DNA from: Ruminococcus sp.
GTDB lineage: Bacteria; Bacillota; Clostridia; Oscillospirales; Ruminococcaceae
Direction of reading: 5' to 3'
Assembly: GCA_017620025.1 (NCBI GenBank)
Contig: JAFZRF010000065.1
Span: 76,414 to 131,686, forward strand
Length of the DNA: 55,273 nt
The first letter of the stretch is position 1; each line of letters opens with the position of its first letter. This document shows positions 1 through 55,273 of this stretch, one piece after another. Position numbers and translations under genes: made by a program. The notes beneath the pieces were generated by a model. That model saw only the letters and a list, made by a program, of their open reading frames with translations, searched no databases and was not told the origin of the DNA.

Positions 1-2
1 AT

Positions 3-758
3 ACTGCCGAGCCCGGCGGACACTCACACAGGCGCTGGAGCGTAAAGGAGATATACACCGCCGCAAAGCTCAGTCAGAAGAGATTCAGCGAACTCTGCGG
101 AGGTTCACGTAAGCCCATGGTGATGAGTGAACTTAACGCAGACGGCGATGTTACCGGCCCTTACGAGCAGTGCGATATGCTCAGTCTCTTCTGCGATATG
201 CTCGAGGATGATCCCGACCACTGGCTCGACGGACTCTGCTTCTATCAGTTCCGTGACCGCGGAAGACTCGGTCTCGAGATACAGGATCCCAACGATCTGT
301 CCGTCGGAGCGGAGCAGCCGGTCATGGAGACATTCCGTGAGATCATAAGACGTGAGCGCTTCATGCCGTCCGTAACACGCACCGGAGAGATCACTCTCCC
401 CGTGACACTGCGCTGGGGCAGCTCGGAGGACGCAGAGGGCATAGAGATACCCGTGCATCTCGACAGCGATCCGGTCTTCCTTGAAGCGGTATTCAAGGAC
501 GATTCCAACCTCATGCTTGAGATAAACGGACGCTGGTTCTACAAGTCACCGACAGCAAAGGTCATCGACCTGATGCCCGCATTCTTCGGCAGCAGGCTCA
601 GCGGTCCTGCCGATATGACACTCAGGATATTCGCACCGCCCGCAACCGGAGAGAACGACCTCTCCGCAAAGGACGGAGTATTCAACTACTACTACACTCT
701 GAACGAGCTGCCGGAGCTCCGCATAAGGACTGCCCCGACCGAGCCTACAGAGGACTGA
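3..758 (+). CDS. C-terminal part of an unknown protein (5' end outside window)
   Basis: The reading frame is open from the first bases of the window, so about 250 C-terminal residues of a longer protein are seen; the first ATG at 117 is internal. No signal peptide or membrane segment is visible in this part. A stretch around residues 37-48 (PMVMSELNADGD) followed by DGLCFYQFRDRGRLGLE looks like the late strands of a TIM-barrel glycoside-hydrolase-like fold with an acidic residue at a strand end, and the last 120 residues look like a beta-rich accessory domain. That fold reading is inference from pattern only. The gene lies 13 bases upstream of ispD on the same strand and may be co-transcribed with it. 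Confidence 0.6.
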   Translation, partial: TAEPGGHSHRRWSVKEIYTAAKLSQKRFSELCGGSRKPMVMSELNADGDVTGPYEQCDMLSLFCDMLEDDPDHWLDGLCFYQFRDRGRLGLEIQDPNDLSVGAEQPVMETFREIIRRERFMPSVTRTGEITLPVTLRWGSSEDAEGIEIPVHLDSDPVFLEAVFKDDSNLMLEINGRWFYKSPTAKVIDLMPAFFGSRLSGPADMTLRIFAPPATGENDLSAKDGVFNYYYTLNELPELRIRTAPTEPTED

Positions 759-771
759 ACAGGAGACAGCC

Positions 772-1446
772 ATGACTACATCTGTTATAATCGTATGCGC
801 CGGAAACTCTACCCGCATGGGCGGAGTGAACAAGATACTCCTCCCCCTCGGCAACAGGCTCGTTATCGGCGTTACCATGCAGGCCTTCGAGAAGTGCGAA
901 AGCGTGAAGGAGATAATCATCGTTGCCCGTGAGGCCGATATCCCCGCTATACAGGCAGAGGCTGAAGCCGCAGGCATAACCAAGCTGAAGACCTGCACTA
1001 CCGGCGGCGATACCCGCCAGGCAAGCGTGATAAACGGCGTAAAGTGCATATCCAAGGATACCGAGCTCGTTGCAGTCCATGACGGCGCACGTCCTCTTGT
1101 AAAGCCGGAGCACATCGAGCGCACCATAAAGGACGCTTCCGTATTCGGCGGCGCAACTCTCGGAGTACCCGTAAAGGATACCATCAAGACCGTAAATGAC
1201 GGCCTCATCACCGACACCCCGCCGAGGAAATTCCTCTACATAACCCAGACCCCGCAGGTCTTCAAGCGGTCACTCTACTTCGAGGGCATCGACTTCGCCC
1301 TTGAACACGGTCTCGATTTCACCGACGACTGCCAGCTCGTTGAAGCTATCGGCGGAAAGGTCGCCATGACTACCGGAGACTACACCAACATCAAGATAAC
1401 CACGCCCGAGGATATAAAGCTCGCCGAGGTTCTGTTGAACCTCTGA
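772..1446 (+). CDS. ispD: 2-C-methyl-D-erythritol 4-phosphate cytidylyltransferase
   Basis: IspD joins CTP to methylerythritol 4-phosphate in the cytoplasmic MEP route to isoprenoids. The 224-residue length is normal. The N-terminal nucleotide loop (VCAGNSTRMGG, with the following NK lysine), the central VHDGARPLV motif and the late TDDCQLVEAIGG and GDYTNIKITTPEDIKLAE motifs are all present, as expected for the IspD fold. The start ATG follows an AGGAGA ribosome binding site. It is followed after 29 bases by a DUF4317 gene and then a ClC gene, probably one transcript. A second, more divergent member of this family (33345-34061) sits in the polysaccharide cluster; this copy is the better candidate for the housekeeping enzyme. 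Confidence 0.93.
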   Translation: MTTSVIIVCAGNSTRMGGVNKILLPLGNRLVIGVTMQAFEKCESVKEIIIVAREADIPAIQAEAEAAGITKLKTCTTGGDTRQASVINGVKCISKDTELVAVHDGARPLVKPEHIERTIKDASVFGGATLGVPVKDTIKTVNDGLITDTPPRKFLYITQTPQVFKRSLYFEGIDFALEHGLDFTDDCQLVEAIGGKVAMTTGDYTNIKITTPEDIKLAEVLLNL

Positions 1447-1475
1447 TAACAAACTGAACGGAAGGATAGGATGAT

Positions 1476-2606
1476 ATGAACAAGAAAGAAACTGCCGAGA
1501 TAAAGAAGAATTTTTCCGACAAGAGCGGATTCTTCATTATGGAGAGAGTCCTCACCGGATTCGTTGACGCCGAGAAGAACCTGCGCTGCCACACCGTGAA
1601 CTCCTGCCTGACCATGCCGGTCGAGGAGCACGACGTATACGACGAGACACTGAAAAAGGTGCTCAATACTAACGTCGGAAAGTCATTCCTTGAATACGAA
1701 TTCCCGAATGAAGCCTACGAGGAGGGCAAGCCGCAGGAGATACTCTACAGCCTGCTGAAATCCGAACTCAGGGACGAGACCGTCTGTGAGAACTTCCTCA
1801 ATCACATCGCAAACAACATCGCCTACGAAGGTCCCTTTGCAGTGCTTACCGCTTACTGTGTATACACTGTCCGCCGCAAGGACAAGAACGACGAATACGC
1901 CGAGGGCGAGGATGAGCTTTACAAGTACATTCTTACTGCGATATGCCCCGTGAATACGAGCAGCGACGGCTTCGTGTTCGATTCCTTCAATAACGAGATA
2001 AGCAAGAAGATGAATACTGAGCTCATCATCAGCAAGGCACCGTCTGACGGCTTCCTCTACCCCGTATTCAGCAACCGCTCACCCGACGTGAACCACGTCA
2101 TGTACTACACCCGTTCCGCTTCCAAGCCGAATGTGTCGGTAGTCGAGGACGTTCTCGGCTGCACCTTCATCATGTCCGCAGAGAATGAGAAATCAAGCTT
2201 CCAGAGCATCCTCAAGGGCGTTGTCGGCGATGACCTTGATTATATGGTAATAAAGTCCGTCAACGAGAAGCTGCAGGAGGTCGCCGAGGAGAACAAGGAC
2301 GACACCGACCGCACCGTCATCGATGATATCAAGCTCAGGGATATCCTCACCGATATCGGCGTACCGCAGGAGCGTGTGGATATGGTAGAGCCGGTATTCG
2401 AGAAGGTCTGCAACAAGACTCCTCTCACAGTATCCAACCTCATCGAAAACAAGACAGTGCTCGCCGCTCCCGGCATCACTGTGAATATCAAGCCCTCTGC
2501 GGCTGACAAGCTGCGCACCAGCGTAGTTGACGGCAGACGCTGCCTCCTCATCGACATCGACGATCCCACGATCGAGATCAACGGCCTGCCTGTTACTCTG
2601 AACTGA
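1476..2606 (+). CDS. DUF4317 family protein
   Basis: The opening MNKKETAEIKKNF followed by a cysteine-containing strand (NSCLTMPVEE) and the overall 376-residue acidic, soluble character match the DUF4317 family common in Clostridia, whose function is unknown. No signal peptide, membrane segment or enzymatic motif is visible. The C-terminal 90 residues (from about 290) form a separate unit, VGVPQERVDMVEPVFEKVC-like helix then a strand-rich tail ending in GLPVTLN. The start is preceded by GGAAGGATAGG. The stop codon is one base before the ATG of the ClC gene, so translation of the two is probably coupled. Confidence 0.75.
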   Translation: MNKKETAEIKKNFSDKSGFFIMERVLTGFVDAEKNLRCHTVNSCLTMPVEEHDVYDETLKKVLNTNVGKSFLEYEFPNEAYEEGKPQEILYSLLKSELRDETVCENFLNHIANNIAYEGPFAVLTAYCVYTVRRKDKNDEYAEGEDELYKYILTAICPVNTSSDGFVFDSFNNEISKKMNTELIISKAPSDGFLYPVFSNRSPDVNHVMYYTRSASKPNVSVVEDVLGCTFIMSAENEKSSFQSILKGVVGDDLDYMVIKSVNEKLQEVAEENKDDTDRTVIDDIKLRDILTDIGVPQERVDMVEPVFEKVCNKTPLTVSNLIENKTVLAAPGITVNIKPSAADKLRTSVVDGRRCLLIDIDDPTIEINGLPVTLN

Positions 2607-2607
2607 C

Positions 2608-3885
2608 ATGAAAAAGCTGTTCAATGATGCGGTAAAGGAAATTAAGCGGGAGGAGCTCCCGGAGCTGAAAAGCTTCGTGAAATGGCTGTTTATCGGCTCT
2701 CTTGCAGGTATAGTCATCGGACTTACCGGAACCTTTTTCCATATCTGCTCCGGCACTGCCGAATCTCTCCGTGAGAAGCACCCCTGGCTGCTGCTCTGTC
2801 TGCCGCTGGCCGGCGCCTTCATATCGGTGTTCTATGATGCCATGCACTACAGCCACGACAAGGGTACCAACCTCGTGCTCCTTGCCGTGCGTGACAACAA
2901 GACCATGGGAATAAACCATGCGGCTTGTATATTCGTTGCCTCTGTAGCAACTCATCTCTGCGGCGGCTCGAGCGGACGAGAGGGTGCTTCCCTCCAGATA
3001 GGCGCTGCCCTCGGTTCTTTTGCCGGACGCAAGCTGCATTTCAACGACGACGACCGCCGTATCATGACCATGTGCTGCATGAGCGCCATGTTCGCTGCGG
3101 TGTTCGGTACCCCCGTGACTGCGGCGCTGTTCTCAATGGAGGTAATAAGCGTAGGCATTTTCTACTACTCCGCCATAGTGCCGTGTACTGTAGCAGCACT
3201 CACCGCAACCTATATCTCGTCGCTCTTCGGCATAACCCACCTCACCATGACGGTGGAGCTTCCCGCCGCTGCTCCGGCAGACTACCTGAAAACAGCCGTT
3301 CTCGGAGCGCTCTGTGCGGTGCTGAGCGTTATATTCTGTGCCTCGATGAGTCTCACTCTCAAGCTCTTCCGGAAGATAAAGAACCATATCCTACGTGCGC
3401 TGCTCGGCGGAGCAATCGTGATACTACTGACCTTCGCAGTAGGCAACTACAACTACAACGGCACCGGAGGCGCAATGATACTCAGGGCCTTTGAGGAGCG
3501 CCCCTTCGCGCTCGCCTTCGCTATCAAGCTGCTGTTCACCGTAGTTACGCTCTGCTCCGGCTATAAGGGCGGAGAGATATTCCCGGTGTTCTTTATCGGC
3601 TCCTCCTTCGGAAGCGTAATGTCAGCTCTTCTCGGTATGCCCGTATCAATGGGTGCCGCAGTCGGTATGACGGCTGTATTCTGCGGAGTGACGAACTGCC
3701 CCATAGCCTCCGTGATACTCAGCGTAGAGCTGTTCGGCGGACAGGGTCTCCCGTTCTTCATAGTGGCCTGCGCCGTAAGCTATATGCTCTCCGGCTACAG
3801 AGGCCTCTACAGCGAGCAGAGGATAGTGTACTCCAAGCTGAGGACAAAATTCATCAACCGCCGTATCGGTGACAAACCTGAATAA
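2608..3885 (+). CDS. ClC-family anion channel/antiporter, CLC-F-like
   Basis: A 425-residue polytopic membrane protein with the ClC selectivity-filter motif SSGREGASLQIG around residues 121-132; Glu125 matches the gating glutamate of ClC-ec1. About ten or more hydrophobic segments follow. The canonical GSGIP motif is absent (DKGTNLVL occupies that region), and the late filter motif reads KGGEIFPVFFIG rather than GGIFAP. Those two features resemble the CLC-F branch that exports fluoride, but this is inference. No separate ribosome binding site is seen; the ATG is one base after the DUF4317 stop, suggesting translational coupling. A strong terminator follows directly. Confidence 0.85.
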   Translation: MKKLFNDAVKEIKREELPELKSFVKWLFIGSLAGIVIGLTGTFFHICSGTAESLREKHPWLLLCLPLAGAFISVFYDAMHYSHDKGTNLVLLAVRDNKTMGINHAACIFVASVATHLCGGSSGREGASLQIGAALGSFAGRKLHFNDDDRRIMTMCCMSAMFAAVFGTPVTAALFSMEVISVGIFYYSAIVPCTVAALTATYISSLFGITHLTMTVELPAAAPADYLKTAVLGALCAVLSVIFCASMSLTLKLFRKIKNHILRALLGGAIVILLTFAVGNYNYNGTGGAMILRAFEERPFALAFAIKLLFTVVTLCSGYKGGEIFPVFFIGSSFGSVMSALLGMPVSMGAAVGMTAVFCGVTNCPIASVILSVELFGGQGLPFFIVACAVSYMLSGYRGLYSEQRIVYSKLRTKFINRRIGDKPE

Positions 3886-3893
3886 AAACACTG

Positions 3894-3913
3894 AGGACTG
3901 CCCCGGCAGTCCT
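3894..3913 (+). terminator. Rho-independent terminator after the ClC gene
   Basis: Arms AGGACTGC (3894-3901) and GCAGTCCT (3906-3913) with a CCCG loop, followed by TTGTTT. It ends the ispD-DUF4317-ClC transcript. Confidence 0.85.
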
Positions 3914-3976
3914 TTGTTTATCTCCTACAATCCCGGCAGAGCATTTTTGTAAAATCCGCCGAATCTGAAATCTGCC

Positions 3977-4018
3977 GATAAAAACTTGCCATTATTCTGA
4001 CATTTATATTACAGAAGC
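3977..4018 (+). promoter_or_regulatory. 42-bp box shared with the next dockerin gene; probable promoter
   Basis: This stretch aligns without gaps to 6234-6275 with 33 of 42 identical bases. The common parts are GATAAAAACT at the left and GACATTTATATnACAGAAGC at the right. A TTGCCA/TATTAC pair with a 16-base spacer is the likely promoter. The ATG follows 38 bases after the box. The same box before both genes implies shared control or recent duplication. Confidence 0.55.
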
Positions 4019-4055
4019 ACTTCTGATGTTTAACAATACTCAGGGAGGTATTATT

Positions 4056-6086
4056 ATGAAAACGAACGCAATCATCTCAATACTGTCATCTGCCACGCTA
4101 CTGACATCCGCTGCTGCATCAGTCTATGCATCAGCTGCAAGCATCACTCCTGCACCGGCGCCTGTATCAAATCTACAGACAACGTATGAAGCGACCTATC
4201 CACCGACATATCCTGTCGATGACTATGAGGATTTCACTATTCCCGAAAACTCCGGCCCGACAGGCCCTACGGAGCCGCCAACGAACGAGAACGGCACCCC
4301 CTACGTCTACGAGCCCGAAAAGATCTTTGTATATTACACTCCTGACACGCAAATGTGCAGCCTCGACTATTGGCTCAAAAACTATCCGGAGGAAGCAAAA
4401 ACGCAGACTAAACTGATCGTCCGCTATCAGCTTGCAAATATAGACGAAATAAGGGAGGAATGCGACAAGGCCGGAAGATCTATGCGTGATTCCGAGGACC
4501 CGTATTTCCTGCAGAGAACGGAAGGAATGACACAGAAGCTGAGCGAATGGTTCCCCGGTTACGGCTTTGATGATATCACAGATGCTCAGTTCAGATATAT
4601 TGTAGGCTATTCGGAAAAGTTCTATGAGTGTATCCAAAACGAAGGAAAGAGTTTCTGTACAGAGAACGGTCTGATCTTCTCCAAGGCCGATGCTCTGACC
4701 CCGCTGCCGTATTATATCGATGAGAACGACAATAAAATATATGATAATACGCCCGGATTCCCGTCTTCCTGGGACGGCGAAAACAGTGTCATCTATCCCG
4801 CTGATGACGGACGGAATCTCGGCGATACAATAGAGATCATCTGCAAAGGCACTTCCGGCGATGCAATAGCTGCCGCCGATGATGAGAATGTAAGCGCACT
4901 TGCGATCGATGTATACGGAACTGTGGACATTGTTGAAGACTACATTTCTGAACCTGAGCCGGCATACATTGATCCGTATATCGATACCATGCTTGCGAAT
5001 AATCCTGACGGATGCATGGTATATATCCAGGAAAGAAAAAAATCACATATTTTCATAAAATATCGCAATATCGCCACTATCGCTGATATCATGCGCACAG
5101 GCAATATGGCCGCCAGCTATTCATCAGGCGTCGAAGATATGCTTGAACTCCGTGACGAATGCAGGGCTATATCAGGTATATGTGAGAGAAACGGCATCAA
5201 AGGCGACAAACTCATTTCAAAAGACGACTATATCAAGGCCTTCCTTACCCGTGAGGAAATAGAAGCTGTTGCAAAGGACAAGGATGTATACACCATCTAT
5301 TCAGTTGAACAGCCCGAACGCCCGACTGAAGAAGGAACAAAAACGTGGACCGCTACAGAAGCAGCGACAGCCGCAGGACGTTCTCTTACAAAAGGCGATG
5401 CCAACTGCGACGGAAAGGTAACTGTAGCAGACTGCGTTGCAGTGCTCCAGTACATCGCCAATAAGGACAAATATCCCCTTTCCGCTGACGGCATCAGGAA
5501 CGCCGATATCGACGGTATCTCCGGCATAACCGGCGGAGATGCAATAGCTATCCAGAAAATCGATGCAGGTGTCGCAATAACTGCACGTACCCCTGAGGAA
5601 GAGTTCATCGATCTGCTTGTGGCTGATGATCCCGAATTCTCCGATCACGGCCTTATCTATGCGCCTGATCTGAAATACGACGCTGTACTCGGCGCCTGCA
5701 ACGGAAAGAGAGATGTGCTTATAATCTACGGTCCCAAATACCCTGATGACATAGAGGTAAAGACAGAAGCTTACTGGATGTATGAAGAATACTCCTTCTT
5801 TGAATGGGATTCCATCTTTACAAAGGATCAGATAAACTCCAAGGATTACCTCCTGAAAAATGACGGCGCAGTATGCTTCAACGGTGACATACTCAGTGTC
5901 AGCCCCTGGAACAGTGCAGCCCTGAAGCCCGACAGCGGTAAAGAGATCAGGATAGCTGTATTCATAGAAGGACTGCCCGTTGGAAAGTATCATCCCCCCG
6001 CAGGCTCGGAAAAATGGGGCATCAATGAATACAAGGAATATCTTTCAGAGCAGGACCGCATTGAAATCCCCACACACTACGCCTGA
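4056..6086 (+). CDS. Secreted dockerin protein with propeptide-inhibitor-like modules
   Basis: The start is taken at 4056 because AGGGAGG lies just upstream; an in-frame ATG at 4026 lacks a binding site. The 676-residue protein has a signal peptide (MKTNAIISILSSA... cleaved near SVYASA), a Pro/Thr-rich stretch, and two long modules ending in helix-strand pairs (VKGTSGDAIAAADDENVSALAID-like near 270-290 and LTREEIEAVAKDKDVYTIY near 395-415). That order resembles the beta-alpha-beta-beta-alpha-beta I9 fold of subtilisin propeptides (inference). A dockerin at about 447-506 (loops DANCDGKVTVAD and DIDGISGITGGD) is internal rather than terminal, and about 170 residues of unknown sequence follow it. 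The next gene has the same plan and the same upstream box. Confidence 0.8.
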   Translation: MKTNAIISILSSATLLTSAAASVYASAASITPAPAPVSNLQTTYEATYPPTYPVDDYEDFTIPENSGPTGPTEPPTNENGTPYVYEPEKIFVYYTPDTQMCSLDYWLKNYPEEAKTQTKLIVRYQLANIDEIREECDKAGRSMRDSEDPYFLQRTEGMTQKLSEWFPGYGFDDITDAQFRYIVGYSEKFYECIQNEGKSFCTENGLIFSKADALTPLPYYIDENDNKIYDNTPGFPSSWDGENSVIYPADDGRNLGDTIEIICKGTSGDAIAAADDENVSALAIDVYGTVDIVEDYISEPEPAYIDPYIDTMLANNPDGCMVYIQERKKSHIFIKYRNIATIADIMRTGNMAASYSSGVEDMLELRDECRAISGICERNGIKGDKLISKDDYIKAFLTREEIEAVAKDKDVYTIYSVEQPERPTEEGTKTWTATEAATAAGRSLTKGDANCDGKVTVADCVAVLQYIANKDKYPLSADGIRNADIDGISGITGGDAIAIQKIDAGVAITARTPEEEFIDLLVADDPEFSDHGLIYAPDLKYDAVLGACNGKRDVLIIYGPKYPDDIEVKTEAYWMYEEYSFFEWDSIFTKDQINSKDYLLKNDGAVCFNGDILSVSPWNSAALKPDSGKEIRIAVFIEGLPVGKYHPPAGSEKWGINEYKEYLSEQDRIEIPTHYA

Positions 6087-6138
6087 GCATAACACATAAA
6101 CACTTCCGCAGATCATTCTGCATAAAACTCCACCCGGC

Positions 6139-6162
6139 AAAGGGCTGCTCCGGCAGTCCTTT
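6139..6162 (+). terminator. Rho-independent terminator
   Basis: Arms AAAGGGCTGC and GCAGTCCTTT with one G-T pair and a TCCG loop, followed by GTTTATT. It closes the preceding dockerin gene. Confidence 0.85.
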
Positions 6163-6233
6163 GTTTATTCCGTACATTTCACACACCCCGCATTTGTGCA
6201 TTCATACAAAGATCATTTCTTTTTTTGATTTAC

Positions 6234-6275
6234 GATAAAAACTAAAGCCTTTTCCGACATTTATATAACAGAAGC
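6234..6275 (+). promoter_or_regulatory. Second copy of the 42-bp upstream box
   Basis: It is colinear with 3977-4018 (same length, 33 of 42 bases equal). The right half contains TATAAC as a possible -10. The AGGGAGGTAT ribosome binding site 46 bases downstream is also nearly the same as in the first gene. Confidence 0.55.
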
Positions 6276-6320
6276 GCCTGAGCGGTGCTCAGAATGACAT
6301 AATTACAGGGAGGTATACTT

Positions 6321-7598
6321 ATGAAAAACAATAAAGTATTATCAGCTATAATTGCAGCAGCAATGATAGCAACATCCGCAGCAGCCGTATATGCAAACGC
6401 AGCAGATCAGACAGACTCCGAAGCAGACCAGCCTGTTGCCTGCGCCTCGGAAACCTATCCCGACACAGCCGGCACCGATGCTCCCATGAAGCTTGCACAG
6501 CCGAAAATGCGCAGTCAGGAGCTCTGGGACTTCATGGATTCCGGAGAAGGTACACGCAGAATCTGCATTGCTCTCACACAGTCCGCCGACAACAGCATCT
6601 TCAATGATGCAGCGGCTCTTGCCGATGAAGAAATGCAGGGCATGGATATACCCGATGAGAACAGATACAACGAATACCGGAATAACATTATCCGTGAGTA
6701 TGTACTCTCTCATACCGCAGAGATAAAAGAAGAGATCATGGGAACCTTCACACAGAGGCACGAATTCAATGTCATCAGCACGGACACTGAAGCTATGAAG
6801 CTTACAGCAGAAGTAACGCCTGATATGCTGAAGGCAGTCCTCGATGATGATGTCGTGATTGCGGTAATTCCCGGCGAAACGGAAACAGCGGTAACTCCGG
6901 ATGAAACAGAAACAGAAGAGCCGATCAAGCTGATACAGCCTATCGTACTCTGCGATGAGCTCAGAGCTTTCCTCAATTCAGACGAAGCTTCAAAGGTCGT
7001 TATGATAGTGATCTCACAGAATACCGATGACAGTCTCTACGATGAAGCTGTAGCATACGCCGATGCCGAAATGGAGAAGAATAAGAGCAGTATGTCCAAT
7101 GAGGCAATGTACAACGACTACCATTCTGCAATGGTGCAGTTCTATATCAAAGAACACACCGCCGAGCAGAACCTCGCTGCAATAAATGCGTTCGCTCAGA
7201 AATACGGCGTTACAATATACAGCTATAACGAGAATACTCTTCATTTCACTACCGAGATAACTCCGGCCCAGCTGAATGAGATGCTCAAAGATGAAGATAT
7301 ACTCACCATTGCGCTGCCCAGCGATACTGTCAGCATAGAACCGACCACAGTTCCGATTATCGCCTCTCCGACTGTCTCCGCTCCCGTTGTCACGATCGGT
7401 GCTTCAATAAAGGGTGACGCTAACATCGACGGCAAGGTGACAGTAGCCGATTCTGTTACTGTTCTGCAGTACCTTGCCAATCAGGAGAAGTATCCCATGA
7501 CAGACGAAGCCGTTGAAAATGCCGATATCGACGGTGTTCCCGGCATCTCCGGCTCTGATGCCATCAGCATACAGCGTATCGACGCAGGTATCGACTGA
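6321..7598 (+). CDS. Secreted protein: two I9-like modules plus C-terminal dockerin
   Basis: A 425-residue protein with a signal peptide ending near VYANA, then two copies of a module of about 130 residues (about 56-184 and 202-333). Each copy has a beta strand (RRICIALTQ; KVVMIVISQ), a long charged insert containing a Y-N-x-Y motif, a helix, a strand (NTLHFTTE in copy 2), the helix ITPAQLNEMLKDED and a closing strand. This is the strand/helix order of the I9 inhibitor/propeptide fold; no protease domain follows, so a free-standing inhibitor is a reasonable inference. The dockerin (about 365-425) has loops DANIDGKVTVAD and DIDGVPGISGSD. It is followed by a terminator and then an HtrA protease. 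Confidence 0.85.
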   Translation: MKNNKVLSAIIAAAMIATSAAAVYANAADQTDSEADQPVACASETYPDTAGTDAPMKLAQPKMRSQELWDFMDSGEGTRRICIALTQSADNSIFNDAAALADEEMQGMDIPDENRYNEYRNNIIREYVLSHTAEIKEEIMGTFTQRHEFNVISTDTEAMKLTAEVTPDMLKAVLDDDVVIAVIPGETETAVTPDETETEEPIKLIQPIVLCDELRAFLNSDEASKVVMIVISQNTDDSLYDEAVAYADAEMEKNKSSMSNEAMYNDYHSAMVQFYIKEHTAEQNLAAINAFAQKYGVTIYSYNENTLHFTTEITPAQLNEMLKDEDILTIALPSDTVSIEPTTVPIIASPTVSAPVVTIGASIKGDANIDGKVTVADSVTVLQYLANQEKYPMTDEAVENADIDGVPGISGSDAISIQRIDAGID

Positions 7599-7658
7599 TA
7601 AAGTCGGCACGTTTTCATAAACTCCGCAGAGCATTTTCTGCCTCCTATATTACCCGAC

Positions 7659-7681
7659 AAAGGCTGCCCTGAGCAGCCTTT
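7659..7681 (+). terminator. Rho-independent terminator
   Basis: Perfect 9-bp arms AAAGGCTGC and GCAGCCTTT around CCTGA, followed by GCTTCTTATTT. The stem is close to the terminator at 6139-6162, in line with duplication of the two dockerin genes together with their flanks. Confidence 0.85.
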
Positions 7682-7897
7682 GCTTCTTATTTATAGTGGT
7701 GCTCTTTTAACACAGTTTTCACATTCTGTCACATTCCTTACATCTGTGTGAAAAAACATCCACATACTCTTCCGCAAAAAATAACAATTACTGCAAATTC
7801 ATTTCACACACGGCAAATATAATATAATCACAGGTTGAGGAAAAGACCTCAGCCGATAAGAATGATTTTTAAATTGCTGAAAAGGAGCAGTGATCTT

Positions 7898-9376
7898 ATG
7901 AATAACGAGTACAACAACGAATACAGATTCAATATTGAGGAAGTTGAGGGTACTGATAAGACCTCGGAGAGCTACACAGGTTTCAGCACTGATGATATGA
8001 AGCCTAAGAAGAAGCATACCGCTCTCAAGGCTATGGCAGGTATAATGGCACTTGCACTTGTATCCTTCGGATCCATCGAAGCTTACCGTGCAGTTGAGCC
8101 TTCTCTCACAAAGGGAGCTTTAACAGGCATAATCGCTGAAAGCGATACAACCTCAGCCGGCAGCAGCATCAAAGCTGATTCCATGAATATTTTCGCTACC
8201 AAGCCCGCAGGCGGCACAGCAATGGAGACAGAGGATATAGTAGACAAGCTTCTCCCCTCTGTTGTCGGTATCGAGTCCAAGTTCATAGTTGAGACAAGCA
8301 CAGGTAACAGCGGCGGATACTTTTTCGGATTCGACAGCATATTCGGTGGAAGCGATCCCTTCTCCGGCGGAAACAGCGGCAGCCCTCAGGTTGAGGAAGT
8401 TCCTGCAACAGGTACAGGCGTAGTCATCACAGACGACGGCTACATCGTTACTAACGCACACGTAATCTATGACACAGAGTACAGCGTAGGCGAAGCTACA
8501 AGCGTATCCGTTATACTCAGCGACGATACAAAGTACGATGCAGAGGTCGTCGGCTACGATGTTGAATGTGATCTTGCCGTACTGAAGATAGATGCAAAGG
8601 ATCTTACCCCTGCTGAGTTCGGCGACAGTGATTCACTCAGACTCGGCGAATCCGTAGTTGCTATCGGCAACCCGCTCGGCTTCGACCTCAAGAACACTGT
8701 TACAGGCGGCATGGTTTCCGGCCTTAACAGAAACATCTCTATCAACGACAAGACAATGACACTTATCCAGACCGATGCGGCTATCAACTCCGGTAATTCC
8801 GGCGGTCCGCTCATCAACAAGTACGGTCAGGTAATAGGCATAAACTCTTCCAAGATGAGCAATTCCTACAGCATGAACGAGGCATCCATCGAGGGTATCG
8901 GATTTGCTATCCCCTCCAATATAGTATCCAAGGTAGTTGACGATATCGTAGAGCTCGGCTACGTTGAAAAGCCTCAGCTCGGCATCAGCTGCCGTCCTGT
9001 AACTGAGGACATCGCTGAGATGTACAATATGCCCGTAGGCGTATATGTTATCGAAGCAAACGAAGGCGGTGCTGCTGAGAAGGCCGGTCTCAAGAAGGGC
9101 GACATCATCACAGCCATCGACGGAACAACAGTCAAGACTCCCGATGAGCTCACAAATGAGAAGAACAAGCACAACCCCGGCGATGTAGTTGAGATCACCT
9201 TCGTAAGAAACGGCGAGGAGCAGTCTGTAAAGCTCACACTCGGCAAGTCAGAACCCAAGGCTCAGAAGACCGAAGAGGCTGAGGAGACTGAGGAGTCCGA
9301 AAGAGACGAGAGAGCTGAGAAATTTGAAAGGATCGAAAGACCTGACAGAACAGACAGATCCGCGACTATAGATTAA
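7898..9376 (+). CDS. HtrA/DegP-like membrane serine protease with PDZ domain
   Basis: Start chosen at 7898 because AAAGGAG lies at 7881-7887; earlier in-frame ATGs lack a binding site. The 492-residue protein has a cytoplasmic N-terminus of about 40 residues, one membrane segment (about 43-63), a trypsin-like domain with the triad His188 (TNAHV), Asp225 (CDLAVLK) and Ser301 (GNSGGPL), and one PDZ domain (about 365-450). The tail is Glu/Arg-rich and low in complexity. HtrA proteases degrade or refold damaged proteins at the outer face of the membrane. A Gly/Ser/Phe-rich insert (about 135-165) before the protease domain is typical of Firmicute HtrA. A double TATAAT lies at 7818-7828. The gene follows two inhibitor-like dockerin genes. 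Confidence 0.93.
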   Translation: MNNEYNNEYRFNIEEVEGTDKTSESYTGFSTDDMKPKKKHTALKAMAGIMALALVSFGSIEAYRAVEPSLTKGALTGIIAESDTTSAGSSIKADSMNIFATKPAGGTAMETEDIVDKLLPSVVGIESKFIVETSTGNSGGYFFGFDSIFGGSDPFSGGNSGSPQVEEVPATGTGVVITDDGYIVTNAHVIYDTEYSVGEATSVSVILSDDTKYDAEVVGYDVECDLAVLKIDAKDLTPAEFGDSDSLRLGESVVAIGNPLGFDLKNTVTGGMVSGLNRNISINDKTMTLIQTDAAINSGNSGGPLINKYGQVIGINSSKMSNSYSMNEASIEGIGFAIPSNIVSKVVDDIVELGYVEKPQLGISCRPVTEDIAEMYNMPVGVYVIEANEGGAAEKAGLKKGDIITAIDGTTVKTPDELTNEKNKHNPGDVVEITFVRNGEEQSVKLTLGKSEPKAQKTEEAEETEESERDERAEKFERIERPDRTDRSATID

Positions 9377-9408
9377 GCCAGTCATTCTTCATTTTCATAT
9401 CCTTTACC

Positions 9409-9434
9409 AGAGACCGTCCGTATGGGCGGTCTCT
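9409..9434 (+). terminator. Rho-independent terminator after htrA
   Basis: An 11-bp stem AGAGACCGTCC / GGGCGGTCTCT with a GTAT loop, followed by TTGTGTG. The T-run is short. Confidence 0.8.
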
Positions 9435-9473
9435 TTGTGTGCGGCTGATTGCGGAACTCCGTCCCACACCCTG

Positions 9474-9521
9474 CCAGAGGTGCTGCCTCTGGACTCCGCT
9501 AAAGAGACGCAGTCCCTTTAG
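9474..9521. repeat. Degenerate copy of the dispersed hairpin repeat
   Basis: Two adjacent hairpins: CCAGAGG...CCTCTGG (9474-9492) and CTAAAGAGAC-GCA-GTCCCTTTAG (9499-9521, one A-C mismatch), separated by ACTCCG. The reverse complement of 48755-48802 has the same two hairpins in the same order with the same ACTCCG linker. This is therefore a second, inverted and shortened copy of that element, sitting between two converging genes. Confidence 0.75.
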
Positions 9522-9576
9522 AAGCCCAGACTGATCCGACTTTTTCAGAACAGCAGCTGTTACACAAAAACGGCAC

Positions 9577-9608
9577 AAAAAAAGGACGGTGATGACCGTC
9601 CTTTTTTT
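9577..9608. terminator. Bidirectional terminator between htrA and methyltransferase genes
   Basis: Stem GGACGGT (9584-9590) and ACCGTCC (9595-9601) flanked by seven A on the left and nine T on the right, so it can end transcription from either side. It probably ends the methyltransferase transcript on the reverse strand. Confidence 0.9.
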
Positions 9609-9609
9609 T

Positions 9610-10407
9610 TCAAGGCTTGCGTGCGAGCTCAAGATCTATGGTATCATTGATATTAATGATACCTCCGCTTTCCTCTATGGCTCTTTCTATGCCGTCAAGA
9701 AACGGCTCCCGGACGCTCTCCTCCATAGCGATATGATCGGAGTATGTCATCAGCAGCGCTCTGTATTCCTTTGCGTTGAAGCTTCGCACCCTGCGGAAAA
9801 GCTCGTGCCGGAGGTCGGTAAAGCCGTATCTTCCGGCGATTGCTGCAAGCTCCCCTGCCTGCTTCTCAGTGAACGGCTCAGGCTTCATCGGCTTGCGGTC
9901 ATAGTACGGATAATAGTACCTTGCGTAGAGAGCTTCGATCTCTCCTGCAAGCTGCTTGTTGTCCTCGGCAACGCAAGGGCGTACAGCAAACCGTGTGAAT
10001 GCTCCGCCCGGTCTCAGCAGGCTCAGCACCTTCGGATAGCCGATATCCTCCGGTATCCAGTGGAAGGCTGTTGCTGAGTACACAAGGTCATACTCTCCTT
10101 CCGGCAGGCTCACATCCTCGAATTTTCCAGTCACGACTGAGAATCCGGGATACTCCGCAAACTTCTCCCTGCATCTCTGAGCAAGCGTTTCACCGTATTC
10201 CACGGCAGTCACGTTGCAGCCTGCCTTCAGAAAAGGTGTTGTCGCCTGACCGGTGCCTATGCCGATCTCAAGTGCCCGGCTGCCGTTACTTACCGGAATA
10301 TAGCTGAATACAGTCTTGTACAGCTCCTCCGGATAACCGGGGCGGTACTTGTCATACTCTTCTGCGGCTGTATCGAAAGTCCAGCCGAGACCGTTATCAT
10401 GCTGCAT
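9610..10407 (-). CDS. Class I SAM-dependent methyltransferase
   Basis: A 265-residue soluble protein with the SAM-binding motif I LEIGIGTGQAT near residue 45, the acidic end of strand 2 (VTAVEYGE) and motif YDLVYSATAFHWI, typical of the UbiE/COQ5-type Methyltransf_11 family. The opening WTFDTAAEEYDKYRPGYP is common in these proteins. Family members methylate small molecules; the substrate cannot be predicted. It lies downstream of tuf on the same strand, but the strong tuf terminator at 10432-10457 separates them. A GGAGG-type site precedes the start (rc of TCACCTCC). Confidence 0.88.
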   Translation of the reverse strand: MQHDNGLGWTFDTAAEEYDKYRPGYPEELYKTVFSYIPVSNGSRALEIGIGTGQATTPFLKAGCNVTAVEYGETLAQRCREKFAEYPGFSVVTGKFEDVSLPEGEYDLVYSATAFHWIPEDIGYPKVLSLLRPGGAFTRFAVRPCVAEDNKQLAGEIEALYARYYYPYYDRKPMKPEPFTEKQAGELAAIAGRYGFTDLRHELFRRVRSFNAKEYRALLMTYSDHIAMEESVREPFLDGIERAIEESGGIININDTIDLELARKP

Positions 10408-10431
10408 ATCTTCACCTCCGTCTATACAAAA

Positions 10432-10457
10432 AAGACCGTTCCCGAAGGAACGGTCTT
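10432..10457 (-). terminator. Terminator of the tuf gene
   Basis: Perfect 11-bp stem AAGACCGTTCC / GGAACGGTCTT with a four-base loop; read on the reverse strand it is followed by TTTTTTGT. It begins 13 bases past the tuf stop. Confidence 0.92.
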
Positions 10458-10470
10458 GAAAGAACTTTGA

Positions 10471-11670
10471 TTATTCGTTGATCTTTGTAACAACGCCGGA
10501 ACCAACTGTTCTACCACCCTCACGGATAGCGAAACGGAGTCCCTCTTCGATAGCGATAGGAGTGATGAGCTCAACATCCATAGCTACGTTATCACCAGGC
10601 ATGCACATTTCCTTGTCTGCAGGAAGTGTAACAACACCGGTAACGTCAGTTGTTCTGAAGTAGAACTGAGGTCTGTAGTTGTTGAAGAAAGGAGTATGAC
10701 GGCCGCCCTCTTCCTTCTTCAGTACGTATACCTGACCAGCGAACTTTGTGTGGGGATGAATTGAGCCGGGCTTACAAAGAACCTGTCCACGCTCAACCTG
10801 GTCTCTTGTGATACCACGGAGAAGAGCACCTACGTTATCACCAGCCTCACAGAAGTCAAGAGTCTTTCTGAACATCTCAAGACCTGTAACAACTGTGTTG
10901 AGCTTCTCGTCGGAAAGACCAACGATCTCTACAGGCTCGTTAACGTTAAGACGGCCTCTCTCAACTCTACCTGTAACAACGGTACCACGACCAGAAATGG
11001 TCATTGTATCCTCGATAGGCATAAGGAAGGGCTTAGCATCGTCTCTCTCAGGGCTGGGGATGTACTCGTCAACAGCGTTCATGAGCTCAATGATAGGAGC
11101 GTAAGCAGGATCGCTGAGATCATCAGGAGCATTAAGAGCTGCAAGAGCAGAACCCTTGATGATAGGAGTATCGTCGCCAGGGAAATCGTAGCTTGAGAGA
11201 AGGTCACGGATGTCCATCTCTACGAGCTCGAGGAGCTCCTCGTCGTCAACCTGATCAGCCTTGTTCATGAATACAACGATTGCAGGAACGCCAACCTGAC
11301 GAGCGAGCAGGATGTGCTCTCTTGTCTGAGCCATAGGACCGTCAGAAGCAGCAACTACAAGGATAGCGCCATCCATCTGAGCAGCACCAGTGATCATGTT
11401 CTTTACATAGTCAGCATGGCCGGGGCAGTCAACGTGAGCATAGTGACGCTTGTCTGTCTCGTACTCAACGTGAGCAGTGTTGATTGTGATTCCACGCTCT
11501 CTCTCCTCGGGAGCCTTATCGATCATGTCGTAAGCCTCGTACTTAGCCTGACCCTTCATAGCGAGAGTCTTTGTGATAGCAGCAGTAAGAGTTGTCTTAC
11601 CGTGGTCAACGTGGCCGATAGTACCAATGTTTACATGGGGTTTTGTTCTTTCAAATTTAGCCTTTGCCAT
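10471..11670 (-). CDS. tuf: Elongation factor Tu
   Basis: EF-Tu brings aminoacyl-tRNA to the ribosomal A site. The 399 residues show the G1 loop GHVDHGKT, switch motif [15 protein letters not shown]3 DCPGHADY, G4 NKADQVDD and the conserved C-terminal end [15 protein letters not shown]. It is last in the rpsL-rpsG-fusA-tuf order, but the 174-base gap to fusA carries its own near-perfect promoter, so it can be transcribed alone. An AAGGAGG site precedes the start. Confidence 0.98.
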
Positions 11671-11736
11671 TGGAAAATTCCTCCTTTATTCCAATATCAG
11701 CTCCCTTGGAACGGGAGACAGATTTGTGATATATTA

Positions 11737-11765
11737 ATTTTATCACAATTCAGGTCTTTTGTCAA
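11737..11765 (-). promoter_or_regulatory. Promoter of tuf
   Basis: On the reverse strand TTGACA (11765-11760), 17 bases, TAAAAT (11742-11737). The start of transcription would lie near 11730, giving a leader of about 60 bases that contains a small CTCCC/GGGAG hairpin. A weak imperfect hairpin at 11804-11824 between fusA and this promoter has no T-run and is probably a poor terminator. Confidence 0.85.
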
Positions 11766-11844
11766 CATGAATTTTGATAAAATACGCAGTTTTTATTACG
11801 CACAGGAGAGACAAAAGTCTCCCTGTACGCCGTATAATTTACTA

Positions 11845-13926
11845 TTAGTTGTTCTTTCCTCTTGTAGCCATGATCTTCTCTGCAATGCTCTTCGGAACTT
11901 CCTCATAGCTGTGAGGCTCCATGGTGTACTGTCCACGACCCTGTGTATTTGAACGGAGGTCGCTTGTGTAACCGAACATTTCTGAGAGCGGAACGAGAGC
12001 GTCAACCTGGATAGAACCGGATCTTGTCTCCTGTCCCTGGATCTGGCCACGTCTGGAGCTGAGGTCACCGATAACTGTTCCGAGGTAATCATCAGGAACG
12101 ATAACGGCTACCTTCATAACAGGCTCCATGAGTATGGGCTGTGCCTGCTTGAGAGCTTCCTTGAAAGCGATAGAACCAGCGATCTTGAACGCCATTTCAG
12201 AGGAGTCTACCTCGTGGTAGGATCCGTCGTAAAGCTCAACCTTAACGTCAACAACCTCGTAGCCTGCGAGGATACCAGACTTCATAGCGCCCTGGATACC
12301 TGCATCAACAGCGGGGATGTACTCCTTCGGGATAGAACCGCCGACAACAGCGTTTGTGAACTCGTAGCCCTTACCGGACTCGTTCGGGTTAACACGGATC
12401 TTAACGTGACCGTACTGACCGGAACCACCGGACTGCTTCTTGTACTTGTAATCAACATCAGCGCTGCCCTTGATTGTCTCCTTATAAGCAACCTGAGGAG
12501 CACCAACGTTAGCCTCTACCTTGAACTCACGGAGGAGACGGTCAACGATGATATCGAGGTGAAGCTCACCCATACCAGCGATGATTGTCTGACCTGTCTC
12601 TTCGTCTGTCCATGTCTTGAATGTAGGATCCTCTTCAGCAAGCTTTGCGAGAGCGATACCCATCTTCTCCTGGCCGGCCTTTGTCTTGGGCTCGATAGCG
12701 AGCTGGATAACAGGCTCCGGGAACTCCATGGACTCGAGTATGATCGGGTGCTTTTCATCACAGAGAGTATCACCTGTTGTTGTATTCTTCAGACCAACTG
12801 CAGCAGCAATATCGCCGGAGTATACAGTAGTGAGGTCCTTTCTGTGGTTAGCGTGCATCTGTACGATACGGCCGAAACGCTCACGGCTGTCCTTTGTAGC
12901 ATTGAGGACTGTGTCACCCTGGTTGATAACACCGGAGTATACACGGAAGAACGCCAGCTTACCAACGAAGGGATCTGTAGCGATCTTGAATGCGAGAGCT
13001 GAGAACGGCTCTGTATCGGAAGAAGGTCTGTCCTCTTCCTCGTCTGTCTCGGGGTTAACGCCCTTGATAGCGGGAACGTCGAGCGGAGAAGGCATATAGT
13101 CGATGATAGCATCGAGCAGCTTCTGTACGCCCTTGTTCTTGTAGGAAGTACCGCAGGTTACAGGAACCATATGGTTAGCAATAGTAGCCTTTCTGATGCA
13201 GCTCTTGATCTCTTCCTCTGTCAGCTGCTCGCCGTCGAGGTACTTCATCATGAGCTCTTCATCCTGCTCTGCAACGTGCTCTACCATATCATCGTGATAC
13301 TGCTGAGCCTTTTCCTTCATATCCTCGGGGATCTCCTCAACGCGGATATCCTTTCCGAGATCATCGTAGTAAATGTAAGCCTTCATCTCAACAAGGTCGA
13401 TGATACCCTTGAAGTCCTCCTCAGCACCGATAGGAAGCTGGATCGGAACAGCATTACACTTGAGTCTGTCCTTCATCATGTCGATAACACGATAGAAGTC
13501 GGCACCCATGATATCCATCTTATTTACATAAGCCATACGGGGTACCTTGTAGTTGTCAGCCTGACGCCATACGGTCTCAGACTGGGGCTCAACACCGCCC
13601 TTTGCACAGAGAACTGTTACAGAGCCGTCGAGTACACGGAGTGAACGCTCAACCTCAACAGTGAAGTCAACGTGGCCGGGTGTATCGATAATGTTGAGTC
13701 TGTGTCCTGCCCAGTAGCAGGTTGTAGCAGCAGAAGTGATTGTGATACCACGCTCCTGCTCCTGTGCCATCCAGTCCATAGTAGCGGATCCTTCGTGTGT
13801 CTCACCGATCTTGTGGTTTACACCGGTATAGAAAAGGATACGCTCTGTGGTAGTGGTCTTACCGGCATCGATGTGGGCCATGATACCGATATTTCTGGTA
13901 TTTTCAAGTGAACAATCTCTTGACAT
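11845..13926 (-). CDS. fusA: Elongation factor G
   Basis: EF-G drives translocation of tRNA and mRNA on the ribosome. The 693-residue protein has G1 [10 protein letters not shown], switch [14 protein letters not shown]3 DTPGHVDF, G4 NKMDIMG, and the domain IV/V signatures YGHVKIRV and [16 protein letters not shown]. All are complete. It follows rpsG after 18 bases and has a GGAGG site. Confidence 0.98.
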
Positions 13927-13944
13927 ATTATCCTCCTTGGGGGA

Positions 13945-14415
13945 TTACCAACGATAGTGAGCAAACGCCTTGTTTGCCTCAGCCATCTTGTGAGTATCGT
14001 CACGCTTCTTGCAGGCACCGCCGGTACCGTTAAGAGCGTCGAGGATCTCTCCGGCAAGTCTTTCCTTCATGGTCTTCTCGTTTCTCTCTCTGGAGTACTT
14101 TGTGATCCAGCGGAGACCGAGTGTCTGACGTCTGTCGGGTCTTACCTCCATAGGAACCTGGTAAGTTGCACCGCCGAGACGGCGAGCCTTTACCTCGAGC
14201 TCAGGCATGATGTTCTCCATAGCCTGCTCAAAAACCTCAAGAGCGTCCTTACCTGTCTTTTCAGCAACGATGTCAAAAGCACCGTAAACTATTTTCTGCG
14301 CAACGCCCTTCTTACCGTCCAGCATAATGTTGTTGATCAGACGTGTAACGAGCTTGGAATTGTATACAGGATCCTGTAATACGTCACGCTTTGCGATATT
14401 ACCTCTTCTTGGCAT
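13945..14415 (-). CDS. rpsG: 30S ribosomal protein S7
   Basis: Start set at [11 protein letters not shown] (14415), preceded by GGAGGGAAG; a longer in-frame start at 14445 would add ten residues foreign to S7. The 156 residues are the usual bacterial length, with the RNA-binding motif [14 protein letters not shown] and end [16 protein letters not shown]7 nucleates the 30S head. In E. coli S7 represses its own operon by binding between rpsL and rpsG; here a 222-base structured spacer lies at that place. Confidence 0.97.
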
Positions 14416-14637
14416 TGTTCGCTTCCCTCCTTCATATAGATTCATGAATTCATAGGTACTCGTACTGAACCGATTACTGCCTTAGATCCGGCAATGCTTC
14501 ACCGGTCAGTATGTCAGCAGCCAATGCAGAGGATATATCATCTATATCATCTCCGCATTCCTGCGGCAGTAGTTATCCTATATTATTGATGTGTCCGGAA
14601 TCATTATACAGCTTTCCGGGATGCTGTGTGAAGTATC
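14416..14637 (-). promoter_or_regulatory. Structured rpsL-rpsG spacer, possible S7 control site
   Basis: The 222-base intercistronic stretch is unusually long for this operon. On the reverse strand it contains the hairpin CCGGAAAGC...TTCCGG (about 14592-14618) and a longer imperfect stem TGCGGAG...CTCTGCA (about 14534-14566) with internal TATATC/GATATA pairing. There is no T-run after either, so they do not look like terminators. A role as the S7 autoregulatory site is inference from position. Confidence 0.35.
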
Positions 14638-15054
14638 TTACTTCTGCTTGGGTCTCTTAGCGCCGTACTTGGAACGAGCCTGATTTCTGTTGGCAACGCC
14701 CTGTGCGTCGAGAGCGCCTCTGATGATGTGGTAACGTACACCAGGGAGATCCTTAACACGTCCGCCTCTGATAAGAACAACGCTGTGTTCCTGAAGGTTG
14801 TGGCCGATACCGGGGATGTAAGAAGTTACTTCGTAGCCGTTTGTGAGCTTAACTCTTGCGATCTTTCTCATAGCTGAGTTAGGCTTCTTAGGTGTAGCAG
14901 TTCTTACAGCAGTGCAAACGCCTCTCTTCTGAGGTGAGCTCTGGTTGATCTGTACCTTCTTCTTTGCATTGTAGCCCTTCTGGAGAGCAGGAGCAGTGGA
15001 CTTTGTCTCAAGATCCTTTCTTCCCTTGCGTACCAGCTGATTAAATGTAGGCAT
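14638..15054 (-). CDS. rpsL: 30S ribosomal protein S12
   Basis: Start set at [14 protein letters not shown] (15054) with AAGGAGGAAAAAT upstream; six extra N-terminal residues from 15072 are not part of S12. The 138 residues contain the decoding-site motif [13 protein letters not shown] and the loop [12 protein letters not shown], with the lysines (PKKPNS, RVKDLP) that are wild type for streptomycin sensitivity. First gene of the str operon; its promoter is at 15110-15138. Confidence 0.97.
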
Positions 15055-15109
15055 ATTTTTCCTCCTTTTCAAAAATATTCATGTGTTGCCTTATATGGCA
15101 CACTACAAT

Positions 15110-15138
15110 ATTATATACCAAACAAGGCGGCTTGTCAA
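15110..15138 (-). promoter_or_regulatory. Consensus promoter of the str operon
   Basis: Reverse strand TTGACA (15138-15133), exactly 17 bases, TATAAT (15115-15110). Both boxes are perfect. The -35 box lies inside the left arm and loop edge of the hairpin 15126-15161. Confidence 0.92.
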
Positions 15139-15161
15139 GCATTTTTTACTGACAAGCCGCC
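15126..15161 (-). terminator. Terminator of the 756-residue LRR gene, overlapping the rpsL promoter
   Basis: Perfect 12-bp arms GGCGGCTTGTCA (15126-15137) and TGACAAGCCGCC (15150-15161) around a 12-base loop; on the reverse strand the stem is followed by TTGTTTGG. It stands 85 bases past the stop of the LRR gene. The second arm supplies the TTGACA of the next promoter. Confidence 0.75.
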
Positions 15162-15245
15162 CTTTGCGGATTATTTGTTGATTGTTACAGCACCATCGCC
15201 CGACTGTTGTTCAGTATTGGCGATATTGCTTGATATACTGCCCGC

Positions 15246-17516
15246 TTATGTGCCGGCAAGATGCTCCTTCATAGACTTAGGAGGCGCATCTGAGGTCGTC
15301 GAAACATATGCGTAGTAGGATAGGATACCGGAAGCGTCGCTTGAATCGCACATACCGTCGCCGTTGACGTCGGCTGCCTTCTTCTGCTTCTCGGTGAAAG
15401 TCGGATCTCCGCCGGTGGACGTCCTTGCATACTCCTCAAGGAGAGCTGTTGCATCCGTGGAATCCACCATGCCGTCATCATTCACATCACCGGGCCTGAA
15501 GTCTTCAGCAGGAGGTATTTCCTCGCCCTTTACTACCTCTACCTCATAAGTAAATGTTGCAGTATCTCTTGAGAAATCAATGAATGATCCCTTTCTGTCC
15601 GATACTCTTACAGTGACACTGACGGTCTGCTTGCCGGGGGTATTGATATCGAATCCAGAAACCTTGTAATCAACATCGAAGTTTATGTCTGCTCCGTACT
15701 GATCATATGAAACAAGAGCCTCCTCATCGCCTGTGCCGTCCTGATAATGCTTTACCACCCTGAACTGCATTCCGGAAAGATCAAACCCGTTGAAATGCTC
15801 GTCCTGTCTGTATGTCTTCTTAACAGGAGTTGTCACAAGCTCGAAATCAGCATCGAACACTCTCCAGTTAAGCACTGCTCCGGTTGTGACAACCGGCTCA
15901 GTATATACCTCTGTTGCAGCCGTGGTAAGGTTCACTGTCGTTTCCGTGGTATGATTCTCTGTTGTTGCTGTGGTAGGGTTCTCTGTTGTTTCCGGTATGA
16001 TTACCTGCTCTGTAGTCTGCGGCGCATTGTATACGATATCAAAGTTCTTCTCCGCATATACAACAGTTCCGGAAACGTCGGTCACCTTTGCGTTCAGCTG
16101 ATAGGTTCCGGGGCGTGAATAGTCTATAGACTGATCATCTGTAAGAAGGAGGAACAGCATACCGAGATGCTGAACTCCGTTCGTATGATCAAGATACATC
16201 GCTTCCATGAAGCTATTTTCCCTGTTCTGTTTCCAGGAACCGGATTCATATCCTCCGTCCGTGTATCTCGCCGAAGCATCGATCCTGAACTCGAAATCAT
16301 ATATATCGAATCTCTCGCCTACGGTAAAAGTAGTCCTGCTTGGCGGAATCACCAGTTCCACAGAGGCACTGATGGTCTCGACATCAAAGGGCGGTATGGG
16401 ATCCCAGAGCGTGACTTCGGTCGTTTCCGCAGTTGTCGTTGCAACAGTGGTCGTCGTTGTGGGTGCGGAGGAAGTCGTTGTAGTGGTCGTTGTCACAGGG
16501 GGAGTTGTCTCTCCCGGTGTTCCGCTGACAGTCACCTGGAAGGAAGACATCACTGTCGCACCGTTCCTTGTGCAGGTGATCCGGATTTCATATACTCCGG
16601 GAACATTGCTGTTGAACGATGAGGTATCGATCGTGATACCGTCACCGTCTTTCATCTTGGCTGCTGCCACCTGCTTGTTGCCTGTATTCATATCAGTCTC
16701 GATGATGACAATTTTTCCGGTGCTGAGATCGAGTGCCTCTCCGATGTTGTAAGTTGTCTTCTTCGGAGGAGTAACGCTGATAACGAGCGGATCAGTTACG
16801 ACCGGCTTTGCTGTCGTTGTGGTTACAGGTGCCGGAGGATCAGTTGCCACAGTAGTTGTCTGAGCCGGAGGTGCTGTTGCAGGCGGAGCAGTAACAGGAG
16901 GATCCTGCTGCTGCGGAGCTTGACCGATATCAGCAAACCCCAGATTATTGACCCTCGCATATTCCTGAGCTGTTGATCCTGAATGACCGTAGAGTGTTAC
17001 TCCCAGTCCAAACGCAGTTCCGGCAACTATCCTGCAGTTAGGATTGTTTATGACAGCCGATCTGAGTGAATTGCATCCCGCAAATGAGTTGCCGGCGATA
17101 AGTTCGCAGCTTGCCGGGATATTGACGGAACCCAGTGAAGAACAGCCGTAGAAGGCATAGGCGTAAATGTTTTTTATCGTTGACGGCAGTGTTACCGATG
17201 AAACGCCGCTGCATTCATAAAATGCGCCTCGGCCGACGGATGTGACTCCCTCACCGATAACTATTGCACGTATACCTCCGGTCTCATTCTTCCAGGGAAG
17301 ATAATTATAATTCTCCCAGTTCGGCATATCTCCGGATCCGTAGATGGTGAGCACGCCGCCCGAGAGAGTATAGTTCATCGTCGAGGTCAGCTGACCAGAC
17401 GAATCATTTACTGTGTTTACTATCACAGCCGGTGCTGTGAACGCAGCGGCAGGCGCACCTGCGGCTGCTGTGAGTGCTATAGCTCCTGACAGCAGGATAC
17501 TGATTAATTTTCTCAT
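15246..17516 (-). CDS. Secreted LRR protein with Ig-like domains and dockerin
   Basis: 756 residues. A signal peptide (about 1-26) is followed by a BspA-type leucine-rich repeat domain (about 45-190; repeated GAFYECSGVSSVTLPSTI-like units), then Thr/Pro linkers, three Ig-like modules of the Big_3 kind (P-K-x-T-Y-x-x-GE-x-x-D openings near 245, 390 and 565) and a C-terminal dockerin (about 682-745) with loops DVNDDGMVDSTD and DVNGDGMCDSSD. This dockerin differs in sequence from the VLQYIAN type found in the neighbours. BspA LRRs usually bind proteins or glycans; the catalytic partner is unknown. It is the last of three LRR-dockerin genes in one direction. Confidence 0.88.
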   Translation of the reverse strand: MRKLISILLSGAIALTAAAGAPAAAFTAPAVIVNTVNDSSGQLTSTMNYTLSGGVLTIYGSGDMPNWENYNYLPWKNETGGIRAIVIGEGVTSVGRGAFYECSGVSSVTLPSTIKNIYAYAFYGCSSLGSVNIPASCELIAGNSFAGCNSLRSAVINNPNCRIVAGTAFGLGVTLYGHSGSTAQEYARVNNLGFADIGQAPQQQDPPVTAPPATAPPAQTTTVATDPPAPVTTTTAKPVVTDPLVISVTPPKKTTYNIGEALDLSTGKIVIIETDMNTGNKQVAAAKMKDGDGITIDTSSFNSNVPGVYEIRITCTRNGATVMSSFQVTVSGTPGETTPPVTTTTTTTSSAPTTTTTVATTTAETTEVTLWDPIPPFDVETISASVELVIPPSRTTFTVGERFDIYDFEFRIDASARYTDGGYESGSWKQNRENSFMEAMYLDHTNGVQHLGMLFLLLTDDQSIDYSRPGTYQLNAKVTDVSGTVVYAEKNFDIVYNAPQTTEQVIIPETTENPTTATTENHTTETTVNLTTAATEVYTEPVVTTGAVLNWRVFDADFELVTTPVKKTYRQDEHFNGFDLSGMQFRVVKHYQDGTGDEEALVSYDQYGADINFDVDYKVSGFDINTPGKQTVSVTVRVSDRKGSFIDFSRDTATFTYEVEVVKGEEIPPAEDFRPGDVNDDGMVDSTDATALLEEYARTSTGGDPTFTEKQKKAADVNGDGMCDSSDASGILSYYAYVSTTSDAPPKSMKEHLAGT

Positions 17517-17612
17517 GATTTTCTCTCCTTTATAAATCCTGCACCTTATATGCAGATCTTCCGTGAGCGGTCAGATCGCAGAGCTTATCCCGAAAAAGTG
17601 TTACTGCGCTGT

Positions 17613-17643
17613 TATCCTCCCCCGCTGAGAGCAGGGGAGGATA
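17613..17643. repeat. Perfect 10-bp inverted repeat between LRR genes
   Basis: TATCCTCCCC and GGGGAGGATA around an 11-base loop, in the 188-base gap between two LRR genes. No T-run follows on the reverse strand, so it may be an mRNA-stabilising or attenuating stem and not a full terminator. Confidence 0.6.
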
Positions 17644-17704
17644 GGCGATCAGTTTATTTTGTTGTGAATGATAATTCTGCATACAGCCGCTCCGTCATTC
17701 GTCA

Positions 17705-18790
17705 TTACTTTACGATACCCGCATCAAGCTTCTGGATATACATTGCATCACTGCCTGTAAGACCGGGTACTCCGTCACAGTCTGCATTCGTCTTGCCGTT
17801 ATCATCAAGCCCGTACTTTACCTGATCTGCGATAAACTGAAGCACAGCGACCGCATCTGCAACATTGACCCTGCCGTCGTTGTTGGCATCTCCGGCAAGC
17901 TTTGCTGCCGCAGGCGGCTTAGGATCCGTAGCAGGCTGAGTCTCCGCCGGCTTTGTAGGCCATGTCCACGGGAAACCGCCCGGGAAAGGATTCTGCCACT
18001 GAGTCTGTGCCTGTGTAGGTGCCTCTGTAGGCTTCTGCGTCGGAGGCTGTGTCGGCGCCTCTGTAGGCTTCTGTGTAGGAGGCTGTGTTGGCGCCTGCGT
18101 AGGCTTCTGTGTCGGAGGCTGTGTCGGTGCCTGCGTAGGCTTCTGTGTCGGAGGCTGCGTCGGTGCCTGTGTAGGCACCTGTCCTATGCTGACAAATGGT
18201 ATATTGTTCGTAGTGGCGAATTTCTCTGCTGTCGAGCCTGTATAGCCCTTGATGGTCGGTCCGCTCTGAGAAAACGAGAAGCTTGTTGAGCTTATGGTAC
18301 ACTTTGTACTCTCAAATGTTATCGTTTTCAGAGAGGTGCATCCGGCCAGTGCGTTTCCGGCAAGAGTAGTTACTGCTGCCGGTATCTTTATGGACTGGAG
18401 AGATGTGCATCCGTAGAAAGCATAGGCGTAGATACGTGTAACAGTCGAAGGGAGAGTTACCTCCTGCAGGCCTGTAGCCTCATACAAAAAGCCGGTGCCT
18501 ACTGAAGTAATGCCTTCTCCTATGTTCACTGCTCTTATCGACCCCATCTCATTCTTCCACGGGATGTAGTTGTAGTTTTCCCAGTTCGGCATATCGCCGG
18601 AACCGGTTATTGAAAGGATACCGCCTTTCAGGGAGTAATTCATTGTGGATGTGAGCGAGCCGGAAAGGTCGCCCTTTTCTTCAATGATGGCGGGGGCAGA
18701 GATATCTATGGCCGCCGCCGGCGCAGGCAGAACTGAGGCAAAGCTGAGTACTGCCATAATTGTTATCATATTCTTAATCAGTTTTTTCAT
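17705..18790 (-). CDS. Secreted LRR protein with PTQ repeats and dockerin
   Basis: 361 residues: signal peptide (about 1-28), a BspA-like LRR domain (about 40-205) very similar to that of the preceding 756-residue protein (both contain SGDMPNWENYNY), a linker of PTQ/PTE repeats (about 206-265), a Trp/Pro stretch and a dockerin (about 298-360; loops DANNDGRVNVAD and DCDGVPGLTGSD). The LRR domain includes YAYAFYGCTSLQ units. Start supported by AAAGGGAAATGA. It begins 30 bases after the stop of the large LRR gene, so the two are probably co-transcribed. Confidence 0.9.
   Translation of the reverse strand: MKKLIKNMITIMAVLSFASVLPAPAAAIDISAPAIIEEKGDLSGSLTSTMNYSLKGGILSITGSGDMPNWENYNYIPWKNEMGSIRAVNIGEGITSVGTGFLYEATGLQEVTLPSTVTRIYAYAFYGCTSLQSIKIPAAVTTLAGNALAGCTSLKTITFESTKCTISSTSFSFSQSGPTIKGYTGSTAEKFATTNNIPFVSIGQVPTQAPTQPPTQKPTQAPTQPPTQKPTQAPTQPPTQKPTEAPTQPPTQKPTEAPTQAQTQWQNPFPGGFPWTWPTKPAETQPATDPKPPAAAKLAGDANNDGRVNVADAVAVLQFIADQVKYGLDDNGKTNADCDGVPGLTGSDAMYIQKLDAGIVK
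18003..18175 (-). repeat. 36-bp tandem repeat coding for PTQAPTQPPTQK
   Basis: About four and a half in-frame units of 36 bases, each coding for a 12-residue Pro/Thr/Gln unit, with silent and Gln/Glu differences between units. It forms the linker between LRR and dockerin and is likely prone to length change. Confidence 0.85.
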
Positions 18791-18820
18791 TCATTTCCCT
18801 TTTTCTCTTTATAGATTTTT

Positions 18821-21694
18821 TCAGGGCTTGTAGATCCCTGCGTCAATCTGCTGGATAATCAGGGCGTCAGAACCGGTTATTCCAACGGCGCCGTCACAGT
18901 CCGCATTCTTCACCCCTCTTTCCGAAAGCGGATATTTTACCTGATTAGCAACATACTGAAGGACCGCAACTGCATCCGAAACGTTGACTTTTCCGTCCTC
19001 GTTCGCATCACCTGCGATCACAGGCTGCTCCTGAGCCTCCCCAATGCTCACGAAGCTGTAGCCGTATTTTTCTGCATACTTCTCTGCTGTCGAATCTTTG
19101 TATCCCTTTATCACGCCGTTAAACTGATAGATATTCTGTTCTTCGTCTGAATTGCTCACTCGGGTCATTTTTTCCTGGTCGATGCCGCTGCATACCGTCT
19201 GAGGACCGTCGGCTATCTCACAGTCCGGGCGGAGGAAGGTTATCTCCTCCAGCTCCCTGCATTCGCCGAACGCTCCTTTACCTACGGATCTCACGTTTTC
19301 CGGAATAACTATACCCTTCAGAGAGTGACAGTAATTAAACGCCATACTGCCGATACTCTCCAGACTCTCCGGAAGCTCGACCTCAGTCATATCGCAGCCG
19401 TAGAACGACTGCTCACCTATCCGGGTAATATCCCCGGATATATCCACTGCAGTAACAGCCGGAGTCCTCCCGAACTCCATCTCACGGCAGTAGTTCCACG
19501 GAGAGAGCCGACCCATATAGTATCTGCCCTCCGCTTCATTGTCCCAGTCATAGATATCTCCGTTGCCGGTGATCTCAAGCACACCGTTTCTCAGGAGCTT
19601 CCATGTGATATTGTCTCCGGCCTTTCCCGAGCAGGCAAGCTCCGACTCAGGATCGGCTGATACGAAAAGGAGACCGTTTTCGTCTGCGTATTTCTTCGCC
19701 GCTGACTCCACAGGTGCTGCGATCATGACCGCCCTGTATTCCTCCGGTATTGCTCCGTCCTCTATGACACAGTCAGGAGAAGGAGTCTCAAGCCTGAGGA
19801 AATGCTTACAGTCTGCGAATGTGCCGCTGCATACCTTTTCAACACCGGCAGGCAGCTCTGCGCTGACAACCGATGAACCGCGGAATGCGCCCTCGCCGAT
19901 GGACTTAAGTCCCTCGGGAAGATCAAGGTAGTACATACCTGTGCATCCCTTGAAGGCTTCCTTTCCGATGCTCTCAAGAGCAGACGGAAATTCTATCCTT
20001 GATATGCCTGAGCAGTATCTGAAGGCTCCGTCTCCGATACAGGTCAGGGTATCCGGTATCACTACCGTCCCCAGTTCCGGAAGCCCGTCAAAGGCATTCG
20101 CACCTATACCAGGTATCTCTGCCTCGATGATGAGAGAAGTTACGAGATCAGGGTATTCACGCCATCCCTCTGTCTCAGACACATCGAAGTCCTTCATCGT
20201 GCCCTTTCCGGTGATCCTGAGCACGCCCCGGTTATTCAGAGTCCATTCGAGTCCTTCGCCGCATTCGCCCTGTGCCTTCACAGCTGTCTTGCCGTCCATC
20301 AGCACAACCCTTGCGCCGCATTTCTTTGCAGCCTCCTCAGCTGAGAAGCCGGGGTAGCAGTACACGGTAACGCCGTCAAGCGGAACTCCGTAATAGCTTG
20401 TATCAATGACACAGTCCGGGTTCTCGATGATGACAGCCGCCAGCGAGGTACAGGTATCAAGGCCTGTGAAGCTGAACCTCTTAACATTTTCCGGTACGGT
20501 TATCTCTGTTACCGAAGTACAGCCGGTGAACGCACCGTCTCCGAGAACAGTCACAGAATCCGGTATCTTCACGTTTTTCAGTGAAGAGCAGTTCTCGAAT
20601 GCACCCGAGCCGATAGTATCGAGCCCTTCGTTCAGAGTTACCGTCTCAAGCGCCGTACAGTTCTTGAACGCACCCGAGCCGATCAGCTCCGTACCCTTCC
20701 CGACTGTGGCAGAGGTCAGAGAGCCGCAGTCAGAGAACGCATAGTTGCCCACGTTTTTTACTTTGTCCGGTATTGTTACCGATGTGAGGCCTGTGCCCAT
20801 GAACGCCTTCGGAGCAACATCAACGAGACTTTCTGGGAGAGTTATCTCCTTCAGAGCCTCTGCGCCCCTGAAGCACTCCGTTCCGAGGATAGCCAGACCC
20901 TCTGCAAGAGTTACCTCAGAAAGCTTGCTGCAGCCGGAGAATACTCCGCTGCCGAACACCTTCACAGTTGAAGGCACTGACACCTTTTCAAGAGACTGAC
21001 AGCTTCCGAATGCTTTCTCGCCGAGGGACGTTACTCCCTCCGGCAGCTTCACCTCAGTGATACCGAAGCAGTTGGTGAACGCCCACTTGCCCACAGAGAC
21101 AAGTGTTGAAGGAAATTCCGCCTCAGTGACTGTGCTGACGTTCCTGAAGAGATAATCACCGACACGTTCAACACCCTCGCCGATGACGATCTTTTTCAGC
21201 TTTCGTGTCTGGGAGTAGCCCGCCCACGGGCACTGATTCCAGTTGTAGATCACATCCGGAAGTTCTCCTTCTCCCCCGAGCTCAAGCGTATAGTCCTCAG
21301 TCACAGCCCATGTGTTCTTTCCTTCGTTGAATGTTCCGTAATCTGAATATCCCTCCTTATCCGGTACCCCTGTGATGAACTCACGGATACCTGCCGTTCC
21401 CCCGCCGCTCACATATTCGGCATACTTCTCTATCCATTCAGCGTCTGCTTCGTCAAGTACTGCATTTCTGTCAACATCTCCGCAAAAGAATGCTGATGGA
21501 GTTATGCCGTCAGGCTTCTTTGACTCCAGGTTTACGATGCCTGTACGCACATAAGACGCATCCCGGCTGTCAACGATACCGTCGCTGTTCAGATCTCCGA
21601 GACCTGATCCGGCCGCCCTGACCGGAAGGTATCCCGCCTGTGATGCAATAAGTATGACCGCTGCGATCGCAGCTGCTGTTCTTCTGGTCTTCAT
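18821..21694 (-). CDS. Large secreted LRR protein with dockerin-like modules at both ends
   Basis: Start set at MKTRRTAAAIAAV (21694), with AAAGGGGA upstream and a clear signal peptide; an upstream in-frame ATG at 21778 would give a long Arg-rich extension. The 957 residues start with two calcium loops (DLNSDGIVDSRD, DVDRNAVLDEAD) that form an N-terminal dockerin-like pair, then three blocks of BspA-type LRRs (GAFKNCTALETVTLNEGLD-type units, over 20 in all) separated by LTGKGTMKDFD-like strand caps, and a typical C-terminal dockerin (loops DANEDGKVNVSD and DCDGAVGITGSD). No anchoring or catalytic domain is seen. No clear promoter lies in the 140 bases to trkH, so read-through from trkAH is possible. 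Confidence 0.88.
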   Translation of the reverse strand: MKTRRTAAAIAAVILIASQAGYLPVRAAGSGLGDLNSDGIVDSRDASYVRTGIVNLESKKPDGITPSAFFCGDVDRNAVLDEADAEWIEKYAEYVSGGGTAGIREFITGVPDKEGYSDYGTFNEGKNTWAVTEDYTLELGGEGELPDVIYNWNQCPWAGYSQTRKLKKIVIGEGVERVGDYLFRNVSTVTEAEFPSTLVSVGKWAFTNCFGITEVKLPEGVTSLGEKAFGSCQSLEKVSVPSTVKVFGSGVFSGCSKLSEVTLAEGLAILGTECFRGAEALKEITLPESLVDVAPKAFMGTGLTSVTIPDKVKNVGNYAFSDCGSLTSATVGKGTELIGSGAFKNCTALETVTLNEGLDTIGSGAFENCSSLKNVKIPDSVTVLGDGAFTGCTSVTEITVPENVKRFSFTGLDTCTSLAAVIIENPDCVIDTSYYGVPLDGVTVYCYPGFSAEEAAKKCGARVVLMDGKTAVKAQGECGEGLEWTLNNRGVLRITGKGTMKDFDVSETEGWREYPDLVTSLIIEAEIPGIGANAFDGLPELGTVVIPDTLTCIGDGAFRYCSGISRIEFPSALESIGKEAFKGCTGMYYLDLPEGLKSIGEGAFRGSSVVSAELPAGVEKVCSGTFADCKHFLRLETPSPDCVIEDGAIPEEYRAVMIAAPVESAAKKYADENGLLFVSADPESELACSGKAGDNITWKLLRNGVLEITGNGDIYDWDNEAEGRYYMGRLSPWNYCREMEFGRTPAVTAVDISGDITRIGEQSFYGCDMTEVELPESLESIGSMAFNYCHSLKGIVIPENVRSVGKGAFGECRELEEITFLRPDCEIADGPQTVCSGIDQEKMTRVSNSDEEQNIYQFNGVIKGYKDSTAEKYAEKYGYSFVSIGEAQEQPVIAGDANEDGKVNVSDAVAVLQYVANQVKYPLSERGVKNADCDGAVGITGSDALIIQQIDAGIYKP

Positions 21695-21833
21695 GGCAGA
21701 CCGTCCCCTTTCTGTCATCCGGCACCCGGGGCCCCTGCGTCCCCGCCCGTACCGGTCCCTCACCATGTTGTATGTCATCCGTCCGCAGCCTGTAAAGGCA
21801 GCTTGCAGACGGGTGAAAGCGTTATTCCTGTCC

Positions 21834-23270
21834 TCAGCGTCTTCTTATGCCGAAGAGCAGTATCAGAGGATATATCTCCAGTCGTCCGAGCAGCATATCG
21901 AAGCTGAGGACTATCTTGGAGAAGGAACTCAGACCGCTGAAGTTTCCGGCCGAGCCGAATCGTCTGAGTCCGAAGCCGATATTGTTCATGCACGTTATTA
22001 CCGCCGACATAGCTTCCTCGATGGAGTACTTGTCAAATGACAGCAGCAGAAGTGATGTACACATCAGCATTATGAATATTATCAGGTAATTGCAGGCACC
22101 TCTTACAACGTCCTTCTCCACGGGCTTGCCGTCCATCTTTACGGTGGCTACTGCTCTCGGGCTGACGATGTATTTCAGTTCCTTGATACCTGTCTTTATG
22201 ATTATGATGATACGTGCGACCTTCAGTCCGCCTCCGGTAGAGCCTGCACAGGCTCCGACAAACATCAGCAGCACCAGAAGTGTCTGTGTGAATTTCGGCC
22301 ATGTGTCCGTATCGACCGTGGCAAATCCGGTCGAGGTTATCGTCGAGGCGACCATGAAGAATGCTCTTCTGAAGGCCTCACCGATGCTGTTGTACATATG
22401 GGCGATATTGGCGGTTATGACTATCGTCGCACCGGCTATCACGCCGAGATACGTCCTGAGCTCCTCGTTCTTGTAGACGAGTGAGAACTTGCGTATCAGC
22501 AGATAGTAGTAAAGGTTGAAGTTTACTCCGAAGAGTATTATGAATACAGCGATCACCATTTCAAAGTATACGCTGTTGTAATGTCCTATGCTGTCTCCCC
22601 ACATGGAGAAGCCTCCGGTTCCGGCAGACGAGCAGGTATGTATCACTGCATCAAACAGCGGCATACCTCCTGCAAGGAGGAGGATGACCTCAGCCAGACT
22701 CAGTCCGGTGTATATACAATATAGTATACGTGCGGAGAAGCTCGATTTTGATACCAGTCTGCCGACGTTAGGTCCGGCACACTCAGCACGCATCATATGC
22801 ATGGTGCGTGAATCGTTGCTCGACATTATGGCAAGCACGAACATCAGCACTCCCATACCGCCCAGCCAGTGGGTGAACGAGCGCCAGAACAGACAGGCTC
22901 TCGACATACTCTCAACATCCGACAGTATGGAAGAACCGGTAGTCGTGAAGCCCGATACCGTCTCGAACAGAGCGTCCGGATAGTGCGGTATCTCGCCGGA
23001 TATAACGAACGGCAGAGCGCCTATCACAGACATCGCTATCCATGAGGCAGCGACGCTGACAAAGCCTTCCATCGAGAATACGGCATTGTCCTTCGGCTTC
23101 TTGAACGTAAGGAAGAAGCCGAGCAGGAAGGTTATGGAAAACGGTATTCCGAAAGAACTGAAAACGTGCTTTTCATGGTATATCAGTCCCACAAGGATCG
23201 GCATAAGCAGAAAGAACGCCAGCACCTTGAGGATCTGACCCATGATATAGAATATCATTTTATAATTCAT
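21834..23270 (-). CDS. trkH: Trk/Ktr potassium uptake protein, membrane subunit
   Basis: 478 residues with about ten hydrophobic segments and the four pore-loop motifs of the TrkH/KtrB family (SGFTTTGSS, SSAGTGGFS, STITSTGFAT, MNNIGFGL). It forms the ion path of a K+ (or Na+-coupled K+) uptake system in the membrane, controlled by the peripheral TrkA. It follows trkA after 20 bases in the same transcript. Confidence 0.95.
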   Translation of the reverse strand: MNYKMIFYIMGQILKVLAFFLLMPILVGLIYHEKHVFSSFGIPFSITFLLGFFLTFKKPKDNAVFSMEGFVSVAASWIAMSVIGALPFVISGEIPHYPDALFETVSGFTTTGSSILSDVESMSRACLFWRSFTHWLGGMGVLMFVLAIMSSNDSRTMHMMRAECAGPNVGRLVSKSSFSARILYCIYTGLSLAEVILLLAGGMPLFDAVIHTCSSAGTGGFSMWGDSIGHYNSVYFEMVIAVFIILFGVNFNLYYYLLIRKFSLVYKNEELRTYLGVIAGATIVITANIAHMYNSIGEAFRRAFFMVASTITSTGFATVDTDTWPKFTQTLLVLLMFVGACAGSTGGGLKVARIIIIIKTGIKELKYIVSPRAVATVKMDGKPVEKDVVRGACNYLIIFIMLMCTSLLLLSFDKYSIEEAMSAVITCMNNIGFGLRRFGSAGNFSGLSSFSKIVLSFDMLLGRLEIYPLILLFGIRRR

Positions 23271-23290
23271 ATTTATCCGGTGATACTCCC

Positions 23291-24649
23291 TTAATCAAAT
23301 ATATCCTTCAGATCGCCGAAGCCCTTGTTCGTTGTTACTACAACAACGCTGTCATTGACCTTCAGGCAGTCATCTCCCTTCGGAGTTATGAGTTCGTTTC
23401 CTCTTACGATGCTCGCAATGAGGATACCGGGTCTGACCTTGAGCTTCTTGAGGGGTATATCAACATACTCCTTCTGCTCACGTACTATGAATTCTATCGC
23501 CTCGAGCTTGTCGCCCACAAGACGGTAAAGCGTTGTGATGCTGTTGCCCTGCGAGTTCTTCTTGGCTCTTACGTACTGGAGTATCTGGTTTACAGTTATC
23601 GATTTCGGCGAGATTATACTGTCGAGGTCGAGCGTATCGGTTAGCTGCATCAGATTCATGCGGTTTACCTTGGTAACGACCTTGTCAACGCCGTTGTTCT
23701 TTGCAAGGAGGGAAAGGAGGATATTCTCCTCGTCGATTCCGGTGAGGGTAACGACTGCGTCTGAGTCGTACACTCTCTCCTCCTTGAGTATATCATGATC
23801 GGTGCCGTCTCCGCATATGACGCTCACCTTGTTAAGGCGGTCGCTCAGCTCGAGGCAGCGCTCCTTGTTGATCTCGATTATCTTGGTCTTTACGCCCATT
23901 TCTATGAGCTGCTGTGCAAGGTGGTAGGCAACTCTTCCGCCGCCTATGAGCACAGCCTTCTTTACTCTCTTCTCACGGTAAGCAGCGCTCACGCTCTTGA
24001 AGAACTTGACCATGGCGCTGTGTGAGGCGGTTACGTGTATCTTATCGCCCGCCTTTATCACAAAGTTGCCGTTCGGGATGATGACATCATCTCCGCGCTG
24101 TACTGCACATATCAGTATATCAAGCCTGAGCCGGCGCGAGAGCTGGCTCAGTGCAACGTTTTCAAGGATACTTCCGCTGGTTATGCGTATCTCGGCAAGA
24201 TCCACCCTTCCCTTGGCAAAGGATTCTATATTTATAGCCTCGGGATATCTGAGCACCTTTGCTATCTCGTTTGCGGCATTGTAGTCAGGGTTGACCATCA
24301 TGCTTATACCGAGCTCGTCACGCATGAACACGAGCTGCTTGTCAAATTCAGGGCTGCGGACACGGGCGACACAGTGACGTGCCTTCATCCTCTTTGCTAT
24401 CAGGCAGGAAAGGATATTGACCTCGTCTGAACTGGTTACTGCGATAAGTATATTGGCTTTTTCGACATTTGCTTCTTCAAGAACGCTCGTCTGGAGACAG
24501 TTTCCGACGATACCCATGACATCAAAGTCATTGGTAAGGGACTTTATCCTCGCTTCGTTCTTATCGATGACGGTGACACTGTGCTCTTCGCAGAGCTGCT
24601 CAGCAAGAGCACTTCCGACCTTGCCTCCGCCGACAATAATAATGTCCAT
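23291..24649 (-). CDS. trkA: Trk potassium uptake protein, nucleotide-binding subunit
   Basis: 452 residues with two RCK halves: Rossmann loops GGGKVG at the start and GGGRVAYHLA near 235, each followed by a TrkA-C domain. Two-domain TrkA binds NAD(H)/ATP and gates TrkH from the cytoplasm. GGAGGAAGT precedes the ATG. Transcribed from the consensus promoter at 24720-24748 together with trkH. Confidence 0.95.
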   Translation of the reverse strand: MDIIIVGGGKVGSALAEQLCEEHSVTVIDKNEARIKSLTNDFDVMGIVGNCLQTSVLEEANVEKANILIAVTSSDEVNILSCLIAKRMKARHCVARVRSPEFDKQLVFMRDELGISMMVNPDYNAANEIAKVLRYPEAINIESFAKGRVDLAEIRITSGSILENVALSQLSRRLRLDILICAVQRGDDVIIPNGNFVIKAGDKIHVTASHSAMVKFFKSVSAAYREKRVKKAVLIGGGRVAYHLAQQLIEMGVKTKIIEINKERCLELSDRLNKVSVICGDGTDHDILKEERVYDSDAVVTLTGIDEENILLSLLAKNNGVDKVVTKVNRMNLMQLTDTLDLDSIISPKSITVNQILQYVRAKKNSQGNSITTLYRLVGDKLEAIEFIVREQKEYVDIPLKKLKVRPGILIASIVRGNELITPKGDDCLKVNDSVVVVTTNKGFGDLKDIFD

Positions 24650-24719
24650 ACTTCCTCCATTTTTAAATCAGATAATAGAATGAGACAGCTGCGCCGCACA
24701 GGCGTATTACCTCAAAATA

Positions 24720-24748
24720 ATTATACCTCTATCCATGAAATTTGTCAA
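24720..24748 (-). promoter_or_regulatory. Promoter of trkA-trkH
   Basis: Reverse strand TTGACA (24748-24743), 17 bases, TATAAT (24725-24720); a perfect consensus, about 70 bases before the trkA start. Confidence 0.9.
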
Positions 24749-24769
24749 GAGGAGCGTATAACTGTTGAA

Positions 24770-25029
24770 CAGGATTGTACATATTGACCGATATGTGACA
24801 TCGGAAATAGTCATTTTGCCGTCTCAGCAAAGGTTTTGCTTCATTTTCTCAGCATGATGCACAGTTATTTTTCTACCTTCTGTTTATTCCTCCGGCGTTT
24901 ATACCCTGTCTGTCGGCGTATTGCCTTATCCGACGGAAAGCAGTACAGGTATTTGCTGACAAACGGTGATAAAACTTATCCTGTTCTGCCAATGATCCTG
25001 CCTCCTTCCGGCCTGTTTCAATAAAAAGA
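24770..25029. other. Intergenic stretch without recognisable features
   Basis: Between the diverging trkA and 25085 promoters. It is AT-rich with no convincing open frame, RNA gene or strong hairpin. Confidence 0.5.
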
Positions 25030-25058
25030 TTGACTGACACGAAAAAAAGTGATATAAT
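25030..25058 (+). promoter_or_regulatory. Promoter of the 25085-28401 gene group
   Basis: TTGACT, 17 bases, TATAAT, then GAGGAGGTGA before the ATG at 25085. The CACG...GTGA bases flanking the A-run inside the spacer make a short dyad. Confidence 0.85.
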
Positions 25059-25084
25059 AAATAAGATACAGAGGAGGTGAAGGC

Positions 25085-25531
25085 ATGGAATTCCTTTTTG
25101 CTATTCTGATCATCATCGTTATCCTTAAGATACTCGGTGTGAGCAACGGTGCGATCGCTGTGGGCGGACTCGGCATCATAGAGCTTATAATCATATCATC
25201 GTTTATTCTCTTTATAGTCGCAACGATCTCCATGCTCTTCTGCAAGAGAAGGACCGCCTCCTTCGTCCGCATCGACAAGGACGAGAAGCAAAGATTCAAG
25301 ACAGCATACTACAGCATCGACGGCGTGGAATATCCCTGCATATTCCCGAGTGAGGTAATACTCAACGACAAGATGTACCGCACCGACCGTACCTATAATG
25401 TACTGTTCAACGAGCGCAGGGGCAAGGTATACGATATATGGTGCGTACTCACCTGCATAGTCGGACTGCTCAGCTTCGGCGCAGCCGCAGCCGCATCCGG
25501 CGGAATGATATATATGATGCTGACCTACTGA
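25085..25531 (+). CDS. Small membrane protein of unknown function
   Basis: 148 residues with two hydrophobic segments at the N-terminus (about 3-20 and 28-52, the first with repeated Ile/Leu), a soluble middle of about 60 residues rich in charged residues and Tyr, and a third hydrophobic segment (about 118-145) with AAAAASGG. No cysteine pair or known motif was recognised. It is the first gene of the group and lies 15 bases before an ArsR-type regulator gene. Confidence 0.75.
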   Translation: MEFLFAILIIIVILKILGVSNGAIAVGGLGIIELIIISSFILFIVATISMLFCKRRTASFVRIDKDEKQRFKTAYYSIDGVEYPCIFPSEVILNDKMYRTDRTYNVLFNERRGKVYDIWCVLTCIVGLLSFGAAAAASGGMIYMMLTY

Positions 25532-25546
25532 GAAAGGAGTTGTGAG

Positions 25547-25894
25547 ATGGAAGAGCATATCTGCGGACACGGTGTCCATCAGGATATCGTTGACAAGGTA
25601 TCAGAGGTAATGCCCGATGAGGCGCTTCTCTACGAAGCTGCCGAGCTGCTGAAGGTATTCGGCGACCCGACAAGGATACGTATTATATTCGTCCTCTGCC
25701 AGAATGAGATGTGTGTATGCGATATCGCAGGAGTTCTCGGAATGACGCAGTCCGCTATCTCACATCAGCTCCGTGTGCTCAAGCAGGCAAGGCTCGTCAC
25801 CTCAAGACGTGAGGGCAAGACGATTTTCTATTCCCTCTGTGATTCGCACGTACAGAAGATATTCTATTCAGCAATGGAGCACGTAATGGAATGA
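25547..25894 (+). CDS. ArsR/SmtB-family metal-sensing repressor
   Basis: A 115-residue winged-helix protein. The DNA-reading helix is TQSAISHQLRVLKQARLV and the wing RREGKTIFYSL. Two metal-site signatures are visible: the CadC/ArsR-type Cys56-Val-Cys58-Asp in helix 3 with Cys6 in the N-terminal arm, and a complete SmtB/CzrA-type alpha-5 site Asp99-x-His101-(10)-His112-x-x-Glu115. The second predicts Zn2+ or Co2+ sensing, the first Cd2+/Pb2+. Such repressors leave DNA when metal binds. Its stop overlaps the start of the amidohydrolase gene (ATGA). No metal transporter is next to it. Confidence 0.93.
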   Translation: MEEHICGHGVHQDIVDKVSEVMPDEALLYEAAELLKVFGDPTRIRIIFVLCQNEMCVCDIAGVLGMTQSAISHQLRVLKQARLVTSRREGKTIFYSLCDSHVQKIFYSAMEHVME

Positions 25895-26697
25895 CGGCTT
25901 TCGATTTTCATACCCACGCTTTCACCGATGCCCTTGCAGAAAGAGCCGTCGCCGGACTTGCCGAGACGAGCGGGATAACCCCGTCCACGGACGGCACGGT
26001 CGCAGGGCTCAGACGGATGATGAAGGAAAGGTCGCTCTCGGGAACGATGGTGCTCCCTATAGCGACAAAACCCTCACAGCAGAAGACTATAAACAACTGG
26101 GCGGCCGGGATCATGGGCGGCGGGATATACTGCTGCGGAACCGTTCATCCTGACGCCGAAGACATCATGGAGGAGCTTGAGCGTATAAGCGCACTCGGGC
26201 TCTGCGGACTCAAATTCCATTCTGAATACCAGTTCTTCCGGCCGGACGAGGAGCGCATGATCCCGGTATACCGCAGAGCCGGCGAGCTGGGTTTATTTGT
26301 TGTCTTCCACGCAGGCTGGGATCCGTACAGCCGCGGCGAGGTGCTTGCCGACCCGCGCAGTCTTGCAAACACAGCAGAACGCTGCCCGGACACGACCTTC
26401 ATAGCCGCTCACATGGGCGGCATTCATATGGCTGACAGAGTCGAAACAGAGCTTGCCGGATGCTTCGGCAATCTTTACTTCGATACCGCTGTCATCGCTG
26501 ACTATCTCAGCGACGAACAGTTCCTCCGCCTCATAGAAAAACAGGGAGCTGACCGGATACTCTTCGGCAGCGACATCCCCTGGGATGATCCCGCCCGGGA
26601 ACTCGCAATGATAGAAAGAGCTCCGCTCAGCACGGCTGACAAGGAGCTTATAACAAGCGGAAACGCTGCAAGGCTGCTTTCACGCTTTGCCCGCTGA
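25891..26697 (+). CDS. Amidohydrolase-family metal-dependent hydrolase
   Basis: 268 residues with an amidohydrolase-2 TIM-barrel pattern: His7-x-His9 on strand 1 (FDFHTH), the strand-4/5 motif LKFHSEYQFF, VVFHAGWD, FIAAHMGG and the strand-8 aspartate LFGSDIPWDDP. Relatives include decarboxylases and hydrolases of small cyclic or carboxylated compounds; the substrate cannot be given. It overlaps the regulator gene by four bases, so the two are surely co-translated, which suggests that metal supply controls a metal-dependent enzyme. Confidence 0.88.
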   Translation: MTAFDFHTHAFTDALAERAVAGLAETSGITPSTDGTVAGLRRMMKERSLSGTMVLPIATKPSQQKTINNWAAGIMGGGIYCCGTVHPDAEDIMEELERISALGLCGLKFHSEYQFFRPDEERMIPVYRRAGELGLFVVFHAGWDPYSRGEVLADPRSLANTAERCPDTTFIAAHMGGIHMADRVETELAGCFGNLYFDTAVIADYLSDEQFLRLIEKQGADRILFGSDIPWDDPARELAMIERAPLSTADKELITSGNAARLLSRFAR

Positions 26698-26733
26698 CGG
26701 GCGTTCATCACAGAAAGAAGGGAGGTTTTCCTG

Positions 26734-27903
26734 ATGAGCGTTCCTGAAAAAACGGATGATCTTAACAAGCGCAAGATCAACGTCATAGAGGAATACGATT
26801 ACTCAACACAGAGCAAATCATACAGCAACAGCTTCAAATACTGGCGCAAGCAGAAGGAGAACCCCTTTTCGTTCAGCTTCGAGATGAACCCCAAGGAAAG
26901 TATCTACGTTGACGGCAGAGGCTTCATGGTAGGCTCTGTGCAGGCCGCCGAAAAGGAAGCACTGATACGTGTGTTCTACATCATCGGCGTCGCTGCGCTG
27001 ATGTGGATAGTAATAAACAATGTATTCAGCAAGCTGCTGATATTTGTGATGTCCCTGGCAGGCATGAATATCCACTTCAACTCCTTCACCGATTCTCTCT
27101 ACGGAGGACACGCCGAGACGGTAACGGTATCCGTCGTCATCAACCTTGCCAAGATAATGATACCGGCGCTCTACCTGCTGTTCAGGTTCAGACTGCCGCC
27201 CAATGTCAGCATAATGAATTCACGGCATGATTCACAGGGACTTATCAGCGCCATAGGCATGATCCTGGTATGCTGCACTGTAATGAGCCTGCCGTCGCTC
27301 TATACCGACGATATAGTCGAGGTATACAGTTTCCTTCGCCTTAATACCGACGTATCGGTATGGAGCCAGTCGGAATTCATCCTCTACTCGGTATTCCATG
27401 TACTGATACTCGCTGCGGCAGAGGAGCTGTTCTTCAGAGGCGCCATGTTCGCAGTCCTGCGGCAGTTCGGAGACAAATTCGCTGTTATCATGACAACCGT
27501 CACCGCCGTCCTGCTTGCAGACAAGGTTGACGATATCATACCTACGATACTTGTATCACTGATCGCGTCCTACGGTATGCTCAGGAGCGGCTCGATATTC
27601 ACGGCGATAGTGGTCAACATCATCCACAGGATGAATATGCTCGCCATATACGTCATCGAATCAGACAGCTCCAACGAGATGATAGTAACCGGAAACGTGC
27701 TGATGCTTTTCATGTTCTGCTTCGGCACGATACTCATCCTCTTCTCATGGCTGCTTTCAAAGATGCGTTACAAGAAGACCTTCGTGGATGTGACCTACGA
27801 GCTCTCGCTCAAGGACAAGGTGCTTCATTCACTCAAGGTATTCCCCTATTCAGCAGTTGCTGCAATAAGCATCGTATACATCATCGTAAGGGCGGTGCTC
27901 TGA
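26734..27903 (+). CDS. CPBP-family (CAAX-like) intramembrane protein
   Basis: 389 residues: a soluble N-terminal part of about 75 residues, then about eight membrane segments. The first CPBP motif is present (EELFFRG near 230) and the third (NIIHRMN). The second motif, usually F-x-x-x-H, reads LLADKVDD here and has no histidine, so protease activity is uncertain. Family members cleave prenylated proteins or process bacteriocins in the membrane. GGGAGG site upstream; the stop is directly followed by the tadA ATG. Confidence 0.85.
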   Translation: MSVPEKTDDLNKRKINVIEEYDYSTQSKSYSNSFKYWRKQKENPFSFSFEMNPKESIYVDGRGFMVGSVQAAEKEALIRVFYIIGVAALMWIVINNVFSKLLIFVMSLAGMNIHFNSFTDSLYGGHAETVTVSVVINLAKIMIPALYLLFRFRLPPNVSIMNSRHDSQGLISAIGMILVCCTVMSLPSLYTDDIVEVYSFLRLNTDVSVWSQSEFILYSVFHVLILAAAEELFFRGAMFAVLRQFGDKFAVIMTTVTAVLLADKVDDIIPTILVSLIASYGMLRSGSIFTAIVVNIIHRMNMLAIYVIESDSSNEMIVTGNVLMLFMFCFGTILILFSWLLSKMRYKKTFVDVTYELSLKDKVLHSLKVFPYSAVAAISIVYIIVRAVL

Positions 27904-28401
27904 ATGGATACACACGAAAGATATATGCGGCGGGCTCTTGAGCTTGCCGCAATTGCTGCCTCTGAGGGAGAAGTACCCGTCGGGGCAGTTGTAGTGAAGA
28001 AAACGACCGGCGAGATCGTCGGCGAGGGAAGGAACAGACGTGAGACCGCAAAGAACGCCCTTGCACACGCCGAGATAGAGGCTATCGATGCAGCCTGCCG
28101 GAAGCTCGGCGGCTGGAGGCTGCCCGACTGCGCCATATACGTCACTCTTGAGCCATGCCCGATGTGCTGCGGTGCGATCATCAACTCCCGCATCGATGAC
28201 GTGATATTCGGGGCAAGCGACTTCAAGAGCGGCTCGGCAGTATCAGTGCAGCGTATGTTCGAGCTGCCGTACAACTGGTTCCCGACCGTAACAGGCGGAG
28301 TGATCAGCGAGGAATGCTCCGGTATACTGAGCAGTTTCTTCCGCAAGCTTCGGCTTCAGCGCCGTCAGGAAAAGGAAACGGCCGGGCAGGAAGAAAATTA
28401 A
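27904..28401 (+). CDS. tadA: tRNA-specific adenosine deaminase
   Basis: TadA converts A34 to inosine in tRNA-Arg(ACG). The 165 residues have the zinc and catalytic motif His55-Ala-Glu57 and Cys85-Pro-Met-Cys88 (PCPMCCGAI), the EVPVGAVVV strand and the RMFELPYNWFP region. The ATG abuts the CPBP stop. The C-terminus is Lys/Arg/Gln-rich. The next gene is a tRNA with its own promoter. Confidence 0.93.
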   Translation: MDTHERYMRRALELAAIAASEGEVPVGAVVVKKTTGEIVGEGRNRRETAKNALAHAEIEAIDAACRKLGGWRLPDCAIYVTLEPCPMCCGAIINSRIDDVIFGASDFKSGSAVSVQRMFELPYNWFPTVTGGVISEECSGILSSFFRKLRLQRRQEKETAGQEEN

Positions 28402-28424
28402 AAGATAATTTTTATTGTTTTCTA

Positions 28425-28453
28425 TTGACAGCTTTTCGTTTTTCTGATATAAT
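28425..28453 (+). promoter_or_regulatory. Promoter of tRNA-Leu
   Basis: TTGACA, 17 bases, TATAAT, 27 bases before the mature tRNA 5' end. Confidence 0.9.
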
Positions 28454-28480
28454 ATTAAGGCAGTCAAATGAAGCTGCAAT

Positions 28481-28565
28481 GCGAGTGTGCTGGAATAGGC
28501 AGACAGGCACGTTTGAGGGGCGTGTGTCGACAGACGTATGGGTTCAAGTCCCATTACTCGCACCA
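28481..28565 (+). tRNA. tRNA-Leu (anticodon GAG)
   Basis: Seven-bp acceptor stem GCGAGTG/TACTCGC, D-loop TGGAATAGGCAGAC, anticodon stem CACGT/GCGTG around TTGAGGG (anticodon GAG, codons CUC/CUU), a long variable arm as expected for class II tRNA, T-arm ATGGGTTCAAGTCCCAT, and an encoded CCA end (28563-28565). Confidence 0.95.
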
Positions 28566-28569
28566 AGTC

Positions 28570-28592
28570 AGACCGGTCAGTGTGACCGGTCT
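28570..28592 (+). terminator. Terminator of tRNA-Leu
   Basis: Arms AGACCGGTCA / TGACCGGTCT around GTG, followed by TTCTTTTT. Confidence 0.93.
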
Positions 28593-28619
28593 TTCTTTTT
28601 GCTCATGCTCACACCGGCA

Positions 28620-28993
28620 AAGCCAGGATAATCAACACATCCGACTGATGCTAATCCAGATTTTTAATCATCAAATAAAGCATCGTTCTCAATCAAGCTA
28701 CAGAAGGTCAAATAATTATATCTGATGAACCGCTTGTTTGGCAACATTTTATACAATATTTATATAGTATATAAGCTTTAAGCAATTATAATACAGATTC
28801 AGCATTCTCACAAAAACATCAGATGTCGTATATATCCGTTTTGTGACGGAAACACAAGTGCGACCGCTCCATATATTTCTTGTGAGAATGTTTTTCTGTC
28901 TCTTTTGCTGTAATTAATTTGACTAACCGTGCCGATTTATTATCTATCATTCCCTTGTGTAAGTATTTTCTTGGTTTTAATACAGTTACGCAG
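28620..28993. other. AT-rich intergenic stretch before the polysaccharide cluster
   Basis: About 370 bases with no credible gene. It contains a perfect 11-bp inverted repeat (28803-28813 and 28880-28890) and TATA-rich sequence near 28745-28770. No integrase or second copy of the tRNA 3' end was found. Confidence 0.5.
28803..28890. repeat. Inverted repeat CATTCTCACAA / TTGTGAGAATG
   Basis: Eleven identical bases in inverted order with a 66-base spacer containing GTGAC/GGAAACAC. It could be a remnant of a small mobile element or a binding site; neither is shown. Confidence 0.5.
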
Positions 28994-29022
28994 TTGACAT
29001 GCTCACGAAATTGTGCTACACT
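28994..29022 (+). promoter_or_regulatory. Promoter of the polysaccharide cluster
   Basis: TTGACA (28994-28999), 17 bases, TACACT (29017-29022). It precedes the first glycosyltransferase by about 100 bases. All genes to 42196 face the same way with small gaps or overlaps, so this may drive the whole cluster. Confidence 0.7.
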
Positions 29023-29130
29023 ATTACTGTATATTGTTTCTTATTTGAATAGGCTTTTTTACAAACTAATATATATCGGTTAGCTATGCTGAAGTGTATA
29101 GTTAAACTTGAACCCGGAGGCAAACAGGTT

Positions 29131-30243
29131 ATGAAAAAAAGAATATTACATATCGCACAGGCTCCCGGCGGAGTCGAAAGATATCTGCATACTTTGTTAA
29201 GCAATATAGACAAAGAAAGATATGAAAATATTCTTGTATGTTCACAAGATTACGATATTGACTCCTTCAAGTCAATAACTGATTCCATTGTCGTGGTACC
29301 GATGTACAGAAATATCAGTTTACCGCAGGAAATCAGAACTGTCGTTAAATTAAGGCGTATAATAAAGAAATACTCACCTGACATAGTGTATTTACACAGC
29401 AGTAAAGCCGGAGCAGTAGGAAGAATTGCTGATCTTGGCATAAAGAACTATTGTATCTATAACGCTCATGGATGGGCGTTTAATATGAAATGCGGAAAGA
29501 AAAAGCAATTCATATATGCAGCCATCGAGAAGCTCCTCGCTCCGTTTTGCGATAAGATCATTGCTATCTCCGAATTTGAAAAGCAATCAGCTCTGAATCA
29601 TAAAATCTGCTCCAAGGATAAAATAAAGGTAATATATAACGGAGTAACTTCATCCTGCGACAATTCACATGATTCCTCACTTGCAGGCATTGTTCCTGAT
29701 GATGCATATGTTGTCGGGTTTGTAGGAAGAATATCCAAACAGAAAGCACCTGATGTTTTTATTAAATCCGCTGCAATAATAAAGAAAAAAATCAAAAATG
29801 CTTTCTTCATAATTGTAGGAGACGGCGAAGACCGTGAAAAACTCGAATCATTGATCAGCAATCTTGGCTTGAGCGGCAGTGTTCTCATTACCGGATGGAT
29901 CGATAATCCCGAAATCTATATCAAAAGGTTTGATATAGCGATGCTTCTGTCAAGATGGGAAGGCTTCGGGTTGGTACTGCCGGAATATATGCTGGCTAAA
30001 AAGCCTATTATAGCCACTAAAGCTGATGCGATACCAGAATTGGTACACAACGATGTAAATGGTTATCTCGTTGATATCGATGATTATTCATCAGCAGCTA
30101 AATATGCGATAATGCTGCATAATGATAAACAATTGGCTTCGAGATTAGCCTCTGCAGGTTATGACATCGCAATGTCAGATTTCACTTCAGAGCGCTTTGT
30201 AAAAAACCATGAAAAACTTTTCGAGGAGATAGTAAGATTATGA
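29131..30243 (+). CDS. GT4-family glycosyltransferase
   Basis: Start at MKKRILHIAQ (29131) because CGGAGG lies upstream; an in-frame ATG at 29086 lacks one. The 370-residue protein has the GT-B layout: N-terminal donor-independent half (APGGVERYLHTLL), and C-terminal GRISKQKAPDVFIKSA with the E-x7-E motif EGFGLVLPE near 285. Retaining GT4 enzymes move sugars from nucleotide-sugars to lipid-linked glycan at the cytoplasmic membrane face. Its stop overlaps the next ATG (ATGA). Confidence 0.92.
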   Translation: MKKRILHIAQAPGGVERYLHTLLSNIDKERYENILVCSQDYDIDSFKSITDSIVVVPMYRNISLPQEIRTVVKLRRIIKKYSPDIVYLHSSKAGAVGRIADLGIKNYCIYNAHGWAFNMKCGKKKQFIYAAIEKLLAPFCDKIIAISEFEKQSALNHKICSKDKIKVIYNGVTSSCDNSHDSSLAGIVPDDAYVVGFVGRISKQKAPDVFIKSAAIIKKKIKNAFFIIVGDGEDREKLESLISNLGLSGSVLITGWIDNPEIYIKRFDIAMLLSRWEGFGLVLPEYMLAKKPIIATKADAIPELVHNDVNGYLVDIDDYSSAAKYAIMLHNDKQLASRLASAGYDIAMSDFTSERFVKNHEKLFEEIVRL

Positions 30244-31415
30244 AGAAAGATGTTGCTATTTTGACAAAGTATTACAAGAATTACAACTATGGAGGAATGC
30301 TTCAAGGGTACGCTCTTCATAAAACGATCAGCAACATGGGGTATTCATGCGACATCATTTCATACGATGTCGGTTGTAACAAGAATCCTGTATATGGCTC
30401 ATTATTGGAACAATGCAAGCAGTACGGTTTATTGTCTGCAATCGAAAAAGTATCTGAAAAAGCTGTTGGCAAATGCAGTTTTTTCATAAAAGGCACACTT
30501 AACGGAAGAAGAAAACTATTTGATGAATTTGAAGCCGAAGCCGGTACTGATACAAGATATTACGACGACTCCTGTCTTAATGAACTGCCTGATGAATACA
30601 AGGTGTTTGTCAGCGGATCAGATCAAATATGGAATCCTAATGCTGTAAGATTGCTTTACCTTCAGAATTTCGTCAGCGAACACGAAAGAAAAATATCTTA
30701 TGCCGCAAGTATAGGCAGAGATTCTTTTTCAGATATCGAAGCAGACAAGCTCATTCCTTTCATTAAGGATTTCGGTCACATCAGTGTACGTGAAGAAACC
30801 GCAAAAAAGGTACTTGAACACTATATTTCAGATCCCATCACTGTTGTCCTTGACCCGACAATGCTCATTCCAAGAGATACATGGGCAGATGTAGCTTCCG
30901 AGCAGATCGTGAAAGAGAAATATGCGTTATATTATTCTTTCTCCGATTGCCTTGAGGTAAGAAGGCGGACTGCTAATTTCTGCCGCAAACATGGCTTGAA
31001 ACAGGTAATGATACCATTTGCAAAGCAGGAATTCAACATCAACGATAATATTGAAGATTGTTTAAGACTTGATAATGTCGGTCCGCGTGAGTTCCTTTCA
31101 GCAATAAAAAATGCTGATTTTGTTTTCACCGACTCTTTCCACGGTGCTGTATTCTCAATAATATTCAACAAGCAATTCGCCGTATTTGAAAGAAACAAAT
31201 CTGGTCATGTATCAATGAATTCAAGACTGTACGACCTTCTTGATACGTTCGGTCTCAGAGAAAGACTGGTTCAGTTCAATGATAACACTAAACTCCATCT
31301 TAAACTGATAAACTATAGCAATGTCAATGCTATACTGGAGAAAAGAAAAGCTGAATCTCTTGAATTCCTTTCAAATTCCATAAAAAACGGTATCGATAGT
31401 GCGGAGGGTATATGA
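30240..31415 (+). CDS. Polysaccharide pyruvyl transferase family protein (first copy)
   Basis: 391 residues with the family signature set: NYGGMLQGYALHKTI at the start, SGSDQIWNP near 120, RDTWADVASE, and TDSFHGAVFSIIF near 300. The family (CsaB/WcaK-like) adds pyruvate ketals from phosphoenolpyruvate to sugars of surface polymers. GAGGAG site 12 bases before the ATG. It overlaps both neighbours by four bases. The next gene is an FrhB-like iron-sulfur protein, a partnership repeated at 37386/39984. Confidence 0.9.
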   Translation: MKKDVAILTKYYKNYNYGGMLQGYALHKTISNMGYSCDIISYDVGCNKNPVYGSLLEQCKQYGLLSAIEKVSEKAVGKCSFFIKGTLNGRRKLFDEFEAEAGTDTRYYDDSCLNELPDEYKVFVSGSDQIWNPNAVRLLYLQNFVSEHERKISYAASIGRDSFSDIEADKLIPFIKDFGHISVREETAKKVLEHYISDPITVVLDPTMLIPRDTWADVASEQIVKEKYALYYSFSDCLEVRRRTANFCRKHGLKQVMIPFAKQEFNINDNIEDCLRLDNVGPREFLSAIKNADFVFTDSFHGAVFSIIFNKQFAVFERNKSGHVSMNSRLYDLLDTFGLRERLVQFNDNTKLHLKLINYSNVNAILEKRKAESLEFLSNSIKNGIDSAEGI

Positions 31416-32587
31416 TTTCAGCAGATGAAAAAAACTGTACCGGTTGCAGAGCGTGTGAGGCATCATGCCCTAAAGGCTGCATTTCAATAAAAGAAAACAA
31501 TAACGGTTTTCTCCTTCCGGAAGTGGATACCGAAAAATGCATCTCCTGTAATATCTGCAGCAAAATTTGCCCGGTCGAACATACTGAACGAAATGTTCCG
31601 CTTAAAGTATATGCCGCATATTCAAAGGCTGCTGCTCTGAAAAGCACCTCCGGCGGCGTTTTCTCCGTTCTTGCAAAACAGGTGCTTGATAATAACGGCA
31701 TTGTATACGGCACTGCTTTTTCCGAACATCTCGAAGCAGAAACAATACGCATAGACAGTATTAAAGAACTTGTCAGATTACAGGGGTCTAAATACGTTCA
31801 AGGAAATACTCGGGATACGTATAAACAAGTCTCAGCTGATCTGAAAACAGGATTGAGAGTCTTATACAGCGGCACTCCGTGTCAGATTGCAGGATTAAAA
31901 AAATACTTGAGAAGTACTGATACCTCACAGCTTATCACTGCCGAGATAATCTGCCACGGCGTTACATCTCCACAAATGTTCAAAGACTATATAGACTGGT
32001 ATGAAAAGCATAACAAATGCCGTATAAAGGATTATTCTTTCAGAGCAAAATCAAAAGAAAACGGCAGAGATTTTTGTTTCCTGGTTACAGATACTAAGGG
32101 AAATGCTCGCTTTTCTTCTGAATTCAAGGATCCATATAACAAAGCGTATATGTCTTCAGAATGGTTTAGGGAAGTATGTTATTCCTGCCCGTTTGCAGCT
32201 GAACAAAGAGTCGGAGACATCACACTCGGCGATTTCTGGAACGCAGATGCGCTTCCAAAAGGATTCGGCAAAAACAGAAGAGTTTCTGTTGTAATTATTA
32301 ACTCTGAATATGGAGATGCACTGTTTAACGACGTTAAGAGTCTTCTTATATTTACGCCATCATCATGGGAAGCCGCCAAAGCAGGCAATTCAAACCTTTT
32401 CAGGCCGACATCACGAAGTGTGAAAAAACAGAATTATGCTGAGCATAGAAACAATCCTCATTTTTTTGATGAACTCAGCGGACTTAAAGGCAGCATACCC
32501 AAATATGCTTTTAATCAGCTGCCGATGGATCTGAGAAGATCAATCAAAAAAACCGGTGCAGCATTAAAACATATTGTAAAGGGTTAA
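31412..32587 (+). CDS. FrhB-like oxidoreductase with two [4Fe-4S] motifs (first copy)
   Basis: 391 residues. The N-terminus holds two ferredoxin motifs (CTGCRACEASCP and CISCNICSKICP), followed by the F420 hydrogenase/dehydrogenase beta-subunit domains (STSGGVFSVLAKQVL, GTPCQIAGLKKYL, ICHGVTSP) and the Cys motif CYSCPFA...GDITLGDFWN. Methanogen relatives use coenzyme F420; no F420 genes are seen here, so a flavin-linked redox step on a sugar or polymer is more likely (inference). It overlaps the pyruvyl transferase gene by four bases. Confidence 0.88.
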   Translation: MISADEKNCTGCRACEASCPKGCISIKENNNGFLLPEVDTEKCISCNICSKICPVEHTERNVPLKVYAAYSKAAALKSTSGGVFSVLAKQVLDNNGIVYGTAFSEHLEAETIRIDSIKELVRLQGSKYVQGNTRDTYKQVSADLKTGLRVLYSGTPCQIAGLKKYLRSTDTSQLITAEIICHGVTSPQMFKDYIDWYEKHNKCRIKDYSFRAKSKENGRDFCFLVTDTKGNARFSSEFKDPYNKAYMSSEWFREVCYSCPFAAEQRVGDITLGDFWNADALPKGFGKNRRVSVVIINSEYGDALFNDVKSLLIFTPSSWEAAKAGNSNLFRPTSRSVKKQNYAEHRNNPHFFDELSGLKGSIPKYAFNQLPMDLRRSIKKTGAALKHIVKG

Positions 32588-32608
32588 TGGAAGGAGAAAT
32601 AATTAAGA

Positions 32609-33340
32609 ATGATTACCGTTAAGGATATTGCGAAAAAAACAATGTCAGAATCAAAGAAAGCATCAGCCAAGAATGACCTGTTCGCTTTCTATATAGGCAG
32701 ACCGCTGTCCTATGTGTTAACTATCCCGTTTCTATATACAAATATCAAGCCAAATACCATCACACTGTTTTCTGTCATTCCTACAGCAATCGGTTTTATT
32801 ATATCATGTTTTGCTGATTCAAAACCGGGAATGATACTCTGTTGGCTGATGTATTTTCTGTGGAATCTTCTTGACGGCGTTGACGGAAACGTTGCAAGAT
32901 ACAAACAACAGTTCTCAAAACTCGGAAGTGTATATGATGCTATGAGCGGTTATCTCGCAGCAGCACTCACCTTTTTTTCAACAGCAATTATGGCCGCCCA
33001 TTCAAATGGACTGCTTCTCAGAAACGGCCTTTTGAACACAGACGCTCTTATAATCATCGGCGGAATGTCAGCGCTCTTCAATATGTTCCCCAGACTTGTT
33101 ATGCATAAAGCAATAACAGAGCTTGGAAATAAAGATGACCTTTCTGAGGTTAATGACAAGAAGAATTACAGCATAGTAAAAATAATAGCACTTAACCTGA
33201 AATCTGCTGCCGGCGGTGCACAGGTATTAATGCTCGTCGCCATCATCGCCGGAATAACAGATATATATTCGGTTTGCTATTTGCTGTTTAATACATTGGT
33301 AATGCTTACATCTTTAAAGACTATATTAAAGGAGAAATAA
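32609..33340 (+). CDS. CDP-alcohol phosphotransferase family protein
   Basis: 243 residues, about six membrane segments. The family motif D1-x2-D2-G-x2-A-R-x8-G-x3-D3-x3-D4 is present as Asp89, Asp92-Gly93, Ala96-Arg97, Gly106 and Asp110, but the fourth aspartate, the supposed catalytic base, is Gly114 (VYDAMSG). Such enzymes move a phospho-alcohol from a CDP-alcohol to another alcohol in the membrane. The following TarI/IspD-like and epimerase genes suggest a locally made CDP-polyol as donor. GGAGA site upstream. Confidence 0.88.
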   Translation: MITVKDIAKKTMSESKKASAKNDLFAFYIGRPLSYVLTIPFLYTNIKPNTITLFSVIPTAIGFIISCFADSKPGMILCWLMYFLWNLLDGVDGNVARYKQQFSKLGSVYDAMSGYLAAALTFFSTAIMAAHSNGLLLRNGLLNTDALIIIGGMSALFNMFPRLVMHKAITELGNKDDLSEVNDKKNYSIVKIIALNLKSAAGGAQVLMLVAIIAGITDIYSVCYLLFNTLVMLTSLKTILKEK

Positions 33341-33344
33341 GAAT

Positions 33345-34061
33345 ATGAATATTGCAGTTATTATTGCAGGTGGTTCAGGTCACCGTATGGGTCAGGATAT
33401 CCCTAAACAGTTTATCAACGTCTATGATAAACCGGTTCTTATTTATACACTTGAAAGCTTCCAGCGTCATGCCCAGATAGATGCTATTGAAGTTGTATGT
33501 ATAGACGGATGGCACGATATTCTCTGGGCATATGCCAAGCAGTTCAATATCACAAAGCTGAAGTGGGTCGTTTCCGGAGGCAATACCGGTCAGGAATCTA
33601 TTCGTAACGGTGTATATAATCTTGAAGGAAAAGCTTCCGATGATGATATAATAATAATCCATGACGGTATCCGCCCTCTCGTTGAAGATGCTGTTCTTTC
33701 AGATGTTATTGTTAAATGCGGTCAGTACGGAAATGCAGTTACCTCTTTACCTTATAACGAGCAGATTTTCGTTGTTGATGATGATATTTCTACTGTAAAA
33801 TACATTCCCAGAGAAACACTCAGAAGAGTATCTACTCCTCAGGCATATAAATTCGGAAGATTGGATTCAGCTTACCATGAGGCTTTCGAGAAGGAAATAG
33901 GTATCTATGGTTCTTCCTATACTAACACTATGATGGTAGAGCTTGGAGAAAGACTTTACTTTGCAGCAGGCTCTGATAAAAACATCAAGCTTACTACAAA
34001 GGATGATCTCGAAATGTTCAAGGCATATATAAAAGCAGATAAAGATACCTGGTTAAAGTGA
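33345..34061 (+). CDS. IspD/TarI-family cytidylyltransferase
   Basis: 238 residues with the nucleotide loop IIAGGSGHRMGQDIPKQF, IIHDGIRPLVED and a late KLTTKDDLEMFKAYI. It resembles TarI-like ribitol-5-phosphate cytidylyltransferases as well as IspD. Since a housekeeping ispD lies at 772-1446, this copy more likely makes a CDP-polyol for the adjoining CDP-alcohol phosphotransferase. The product sugar alcohol is not known. Begins four bases after the previous stop with AAAGGAGAAATAA. Confidence 0.85.
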   Translation: MNIAVIIAGGSGHRMGQDIPKQFINVYDKPVLIYTLESFQRHAQIDAIEVVCIDGWHDILWAYAKQFNITKLKWVVSGGNTGQESIRNGVYNLEGKASDDDIIIIHDGIRPLVEDAVLSDVIVKCGQYGNAVTSLPYNEQIFVVDDDISTVKYIPRETLRRVSTPQAYKFGRLDSAYHEAFEKEIGIYGSSYTNTMMVELGERLYFAAGSDKNIKLTTKDDLEMFKAYIKADKDTWLK

Positions 34062-34069
34062 GGATTAAA

Positions 34070-35134
34070 ATGAGATTATTAAATAATGAACTGTATCGAA
34101 ATGACGTTTCTTCTGCCGCCTCCTGCAATATAGACTGGAGCAAACTAAAAGACTCTTCTATAGTTATTTCAGGAGCTACCGGTCTCATCGGAAGTTTTCT
34201 GATCGATGTAATAATGTGCAGGAACAGCAAAAATGATCTGAATTGCAGGATCATCGCACTTGGAAGGAACAAATCAAAGGCGGCTGAAAGGTTTGCAGAG
34301 TATATGGAGCATCCGCTCTTCCGATTCGTTGAATGCGATATATGCAGCATTGACGATATAGATATTGACGGCGATCTGGATTATTTTTTCCATGCCGCAA
34401 GCAATACACACCCTGTGGCTTACGCTACAGACCCCATAGGTACAATAACTGTTAATGTTATCGGTCTTAAAAATATGCTGGAGATCGCCCGTAAACACAA
34501 TTCAAAGCGCTTCCTTTTTGCATCATCCAATGAGATTTACGGCGAGAACCGCGGAGATACCGATAAATTCAAAGAGGACTACTGCGGATATATTAACTGT
34601 AACACATTACGTGCCGGCTATCCTGAGAGCAAAAGAGTATCTGAAGCGCTCTGTCAGGCTTATATCAAACAGTACGATATGGACATTGTTATTCCGCGTC
34701 TTACAAGATCGTTTGGTGCAACACTTCTCAGTTCTGACACAAAAGCGCTTTCACAGTTCCTGAAAAAGGGTGTAAACGGAGAAGACATCATTCTGAAGAG
34801 TGCCGGCTCCCAGTTATACTCCTTTACATATGTTGCCGACGCTGTTACAGGTGTTCTGTTCTGCCTTGCAAACGGTAATAAAGGAGAAGCATATAATATC
34901 GCAACTTCTTCATGTGATATTACGCTCAGGGAGCTTGCTCAGACCATTGCAGACTATGTTGGAACCAAAGTCATTTTCGAAATACCTGACAGTACGGAAG
35001 CAGCAGGCTATTCTGTTGTAACCAAAGCTCTTCTTGATGGTTCTAAAATAGAGGCACTTGGCTGGAAATCAGATTATGATATCAATAAGGGTATCGCTCA
35101 TACGATAGACATTTTGAAGATGATGGAGGATTGA
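34070..35134 (+). CDS. NAD-dependent epimerase/dehydratase (extended SDR)
   Basis: Start chosen at ATG 34070 with GAGG six bases upstream; a GTG at 34058 is an alternative that overlaps the previous stop. The 354 residues show the nucleotide loop SGATGLIG near 35, HAASNTHP, FASSNEIYG and the catalytic Tyr-Pro-Glu-Ser-Lys (YxxxK). Extended SDRs of this sort act on nucleotide sugars (4,6-dehydratase, decarboxylase or epimerase). The position directly after the cytidylyltransferase leaves open that the substrate is a CDP-linked or phosphorylated polyol. Confidence 0.88.
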   Translation: MRLLNNELYRNDVSSAASCNIDWSKLKDSSIVISGATGLIGSFLIDVIMCRNSKNDLNCRIIALGRNKSKAAERFAEYMEHPLFRFVECDICSIDDIDIDGDLDYFFHAASNTHPVAYATDPIGTITVNVIGLKNMLEIARKHNSKRFLFASSNEIYGENRGDTDKFKEDYCGYINCNTLRAGYPESKRVSEALCQAYIKQYDMDIVIPRLTRSFGATLLSSDTKALSQFLKKGVNGEDIILKSAGSQLYSFTYVADAVTGVLFCLANGNKGEAYNIATSSCDITLRELAQTIADYVGTKVIFEIPDSTEAAGYSVVTKALLDGSKIEALGWKSDYDINKGIAHTIDILKMMED

Positions 35135-35136
35135 TC

Positions 35137-36099
35137 ATGGATAAAGTGCTTACTATTTCTATCGCCGCCTATAATGTTGAGAAATATATCGAGCAGACAC
35201 TTGAATCAATATTAATACCTGAAATAATTGATAAGATAGAAATATTCGTTGTCGACGACGGAGGAAATGATAATACTCTCAGCATTGTTAAAAAGTATGC
35301 TGATCAATATCCGTCTTCCGTATTCCCTGTTCACAAAGAAAACGGCGGATACGGTTCAACCGTTTCATGGAGCGTAGAACACGCAAACGGAAAGTATTTC
35401 AAGCTTCTTGACGGCGATGACTGGTTCACATCAGAGAACCTTCCTGAACTTATAAAAAGAATGGAGAATTCTGATGCCGATGCCTTTGTAACAAATACAG
35501 CACAGGCTGTTGAAGGCGAAGGAAGCCATGATATGTATGACTTTATCCGTTCTCTTGACGGCAAAAAAATGAAGATAAGTGAAGCCGAGGTGAACCCTGT
35601 TGTTGCTATGTGGGCTTATGCGTTCAGGACTGATATCGTTAAGAGCAAGTTCCGTCCGCTTCCTCTTCACACGCTCTACACAGATCAGATCTTCGTTATG
35701 TATTCACTCAGCGGAGTGAATACCATTGAATATTTCGGAGATGTGATCTATAACTGGCGAATCGGTCGCGACGAGCAGAGCAACAGCCTCAAGAGTATTA
35801 CCAAACATTATCAGGAGCTCATCGATGTGGCTGATATAATCAGTGAATTCTATATGGAGTGCAAAAATGCAGGCGAAGCAGATAATCTGAAGTATATGCT
35901 CAAGAGAGCCGCAGCTTATTATTCAAATTCCATCTCCATGATTCTCAGACTTGATAAGACCAAGGAGAATAAAAAGATAATCACTGACTGGGAAGAGCGT
36001 ACAAAGAAGGATTTTCCTGATATCTATACCGCCTCTGCAGCTGCTAAGAAGCTTTCGCTTCTCAGAAAAACAAACTATATGGCTTACAAACTGATATGA
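35137..36099 (+). CDS. GT2-family glycosyltransferase
   Basis: Start at ATG 35137, six bases after GGAGGA. The 320 residues have the GT-A fold signs: SIAAYNVEKYIEQTLESI, VDDGGNDNT, ENGGYGSTVS and the metal-binding LDGDDWF near 95. Inverting GT2 enzymes add one sugar to the lipid-linked unit. The C-terminal third holds conserved aromatic stretches (YNWRIGRDEQS). No membrane segment. Confidence 0.92.
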   Translation: MDKVLTISIAAYNVEKYIEQTLESILIPEIIDKIEIFVVDDGGNDNTLSIVKKYADQYPSSVFPVHKENGGYGSTVSWSVEHANGKYFKLLDGDDWFTSENLPELIKRMENSDADAFVTNTAQAVEGEGSHDMYDFIRSLDGKKMKISEAEVNPVVAMWAYAFRTDIVKSKFRPLPLHTLYTDQIFVMYSLSGVNTIEYFGDVIYNWRIGRDEQSNSLKSITKHYQELIDVADIISEFYMECKNAGEADNLKYMLKRAAAYYSNSISMILRLDKTKENKKIITDWEERTKKDFPDIYTASAAAKKLSLLRKTNYMAYKLI

Positions 36100-36121
36100 C
36101 GGTTCTTAAAGGGGGAACCAG

Positions 36122-37348
36122 ATGAGATCATTTAACCTTACGTTAAGGACCAACTTAAGCGAGATAGTGTTTTTTTCTGCTTACGGCGTTTTTCTTTTCT
36201 TTTCAGTATTAAGTACGTCACTGTTTTATCAGTATTATAACGGAACCCTCAATTCATTGATAATGCTTGCATCCATATGTATGCTTGTCTTCGGTGAATT
36301 GTTTATCTGCAGTTCATACAGCAGAAAGCAACAGATCGCTATTATTATTGCGGTTACGGCATATGTAATTGTTATGAGAATAACAGGTTCAATTTTTGCA
36401 ACAGTAGGACTGCTGCCTTTTTTCGTAATCGCATCCAGGAAAATCGATTTCAATAGAATTGCTTTTTTTAGTGCAATTATGATGCTTTTTATCCTCTTGT
36501 TTGTTATTCTGTCAGCAAAGGTTGGAATCGTAAAAAATGTCGCTGTTGTTCTTCTCAATGGCAGAAGAAGAGCATTCCTTGGCTTTCGATTTCCGCTTAA
36601 TCCGGCAACAATAACATTTAATATATGCTCTCTGTGGGTATACTTCAGAAAAGATAAGATCAAGCTGATAGAAATATTCATGTTATTGTGTCTGGATGGA
36701 TATCTCTTCATAAAAACTGATTCAAAGCTCTGTTTTGTGATGACGCTGTGCGTCATTTTTGCCGGATTCGTTCTGAAGTACAAGTATTACTCCATATGTA
36801 ATATGAAGAAACTCACTTCACTTCTGATTTTCTCTTTTATCATAGCCTTCACAATATCTTTGGTTTTTGCACTAATGTATGATGACAAGAGTTTATTTAT
36901 GAGGAAACTGGATAAGGCACTTGAAGGAAGAGTACACTACGCACATCGTTCGCTTATGGAATACGGTGTAACTCTGTTTGGCGAAGATATTCCATGGGTT
37001 GGATATGGAAGAGATGAAGCAGGTAATCTTACCAACGTCTCTCTAACTAATTATTTCTATGTTGATAATATGTATATCCAGATCATGCAGCATTATGGGT
37101 TGGTATTCTTTTCAGCTTACATGATTCTGCATACAGGTGCATTGTACAGAAGCTGGAAAAATGAAGATCTGTATGCTATGGTAATATTATCAGTTATAGC
37201 ATTCAAATGCATCATCGACAATCTTTCTTTTTACTTGTATTACAATTCGTTCTGGTTCATTTTAAGCTATGTTTACCTGTATAATAACCGATCATTAGCG
37301 GAGAATCCTGCTATTAAAAAGTTGTTGAGATCGGTAAAGCTTGCTTGA
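36122..37348 (+). CDS. Wzy-like polysaccharide polymerase
   Basis: 408 residues, about ten hydrophobic segments, with one larger outside loop (about 265-325; FMRKLDKALEGRVHYAHRSL..., GYGRDEAGN) typical of O-antigen polymerase/ligase family members. Sequence similarity in this family is low, so the call rests on topology and place between glycosyltransferases and flippase. AAAGGGGG site upstream. Confidence 0.78.
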   Translation: MRSFNLTLRTNLSEIVFFSAYGVFLFFSVLSTSLFYQYYNGTLNSLIMLASICMLVFGELFICSSYSRKQQIAIIIAVTAYVIVMRITGSIFATVGLLPFFVIASRKIDFNRIAFFSAIMMLFILLFVILSAKVGIVKNVAVVLLNGRRRAFLGFRFPLNPATITFNICSLWVYFRKDKIKLIEIFMLLCLDGYLFIKTDSKLCFVMTLCVIFAGFVLKYKYYSICNMKKLTSLLIFSFIIAFTISLVFALMYDDKSLFMRKLDKALEGRVHYAHRSLMEYGVTLFGEDIPWVGYGRDEAGNLTNVSLTNYFYVDNMYIQIMQHYGLVFFSAYMILHTGALYRSWKNEDLYAMVILSVIAFKCIIDNLSFYLYYNSFWFILSYVYLYNNRSLAENPAIKKLLRSVKLA

Positions 37349-37385
37349 TTATAAAGGATACTGACAGATAAAACGGAGGAATAGA

Positions 37386-38531
37386 ATGAAAAAAATATGT
37401 GTTGTGACCTGGTACAGCAGCCCGAATTACGGTACTCAGCTGCAGTCAGCGTCGCTGTGTAAATACCTTGAAGAGCAGGGTCTTGAGGTTCATATCCTGC
37501 ATAAGTTCAAAGTAAAGGAATACCTGCTGAGGCATCCGAGTATGCTGATCTCACGTGTGAAGATGAAGCTTCACACCAAAAAGAAGGATGAGTTCTTCCA
37601 TCCGGTATCTTATGAAGTAACACCTGAACAGCAGAAGAATATCAATCGTTATATCAGCGACAACTTTCGTCCGATCGATATAAAAACGATGGATCAGTGG
37701 AACAAGATCATCAAAGAAAAATGGATGTTCATTACAGGAAGCGATATTATCTGGCAGCCGGCTCTCGGATCGCCGAATAAGATGTTCCTGGATTTCGCTA
37801 GATTTGAAAAGCTTACACGTGTAGCCTATGCATCTAGCACGGGTGCGAAGAAGCTTCCCGAGAAGTATTACCGCGATTATAAAAAGCTCCTTAAGGGATT
37901 CAAGGCGATCAGTACCAGAGAGCAGAACTCGGCTGACTTTTTCTCTGAGCTTTTAGGAAGAAAGGTTTATAAAGTCATAGATCCCACCCTTCTTCATGAT
38001 AAAGATTTCTGGGACGGCTTCGCTGCAAAAGCTCAGCTGGGTGATACAATAAAGAAGGAGTATATCCTTTGCTATTTTGTAATGGAGGATCCTCGCTACT
38101 GGGAATATGTAAAAAAAGTAGTCAGCGATAATCCTGACAAACAGATCGTTGTTCTTCCGATGCACTATTCAGATGAAAAAAGCGAATATACCGTTATCAA
38201 GACCGGTACAGCCTATGAGTTTATTAATCTGATAAAGAACTCGAGCTTCATTGTTACTGATTCATTCCATGCGGCTGTATTTTCGTTTATATATGATAAG
38301 GAATTCTATGTTCTCAAAAGAGCAAGATCTGATGAAGATGAAAAATTCAACGATCTTGTAAATAAGTATGAGCTCAGGCACAGGATCGTTACCAATGAAA
38401 CTGAGTTCGTAAGGAATACTGACACAGATTATTCTGCCGGAAAAAAGGTTCTTGAAAAGGATAGGAAGTTTGCTTATAACTTCCTAAGCAAGGCACTCGA
38501 ACTCAGATCGTCAGAGGTACCGGCAGAATGA
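37386..38531 (+). CDS. Polysaccharide pyruvyl transferase family protein (second copy)
   Basis: 381 residues with the signature set SSPNYGTQLQSASLCKYL, TGSDIIWQPALG near 120, IDPTLLHDKDFW and VTDSFHAAVFSFIYDKEF near 295. Clearly related to but not a recent copy of the protein at 30240-31415. The codon use is somewhat more GC-rich than its neighbours. Its stop overlaps the flippase start (ATGA). CGGAGG site upstream. Confidence 0.9.
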   Translation: MKKICVVTWYSSPNYGTQLQSASLCKYLEEQGLEVHILHKFKVKEYLLRHPSMLISRVKMKLHTKKKDEFFHPVSYEVTPEQQKNINRYISDNFRPIDIKTMDQWNKIIKEKWMFITGSDIIWQPALGSPNKMFLDFARFEKLTRVAYASSTGAKKLPEKYYRDYKKLLKGFKAISTREQNSADFFSELLGRKVYKVIDPTLLHDKDFWDGFAAKAQLGDTIKKEYILCYFVMEDPRYWEYVKKVVSDNPDKQIVVLPMHYSDEKSEYTVIKTGTAYEFINLIKNSSFIVTDSFHAAVFSFIYDKEFYVLKRARSDEDEKFNDLVNKYELRHRIVTNETEFVRNTDTDYSAGKKVLEKDRKFAYNFLSKALELRSSEVPAE

Positions 38532-39937
38532 GCAGACAAGGTAATTTAGCAAAAAATACCCTTATATTATCGATAGGCACATTTCTTCCGAAACTTGCAG
38601 GATTCATCACGCTGCCTATCCTGACATACTATCTTTCAAAAGAAGAATATGGCACGTATGATCTGGTAACGCTTTTGGTTTCACTATATCTTCCTGAACT
38701 GACCCTGCAGATCAAAACTGCAGCATTCAGATTCCTTCTTGATGTACGTGACGATAAGGAAAAGCAAAAAAAGATAATCAGCAACATATTTGCTGTAACT
38801 GTTCCGATATCTATCATTGCTTTAATTATTCTGTTTTTCTTTCTTCCAGGTAAATCCACCGTTTTAAAGCTCTGTATCTGTGGATATTTCCTTGCGGATA
38901 TACTTGTAAATACTATCAGACAGATATCACGTGGTATCGGAAAGAACCTTCCATATTCCATCAGTGCCGCTATCAGTGCTACGGTAAAGATGGTTTTTGC
39001 GCTTCTTTTGGTAAAGATTCTGCACATGGGGCTCATCGGCGGCGTTATAGCCCTTGGAGCCGGATCTTTCCTGTCGCTGATATATATTTCTTTCAGAATT
39101 AAAGTTTTTTCCTATTTTGATTCCAAATTAATTGATAAAAAGATAATCAAAGAACTGATACAGTATTCATGGCCGATGGTACCGAATGATATGTCCATGT
39201 GGGTCATGAATGCATCAGACAGATTATTGATAACATGGATTTTAAATATCACTGTCGAAGCAGTATATGCGGCTGCAACCAAGATACCTTCTCTCATTAA
39301 TCTTGCACAAACAGCTTTGATGCTTGCATGGACAGAAAACGCTTCAATATCTGTTAAAGATAAGGATTCTGAAGAGTATTATACTGAAATGTTCAAGACA
39401 ATGATCAATCTTCAGGCTGGATTCTTCAGTGCTGTAATCGGTACGTTGCCTCTTCTTTTTATGCTACTTATCAAAGGGGAATACAGTGAAGCATATCCTC
39501 AGATGCCCATTCTATGCTACGGTATCTTTTTTCAGGGAATGGCCCTTTTCCTCGGTGGCATCTATGTTGCAAAAAAAGCCATCCTTTCAGTCGGAATAAC
39601 ATCGTTTGGAGCAGCTGTGATCAATATTCTCGTCAATCTGATTTTCATAAAGAAGATTGGCATATATGCAGCTTCTATCTCAACACTTGTAAGTTATGTT
39701 GTACTGTTTATTTACAGATTCATAAATGTTCAGAAATTATCAAGGATCCGTATTGATATGAAGCAGTTGTTAAGCCTTCAGGTTCTAATGATAATTGAGG
39801 CTGTCATTTGCTATCAACAGAATTTCTATTTGAATATAGTAAACGCAGTTATCGGCTTGAGCGCCTTTGTGATTTTAAATAGAACAATGTTCATTGCGGT
39901 CCTTAAAAAAGCAGGTTTAGTCAAGCGTAAACAGTGA
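38528..39937 (+). CDS. Oligosaccharide flippase (Wzx-like, MATE/MVF fold)
   Basis: 469 residues with about twelve to fourteen membrane segments; begins NTLILSIGTFLPKLAGFITLPILTYYLS-type sequence usual in Polysacc_synt flippases, and has YSWPMVPNDMSMWVMNASDR near 215. It would move the lipid-linked repeat unit across the membrane for polymerisation by the Wzy-like protein. Confidence 0.92.
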   Translation: MSRQGNLAKNTLILSIGTFLPKLAGFITLPILTYYLSKEEYGTYDLVTLLVSLYLPELTLQIKTAAFRFLLDVRDDKEKQKKIISNIFAVTVPISIIALIILFFFLPGKSTVLKLCICGYFLADILVNTIRQISRGIGKNLPYSISAAISATVKMVFALLLVKILHMGLIGGVIALGAGSFLSLIYISFRIKVFSYFDSKLIDKKIIKELIQYSWPMVPNDMSMWVMNASDRLLITWILNITVEAVYAAATKIPSLINLAQTALMLAWTENASISVKDKDSEEYYTEMFKTMINLQAGFFSAVIGTLPLLFMLLIKGEYSEAYPQMPILCYGIFFQGMALFLGGIYVAKKAILSVGITSFGAAVINILVNLIFIKKIGIYAASISTLVSYVVLFIYRFINVQKLSRIRIDMKQLLSLQVLMIIEAVICYQQNFYLNIVNAVIGLSAFVILNRTMFIAVLKKAGLVKRKQ

Positions 39938-39983
39938 TATCCTTTTTTGACAGATATCAGCAAAATGTATCGGAGTGAGAATA

Positions 39984-41063
39984 ATGAGTAGTAATCGACC
40001 GGCAGATACTGATTTTGATTTTACATCCATTCAAGCTTATGCAGGCTATTTCAAGAAATCATACAAATTGTTTTCCTGCGCCTCAGGAGGAGCTGCAACC
40101 GCAATATCAGAATGCTTCATCAAAAACGGCGGAATTGTTTTTGGGGCTTGCTATACTGATGATTTCAAAGGCGCTTGCTTTGGATGTGCAAGAACTATTG
40201 AAGAACTTGAAAAATTCAGATCTTCAAAATATATCAATACAGAAAAAAAGATATATGATGACGGTAAATGGGTATCTGTGTTCTCAGCTATTGAAAACGC
40301 TCTTAATAATGGACAAAAAGTTTTGTTTATAGGGCTTGGGTGTGATGTTGGAGCTCTATTGAAAACTCTTGACAGTCACAATGTAAACCACGATGCGCTG
40401 TTTACGATAGATCTCATTTGTCATGGCCCGACTTATGCGGAAGTACAGAAGCAGTATATTGAACAACTGGAAAGCAAATTTAATTCTAAAGTTACATCTT
40501 TTTCGGTAAGATATAAGAAAAAGGGATGGGAGCCTCCGTATGTTCATGCTGAATTCAGCAACGGACAAGTTTTTGAGGAATTATTCTATGAATCTGATTT
40601 TGGTTTTGCATTTAAGAAGTATTCCCGTATTGCCTGCCAGAACTGCCAGTTCAAAGGAGAAAACCATGTTGCAGATATGACCGTTGGTGATTACTGGGGT
40701 TGCACCAAAGGGATGGAATGTTACAATCCAAACGGTGTTTCTGTTCTTCTTGTCAAAACCGATAAGGGCAAAAATATGGTAGAAGAACTGAAGACCTCGA
40801 CGGAATTTCAGCTTTATCAGGCTGATACAGAATATGCTGTCAGGAACAATTCAAACTACTATCTTCGTCGAGAATTCGATATGAAAACGCATAGACAATT
40901 TGACGAAGATTTTAAGAAAAACGGTCTGCATCATGCTGTTGTAAACAGCGAATGTTACGGAAGATATAAAAAATTGATGCGGAAGGAACGTATAAAACGG
41001 TTCATTCCGGCTAAGGCCGTTCGATTTATGAAAAGAATCAAATCGAAGCTCAAACATAGCTAA
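39984..41063 (+). CDS. FrhB-like protein without ferredoxin domain (second copy)
   Basis: Start at ATG 39984 after CGGAG; a GTG at 39975 lies inside the binding site. The 359 residues match the FrhB-type domains of the protein at 31412-32587 (CASGGAATAISECFI, GLGCDVGALLK, DLICHGPT, CQNCQFKGENHVADMTVGDYWG) but lack the N-terminal two [4Fe-4S] motifs, so electrons would have to come from elsewhere. The Cys motif before GDYW is kept. Together with the pyruvyl transferase at 37386 it repeats the pair seen at 30240-32587. Confidence 0.85.
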   Translation: MSSNRPADTDFDFTSIQAYAGYFKKSYKLFSCASGGAATAISECFIKNGGIVFGACYTDDFKGACFGCARTIEELEKFRSSKYINTEKKIYDDGKWVSVFSAIENALNNGQKVLFIGLGCDVGALLKTLDSHNVNHDALFTIDLICHGPTYAEVQKQYIEQLESKFNSKVTSFSVRYKKKGWEPPYVHAEFSNGQVFEELFYESDFGFAFKKYSRIACQNCQFKGENHVADMTVGDYWGCTKGMECYNPNGVSVLLVKTDKGKNMVEELKTSTEFQLYQADTEYAVRNNSNYYLRREFDMKTHRQFDEDFKKNGLHHAVVNSECYGRYKKLMRKERIKRFIPAKAVRFMKRIKSKLKHS

Positions 41064-41080
41064 AATGCGGAGGTAAATAT

Positions 41081-42196
41081 ATGAAATACGATTATTTAGT
41101 AGTAGGCGCAGGCCTTTACGGTGCGGTATTCGCACATGAGGCAAAGAAGGCCGGAAAGAGCGTTCTTGTTATCGACAAGAGGCCGAACATCGCCGGAAAT
41201 GTTTATACCGAGGAGATCGAAGGAATAAACGTACACAAGTACGGCGCTCATATCTTCCACACCAACAACAAGAAGGTATGGGAATATGTTACTCAGTTCG
41301 CTGAGTTTAACCGTTTCACAAATTCTCCTGTAGCTAACTACAAGGGCGAGCTCTTCTCACTTCCTTTCAATATGTACACCTTCAACAAGATGTGGGGCGT
41401 AGTTACTCCCGAGGAGGCTGCTGCCAAGATAGAAGAGCAGCGCAAGGAGATAACCGGCGAGCCCAAGAACCTCGAAGAGCAGGCCATCAGTCTTGTAGGT
41501 CGTGACATCTACGAGAAGCTCATCAAGGGCTATACAGAGAAGCAGTGGGGACGTGACTGTAAGGAGCTCCCTTCATTCATCATCAAGAGACTCCCTGTAC
41601 GTCTCACCTTTGATAACAACTACTTCAATGCACTCTATCAGGGTATCCCTGTAGGCGGTTATACCGGTATGGTAGCCAATATGCTCAAGGGCATAGAGGT
41701 ACGTCTCAATACCGATTACCTTGCAAACAAGGCAGAGCTTGATGCACTCGCCGAGAAGGTAGTATATACCGGTCCTATAGATGCTTATTTCGGATTCAGC
41801 CTCGGAACTCTTGAGTACCGTTCGGTACGCTTTGAGAACGAGCTTCTTGACAAGCCCAACTTCCAGGGCAATGCCGCTGTGAACTATACCGACAGAGAGA
41901 CCCCCTGGACACGTATCATTGAGCATAAGTGGTTCGAGTTCGGCAAGGACAAGAACGGCAACGATCTTCCCAAGACCGTCATCAGCCGTGAGTACAGCTC
42001 CGAGTGGAAGCCCGGTGATGAGCCCTACTATCCTGTAAACGATGAAAAGAACGGTGCTCTCTATGCAGAGTACAGAAAGCTTGCAGAGGCCGAGAAGAAC
42101 ATCATCTTCGGCGGCCGCCTCGGTGAGTATAAGTACTATGATATGGATGCTGTCATTGCTGCTGCACTGGATAAGTGTGAAGAAGAGATCAAATGA
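41081..42196 (+). CDS. glf: UDP-galactopyranose mutase
   Basis: Glf is a flavoenzyme that turns UDP-galactopyranose into UDP-galactofuranose. The 371 residues have the FAD loop GAGLYGAVFAHEA, ERPNIAGN-like dinucleotide motif, HKYGAHIFHT, YTEKQWG and the late FGGRLGEYKYYDMD motif. Its codon use is clearly more GC-rich and core-like than the preceding AT-rich cluster genes, which hints at a separate origin or high expression. GGAGGTAAAT site; the strong terminator at 42283-42313 closes the cluster. Confidence 0.96.
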   Translation: MKYDYLVVGAGLYGAVFAHEAKKAGKSVLVIDKRPNIAGNVYTEEIEGINVHKYGAHIFHTNNKKVWEYVTQFAEFNRFTNSPVANYKGELFSLPFNMYTFNKMWGVVTPEEAAAKIEEQRKEITGEPKNLEEQAISLVGRDIYEKLIKGYTEKQWGRDCKELPSFIIKRLPVRLTFDNNYFNALYQGIPVGGYTGMVANMLKGIEVRLNTDYLANKAELDALAEKVVYTGPIDAYFGFSLGTLEYRSVRFENELLDKPNFQGNAAVNYTDRETPWTRIIEHKWFEFGKDKNGNDLPKTVISREYSSEWKPGDEPYYPVNDEKNGALYAEYRKLAEAEKNIIFGGRLGEYKYYDMDAVIAAALDKCEEEIK

Positions 42197-42282
42197 TAGT
42201 ATGAGCCACTGACAGCGGTTTCTCAGTATACGTTTTTTCAAAGACAAGCGACGATCACCATCAGCCATAATTCAATAAGAAA

Positions 42283-42313
42283 AATGCTCCCACGGACATA
42301 CCGTGGGAGCATT
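42283..42313. terminator. Bidirectional terminator at the end of the polysaccharide cluster
   Basis: Perfect 13-bp stem AATGCTCCCACGG / CCGTGGGAGCATT, ACATA loop; CTTTAT follows on the plus side and TTTCTTATT on the reverse, so it also ends the anti-sigma transcript. Confidence 0.92.
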
Positions 42314-42333
42314 CTTTATATAACTATATTATG

Positions 42334-43437
42334 TCATCCGAAGAAGTGCATAAGCTTCTCCTCGAGATCCTTTCCGCAGCCGTCGGCGATGACGGTGCAG
42401 TTCTCCTCTGCCGGAGAATAGAAACCGTTCTCGTCAAAGTAAAGCCTTGTGTTCAGTACTGCGCTGCCCTTGTCGTCCTCTGCGGTAACGCTGACCTTGT
42501 AGAAGAACCCTGCGGAAGCTGTATCGAATTCTTCACGGGAGAAAACAGATTCCGTAACTCTGTATCCGGCAGCATACAGCTCATCCATCCTGTCGGTAAC
42601 TCCGTCGGATACGAAGCAGCTCTCGAGCACGTTCTTTTCAGTATCAAGTTCCTTATCACGGATTATCGCATTCTCGGCAAAGCCGCTGGTGTTCCAGATA
42701 TTCCTGAGAGATACATACATCAGCGTATCTGCGAGCTTCTTCTCCTCGTCTGTATCCTGCTTAACGGTAAACGCCTTATACAGGCCGTCTGTATTCTTTA
42801 CCATCACAAGCTGCTGTGTCCTGCCGTCCTCGTATTTCAGATCAGCTGTACACATGATGCCCTTTTCTGTTCCGCGTATCACATCACCGTAGCTTACCTT
42901 AAGATCGTAGTCCTTCAGCTTTGTTTCGCCGTAGCAGGCATTGTACGCCTTCTTTATCGCCTCTGCATCCTTATGCACAAGATCTGCGAATGATCCGTCG
43001 GAGAATTCGCCCTCAAGATTTACATTCTCCATATAGTCGTATGAAAGCTCGGTCATAAAGCCGTCGAAGTAGCCGTTCGTCAGGCTTTCCACCATACGCT
43101 TTGCATAATGCCTCGATATCAGAGTATCAAAGCTCGGCAGATACGGCACCTTCAGCGCCTGCCCCACCGTCAGCACTCCTGTCGTGAGGACAACAGTTCC
43201 GAGAAGGGCTGCAAGTATCCGGTTGACGATCTTATTCTTCCGGAAGCTTTTGTTTACCTTCCTCATTGCTGTGGCCTCGTCCGGCTCGGGAACCTTCCCT
43301 GCCGGAAGGGCACACTCGGAGAGCTTTTTACACTCCGGGCATCCCTCGAGATGCTCCCTTATCTCCTCAGCAGTCTCGCTGCTGCATAACCCCTCTTCAT
43401 AAAGCGGGAGCAGATCCTTTACTATATTGCATTTCAT
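42334..43437 (-). CDS. Anti-sigma factor with zinc-binding N-terminus
   Basis: 367 residues. The ZAS (zf-HC2) motif is formed by Cys3, His29, Cys33 and Cys36 (HLEGCPEC). One membrane segment (about 71-93) follows, then about 270 residues predicted outside the cell, without a recognised ligand-binding domain. Such proteins hold an ECF sigma factor until an outside signal triggers release. The start follows the sigma stop by two bases, typical for such pairs. Confidence 0.88.
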   Translation of the reverse strand: MKCNIVKDLLPLYEEGLCSSETAEEIREHLEGCPECKKLSECALPAGKVPEPDEATAMRKVNKSFRKNKIVNRILAALLGTVVLTTGVLTVGQALKVPYLPSFDTLISRHYAKRMVESLTNGYFDGFMTELSYDYMENVNLEGEFSDGSFADLVHKDAEAIKKAYNACYGETKLKDYDLKVSYGDVIRGTEKGIMCTADLKYEDGRTQQLVMVKNTDGLYKAFTVKQDTDEEKKLADTLMYVSLRNIWNTSGFAENAIIRDKELDTEKNVLESCFVSDGVTDRMDELYAAGYRVTESVFSREEFDTASAGFFYKVSVTAEDDKGSAVLNTRLYFDENGFYSPAEENCTVIADGCGKDLEEKLMHFFG

Positions 43438-43439
43438 GG

Positions 43440-43925
43440 TTATTCCTCCTTCATCATGGATATTATCTTTTCCTTGGCACGATAGAAAGATACTCTTGCC
43501 CAGTTGCCTGTCTTGCCGAATATAGCTCCGATATCATCGAATTTCAGCTCGGCGAACACTCTCAGGGTGAATACCTCCCGGTAAGGCTCTTCAAGAGCGT
43601 GTACAAGGCGATGTATCTCGAGAGCCTGCGATGAATCCATTATCCTCTCCTCAAGCTGCTCCTCTGCCGGGAGCACATCCTCCTCTATCGGGAGATTGCG
43701 GTTATCAGCCCGTTTGATGTGATTAAGATACAGATTCTTTGCGATAGAGAAAAGCCAGGTCTTGACCGATGAATCCCCGCGGAACTTATCGAACCCTGTT
43801 ACAGCCTTCAGCATGACGTCCTGGAGAAGGTCCTGTGCAAGGTACTCGTTGCGGCAGAGACTGAGTATATAACGATAGACATCACCGGCATACAGCCTGT
43901 ATATCTCATCAAGCTCTTCTTTCAT
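43440..43925 (-). CDS. ECF-type RNA polymerase sigma factor
   Basis: Start at MKEELDEIYRLYAGDV (43925) with GGAGG upstream; a longer in-frame start at 43955 lacks one. 161 residues with region 2 (LAQDLLQDVMLKAVTGFDKFRGDSS, KTWLFSIAKNLYLNHIKR) and region 4 (EPYREVFTLRVFAELKFDDIGAIFGKTGNWARVSFYRAKEKI). The region 4 helix-turn-helix has NWARV where most have SAVKV, so it may read an unusual -35. The GH5 lipoprotein gene lies upstream in the same direction but has its own housekeeping-type promoter. Confidence 0.92.
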   Translation of the reverse strand: MKEELDEIYRLYAGDVYRYILSLCRNEYLAQDLLQDVMLKAVTGFDKFRGDSSVKTWLFSIAKNLYLNHIKRADNRNLPIEEDVLPAEEQLEERIMDSSQALEIHRLVHALEEPYREVFTLRVFAELKFDDIGAIFGKTGNWARVSFYRAKEKIISMMKEE

Positions 43926-43957
43926 ATCATCGCCTCCTTTCGTGCTTCTGTACATTT

Positions 43958-43984
43958 GACAACTGAGGATGCAGGAGTGTTACA
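43958..43984 (-). promoter_or_regulatory. Possible self-directed ECF promoter
   Basis: Reverse strand TGTAAC (43984-43979), 15 bases, GTTGTC (43963-43958), just before the sigma start. ECF promoters often read TGTAAC...(C/T)GTC. No good housekeeping promoter is seen here. Weak evidence, by pattern only. Confidence 0.35.
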
Positions 43985-44013
43985 GGTTTTTCAAAAAAAT
44001 TTTCCGGAAAAGC

Positions 44014-44046
44014 AAAAGTCCTGAAAGCAGCGCCCTCAGGACTTTT
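44014..44046 (-). terminator. Terminator of the GH5 gene
   Basis: Arms AAAAGTCCTGA / TCAGGACTTTT with an 11-base loop; GCTTTTCC follows on the reverse strand. Confidence 0.8.
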
Positions 44047-44057
44047 TATTGAACACG

Positions 44058-46130
44058 TTATGACTCGGCGCCCTCCATGATGCCCTTGAGGATCGTGGTG
44101 TTCCATTCGAGAGTACCTCTGTTGAAGATACCGAAGGAATCCTTTCCGGTCAGAGTACCGTTATCCCATACAAAGCACTTCATGCCGTTTGCCTTGGCTG
44201 TGCTGACGTAGTGCTTGTAATATTCAGCACGGGTCTCATCAGAAGCACCGGCCACGCAGCCGAACTCAGTGATGAGAACGGGCACTCCCGTACCGCTGAA
44301 GCGGTTCTTGATGGAGGCAAATCTTGCGCTCAGCTCAGCCTTCTCGGAGCTTCCGAATGATGTTGACTGTCCGTTGCAGAACTTCCAGGGTGCATAGTAA
44401 TGCAGTGAAAGCACGATATGCGGGTCGTTCGGGATGATAACATCCTTTGTCGCTACCTCCTCGGCAGATGCGCCGTAGGTGGTCACGATGAGAGTACGCT
44501 GTGCGTTGTTGCCGCCCGATGCACGTACTGTATTCACGAAATCCCTTGCATAGCGGTTGACAACTGATCTCTCGGCGGAGGTTCCGCCCATCCATTCGTT
44601 TGCGCTGCCGATCGTTCTCGGCTCGTTCATTCCCTCAAAGAGAAGCCTGTCGCCGTAGTCACGGAAGCGGTCGGCTATCTGGGCCCAGATGCCCATGAGC
44701 CTCTCGCTGCACTCGTCATACTTCTCCTCGCTCGGGGTGAACCATATGTAATCGTCATGGTGCATATTTACTATAACATAGAGGTCACGGTCGTATGCGT
44801 AGTCAACTACCTCCTGCACACGGTCCATCCATGCGCTGTCGATATTTGCGCCGTCCATATGCTCGCTCCACGTTACGGGGATACGCACTGCATTGAAGCC
44901 TGCAGTCTTTATCGCCTGTATCATCTCAGGCGTTGCCTTCAGGTTGCCCCAGCCCGTCTCGGTATCGAGTCCGGTCTTGCCGGTGTCATAGCTGTCGAGG
45001 GTATTGCCGAGATTCCAGCCGACTATCATATCATCCACTATCTCCTGTGAGCTGCGGAAATCTTCTCCTCCGGATACGGGTTCTGTCGGTGCAGCAGGTG
45101 TCTGCTGTACCGGCGGCGGAGCGCCGTCCTCGCAGCTGTATTTTACTGTTATCGATTCAACGGTCACATCGGGCTGCTGGCTCCACCAGTAGCCGAAGGT
45201 CACTGCTCCGTCAGGAGCTGCCAGTACCTTGGCATTCTCCGGGACAAACCATGTGTACTCAAGGTTCGGAGCATCTGTGAATACCGCCGTGTCAGGTGCG
45301 TTGTAGGTGCCTGCGCCGGAGGTGTATCCGAAGCCGCAGGTAAATTTGCCGAGTGCTCCGGCAGAACTTACGTTGCAGGTAACTGCCTGCGGTACTGCAT
45401 TCTCCGGCAGAAGTCCCGCCATAGGTATGCTTACCGACTTGTTCTCGCCGCCGTAGGAAAGGACCTGTCCCACCGGCTGAGTTACCGTGCCGTCAACGGG
45501 GAGGTCACGGGTGCGGGTATAGTTGCATACAACGGTATCAAGCCTTACGCTGCCGACATTGCCCCACCAGTAGCCGAAGAGGACCTCGCCTCCGTCAGAT
45601 ATGTAATCCACCAGTTCAGCGGGGACGTTCCATTTTATCTCGCCGTAGCTGCCCTGTGTAGGTGCGGTGAAGTCTTCTGACTGGTACCAGTAGGCATCGG
45701 TGGCCGACGGACAGTCATTGGCAACCGATATTCCGCAGCCGCCCTTGAATGTACCTATATCGCCGCCGTCCGAATATATGATGAAGGTGAAGGACTCTAC
45801 TCTGTCGCCCTCCTCTATGAAATGGGCAAGCGGTATCTTTATTGTATTGTTGCCCGGATCACGGCTTACTACCTGATCAACCTTTATCTGAGTGCCCTGC
45901 GGTGCTGAGACAGTCTCAACAGGGCTTATGTGCTTTGTGGGAGGCTCTGACGCTTCTTCCGATGATTCATCGGTATTTCCGTTGTCAGAGACCACCTCCT
46001 GCGCATCATGAGTATTACCTGCCGGAGCAGAAGAGCTATCCGGCGAGGGAGTGCTGCCTTTACTTCCGCAGCCTGTGACCGATGAGGCCATAAGCAGTGC
46101 AGAAAGCATGAACGCAGTCTTTCTTTTCAT
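44058..46130 (-). CDS. GH5 (subfamily 4-like) endoglucanase lipoprotein with two carbohydrate-binding-like modules
   Basis: 690 residues. A lipobox (SVTGC, Cys21) predicts a membrane-anchored lipoprotein; an acidic Ser/Thr/Glu linker follows. Two related beta-rich modules (about 80-205 and 215-335), each with an FGYWW-type aromatic patch, resemble carbohydrate-binding modules of ruminococcal endoglucanases (CBM79-like, inference). The GH5 domain (about 355-690) has GWNLGNTLDSYD, NMHHDDY, the acid/base Glu503 (MNEPR) and the nucleophile Glu622 (LITEFG), so it should be an active beta-1,4-glucan or mixed-linkage glucanase. It has no dockerin, unlike the other secreted proteins here. AGAGGAG site upstream. 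Confidence 0.93.
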   Translation of the reverse strand: MKRKTAFMLSALLMASSVTGCGSKGSTPSPDSSSAPAGNTHDAQEVVSDNGNTDESSEEASEPPTKHISPVETVSAPQGTQIKVDQVVSRDPGNNTIKIPLAHFIEEGDRVESFTFIIYSDGGDIGTFKGGCGISVANDCPSATDAYWYQSEDFTAPTQGSYGEIKWNVPAELVDYISDGGEVLFGYWWGNVGSVRLDTVVCNYTRTRDLPVDGTVTQPVGQVLSYGGENKSVSIPMAGLLPENAVPQAVTCNVSSAGALGKFTCGFGYTSGAGTYNAPDTAVFTDAPNLEYTWFVPENAKVLAAPDGAVTFGYWWSQQPDVTVESITVKYSCEDGAPPPVQQTPAAPTEPVSGGEDFRSSQEIVDDMIVGWNLGNTLDSYDTGKTGLDTETGWGNLKATPEMIQAIKTAGFNAVRIPVTWSEHMDGANIDSAWMDRVQEVVDYAYDRDLYVIVNMHHDDYIWFTPSEEKYDECSERLMGIWAQIADRFRDYGDRLLFEGMNEPRTIGSANEWMGGTSAERSVVNRYARDFVNTVRASGGNNAQRTLIVTTYGASAEEVATKDVIIPNDPHIVLSLHYYAPWKFCNGQSTSFGSSEKAELSARFASIKNRFSGTGVPVLITEFGCVAGASDETRAEYYKHYVSTAKANGMKCFVWDNGTLTGKDSFGIFNRGTLEWNTTILKGIMEGAES

Positions 46131-46175
46131 TCATTCCAACTCCTCTCAGTCTGGCAGAAAGCCAGCCTCATGGAT

Positions 46176-46204
46176 ATTATATCACAAATATGCCGGATAT
46201 GCAA
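46176..46204 (-). promoter_or_regulatory. Promoter of the GH5 gene
   Basis: Reverse strand TTGCAT (46204-46199), 17 bases, TATAAT (46181-46176). A short CTGGC/GCCAG hairpin lies in the leader. Confidence 0.75.
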
Positions 46205-46378
46205 CAATCAATGCAGATTTTTACAATCTTGTAACCAATATTCTTCCGAAAGTATGCAATTTCAGACATCTTCTCCCTGCGCAGACCGGAAACAGCACAA
46301 TAATATAATACAATAAGTATATTGGCGTGCGTAATCAACAAATCAGCAACTTTTGACAATCAAATCACAACAATTGTC

Positions 46379-46407
46379 TTGTTTAATGATTTTATACTAT
46401 TTATAAT
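46379..46407 (+). promoter_or_regulatory. Promoter of the M4-CHAP gene
   Basis: TTGTTT, 17 bases, TATAAT. It is the only good box before the gene and would give a leader of about 240 bases. The 170 bases between it and the diverging GH5 promoter are AT-rich and show nothing else. Confidence 0.65.
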
Positions 46408-46413
46408 AAAAGT

Positions 46414-46652
46414 AGACATTAAAGGCTATTTGAAATAATAAATAGCCCGGTCTGCTGCATAAACCATGCTTACCTGTTTTTGCCGCAAGGCAGGAAGGGT
46501 TTGCGGGGGACAGATCTCACAGGGGACGGCTCTCCCTTTTCCGGGAGAGCCGGAGTGAGAACAAGCGGAGTCCCTGCGGTTTTTACGGCGATCCGGACCG
46601 CAATTATGACAACAGCCTTATGTCTGATCAATGATAATGGAGGGAAATGAAA
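46414..46652 (+). promoter_or_regulatory. Long leader with hairpin before the M4-CHAP gene
   Basis: About 240 bases without a gene. It has a perfect 9-bp hairpin GGCTCTCCC / GGGAGAGCC (46528-46551) flanked by GC-rich sequence (GCGGGGGACAG, GCGGAGTCCC) that stands out from the AT-rich surroundings. No T-run follows. It matches no riboswitch class that could be recognised. Confidence 0.4.
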
Positions 46653-48635
46653 ATGAACAAAAACATCACAAAAAGAGCAGCAGCGATAATCGCAGCAGCT
46701 ATGACAGCAGTATCAGGCGTGCCTTCCCTGATCAGCTCTGCAGCAGACGCATGGACAGACGACTTTAAAAAGGATTTCACAGGCTATCCGAAGCTCTGTG
46801 AGGACGTAATACCCAACATCAAGTTCTCCATCACCATAGGTGCCGACGACAAGGATACAGCGTATAAAGACTATTACTACGACCCCGGCCGCAACATCAT
46901 GGTAAACAAGACTGAATCAGGTATGCCCGTAAGGAGCAAGAGCGCTATCGCTGTACGTTCAGACCTGGATGACAGCTATGTACAGGCTCATCAGAAGGAT
47001 TTTGACCTGATGATGATGAATACCGCAAAGGTTCACGATAATTTCGAAAAGCTCGGATATACAGGTTTCAGCCTTATGGGCGATCCCAACATCTACCTTG
47101 ACCTCTACAGCGGAAGAGAATTCAATGCTGCCAACAACGCAGTCTCACTGAACGGCGTACTCAGATTCGGCCCCGGAGACGGAACCGATTTCTTCAGTCT
47201 TGCAAGAGGCTATGATGTAGTTGCACATGAGTATACCCACATGGTAACACAGCACAAGCTCGGCTGGGATACATATTCCACAGAGAAGGAGACTGCTGCC
47301 ATCATGGAAGCATACAGCGATATCATGGCAGAGCTCACAGATTCCATCCCGAACTGGAAGATCGGAACAGACGTCAGCATTGCAAATTACAAGAACAAGA
47401 ACGAAACAGAGTGCATAAGAAACATAGCCGATCCGAGTCTGACCGCTTCACAGCGCATCGGCGGCGGCGGTGCAAAGCACTACTCCGACTACTCCTCATA
47501 CCTCAAGGACATTGACAGCGTCCAGCCCGGTCAGGGATCTACAGTTATCTCACACGCAGCATACCTGATGTACAACAGCGGCAAGATATCCAAGGATGAT
47601 CTTGCTCAGCTCTGGTATACATCAATAGATATGTACAAGGATATGCCCATCGACCCCAAGAAGGCTACGTTCCCCGACGTTAAGACTGCCCTCACCAAGG
47701 CAAACAAGAAGCTCTTCAACGGCAACAGCACATATCAGAATGTCATCGATTCAGCATTCCGTGGAGTAGGCATCACAGGAACAGCTACATATGACAGAAT
47801 GACTGATCCCACAAAGCAGCAGAGAATGGACTGGTTCATTTCGGGCGCAAGCAGAGGCTACACTACCGGCTCACACTGGCAGTACAACCACTACGACAGC
47901 GGTCTTGTTCTCAGCAGTGATCCTTATGCTCCCCAGGAGCCGCACTGCAATCACGCTGCAGGTCAGTTCTACTGCGGAAGTGTATCAGTAAGCGCAATGA
48001 CAGGACGTGATTTCAAGAAGTTCGATTATTACAGCGAGGAGCCCTACAGCCAGTGCGCAGGCTTCGCAAGACTTATGCAGATCAAGTACTTCAACACTAC
48101 AAAGTTCGTTCGCCTTGAAAGCCCAGGCCTGTATACACCCAAGGTAGGCGACCACATCAGATACGAAACACTCCTCGGCAGCGAGCACAGCATCTTCGTT
48201 ACCAGTGTTGAGCCGAAGGGCTTTGATGAATTCGCTATCACATACGCTGACTGCAACGGCGGCAGCACTGACTGCGAAGTTAACTGGTACAAGGAAGCTA
48301 CACTGTACTGCGATTATAACGGTCTCTACTTCAATCTCAGAGAACCCATAACAAGAACTGACAAGAAGTCATACATTTCATGGATCGAGAGACCGATACA
48401 GATCGGCGACTGCAACTGCGACTCAGAAGTAAACGAGCTTGACTTTGCAGTTATCTCAAACCTCTACTATTACCCTGAGCACTATAACGATCCTTCTTAC
48501 GATATAGAGCTCAGAAACGCAGTATGTGACATCAACGGCGACGGCAAGGTCGATCTTGACGACTTTGACGAGCTGAGAGCAATCAGGACACAGAGATATA
48601 ACACATTCTTCAAGACACACGGTTATCTTAAGTAA
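46653..48635 (+). CDS. Secreted M4-type metallopeptidase fused to CHAP-like domain and dockerin
   Basis: Start at 46653, eight bases after GGAGGG; the ATG at 46647 is only two bases from it. 660 residues: signal peptide (to about 32), a thermolysin-type domain without the usual long propeptide (zinc motif His192-Glu193-Tyr-Thr-His196 and Glu219-Ala-Tyr-Ser-Asp223), then from about 405 a second domain with SQCAGFARLMQ (Cys468), GSEHSIFVTSV (His512) and TYADCNGG, which matches the Cys-His-Asn/Asp order of CHAP/NlpC-like amidases, and a C-terminal dockerin (loops DCNCDSEVNELD and DINGDGKVDLDD). In the M4 part the usual VH-x-NS loop before the ISHAAYLM helix is QPGQGS, so the third catalytic histidine may be missing. 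Confidence 0.88.
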   Translation: MNKNITKRAAAIIAAAMTAVSGVPSLISSAADAWTDDFKKDFTGYPKLCEDVIPNIKFSITIGADDKDTAYKDYYYDPGRNIMVNKTESGMPVRSKSAIAVRSDLDDSYVQAHQKDFDLMMMNTAKVHDNFEKLGYTGFSLMGDPNIYLDLYSGREFNAANNAVSLNGVLRFGPGDGTDFFSLARGYDVVAHEYTHMVTQHKLGWDTYSTEKETAAIMEAYSDIMAELTDSIPNWKIGTDVSIANYKNKNETECIRNIADPSLTASQRIGGGGAKHYSDYSSYLKDIDSVQPGQGSTVISHAAYLMYNSGKISKDDLAQLWYTSIDMYKDMPIDPKKATFPDVKTALTKANKKLFNGNSTYQNVIDSAFRGVGITGTATYDRMTDPTKQQRMDWFISGASRGYTTGSHWQYNHYDSGLVLSSDPYAPQEPHCNHAAGQFYCGSVSVSAMTGRDFKKFDYYSEEPYSQCAGFARLMQIKYFNTTKFVRLESPGLYTPKVGDHIRYETLLGSEHSIFVTSVEPKGFDEFAITYADCNGGSTDCEVNWYKEATLYCDYNGLYFNLREPITRTDKKSYISWIERPIQIGDCNCDSEVNELDFAVISNLYYYPEHYNDPSYDIELRNAVCDINGDGKVDLDDFDELRAIRTQRYNTFFKTHGYLK

Positions 48636-48656
48636 AACCCACCCACCTTCATAAAG

Positions 48657-48688
48657 CCGCCGCAGCGCTCTCACCGGCAATGCGGCGG
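48657..48688 (+). terminator. Terminator of the M4-CHAP gene
   Basis: Arms CCGCCGCA / TGCGGCGG with a 16-base loop, followed by TCTTATTATG. Confidence 0.75.
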
Positions 48689-48754
48689 TCTTATTATGCA
48701 CAGGTGCTTGAAGACGGGCGGGAGTTGTGGTATAATATCCATAGGTATGGGATT

Positions 48755-48919
48755 CTAAAGGGGCTGCGCCCCTTTAGCGGAGTCCAGAGGCAGAGCCTCT
48801 GGTGGGGTGCGGGGCAACGCCCCGCATATTTCCGCAGGGCGCTTCGCAAGGGGTGAATTCCAAAACAGTCCGGGGGACTGTTTTGGAAGAGGGGACGCCT
48901 TGCAAGTGAAGGCGTCCCC
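48755..48919. repeat. String of five perfect hairpins
   Basis: In 165 bases: CTAAAGGGGC-TGC-GCCCCTTTAG (48755-48777), CCAGAGGC-AGA-GCCTCTGG (48784-48802), TGCGGGGC-AAC-GCCCCGCA (48808-48826), a 14-bp stem TTCCAAAACAGTCC-GGG-GGACTGTTTTGGAA (48858-48888), and an 11-bp stem GGGGACGCCTT/AAGGCGTCCCC with a 7-base loop (48891-48919). Four loops are three bases long. Degenerate, shortened copies are at 9474-9521 and 54264-54290. It has no open frame and lies between a terminator and the ribosome binding site of the next gene. Confidence 0.85.
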
Positions 48920-48967
48920 TTATCGCGCCAGACAGCTTTATACCAATAATACCCGACAGGAGGAAGC

Positions 48968-49594
48968 ATGGATATAAAAACCATTCTTGAAGACAGCTAT
49001 ACTGAGATAGAAAAAAAGCACGCCCGCGATACAAAGCGCATCGGCTGGGGCAGATATACCGATGTACTCTATTCATTTACCGCTCTGTTCGCCGTCGGAG
49101 TATACATATACAACAAAGGGCACGGCTACCACGGAGACATATACAAATACATCAAAACAGCTGACGGCAAAAGACAGAACCTGTGGTCACGCAGCTATCT
49201 ACTTGAGCTGTACGATACCTCGCCGCAAAGCAAATGGATGACGGAGCTTTGTAAGGTCATAACCCCGTTAGCGGAGGTATATGACAGCATCGGCAACCTG
49301 TTCCCGATATACCCCGGCGGGAATCAGTTCAAGGGCACCTGCGGCTGTCTTGATATGCCGGATATATTCTTCCGGAATGAACAGGTGCTTAAACTCGAGC
49401 TTTTCTACACCTCGGAACTGCTGCATACTGATCCCCTGCTCGATGATATCATCAATAATCCTCTCGTAAACGATGTTAGCGGGATGTTCAGCCTCGATAA
49501 GAAGAAATACAAAACGCTCATCAATAACATTGCGAACCGCATAAAAAAACGCAGTTCCGAAATAGGTATGCTACTGCCCCAAAACAACACATAA
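48968..49594 (+). CDS. Hypothetical protein
   Basis: 208 residues, not recognised. It starts after AGGAGGAAGC. The N-terminal 70 residues are charged and Tyr-rich; the middle contains the phrase GNLFPIYPGGNQFKG, which suggests a conserved family with a Gly/Pro/Asn turn, and the end is a Lys-rich helix. A short hydrophobic stretch (SFTALFAVGVYIY) is too weak for a sure membrane segment. Preceded by the hairpin string, which would lie in its 5' leader if it is transcribed from further upstream. Confidence 0.7.
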   Translation: MDIKTILEDSYTEIEKKHARDTKRIGWGRYTDVLYSFTALFAVGVYIYNKGHGYHGDIYKYIKTADGKRQNLWSRSYLLELYDTSPQSKWMTELCKVITPLAEVYDSIGNLFPIYPGGNQFKGTCGCLDMPDIFFRNEQVLKLELFYTSELLHTDPLLDDIINNPLVNDVSGMFSLDKKKYKTLINNIANRIKKRSSEIGMLLPQNNT

Positions 49595-49601
49595 CAGCAA
49601 A

Positions 49602-49634
49602 GCCCGGAGGCATTCAGTGTGAATGCCTCCGGGC
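49602..49634. terminator. Bidirectional terminator between converging genes
   Basis: Perfect 15-bp stem GCCCGGAGGCATTCA / TGAATGCCTCCGGGC around GTG; ATTTTC follows on the plus strand, TTTGCTGTT on the reverse. Confidence 0.9.
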
Positions 49635-49652
49635 ATTTTCATTATGCTTTTA

Positions 49653-51026
49653 TCAGTCTACCTTTGGAAGGTTTGCGAGTGAAGCTGCGATCTCCTCATC
49701 TGTGGGGATGTAGTCGGTCATTGTGCCGTCGTTGTATGCAGCGTATGCATACATATCGAAGTAACCTGTACCTGTAAGGCCGAAGAGGATCGTCTTCTCC
49801 TCTCCTGTCTCCTTGCAGCGGAGAGCCTCGTCGATTGCAGCACGGATAGCGTGGCTGCTCTCAGGTGCGGGAAGGATCCCCTCAACTCTTGCAAACTGCT
49901 GTGCAGCCTCGAATACTGCTGTCTGCTCATAGGATATTGCCTCCATAAGGCCCTGATCGTAGAGCTCGGAGAGGATAGCGCTCATGCCGTGATAACGGAG
50001 ACCGCCTGCATGGTTCGGAGAGGGCATGAAGCCGCTGCCGAGTGTGTACATCTTCTGGAGCGGACAAACCTTTCCGGTATCGCAGAAGTCGTAAGCGTAA
50101 GTACCTCTTGTGAAGCTCGGGCATGAAGCAGGCTCAACAGCTACGATGCGGTAATCAGCCTCGCCGCGGAGTTTTTCGCCCATGAAGGGTGAGATGAGTC
50201 CGCCGAGATTGGAGCCGCCGCCTGCGCAGCCGATGATGATATCGGGCTTGATGCCGTACTTGTCCATTGCAGCCTTGCACTCAAGACCGATAACTGACTG
50301 ATGAAGGAGTACCTGTGAAAGCACGCTTCCGAGAACATAGCGGTAGCCCTCTGTGCTTACTGCTGCCTCAACAGCCTCAGAGATAGCGCAGCCGAGGCTT
50401 CCGTTTGTATCCGGGAATTCAGCAAGTATCTTCTTTCCTACCTCAGTTGTATTTGAAGGAGAGGGAGTTACGGATGCACCGTAGGTACGCATAACCTCAC
50501 GGCGGAAAGGCTTCTGCTCATAGGATACCTTTACCATGTATACACGGCAGTCAAGGTCGAAGTATGAGCAGGCCATGGAAAGAGCTGTTCCCCACTGACC
50601 TGCACCGGTCTCTGTGGTAACGCCCTTGAGTCCCTGCTTCTTTGCATAGTAAGCCTGTGCGATAGCAGAGTTGAGCTTGTGGCTTCCGGAGGTGTTATTG
50701 CCCTCAAACTTGTAGTAGATCTTAGCGGGAGTGCCGAGTGCCTTTTCAAGGCAGTAAGCTCTTACGAGCGGTGCCGGACGGTACATCTTGTAGAAGTCCT
50801 GGATCTCCTGCGGGATATCGATGTAAGCATCTGTCTCGTTGAGCTCCTGGTCTACGAGCTCATCGCAGAATACGGGAGTAAGATCAGCCTTTGTAACAGG
50901 CTTGCCTGTGCCGGGATTGAGCATCGGTGCAGGCTTCTTCTTCATGTCTGCACGGACATTGTACCATTTCTTCGGGAGTTCCTCCTCTGAGAGGTAAATC
51001 TTGTAGGGTATCTTTTCGTTTGCCAT
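49653..51026 (-). CDS. trpB: Tryptophan synthase beta chain, TrpB2 type
   Basis: 457 residues, longer than TrpB1 and with the N-terminal YLSEEELPKKWYNVRADM region of TrpB2. The PLP lysine lies in NNTSGSHKLNSA, the phosphate-binding loop is CAGGGSNLGG, and ETGAGQWGTALS and LPAPESSHAIRA are conserved. TrpB2 joins indole and serine to tryptophan, usually without a TrpA partner; none is present here. AAGGAGAATC precedes the ATG. Controlled by the T-box at 51084-51366. Confidence 0.93.
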   Translation of the reverse strand: MANEKIPYKIYLSEEELPKKWYNVRADMKKKPAPMLNPGTGKPVTKADLTPVFCDELVDQELNETDAYIDIPQEIQDFYKMYRPAPLVRAYCLEKALGTPAKIYYKFEGNNTSGSHKLNSAIAQAYYAKKQGLKGVTTETGAGQWGTALSMACSYFDLDCRVYMVKVSYEQKPFRREVMRTYGASVTPSPSNTTEVGKKILAEFPDTNGSLGCAISEAVEAAVSTEGYRYVLGSVLSQVLLHQSVIGLECKAAMDKYGIKPDIIIGCAGGGSNLGGLISPFMGEKLRGEADYRIVAVEPASCPSFTRGTYAYDFCDTGKVCPLQKMYTLGSGFMPSPNHAGGLRYHGMSAILSELYDQGLMEAISYEQTAVFEAAQQFARVEGILPAPESSHAIRAAIDEALRCKETGEEKTILFGLTGTGYFDMYAYAAYNDGTMTDYIPTDEEIAASLANLPKVD

Positions 51027-51083
51027 AATGATTCTCCTTTACATAAATAATAATATGAGCACTTGCCGTACAGTATAACAAAA

Positions 51084-51366
51084 AGCTCCTGTTCCGGCTT
51101 ATATGCCGGGACAGGAGCTGTATTTCAGCTTCTGCGGTGCCACCCCGCTTGCCGCAGCTATCTGCCGCAGCCTCTCAATGAGTACGTACATACTCCGGTT
51201 TTGATAACGCAGCTCCACTGCGGCTCGCATACTCAGTCCTCTTACAGAAGACCTTTCTGTCCGCCCTCGGAAGTCCATTCAGCGATACGCTCACTCCGGC
51301 TCGCACCATCCGCCGGATCTCTGTGCTTCGTCAATAGCGCCTACTTACTCTCCCTCAACGGTTTAC
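51084..51366 (-). promoter_or_regulatory. Tryptophan T-box riboswitch leader
   Basis: Read on the reverse strand: the AGTAAGTAGG bulge start of stem I, the specifier loop GAATGGACTTC with codon UGG (51277-51275), the T-box sequence AAGCGGGGTGGCACCGC (51150-51134) that pairs with the tRNA CCA end, and a terminator AGCTCCTGTCCCGGC...GCCGGAACAGGAGCT (51119-51084) followed by TTTTTGTTA. Uncharged tRNA-Trp would stabilise the antiterminator and allow trpB expression. Confidence 0.93.
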
Positions 51367-51372
51367 AAAAAA

Positions 51373-51401
51373 AGCATAACATAAAACCGCCCCCTTGTCA
51401 A
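51373..51401 (-). promoter_or_regulatory. Promoter of the T-box/trpB transcript
   Basis: Reverse strand TTGACA (51401-51396), 17 bases, TATGCT (51378-51373). The -35 box lies in the loop of the preceding gene's terminator. Confidence 0.88.
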
Positions 51402-51419
51402 GTGACCGGAGGCGGTTTT
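51383..51419 (-). terminator. Terminator of the TPM-domain gene, overlapping the trpB promoter
   Basis: Arms AAAACCGCC (51383-51391) and GGCGGTTTT (51411-51419) with a 19-base loop; on the reverse strand the stem ends in GGTTTTATGTT. Confidence 0.75.
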
Positions 51420-51466
51420 GTTAATAGTTTACAAATGAACTGTGAGCTGATTATGCAGTCTGCATA

Positions 51467-52393
51467 TCATCTGTGATGACCGCCGCCTGTATGTCCGCCG
51501 CTGAAGGAATGTCCGCCTCCGCCGCCTGTACGGCCGCCGCCTCCGCCGCTGTCGGTGCTTATCGCATGACGTGAGGTATGAGTCCTCAGGAAAGCATCGG
51601 TACGGGTATAGAAATGTATATCCGATTTGTCAACATAGAGGCTCGGATCTGTCTTGGACTTGAACTTGTATGTGCTCTTTGTGGAGAGGTATATGATAAG
51701 TCCTACGATCAATCCGGCTATCTCACCTATCAGCAGTATCTTCATCCTGATGAAGGGCGGCTTGCTGTATGTAACATAGAGGTCTCCGCCTCTGCGGAAG
51801 ATATACTTGCCCACCTCGGTATGCACATAGTTGACTTCACGGTTACCGTCAGAGTAGGTCGAGATCATACTAAGGAAATAATTTATAGCATCTGCTATCT
51901 GATCCTTGTAGGTCTCAAGTCCGTTCTGCTGTATCTGGTATGAATAAGGAAGATGGTCTCCTGTGGAATCCACTATATGCTGAAATGAATCAGCAAACTG
52001 GAGACAGGCTCTTCCGCTCAGAGAAAGATAGTCATAAGAATCGGACTTGCCTGCAAAATCCATAAAGTAGTACAGGCCGTCTGTATCCTCTCCGAAGATG
52101 CGGTCATACTCGTCATCGGCATATATGCGGGTAGCATCTTCTGAATAGAAGGCTCTTGAACTTGCTGAGATGTAGATGTTCAGCTTTGTCTTTGCGGATA
52201 CCTCCCTGACACGCTCGTTGATCTCATCCACCTCAGCCTGCGAGAAGATATTCCTTTCATCAACGAAGGCACTCTTCAGGCTGTCGGTATAACCCTTAGA
52301 ATAATTCTCCGGATATCCCAGGTTCGAAACAAGAAACAATGAAAGAGCCATGACTGCGATAATACATATAAATCTTGCAAATCCTTTCATCAT
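51467..52393 (-). CDS. TPM-domain (YgcG-like) membrane protein
   Basis: Start at 52393, where GGAGGGC precedes ATGATGA overlapping the stop of the upstream gene; a longer frame to 52459 lacks a site. 308 residues: a first hydrophobic segment (about 5-22), a TPM domain (about 40-170; VDEINERVREVSAKTKLNIYISAS), a second membrane segment (about 220-240) and a Gly/His-rich tail (SGGGGGRTGGGGGHSF...), all typical of this family, whose role in membrane upkeep is poorly known. Co-transcribed with the zinc-ribbon gene. Confidence 0.85.
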   Translation of the reverse strand: MMKGFARFICIIAVMALSLFLVSNLGYPENYSKGYTDSLKSAFVDERNIFSQAEVDEINERVREVSAKTKLNIYISASSRAFYSEDATRIYADDEYDRIFGEDTDGLYYFMDFAGKSDSYDYLSLSGRACLQFADSFQHIVDSTGDHLPYSYQIQQNGLETYKDQIADAINYFLSMISTYSDGNREVNYVHTEVGKYIFRRGGDLYVTYSKPPFIRMKILLIGEIAGLIVGLIIYLSTKSTYKFKSKTDPSLYVDKSDIHFYTRTDAFLRTHTSRHAISTDSGGGGGRTGGGGGHSFSGGHTGGGHHR

Positions 52394-53460
52394 CCCATCA
52401 GCCCTCCTAATATGTAGATCGCAGCTGCTATTGCTGCTCCGATACCGGTGCAGAACCATGTCAGCTTGCCCTTGTCGAGCGGAGGAGTTCCGGCGAGCTT
52501 TCCGGTCTGTCCGTTTACTGCGAACTCATAGAGCTTGCCGTCATAGCGGTAGGTCATAAACCATACCGGAAGCATGATGTATTCCCAGTCGGTATTCTTT
52601 ATCTCATAGCGCTCTGTGCGGACGGACAGTCCGCTGTAGGTGCCGACGGATTCCTTGACTGCCTTACGGCTCGCTGTGTTGGCACGGTTACGGATGCGCT
52701 CAAATACCTCGTTCTTGCTGACATCGTACTTATCAGCGAAGAAGCCGCTGAGGTAGCTCATGGAGAAAGGTCTGAGCTCGCTGTAGTCAAAGGGCTCAAT
52801 AGCCTCCATAAGCTCGTCGTCAATCTTGCTCTCGCCGTCTGCGGGGATGCCTCTTGCGATGATATTGCCGCGGCGTACTACGTCGTATTCCCTTGTCTCC
52901 GTATAGCTGTAGCCGCCGGATATCCAGCTTCTGTTCTGACGTCCGATAGCCTCATAGTCAGCCTGTGTCAGAGTATTTGCCATCCAGAACGGCACATAGA
53001 GTCCGGTCATTTTTTCAAGCTGCTGCTCGCTCTTGAAGCTGGCAGGTATAAAGCGGCGTCTGCCGCACCATTTCTTGAACATGGCTATGGCGCTGTCACG
53101 GGTAATCTTGAAGCCTATGACCTTATCGGGCTTGAATTTGCCCTTGAGCTTGCCTGCAAGGATTACCGGGTTATGGCAGTAGTAACAGAATAGAGCTGTC
53201 TGCTCGTCATCGCACATTATCTCGGCGCCGCAGCTTGAACACTGGTAGAGGTTTGTATGGTTCTCGAATTCCTCCTCCACGGACGGACCGGTCTCCTCCG
53301 GGGCAGGGCCTTCGATAAGCTCCTCTTTGTCAGCAAACAGATTCTTTATTTCTTCAATAGTGAAAGAGCCGCCGCAGTATTCGCAGCTGAGCTCCTGAGT
53401 TTCAGGTGTGAATTTAAGTCGGGCATTACAGTTCGGGCAATTGTACTGCGCTGTTTCCAA
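52390..53460 (-). CDS. Double zinc-ribbon protein with C-terminal membrane segment
   Basis: Probable TTG start at 53460, nine bases after GGAG; another TTG at 53469 touches the binding site. 356 residues: two zinc ribbons (CPNCNARL...CEYCGGSF at about 7-33 and CSSCGAEIM...CYYCHNPV at about 75-100), a middle domain with GLYVPFWMANTL and WEYIMLPVWFMTYRYDGK motifs, and a last hydrophobic segment (about 333-352). Proteins of this kind are labelled TFIIB-type zinc ribbon proteins and often travel with TPM-domain proteins, as here. Role unknown. Confidence 0.82.
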   Translation of the reverse strand: METAQYNCPNCNARLKFTPETQELSCEYCGGSFTIEEIKNLFADKEELIEGPAPEETGPSVEEEFENHTNLYQCSSCGAEIMCDDEQTALFCYYCHNPVILAGKLKGKFKPDKVIGFKITRDSAIAMFKKWCGRRRFIPASFKSEQQLEKMTGLYVPFWMANTLTQADYEAIGRQNRSWISGGYSYTETREYDVVRRGNIIARGIPADGESKIDDELMEAIEPFDYSELRPFSMSYLSGFFADKYDVSKNEVFERIRNRANTASRKAVKESVGTYSGLSVRTERYEIKNTDWEYIMLPVWFMTYRYDGKLYEFAVNGQTGKLAGTPPLDKGKLTWFCTGIGAAIAAAIYILGGLMG

Positions 53461-53496
53461 TAATATCAACTCCGTTCTGAAAAGGTCGGTACTTAT

Positions 53497-53525
53497 ATTG
53501 TAACATAAAAGTATATTTTTTTCAA
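53497..53525 (-). promoter_or_regulatory. Promoter of the zinc-ribbon/TPM pair
   Basis: Reverse strand TTGAAA (53525-53520), 17 bases, TACAAT (53502-53497). Confidence 0.8.
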
Positions 53526-53581
53526 GTCTTTTGATGATGTTGGGAAATGCAGTGCCGGTTTTGAAATTTTACACATATATG

Positions 53582-53610
53582 TTGACAATTGTTTATAAAT
53601 ATGATAGAAT
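53582..53610 (+). promoter_or_regulatory. Promoter of the 53641 gene
   Basis: TTGACA, 17 bases, TAGAAT, then AAAGGAGG before the ATG. Confidence 0.88.
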
Positions 53611-53640
53611 ATACTCATATAATATAAAGGAGGTTTTCGC

Positions 53641-54228
53641 ATGGAAAACAAAGATTTAACAGAGCGCAAAGATGCTCCGGCAGCTGAAAAGCCTGCCGAT
53701 GCCGGAAAAAAGACCTCGCCGATAAGAATGATAGCACGTATTGCTGTGCTGCTCGCACTGCTTTCGTTCTGTCTGCCTTTCGTCCTCGTCTCGTGCAACG
53801 GAAGCACCGAATACAGTCAGAGCTATTCCGGAATGCGTCTGATGACCGGCAAGGAGAGCAAGAATGACAATATGGCCTCCCAGAGAGACAGCGACGGAAA
53901 GGTGAATGTTTTCCTGATTGCCGCCTTCGGAAGCACTGCCGTTGCGGGCGTTACGCTCCTTATCATCAAAAAGAAGGATGTGCGTCTGCTGACTGCCGGA
54001 CTGAATGCCTTCTCCTTACTTATGATGCTTATTTTCCGCCTCAGCTTCAGGGCATACTACGATCTGAACAAGGTGGATAAAGAGACGGGGCTCGATGCTT
54101 CGCAGATGATAAATGTCGAAACGAAATTCGGCTTCAAGCTATGTGTGTTCTTCCTTATAGTCGCTGCGCTGTTCTGTCTGATAGACAATACGGGCGTAGA
54201 AAAAAAGACGGACGGAACTACGGGATAA
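53641..54228 (+). CDS. Membrane protein of unknown function
   Basis: 195 residues. A cytoplasmic, charged N-terminus of about 30 residues is followed by four hydrophobic segments (about 32-55, 95-112, 117-138 and 160-180). The first ends in LVSCNG, which looks like a lipobox, but the long N-terminus before it argues against lipoprotein processing. An outside loop (about 58-92) is rich in Ser and charged residues. No family recognised. Single-gene transcript with its own promoter and terminator. Confidence 0.78.
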   Translation: MENKDLTERKDAPAAEKPADAGKKTSPIRMIARIAVLLALLSFCLPFVLVSCNGSTEYSQSYSGMRLMTGKESKNDNMASQRDSDGKVNVFLIAAFGSTAVAGVTLLIIKKKDVRLLTAGLNAFSLLMMLIFRLSFRAYYDLNKVDKETGLDASQMINVETKFGFKLCVFFLIVAALFCLIDNTGVEKKTDGTTG

Positions 54229-54234
54229 TGATCT

Positions 54235-54260
54235 AAGGACAGGCTTCAGAGCCTGTCCTT
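54235..54260 (+). terminator. Terminator of the 53641 gene
   Basis: Arms AAGGACAGGC / GCCTGTCCTT around TTCAGA, followed by TTTCTG. Confidence 0.9.
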
Positions 54261-54263
54261 TTT

Positions 54264-54290
54264 CTGTAGAGGCGCACCCCTTCAGAATCC
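54264..54290. repeat. Highly degenerate fragment of the hairpin repeat
   Basis: CTGTAGAGGCGCACCCCTTCAGAATCC lines up with the reverse complement of the first hairpin of 48751-48777 (CTAAAGGGGC-GCA-GCCCCTTTAG then AATCC), including the GCA loop and the AATCC flank. Confidence 0.5.
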
Positions 54291-54296
54291 CAGAAT

Positions 54297-54323
54297 AAAA
54301 GGCGGACACGAAGTCCGCCTTTT
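54297..54323. terminator. Bidirectional terminator of the cellobiose phosphorylase gene
   Basis: Arms AAAAGGCGGAC / GTCCGCCTTTT around ACGAA with TT after it; on the reverse strand TTATTCTGG follows. Confidence 0.88.
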
Positions 54324-54333
54324 TTATCATATC

Positions 54334-55273
54334 TTAGCCAAGAACGATCTCAACCTCGTGAGTGCCGCCCTCGCTTACGGGGATAACGCAGCCGTCAACA
54401 GCCTTGCCGTCAACTGTCATGGACTTAACGCCCTTGCATACGTGATCCGGATTCTTTACTGTGATGTTGTATACTGCACCACGGAACTTACGTGTTGCTG
54501 TGAAACCGTCCCATGCAGCGGGGATGGAAGGATCTACCTTCAGGCCGTCGAATGCAGGCTGTACACCGAGGATGTACTGGGAAATAGCTACCATGTTCCA
54601 CGCAGCTGTACCTGTGAGCCATGAGTTCTTGCCCTGACCGAAATTCTTTGCATCCTTACCGCCGATCATCTGACCGTATACGTAAGGCTCTGTCTTGTGG
54701 ATATCAGAGGTCTCCTCTGTGAATGCGGGAGCGATCTTGCTGTAGTACTCGAATGCCTTGTCGCCGCGGCCTGCATAAGCCTCAGCACAGATGATCCATG
54801 CATTGTTGTGTGTGAAGATACCTGCGTTCTCCTTGTATCCGCCGGGATATGTGGAGATCTCACCGTACTGGATGTAGTACTTTGTGAATGCAGGGTTATT
54901 GAGAACAAGACCGTGATCGGAGTTGAGGTATTTGTCAACGCTGTTGAGGGTCTTGATATCATCGCCGGTCTCCTTGCCGAGTCCTGCGAGTACGCAGAAG
55001 CCCTGGGGCTCGATGAAGATCTTGCCTTCTTCGTTCTCGTGAGAGCCGACCTTGTTGCCGTTGTGGTCATAAGCACGGAGGAACCATTCGCCGTCGAAGC
55101 CGAATTTCATCGTAGCTTCCTTCATCTTCGCTACTTCAGCTTCTGCACGCTTTGCTTCTTCCTCATCGCCCTTGAGTCTGCACATAGCCGCATATTCGGG
55201 ACCTATGAAGCAGAACATGCCCGCGATCATTACGGATTCCGCGATCTGGCTGTAGAACGGTGGATCCTTGAAC
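54334..55273 (-). CDS. Cellobiose phosphorylase (GH94), 3' part only
   Basis: The frame is open to the window edge, so about 312 C-terminal residues are seen; the ATG at 55230 is internal. The sequence [16 protein letters not shown], the stretch [47 protein letters not shown] and WLTGTAAWN match the (alpha/alpha)6 barrel end and C-terminal beta domain of GH94 cellobiose phosphorylase. The enzyme splits cellobiose with phosphate into glucose 1-phosphate and glucose in the cytoplasm. The catalytic aspartate lies upstream, outside the window; cellodextrin phosphorylase cannot be fully excluded. Confidence 0.93.

Follow-up and report, generated by a model that had tools for sequence, protein, structure and literature searches.

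The window, a stretch of 55,273 nucleotides from Ruminococcus sp. (contig JAFZRF010000065.1), has two adjacent genes, here called A and B, that encode dockerin proteins and precede a gene for an HtrA-type protease. All features are on the forward (+) strand:

3999-4018, +, upstream (promoter-like) element GACATTTATATTACAGAAGC before A, copies counted against chance
4056-6086, +, protein A, 676 aa from the ATG at 4056, with a signal-like N-terminus, two modules, a dockerin, and a C-terminal domain
4359-4946, +, module A1, with internal insertions and a weak profile match to the module family
4959-5318, +, module A2, with a moderate profile match to the module family (last half)
5391-5570, +, dockerin of A, below the Pfam Dockerin_1 cut-off, similar to that of B
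5589-6083, +, C-terminal domain of A, after the dockerin, assigned through its orthologue by an HMM of related domains
6256-6275, +, upstream element GACATTTATATAACAGAAGC before B, shared with the element before A
6321-7598, +, protein B, 425 aa, with a signal-like N-terminus, two modules, a linker, and a dockerin
6483-6887, +, module B1, duplicate of B2, assigned by profile comparison
6924-7322, +, module B2, duplicate of B1, assigned by profile comparison
7410-7592, +, dockerin of B, matching 5m2o_B and dockerins of the genome
7835-9376, +, HtrA-type serine protease with PDZ domain, 513 aa from a TTG, the ATG at 7898 being probably the better start

The upstream regions of A and B share an element that occurs in two exact copies in the window (0.01 expected, allowing ≤3 mismatches) and at four sites in the genome versus none for the control. 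Both proteins begin with a lysine/hydrophobic signal-like stretch (judged by eye) and are predicted to be exported. No protease domain was found in either protein, neither has a Pfam serpin match, and no Pfam model, I9 included, claims their modules. The initial annotation described two dockerin proteins with paired modules and no protease domain beside HtrA, and this layout is borne out; A also has a third, C-terminal domain that was not mentioned. The domain belongs to a family that recurs in module-dockerin proteins and is akin to the second domain that dockerin proteins with one module have elsewhere. An HMM of seven such second domains matches the A orthologue P0009 (47.8% identical to A) at an E value of 1.1e-7; A itself does not reach an E value of 10 in the same search.

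By sequence, A and B carry dockerins, and their binding to cohesins is predicted. Matches to Pfam Dockerin_1 are below cut-off in both (E values of 0.0039 for A and 0.0015 for B), but the dockerin of B is similar to a Group I dockerin chain of solved structure (5m2o_B; E value of 1.5e-7) and this end of B matches 82 other places in the genome (E ≤ 0.01). The dockerin of A is 46% identical to residues 309-424 of B.

One module of ∼130 aa is present twice in B (30% identity over 133 aa; E value of 1e-24). Pairwise BLAST comparisons detect no similarity for the modules of A (A2 versus B2; A1 region versus A2), which are recognized by profile only. A crude propensity profile of the modules gives the order strand, long helical stretch, strand, helix, and strand. 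The profile of B modules aligns over 124 columns with an unnamed family of 29 modules, defined by alignment A3 (hhalign, 95%; E value of 3e-8; score of 49.5), whereas 60 column shuffles score at most 14.6 and the reversed profile scores 11.5. Alignment A3 included the N-terminal module of the B orthologue in the sister genome, and that protein was excluded from the test profile, M. When the three S8 prosegments of the genus are removed from the family, the value is still 94%. Module A2 matches the family at 68% (E value of 4.7e-5; score of 31.1; best of 30 shuffles, 10.9) and A1 at 15% over 112 columns (score of 23.9; best of 30 shuffles, 11.7), and these fall to 45% and 6%, respectively, when the modules of B are left out of the profile. 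At the level of plain sequence, matches of B to the family HMM are weak (domain E values of 0.008 for B2 and 17 for B1, for 1000 sequences), and matches on B by a later HMM that includes its modules are not independent. The members of the family that we tested are claimed by no Pfam model. Among solved structures, a search with the module profile that returned ten chains at E ≤ 10 had a HeliScrew4 chain as its best match (E value of 1e-4), which spans only 20 positions and was taken as chance; a search with the N-terminal part of one S8 protein gave nothing significant.

The module family includes the prosegments of subtilisin-type (S8) proteases. Of the 16 family matches outside our own genome, in other genera of the order, 14 are in the same open frame as an S8 domain and N-terminal to it (L203-L209, L211, L212, and L214-L218), and three dockerin-S8 proteins of the genus (L100, L150, and L182) likewise have a module-like prosegment, in each case by HMM and profile homology to the family. 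Built from the other 26 modules, an HMM recovers the three genus prosegments with E values of 2e-13 to 1e-15 in a small protein set (25 loci); the profile used initially to gather the family already included two of the three. Each of the three genus genes found to encode a dockerin-S8 protein with this prosegment (in genomes G117, G081, and G107) adjoins a free-module gene on the same strand, at distances of 15, 171, and 373 bp, the last in G117. Compared directly with these three prosegments alone, B reaches only 1.6%, so its link to S8 prosegments runs through the wider family. The modules of S8 prosegments end where the catalytic domain begins, and those of A and B run into a linker. In a tree, S8 prosegments cluster together, apart from the modules of B on a long branch, and a change of function after this separation is therefore possible. 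In the genome that contains the window (75.9% complete), no S8 protease with this prosegment was found; alignment A3 finds only the C29 protein there, and both of its S8 proteases are long and have a different N-terminus.

The initial annotation likened the modules to I9 propeptide inhibitors. Homology of the modules of B to a family that includes S8 prosegments supports propeptide-like modules on dockerins, but membership in I9 is not supported. Neither A nor B matches Pfam I9 (PF05922) at E ≤ 1, nor do the eight S8 and eight free-module proteins tested. Classical lactocepin-type prosegments reach 9–15% against the module family, 0.6% against the S8 prosegments alone, and 0.4% against the modules of B, and similarity of the modules to classical I9 is not significant. 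The annotation took fusion of relatives to enzymes unrelated to proteolysis as evidence against its reading; every fused enzyme found is a protease.

Within the genus, the family has matches in 30 of 125 genomes (46 rows, eight of them in the model). In a sample of the phylum, it is present in two of 398 genomes, including our own, the other being a short weak match, which suggests that the family is perhaps limited to the order. No relative was found in viral contigs, and a scan of genome contigs found only the sister contig CAMKMD010000077.1 (L202). A weak match from the first search for relatives (L032; E value of 0.003) is inside another kind of gene and was taken as chance.

Modules of A and B have diverged strongly from those of the sister genome. 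The A orthologue at the sister locus (L091) is 38.7% identical, and the B orthologue has three modules rather than two. Identity is 29–45% for modules, 69–77% for dockerins, and 94–95% for the upstream flanking IspD and CLC genes. Synonymous divergence (dS) is 2.4–2.6 or not computable in modules, compared to 0.81–0.90 in dockerins of the same genes and 0.67–0.70 in upstream flanking genes, and it is also raised in HtrA (0.97) and the methyltransferase beside it (1.52). The saturated values suggest replacement or shuffling of modules. The C29 module-dockerin protein, which is 98–99% identical in the sister genome, was considered as a slow baseline for A and B and discarded, because its dS of 0.008 relative to 0.67–0.70 in flanking genes indicates recent exchange or contamination.

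Adjacency to HtrA (Trypsin_2, E value of 4e-36, plus PDZ) is kept in the sister genome, consistent with A and B acting on the protease as an inhibitor or adaptor. However, 20 further HtrA loci of the genus, taken from 57 genomes with a match and several of them cut by contig ends, yielded no module gene with either profile, and at six of them different dockerin genes are present instead. The fold of HtrA is that of trypsin rather than that of S8, and prosegment inhibitors are not known to affect proteases of this fold. A conserved partnership is not supported, and we consider action of A and B on HtrA very improbable. Initially proposed as either a target or just a neighbor, HtrA looks like the latter.

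Because the modules are akin to the N-terminal part by which subtilisin-type proteases inhibit themselves, A and B may bind and block proteases. We suggest, with confidence only a little above even, that they are secreted, dockerin-anchored, multiheaded decoys derived from prosegments that bind S8 proteases. The modules would have arisen from the N-terminal prosegments of one group of S8 subtilases, or both would go back to a common ancestor, and the dockerin would fix the proteins to a scaffoldin or the cell surface. With a fold that would resemble that of the prosegment, each module would occupy the substrate groove of a subtilisin-type protease in the manner of a prosegment and inhibit it, shielding cellulosome and surface proteins. 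The likely targets would be S8 proteases made by other organisms that share the habitat, less likely the two long S8 proteases of the genome itself, and not HtrA. Fast-changing modules joined to a better conserved dockerin fit a contest with changing proteases, in which modules would be rapidly altered or exchanged.

The same divergence could mark fast-drifting spacer or adhesion domains at a variable spot where recombinational replacement, not a protease contest, drives change. Saturation at synonymous sites in modules and the raised values of HtrA and the methyltransferase agree with this, but the modules retain their pattern along 124 columns relative to a family that includes S8 prosegments, and we find the explanation rather improbable. 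Free modules could also be split-off prosegment chaperones that help the adjoining S8 protease fold in trans, with A and B as distant leftovers rather than inhibitors. Each of the three genus S8 genes with this prosegment has a free-module neighbor, and propeptides of mesophilic bacterial subtilases are described, in the part of the source available, as both chaperone and inhibitor (PMC10580911). Yet these S8 proteins retain a prosegment themselves, no S8 gene neighbors A or B, and at 22 of 25 module loci (4–16 kb each) a narrow S8 model finds no S8 domain. We consider a folding role highly unlikely.

Sigma-factor operons contain several of the module genes, an arrangement that would suit sensing as well. 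A 312-aa protein of G117, encoded immediately after an ECF sigma factor, has a segment that looks membrane-like by eye and a module at its C-terminus; elsewhere, module genes follow an ECF sigma gene and one further gene (L083/L200, which are near copies, L184, and L195) or genes for a sigma-70 region 2 protein and a DUF4367 protein (L101). The modules could then be recognition ectodomains, a prosegment-like fold reused for extracellular sensing or binding of proteins or peptides, with the adjoining ECF sigma or membrane protein genes as the read-out. Against this, A and B are outside any such operon, prosegment relatives hold a protease-binding role by position, and the G117 locus also has a free module-dockerin gene followed 373 bp on by an S8 protease. 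We regard sensing as unlikely for A and B. A broader scheme is comparably doubtful: the Ruminococcus S8 prosegment family may have split from proteases into a control circuit of the G117 type, with an ECF sigma factor and a membrane regulator that displays the module extracellularly, free modules on dockerins that inhibit at the surface, and an S8 protease that bears a dockerin and the same prosegment, and A and B as a rapidly diversifying branch against foreign proteases. The module-bearing membrane regulator was seen in one genome and not at the window locus.

If A and B are prosegment-derived decoys, such dockerin modules would be a further class of dockerin-borne inhibitor, with members in roughly one in four of the genus genomes searched. 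This would explain a set of dockerin proteins lacking an assigned function and link cellulosomes, proteolysis, and sigma-factor signaling. Serpins have an unrelated fold and a suicide mechanism, and A and B differ from dockerin-borne serpins in having no Pfam serpin match. In the accessible parts of the literature, the dockerin-borne protease inhibitors are serpins, Dpi, and cyspin (PMC12484212; PMC4305082), and open-licence sources on dockerins, cellulosomes, and free propeptide-like inhibitors have, in those parts, no description of prosegment-like modules on dockerins. PinA of Clostridium thermocellum, which inhibits subtilisin-like proteases, and serpin-dockerins of Ruminococcus flavefaciens FD-1 join a secreted inhibitor to a dockerin (PMC12484212; PMC2721979; PMC5301203), a layout like that of A and B, for which secretion is predicted. 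Dpi of C. cellulolyticum, a dockerin plus inhibitor, and cyspin of C. cellulovorans, a cellulosomal inhibitor, are proposed protectors of cellulosomal enzymes (PMC12484212; PMC4305082); both are likened to A and B by description only, and cyspin, unlike the role proposed here, inhibits cysteine proteases.

Free prosegment-like domains that act on subtilases include SUB1-ProM, the gene of which is beside subtilase genes, TgMIC5, POIA1, the yeast peptidase B inhibitor, and Arabidopsis SPI-1 (PMC6993865). Those named in the available part of that source are eukaryotic and none is mentioned with a dockerin, whereas A and B carry dockerins and their modules, at ∼130 aa, have additional residues after the first strand, before the remainder of the module. 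Relative to the homologous prosegments of S8 subtilases in the order, which are attached to their protease, the modules of A and B are duplicated, stand free of a protease, and are linked to a dockerin. RsgI-type anti-sigma factors carry extracellular carbohydrate-binding modules (PMC12484212), and G117 resembles these systems, as far as that source describes them, in having one kind of module on both a membrane regulator and secreted proteins, but its module is prosegment-like and its sigma factor is of the ECF type.

Two dockerin proteins, A and B, each with a pair of modules (A1 and A2, B1 and B2), are encoded in the window (G000:C12:76414-131686), in a 2.7 Mb genome rich in dockerins (estimated completeness of 75.9%).

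3999-4018: 20-base promoter-like element preceding A
4056-6086: A, signal-like start, two modules, dockerin, additional C-terminal domain
6256-6275: the same element, preceding B
6321-7598: B, signal-like start, two modules, dockerin

B1 and B2 arose by duplication (30% identity, E 1e-24). Pfam matched the dockerins of both proteins, and gave a few additional unrelated matches on B, all below cut-off; it also named the downstream HtrA, the only name given by the NCBIfam scan. Three genes precede A; one encodes a protein of 376 aa, and the other two presumably encode IspD and a chloride channel. Two more follow HtrA, which we take to encode a methyltransferase and EF-Tu. The 20-base element, with up to three mismatches, has four sites in the genome versus none for a control pattern. 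Of the two outside the window (G000:C58:13365 and G000:C28:8895), one precedes a leucine-rich-repeat-type gene, judged by eye, and the other lies between a gene with sigma-70 region 2 and its neighbor. Across window positions 28000-42000, GC is 0.38-0.43 versus about 0.5 around; the consecutive genes there look, by eye, glycosyltransferase- or capsule-like, possibly an acquired surface-polysaccharide cluster.

Searches starting from an extra N-terminal module in the B orthologue of the sister genome, G136, found module proteins in G117 and G136, from which an 8-row family profile was built. Among 125 genus genomes, this profile matched 30, with 46 rows of which eight are its own sequences; in an order sample (394 genomes), it gave 16 non-own match rows in 12 other genomes. 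In 14 of these 16 matches from other genera, the module is in front of a subtilisin-type (S8) protease domain in the same open frame; the match at locus L214 is partial and L209 covers S8 in part only. The open frames of L210 and L213 have no S8 domain, and L210 has a weak dockerin. Within the genus, S8 proteins with a family prosegment are in G117:C51, G081:C71, and G107:C25. They also have ricin-type lectin and dockerin matches, partly below cut-off, and the gene next to each encodes a free module together with a dockerin match (below cut-off in one case). Because PF00082 is present in 48 of 125 genus genomes, most S8 proteins of the genus have other N-termini. In a tree of 47 modules, a supported branch sets the S8 prosegments apart; B-type modules are elsewhere on a long branch, where the program warned of long-branch effects. 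In four loci, the S8 domain has E at the expected catalytic aspartate (L100, IYETA; L150, IYETS; L203, IEAGI; L212, LETGR), with His and Ser motifs kept, as judged by pattern and eye.

Comparison of a B-type profile (B1, B2, and two sister modules) with 29 family modules, a set without the sister's protein, gave a probability of 95% (E 3e-8, 124 columns, score 49.5); the reversed profile scored 11.5, and none of 60 column shuffles exceeded 14.6. When the genus S8 prosegments were left out, the probability was still 94%. The three genus S8 prosegments alone gave 1.6%, hence the link between B and S8 prosegments runs through the family. A2 matched the family at 68% with B included and 45% without, and A1 at 15% and 6%, each above 30 shuffles. 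In a plain HMM search, B scored poorly (E 0.008 for its best domain, at 1000 sequences), and the sister orthologue reached 8.8e-15 as a whole, mainly via its N-terminal module. The C-terminal domain of A is of a family that several single-module dockerin proteins carry as their second domain; its model matched the sister's A orthologue (E 1.1e-7) and gave no match to A itself. Classical lactocepin-type prosegments reached 9-15% against the module family, confined to the final 26-28 columns (the one comparison with a shuffle control scored above all 60), 0.6% against the family's S8 prosegments, and 0.4% against B. From these comparisons, we judge the modules to be homologous to a family of S8 prosegments. 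The initial annotation had likened them to I9 propeptide inhibitors; the propeptide likeness is upheld through this family. The modules are I9-like in order of elements, and I9 is a candidate label only.

A clear relative of B1/B2 was found in only one of the 125 genus genomes, G136; one more match, in G128, is marginal (E 0.002) and has an internal stop. At the same place in this nearest relative found (contig CAMKMD010000077.1) are three dockerin genes, then HtrA (76%). One dockerin gene, of 609 aa, has no clear counterpart in the window; the orthologue of A is 38.7% identical and that of B, with three modules instead of two, 44%. Identity is 94-95% for the products of the three genes upstream of A (dS 0.67-0.70) and 100% for EF-Tu. 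Raised divergence extends into HtrA (74% from the ATG at 7898, 81% across protease and PDZ) and the methyltransferase (77%). Dockerins are 69-77% identical (dS 0.81-0.90), the C-terminal domain of A 48%, and modules 29-45%. Because dS is saturated in modules and not in dockerins of the same genes, the pattern suggests that modules were replaced or shuffled in addition to changing quickly. Drift or replacement could also be an alternative account of A and B as a whole, which we consider improbable given the profile comparison of B; B's poor score in the plain HMM search and the drop in A1 and A2 values once B is left out make it slightly more likely, and the protease-binder reading given below slightly less so.

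The initial annotation also proposed checking whether homologs have a conserved HtrA neighborhood; HtrA adjoins them in G136, and no module gene was seen in the 20 HtrA neighborhoods read. HtrA had a match in 57 of 60 sampled genus genomes, and in the 20 neighborhoods read, several ending at contig ends, neither profile found a module (E<=1). Dockerin genes are beside HtrA at six of the 20 (L065, L066, L067, L069, L071, L073), so this flank may be a site where such genes insert repeatedly.

Family modules also occur near sigma-factor genes. At L083 and L200 (near copies), L184, and L195, an ECF sigma gene is followed by a second gene and then by a module gene; L101 has a sigma-70 region 2 gene, a DUF4367 gene, then a module gene; in L100, the second gene, directly after the ECF sigma gene, itself encodes a protein with a module at its end. 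By position, the second genes would encode anti-sigma factors; among those tested with Pfam, only the DUF4367 one received a name. L196 (G029:C10, 3385-5778, minus strand) is a single open frame with, in order, an ECF sigma part, membrane-like segment, second signal-like stretch, module, and dockerin, which could be a genuine fusion or a pair of genes with no intervening stop. In L083 (G000:C29:36000-46718), five small dockerin-like proteins, including one with a family module, are encoded between two ECF sigma genes, each of which is accompanied by another gene. The sister (G136:C26) has part of this block at 94-99% identity, and dS of the module gene is 0.008, far below that of flanking genes of the window locus. 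The window genome has two S8 genes of its own. Their products are long, presumably lactocepin-like proteins; both contain PA and fn3_5 domains and match a cell-wall anchor, in one of them below cut-off, and one also matches I9 weakly (E 0.005, below cut-off).

We cautiously lean toward A and B being surface- or cellulosome-anchored, multi-headed binders of S8 proteases, probably inhibitors. Anchored there, they would bind S8 proteases through several modules; we infer both the inhibition, from homology, and the target. Passages of PMC12484212 and PMC4305082 describe cellulosomal inhibitors (serpin PinA, Dpi, and cyspin), and passages of PMC2721979 and PMC5301203 describe serpin-dockerins in R. 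flavefaciens FD-1; as described there, both are precedents for this reading. A eukaryotic precedent, from PMC6993865, is stand-alone propeptide-like inhibitors such as SUB1-ProM, which is encoded beside subtilases.
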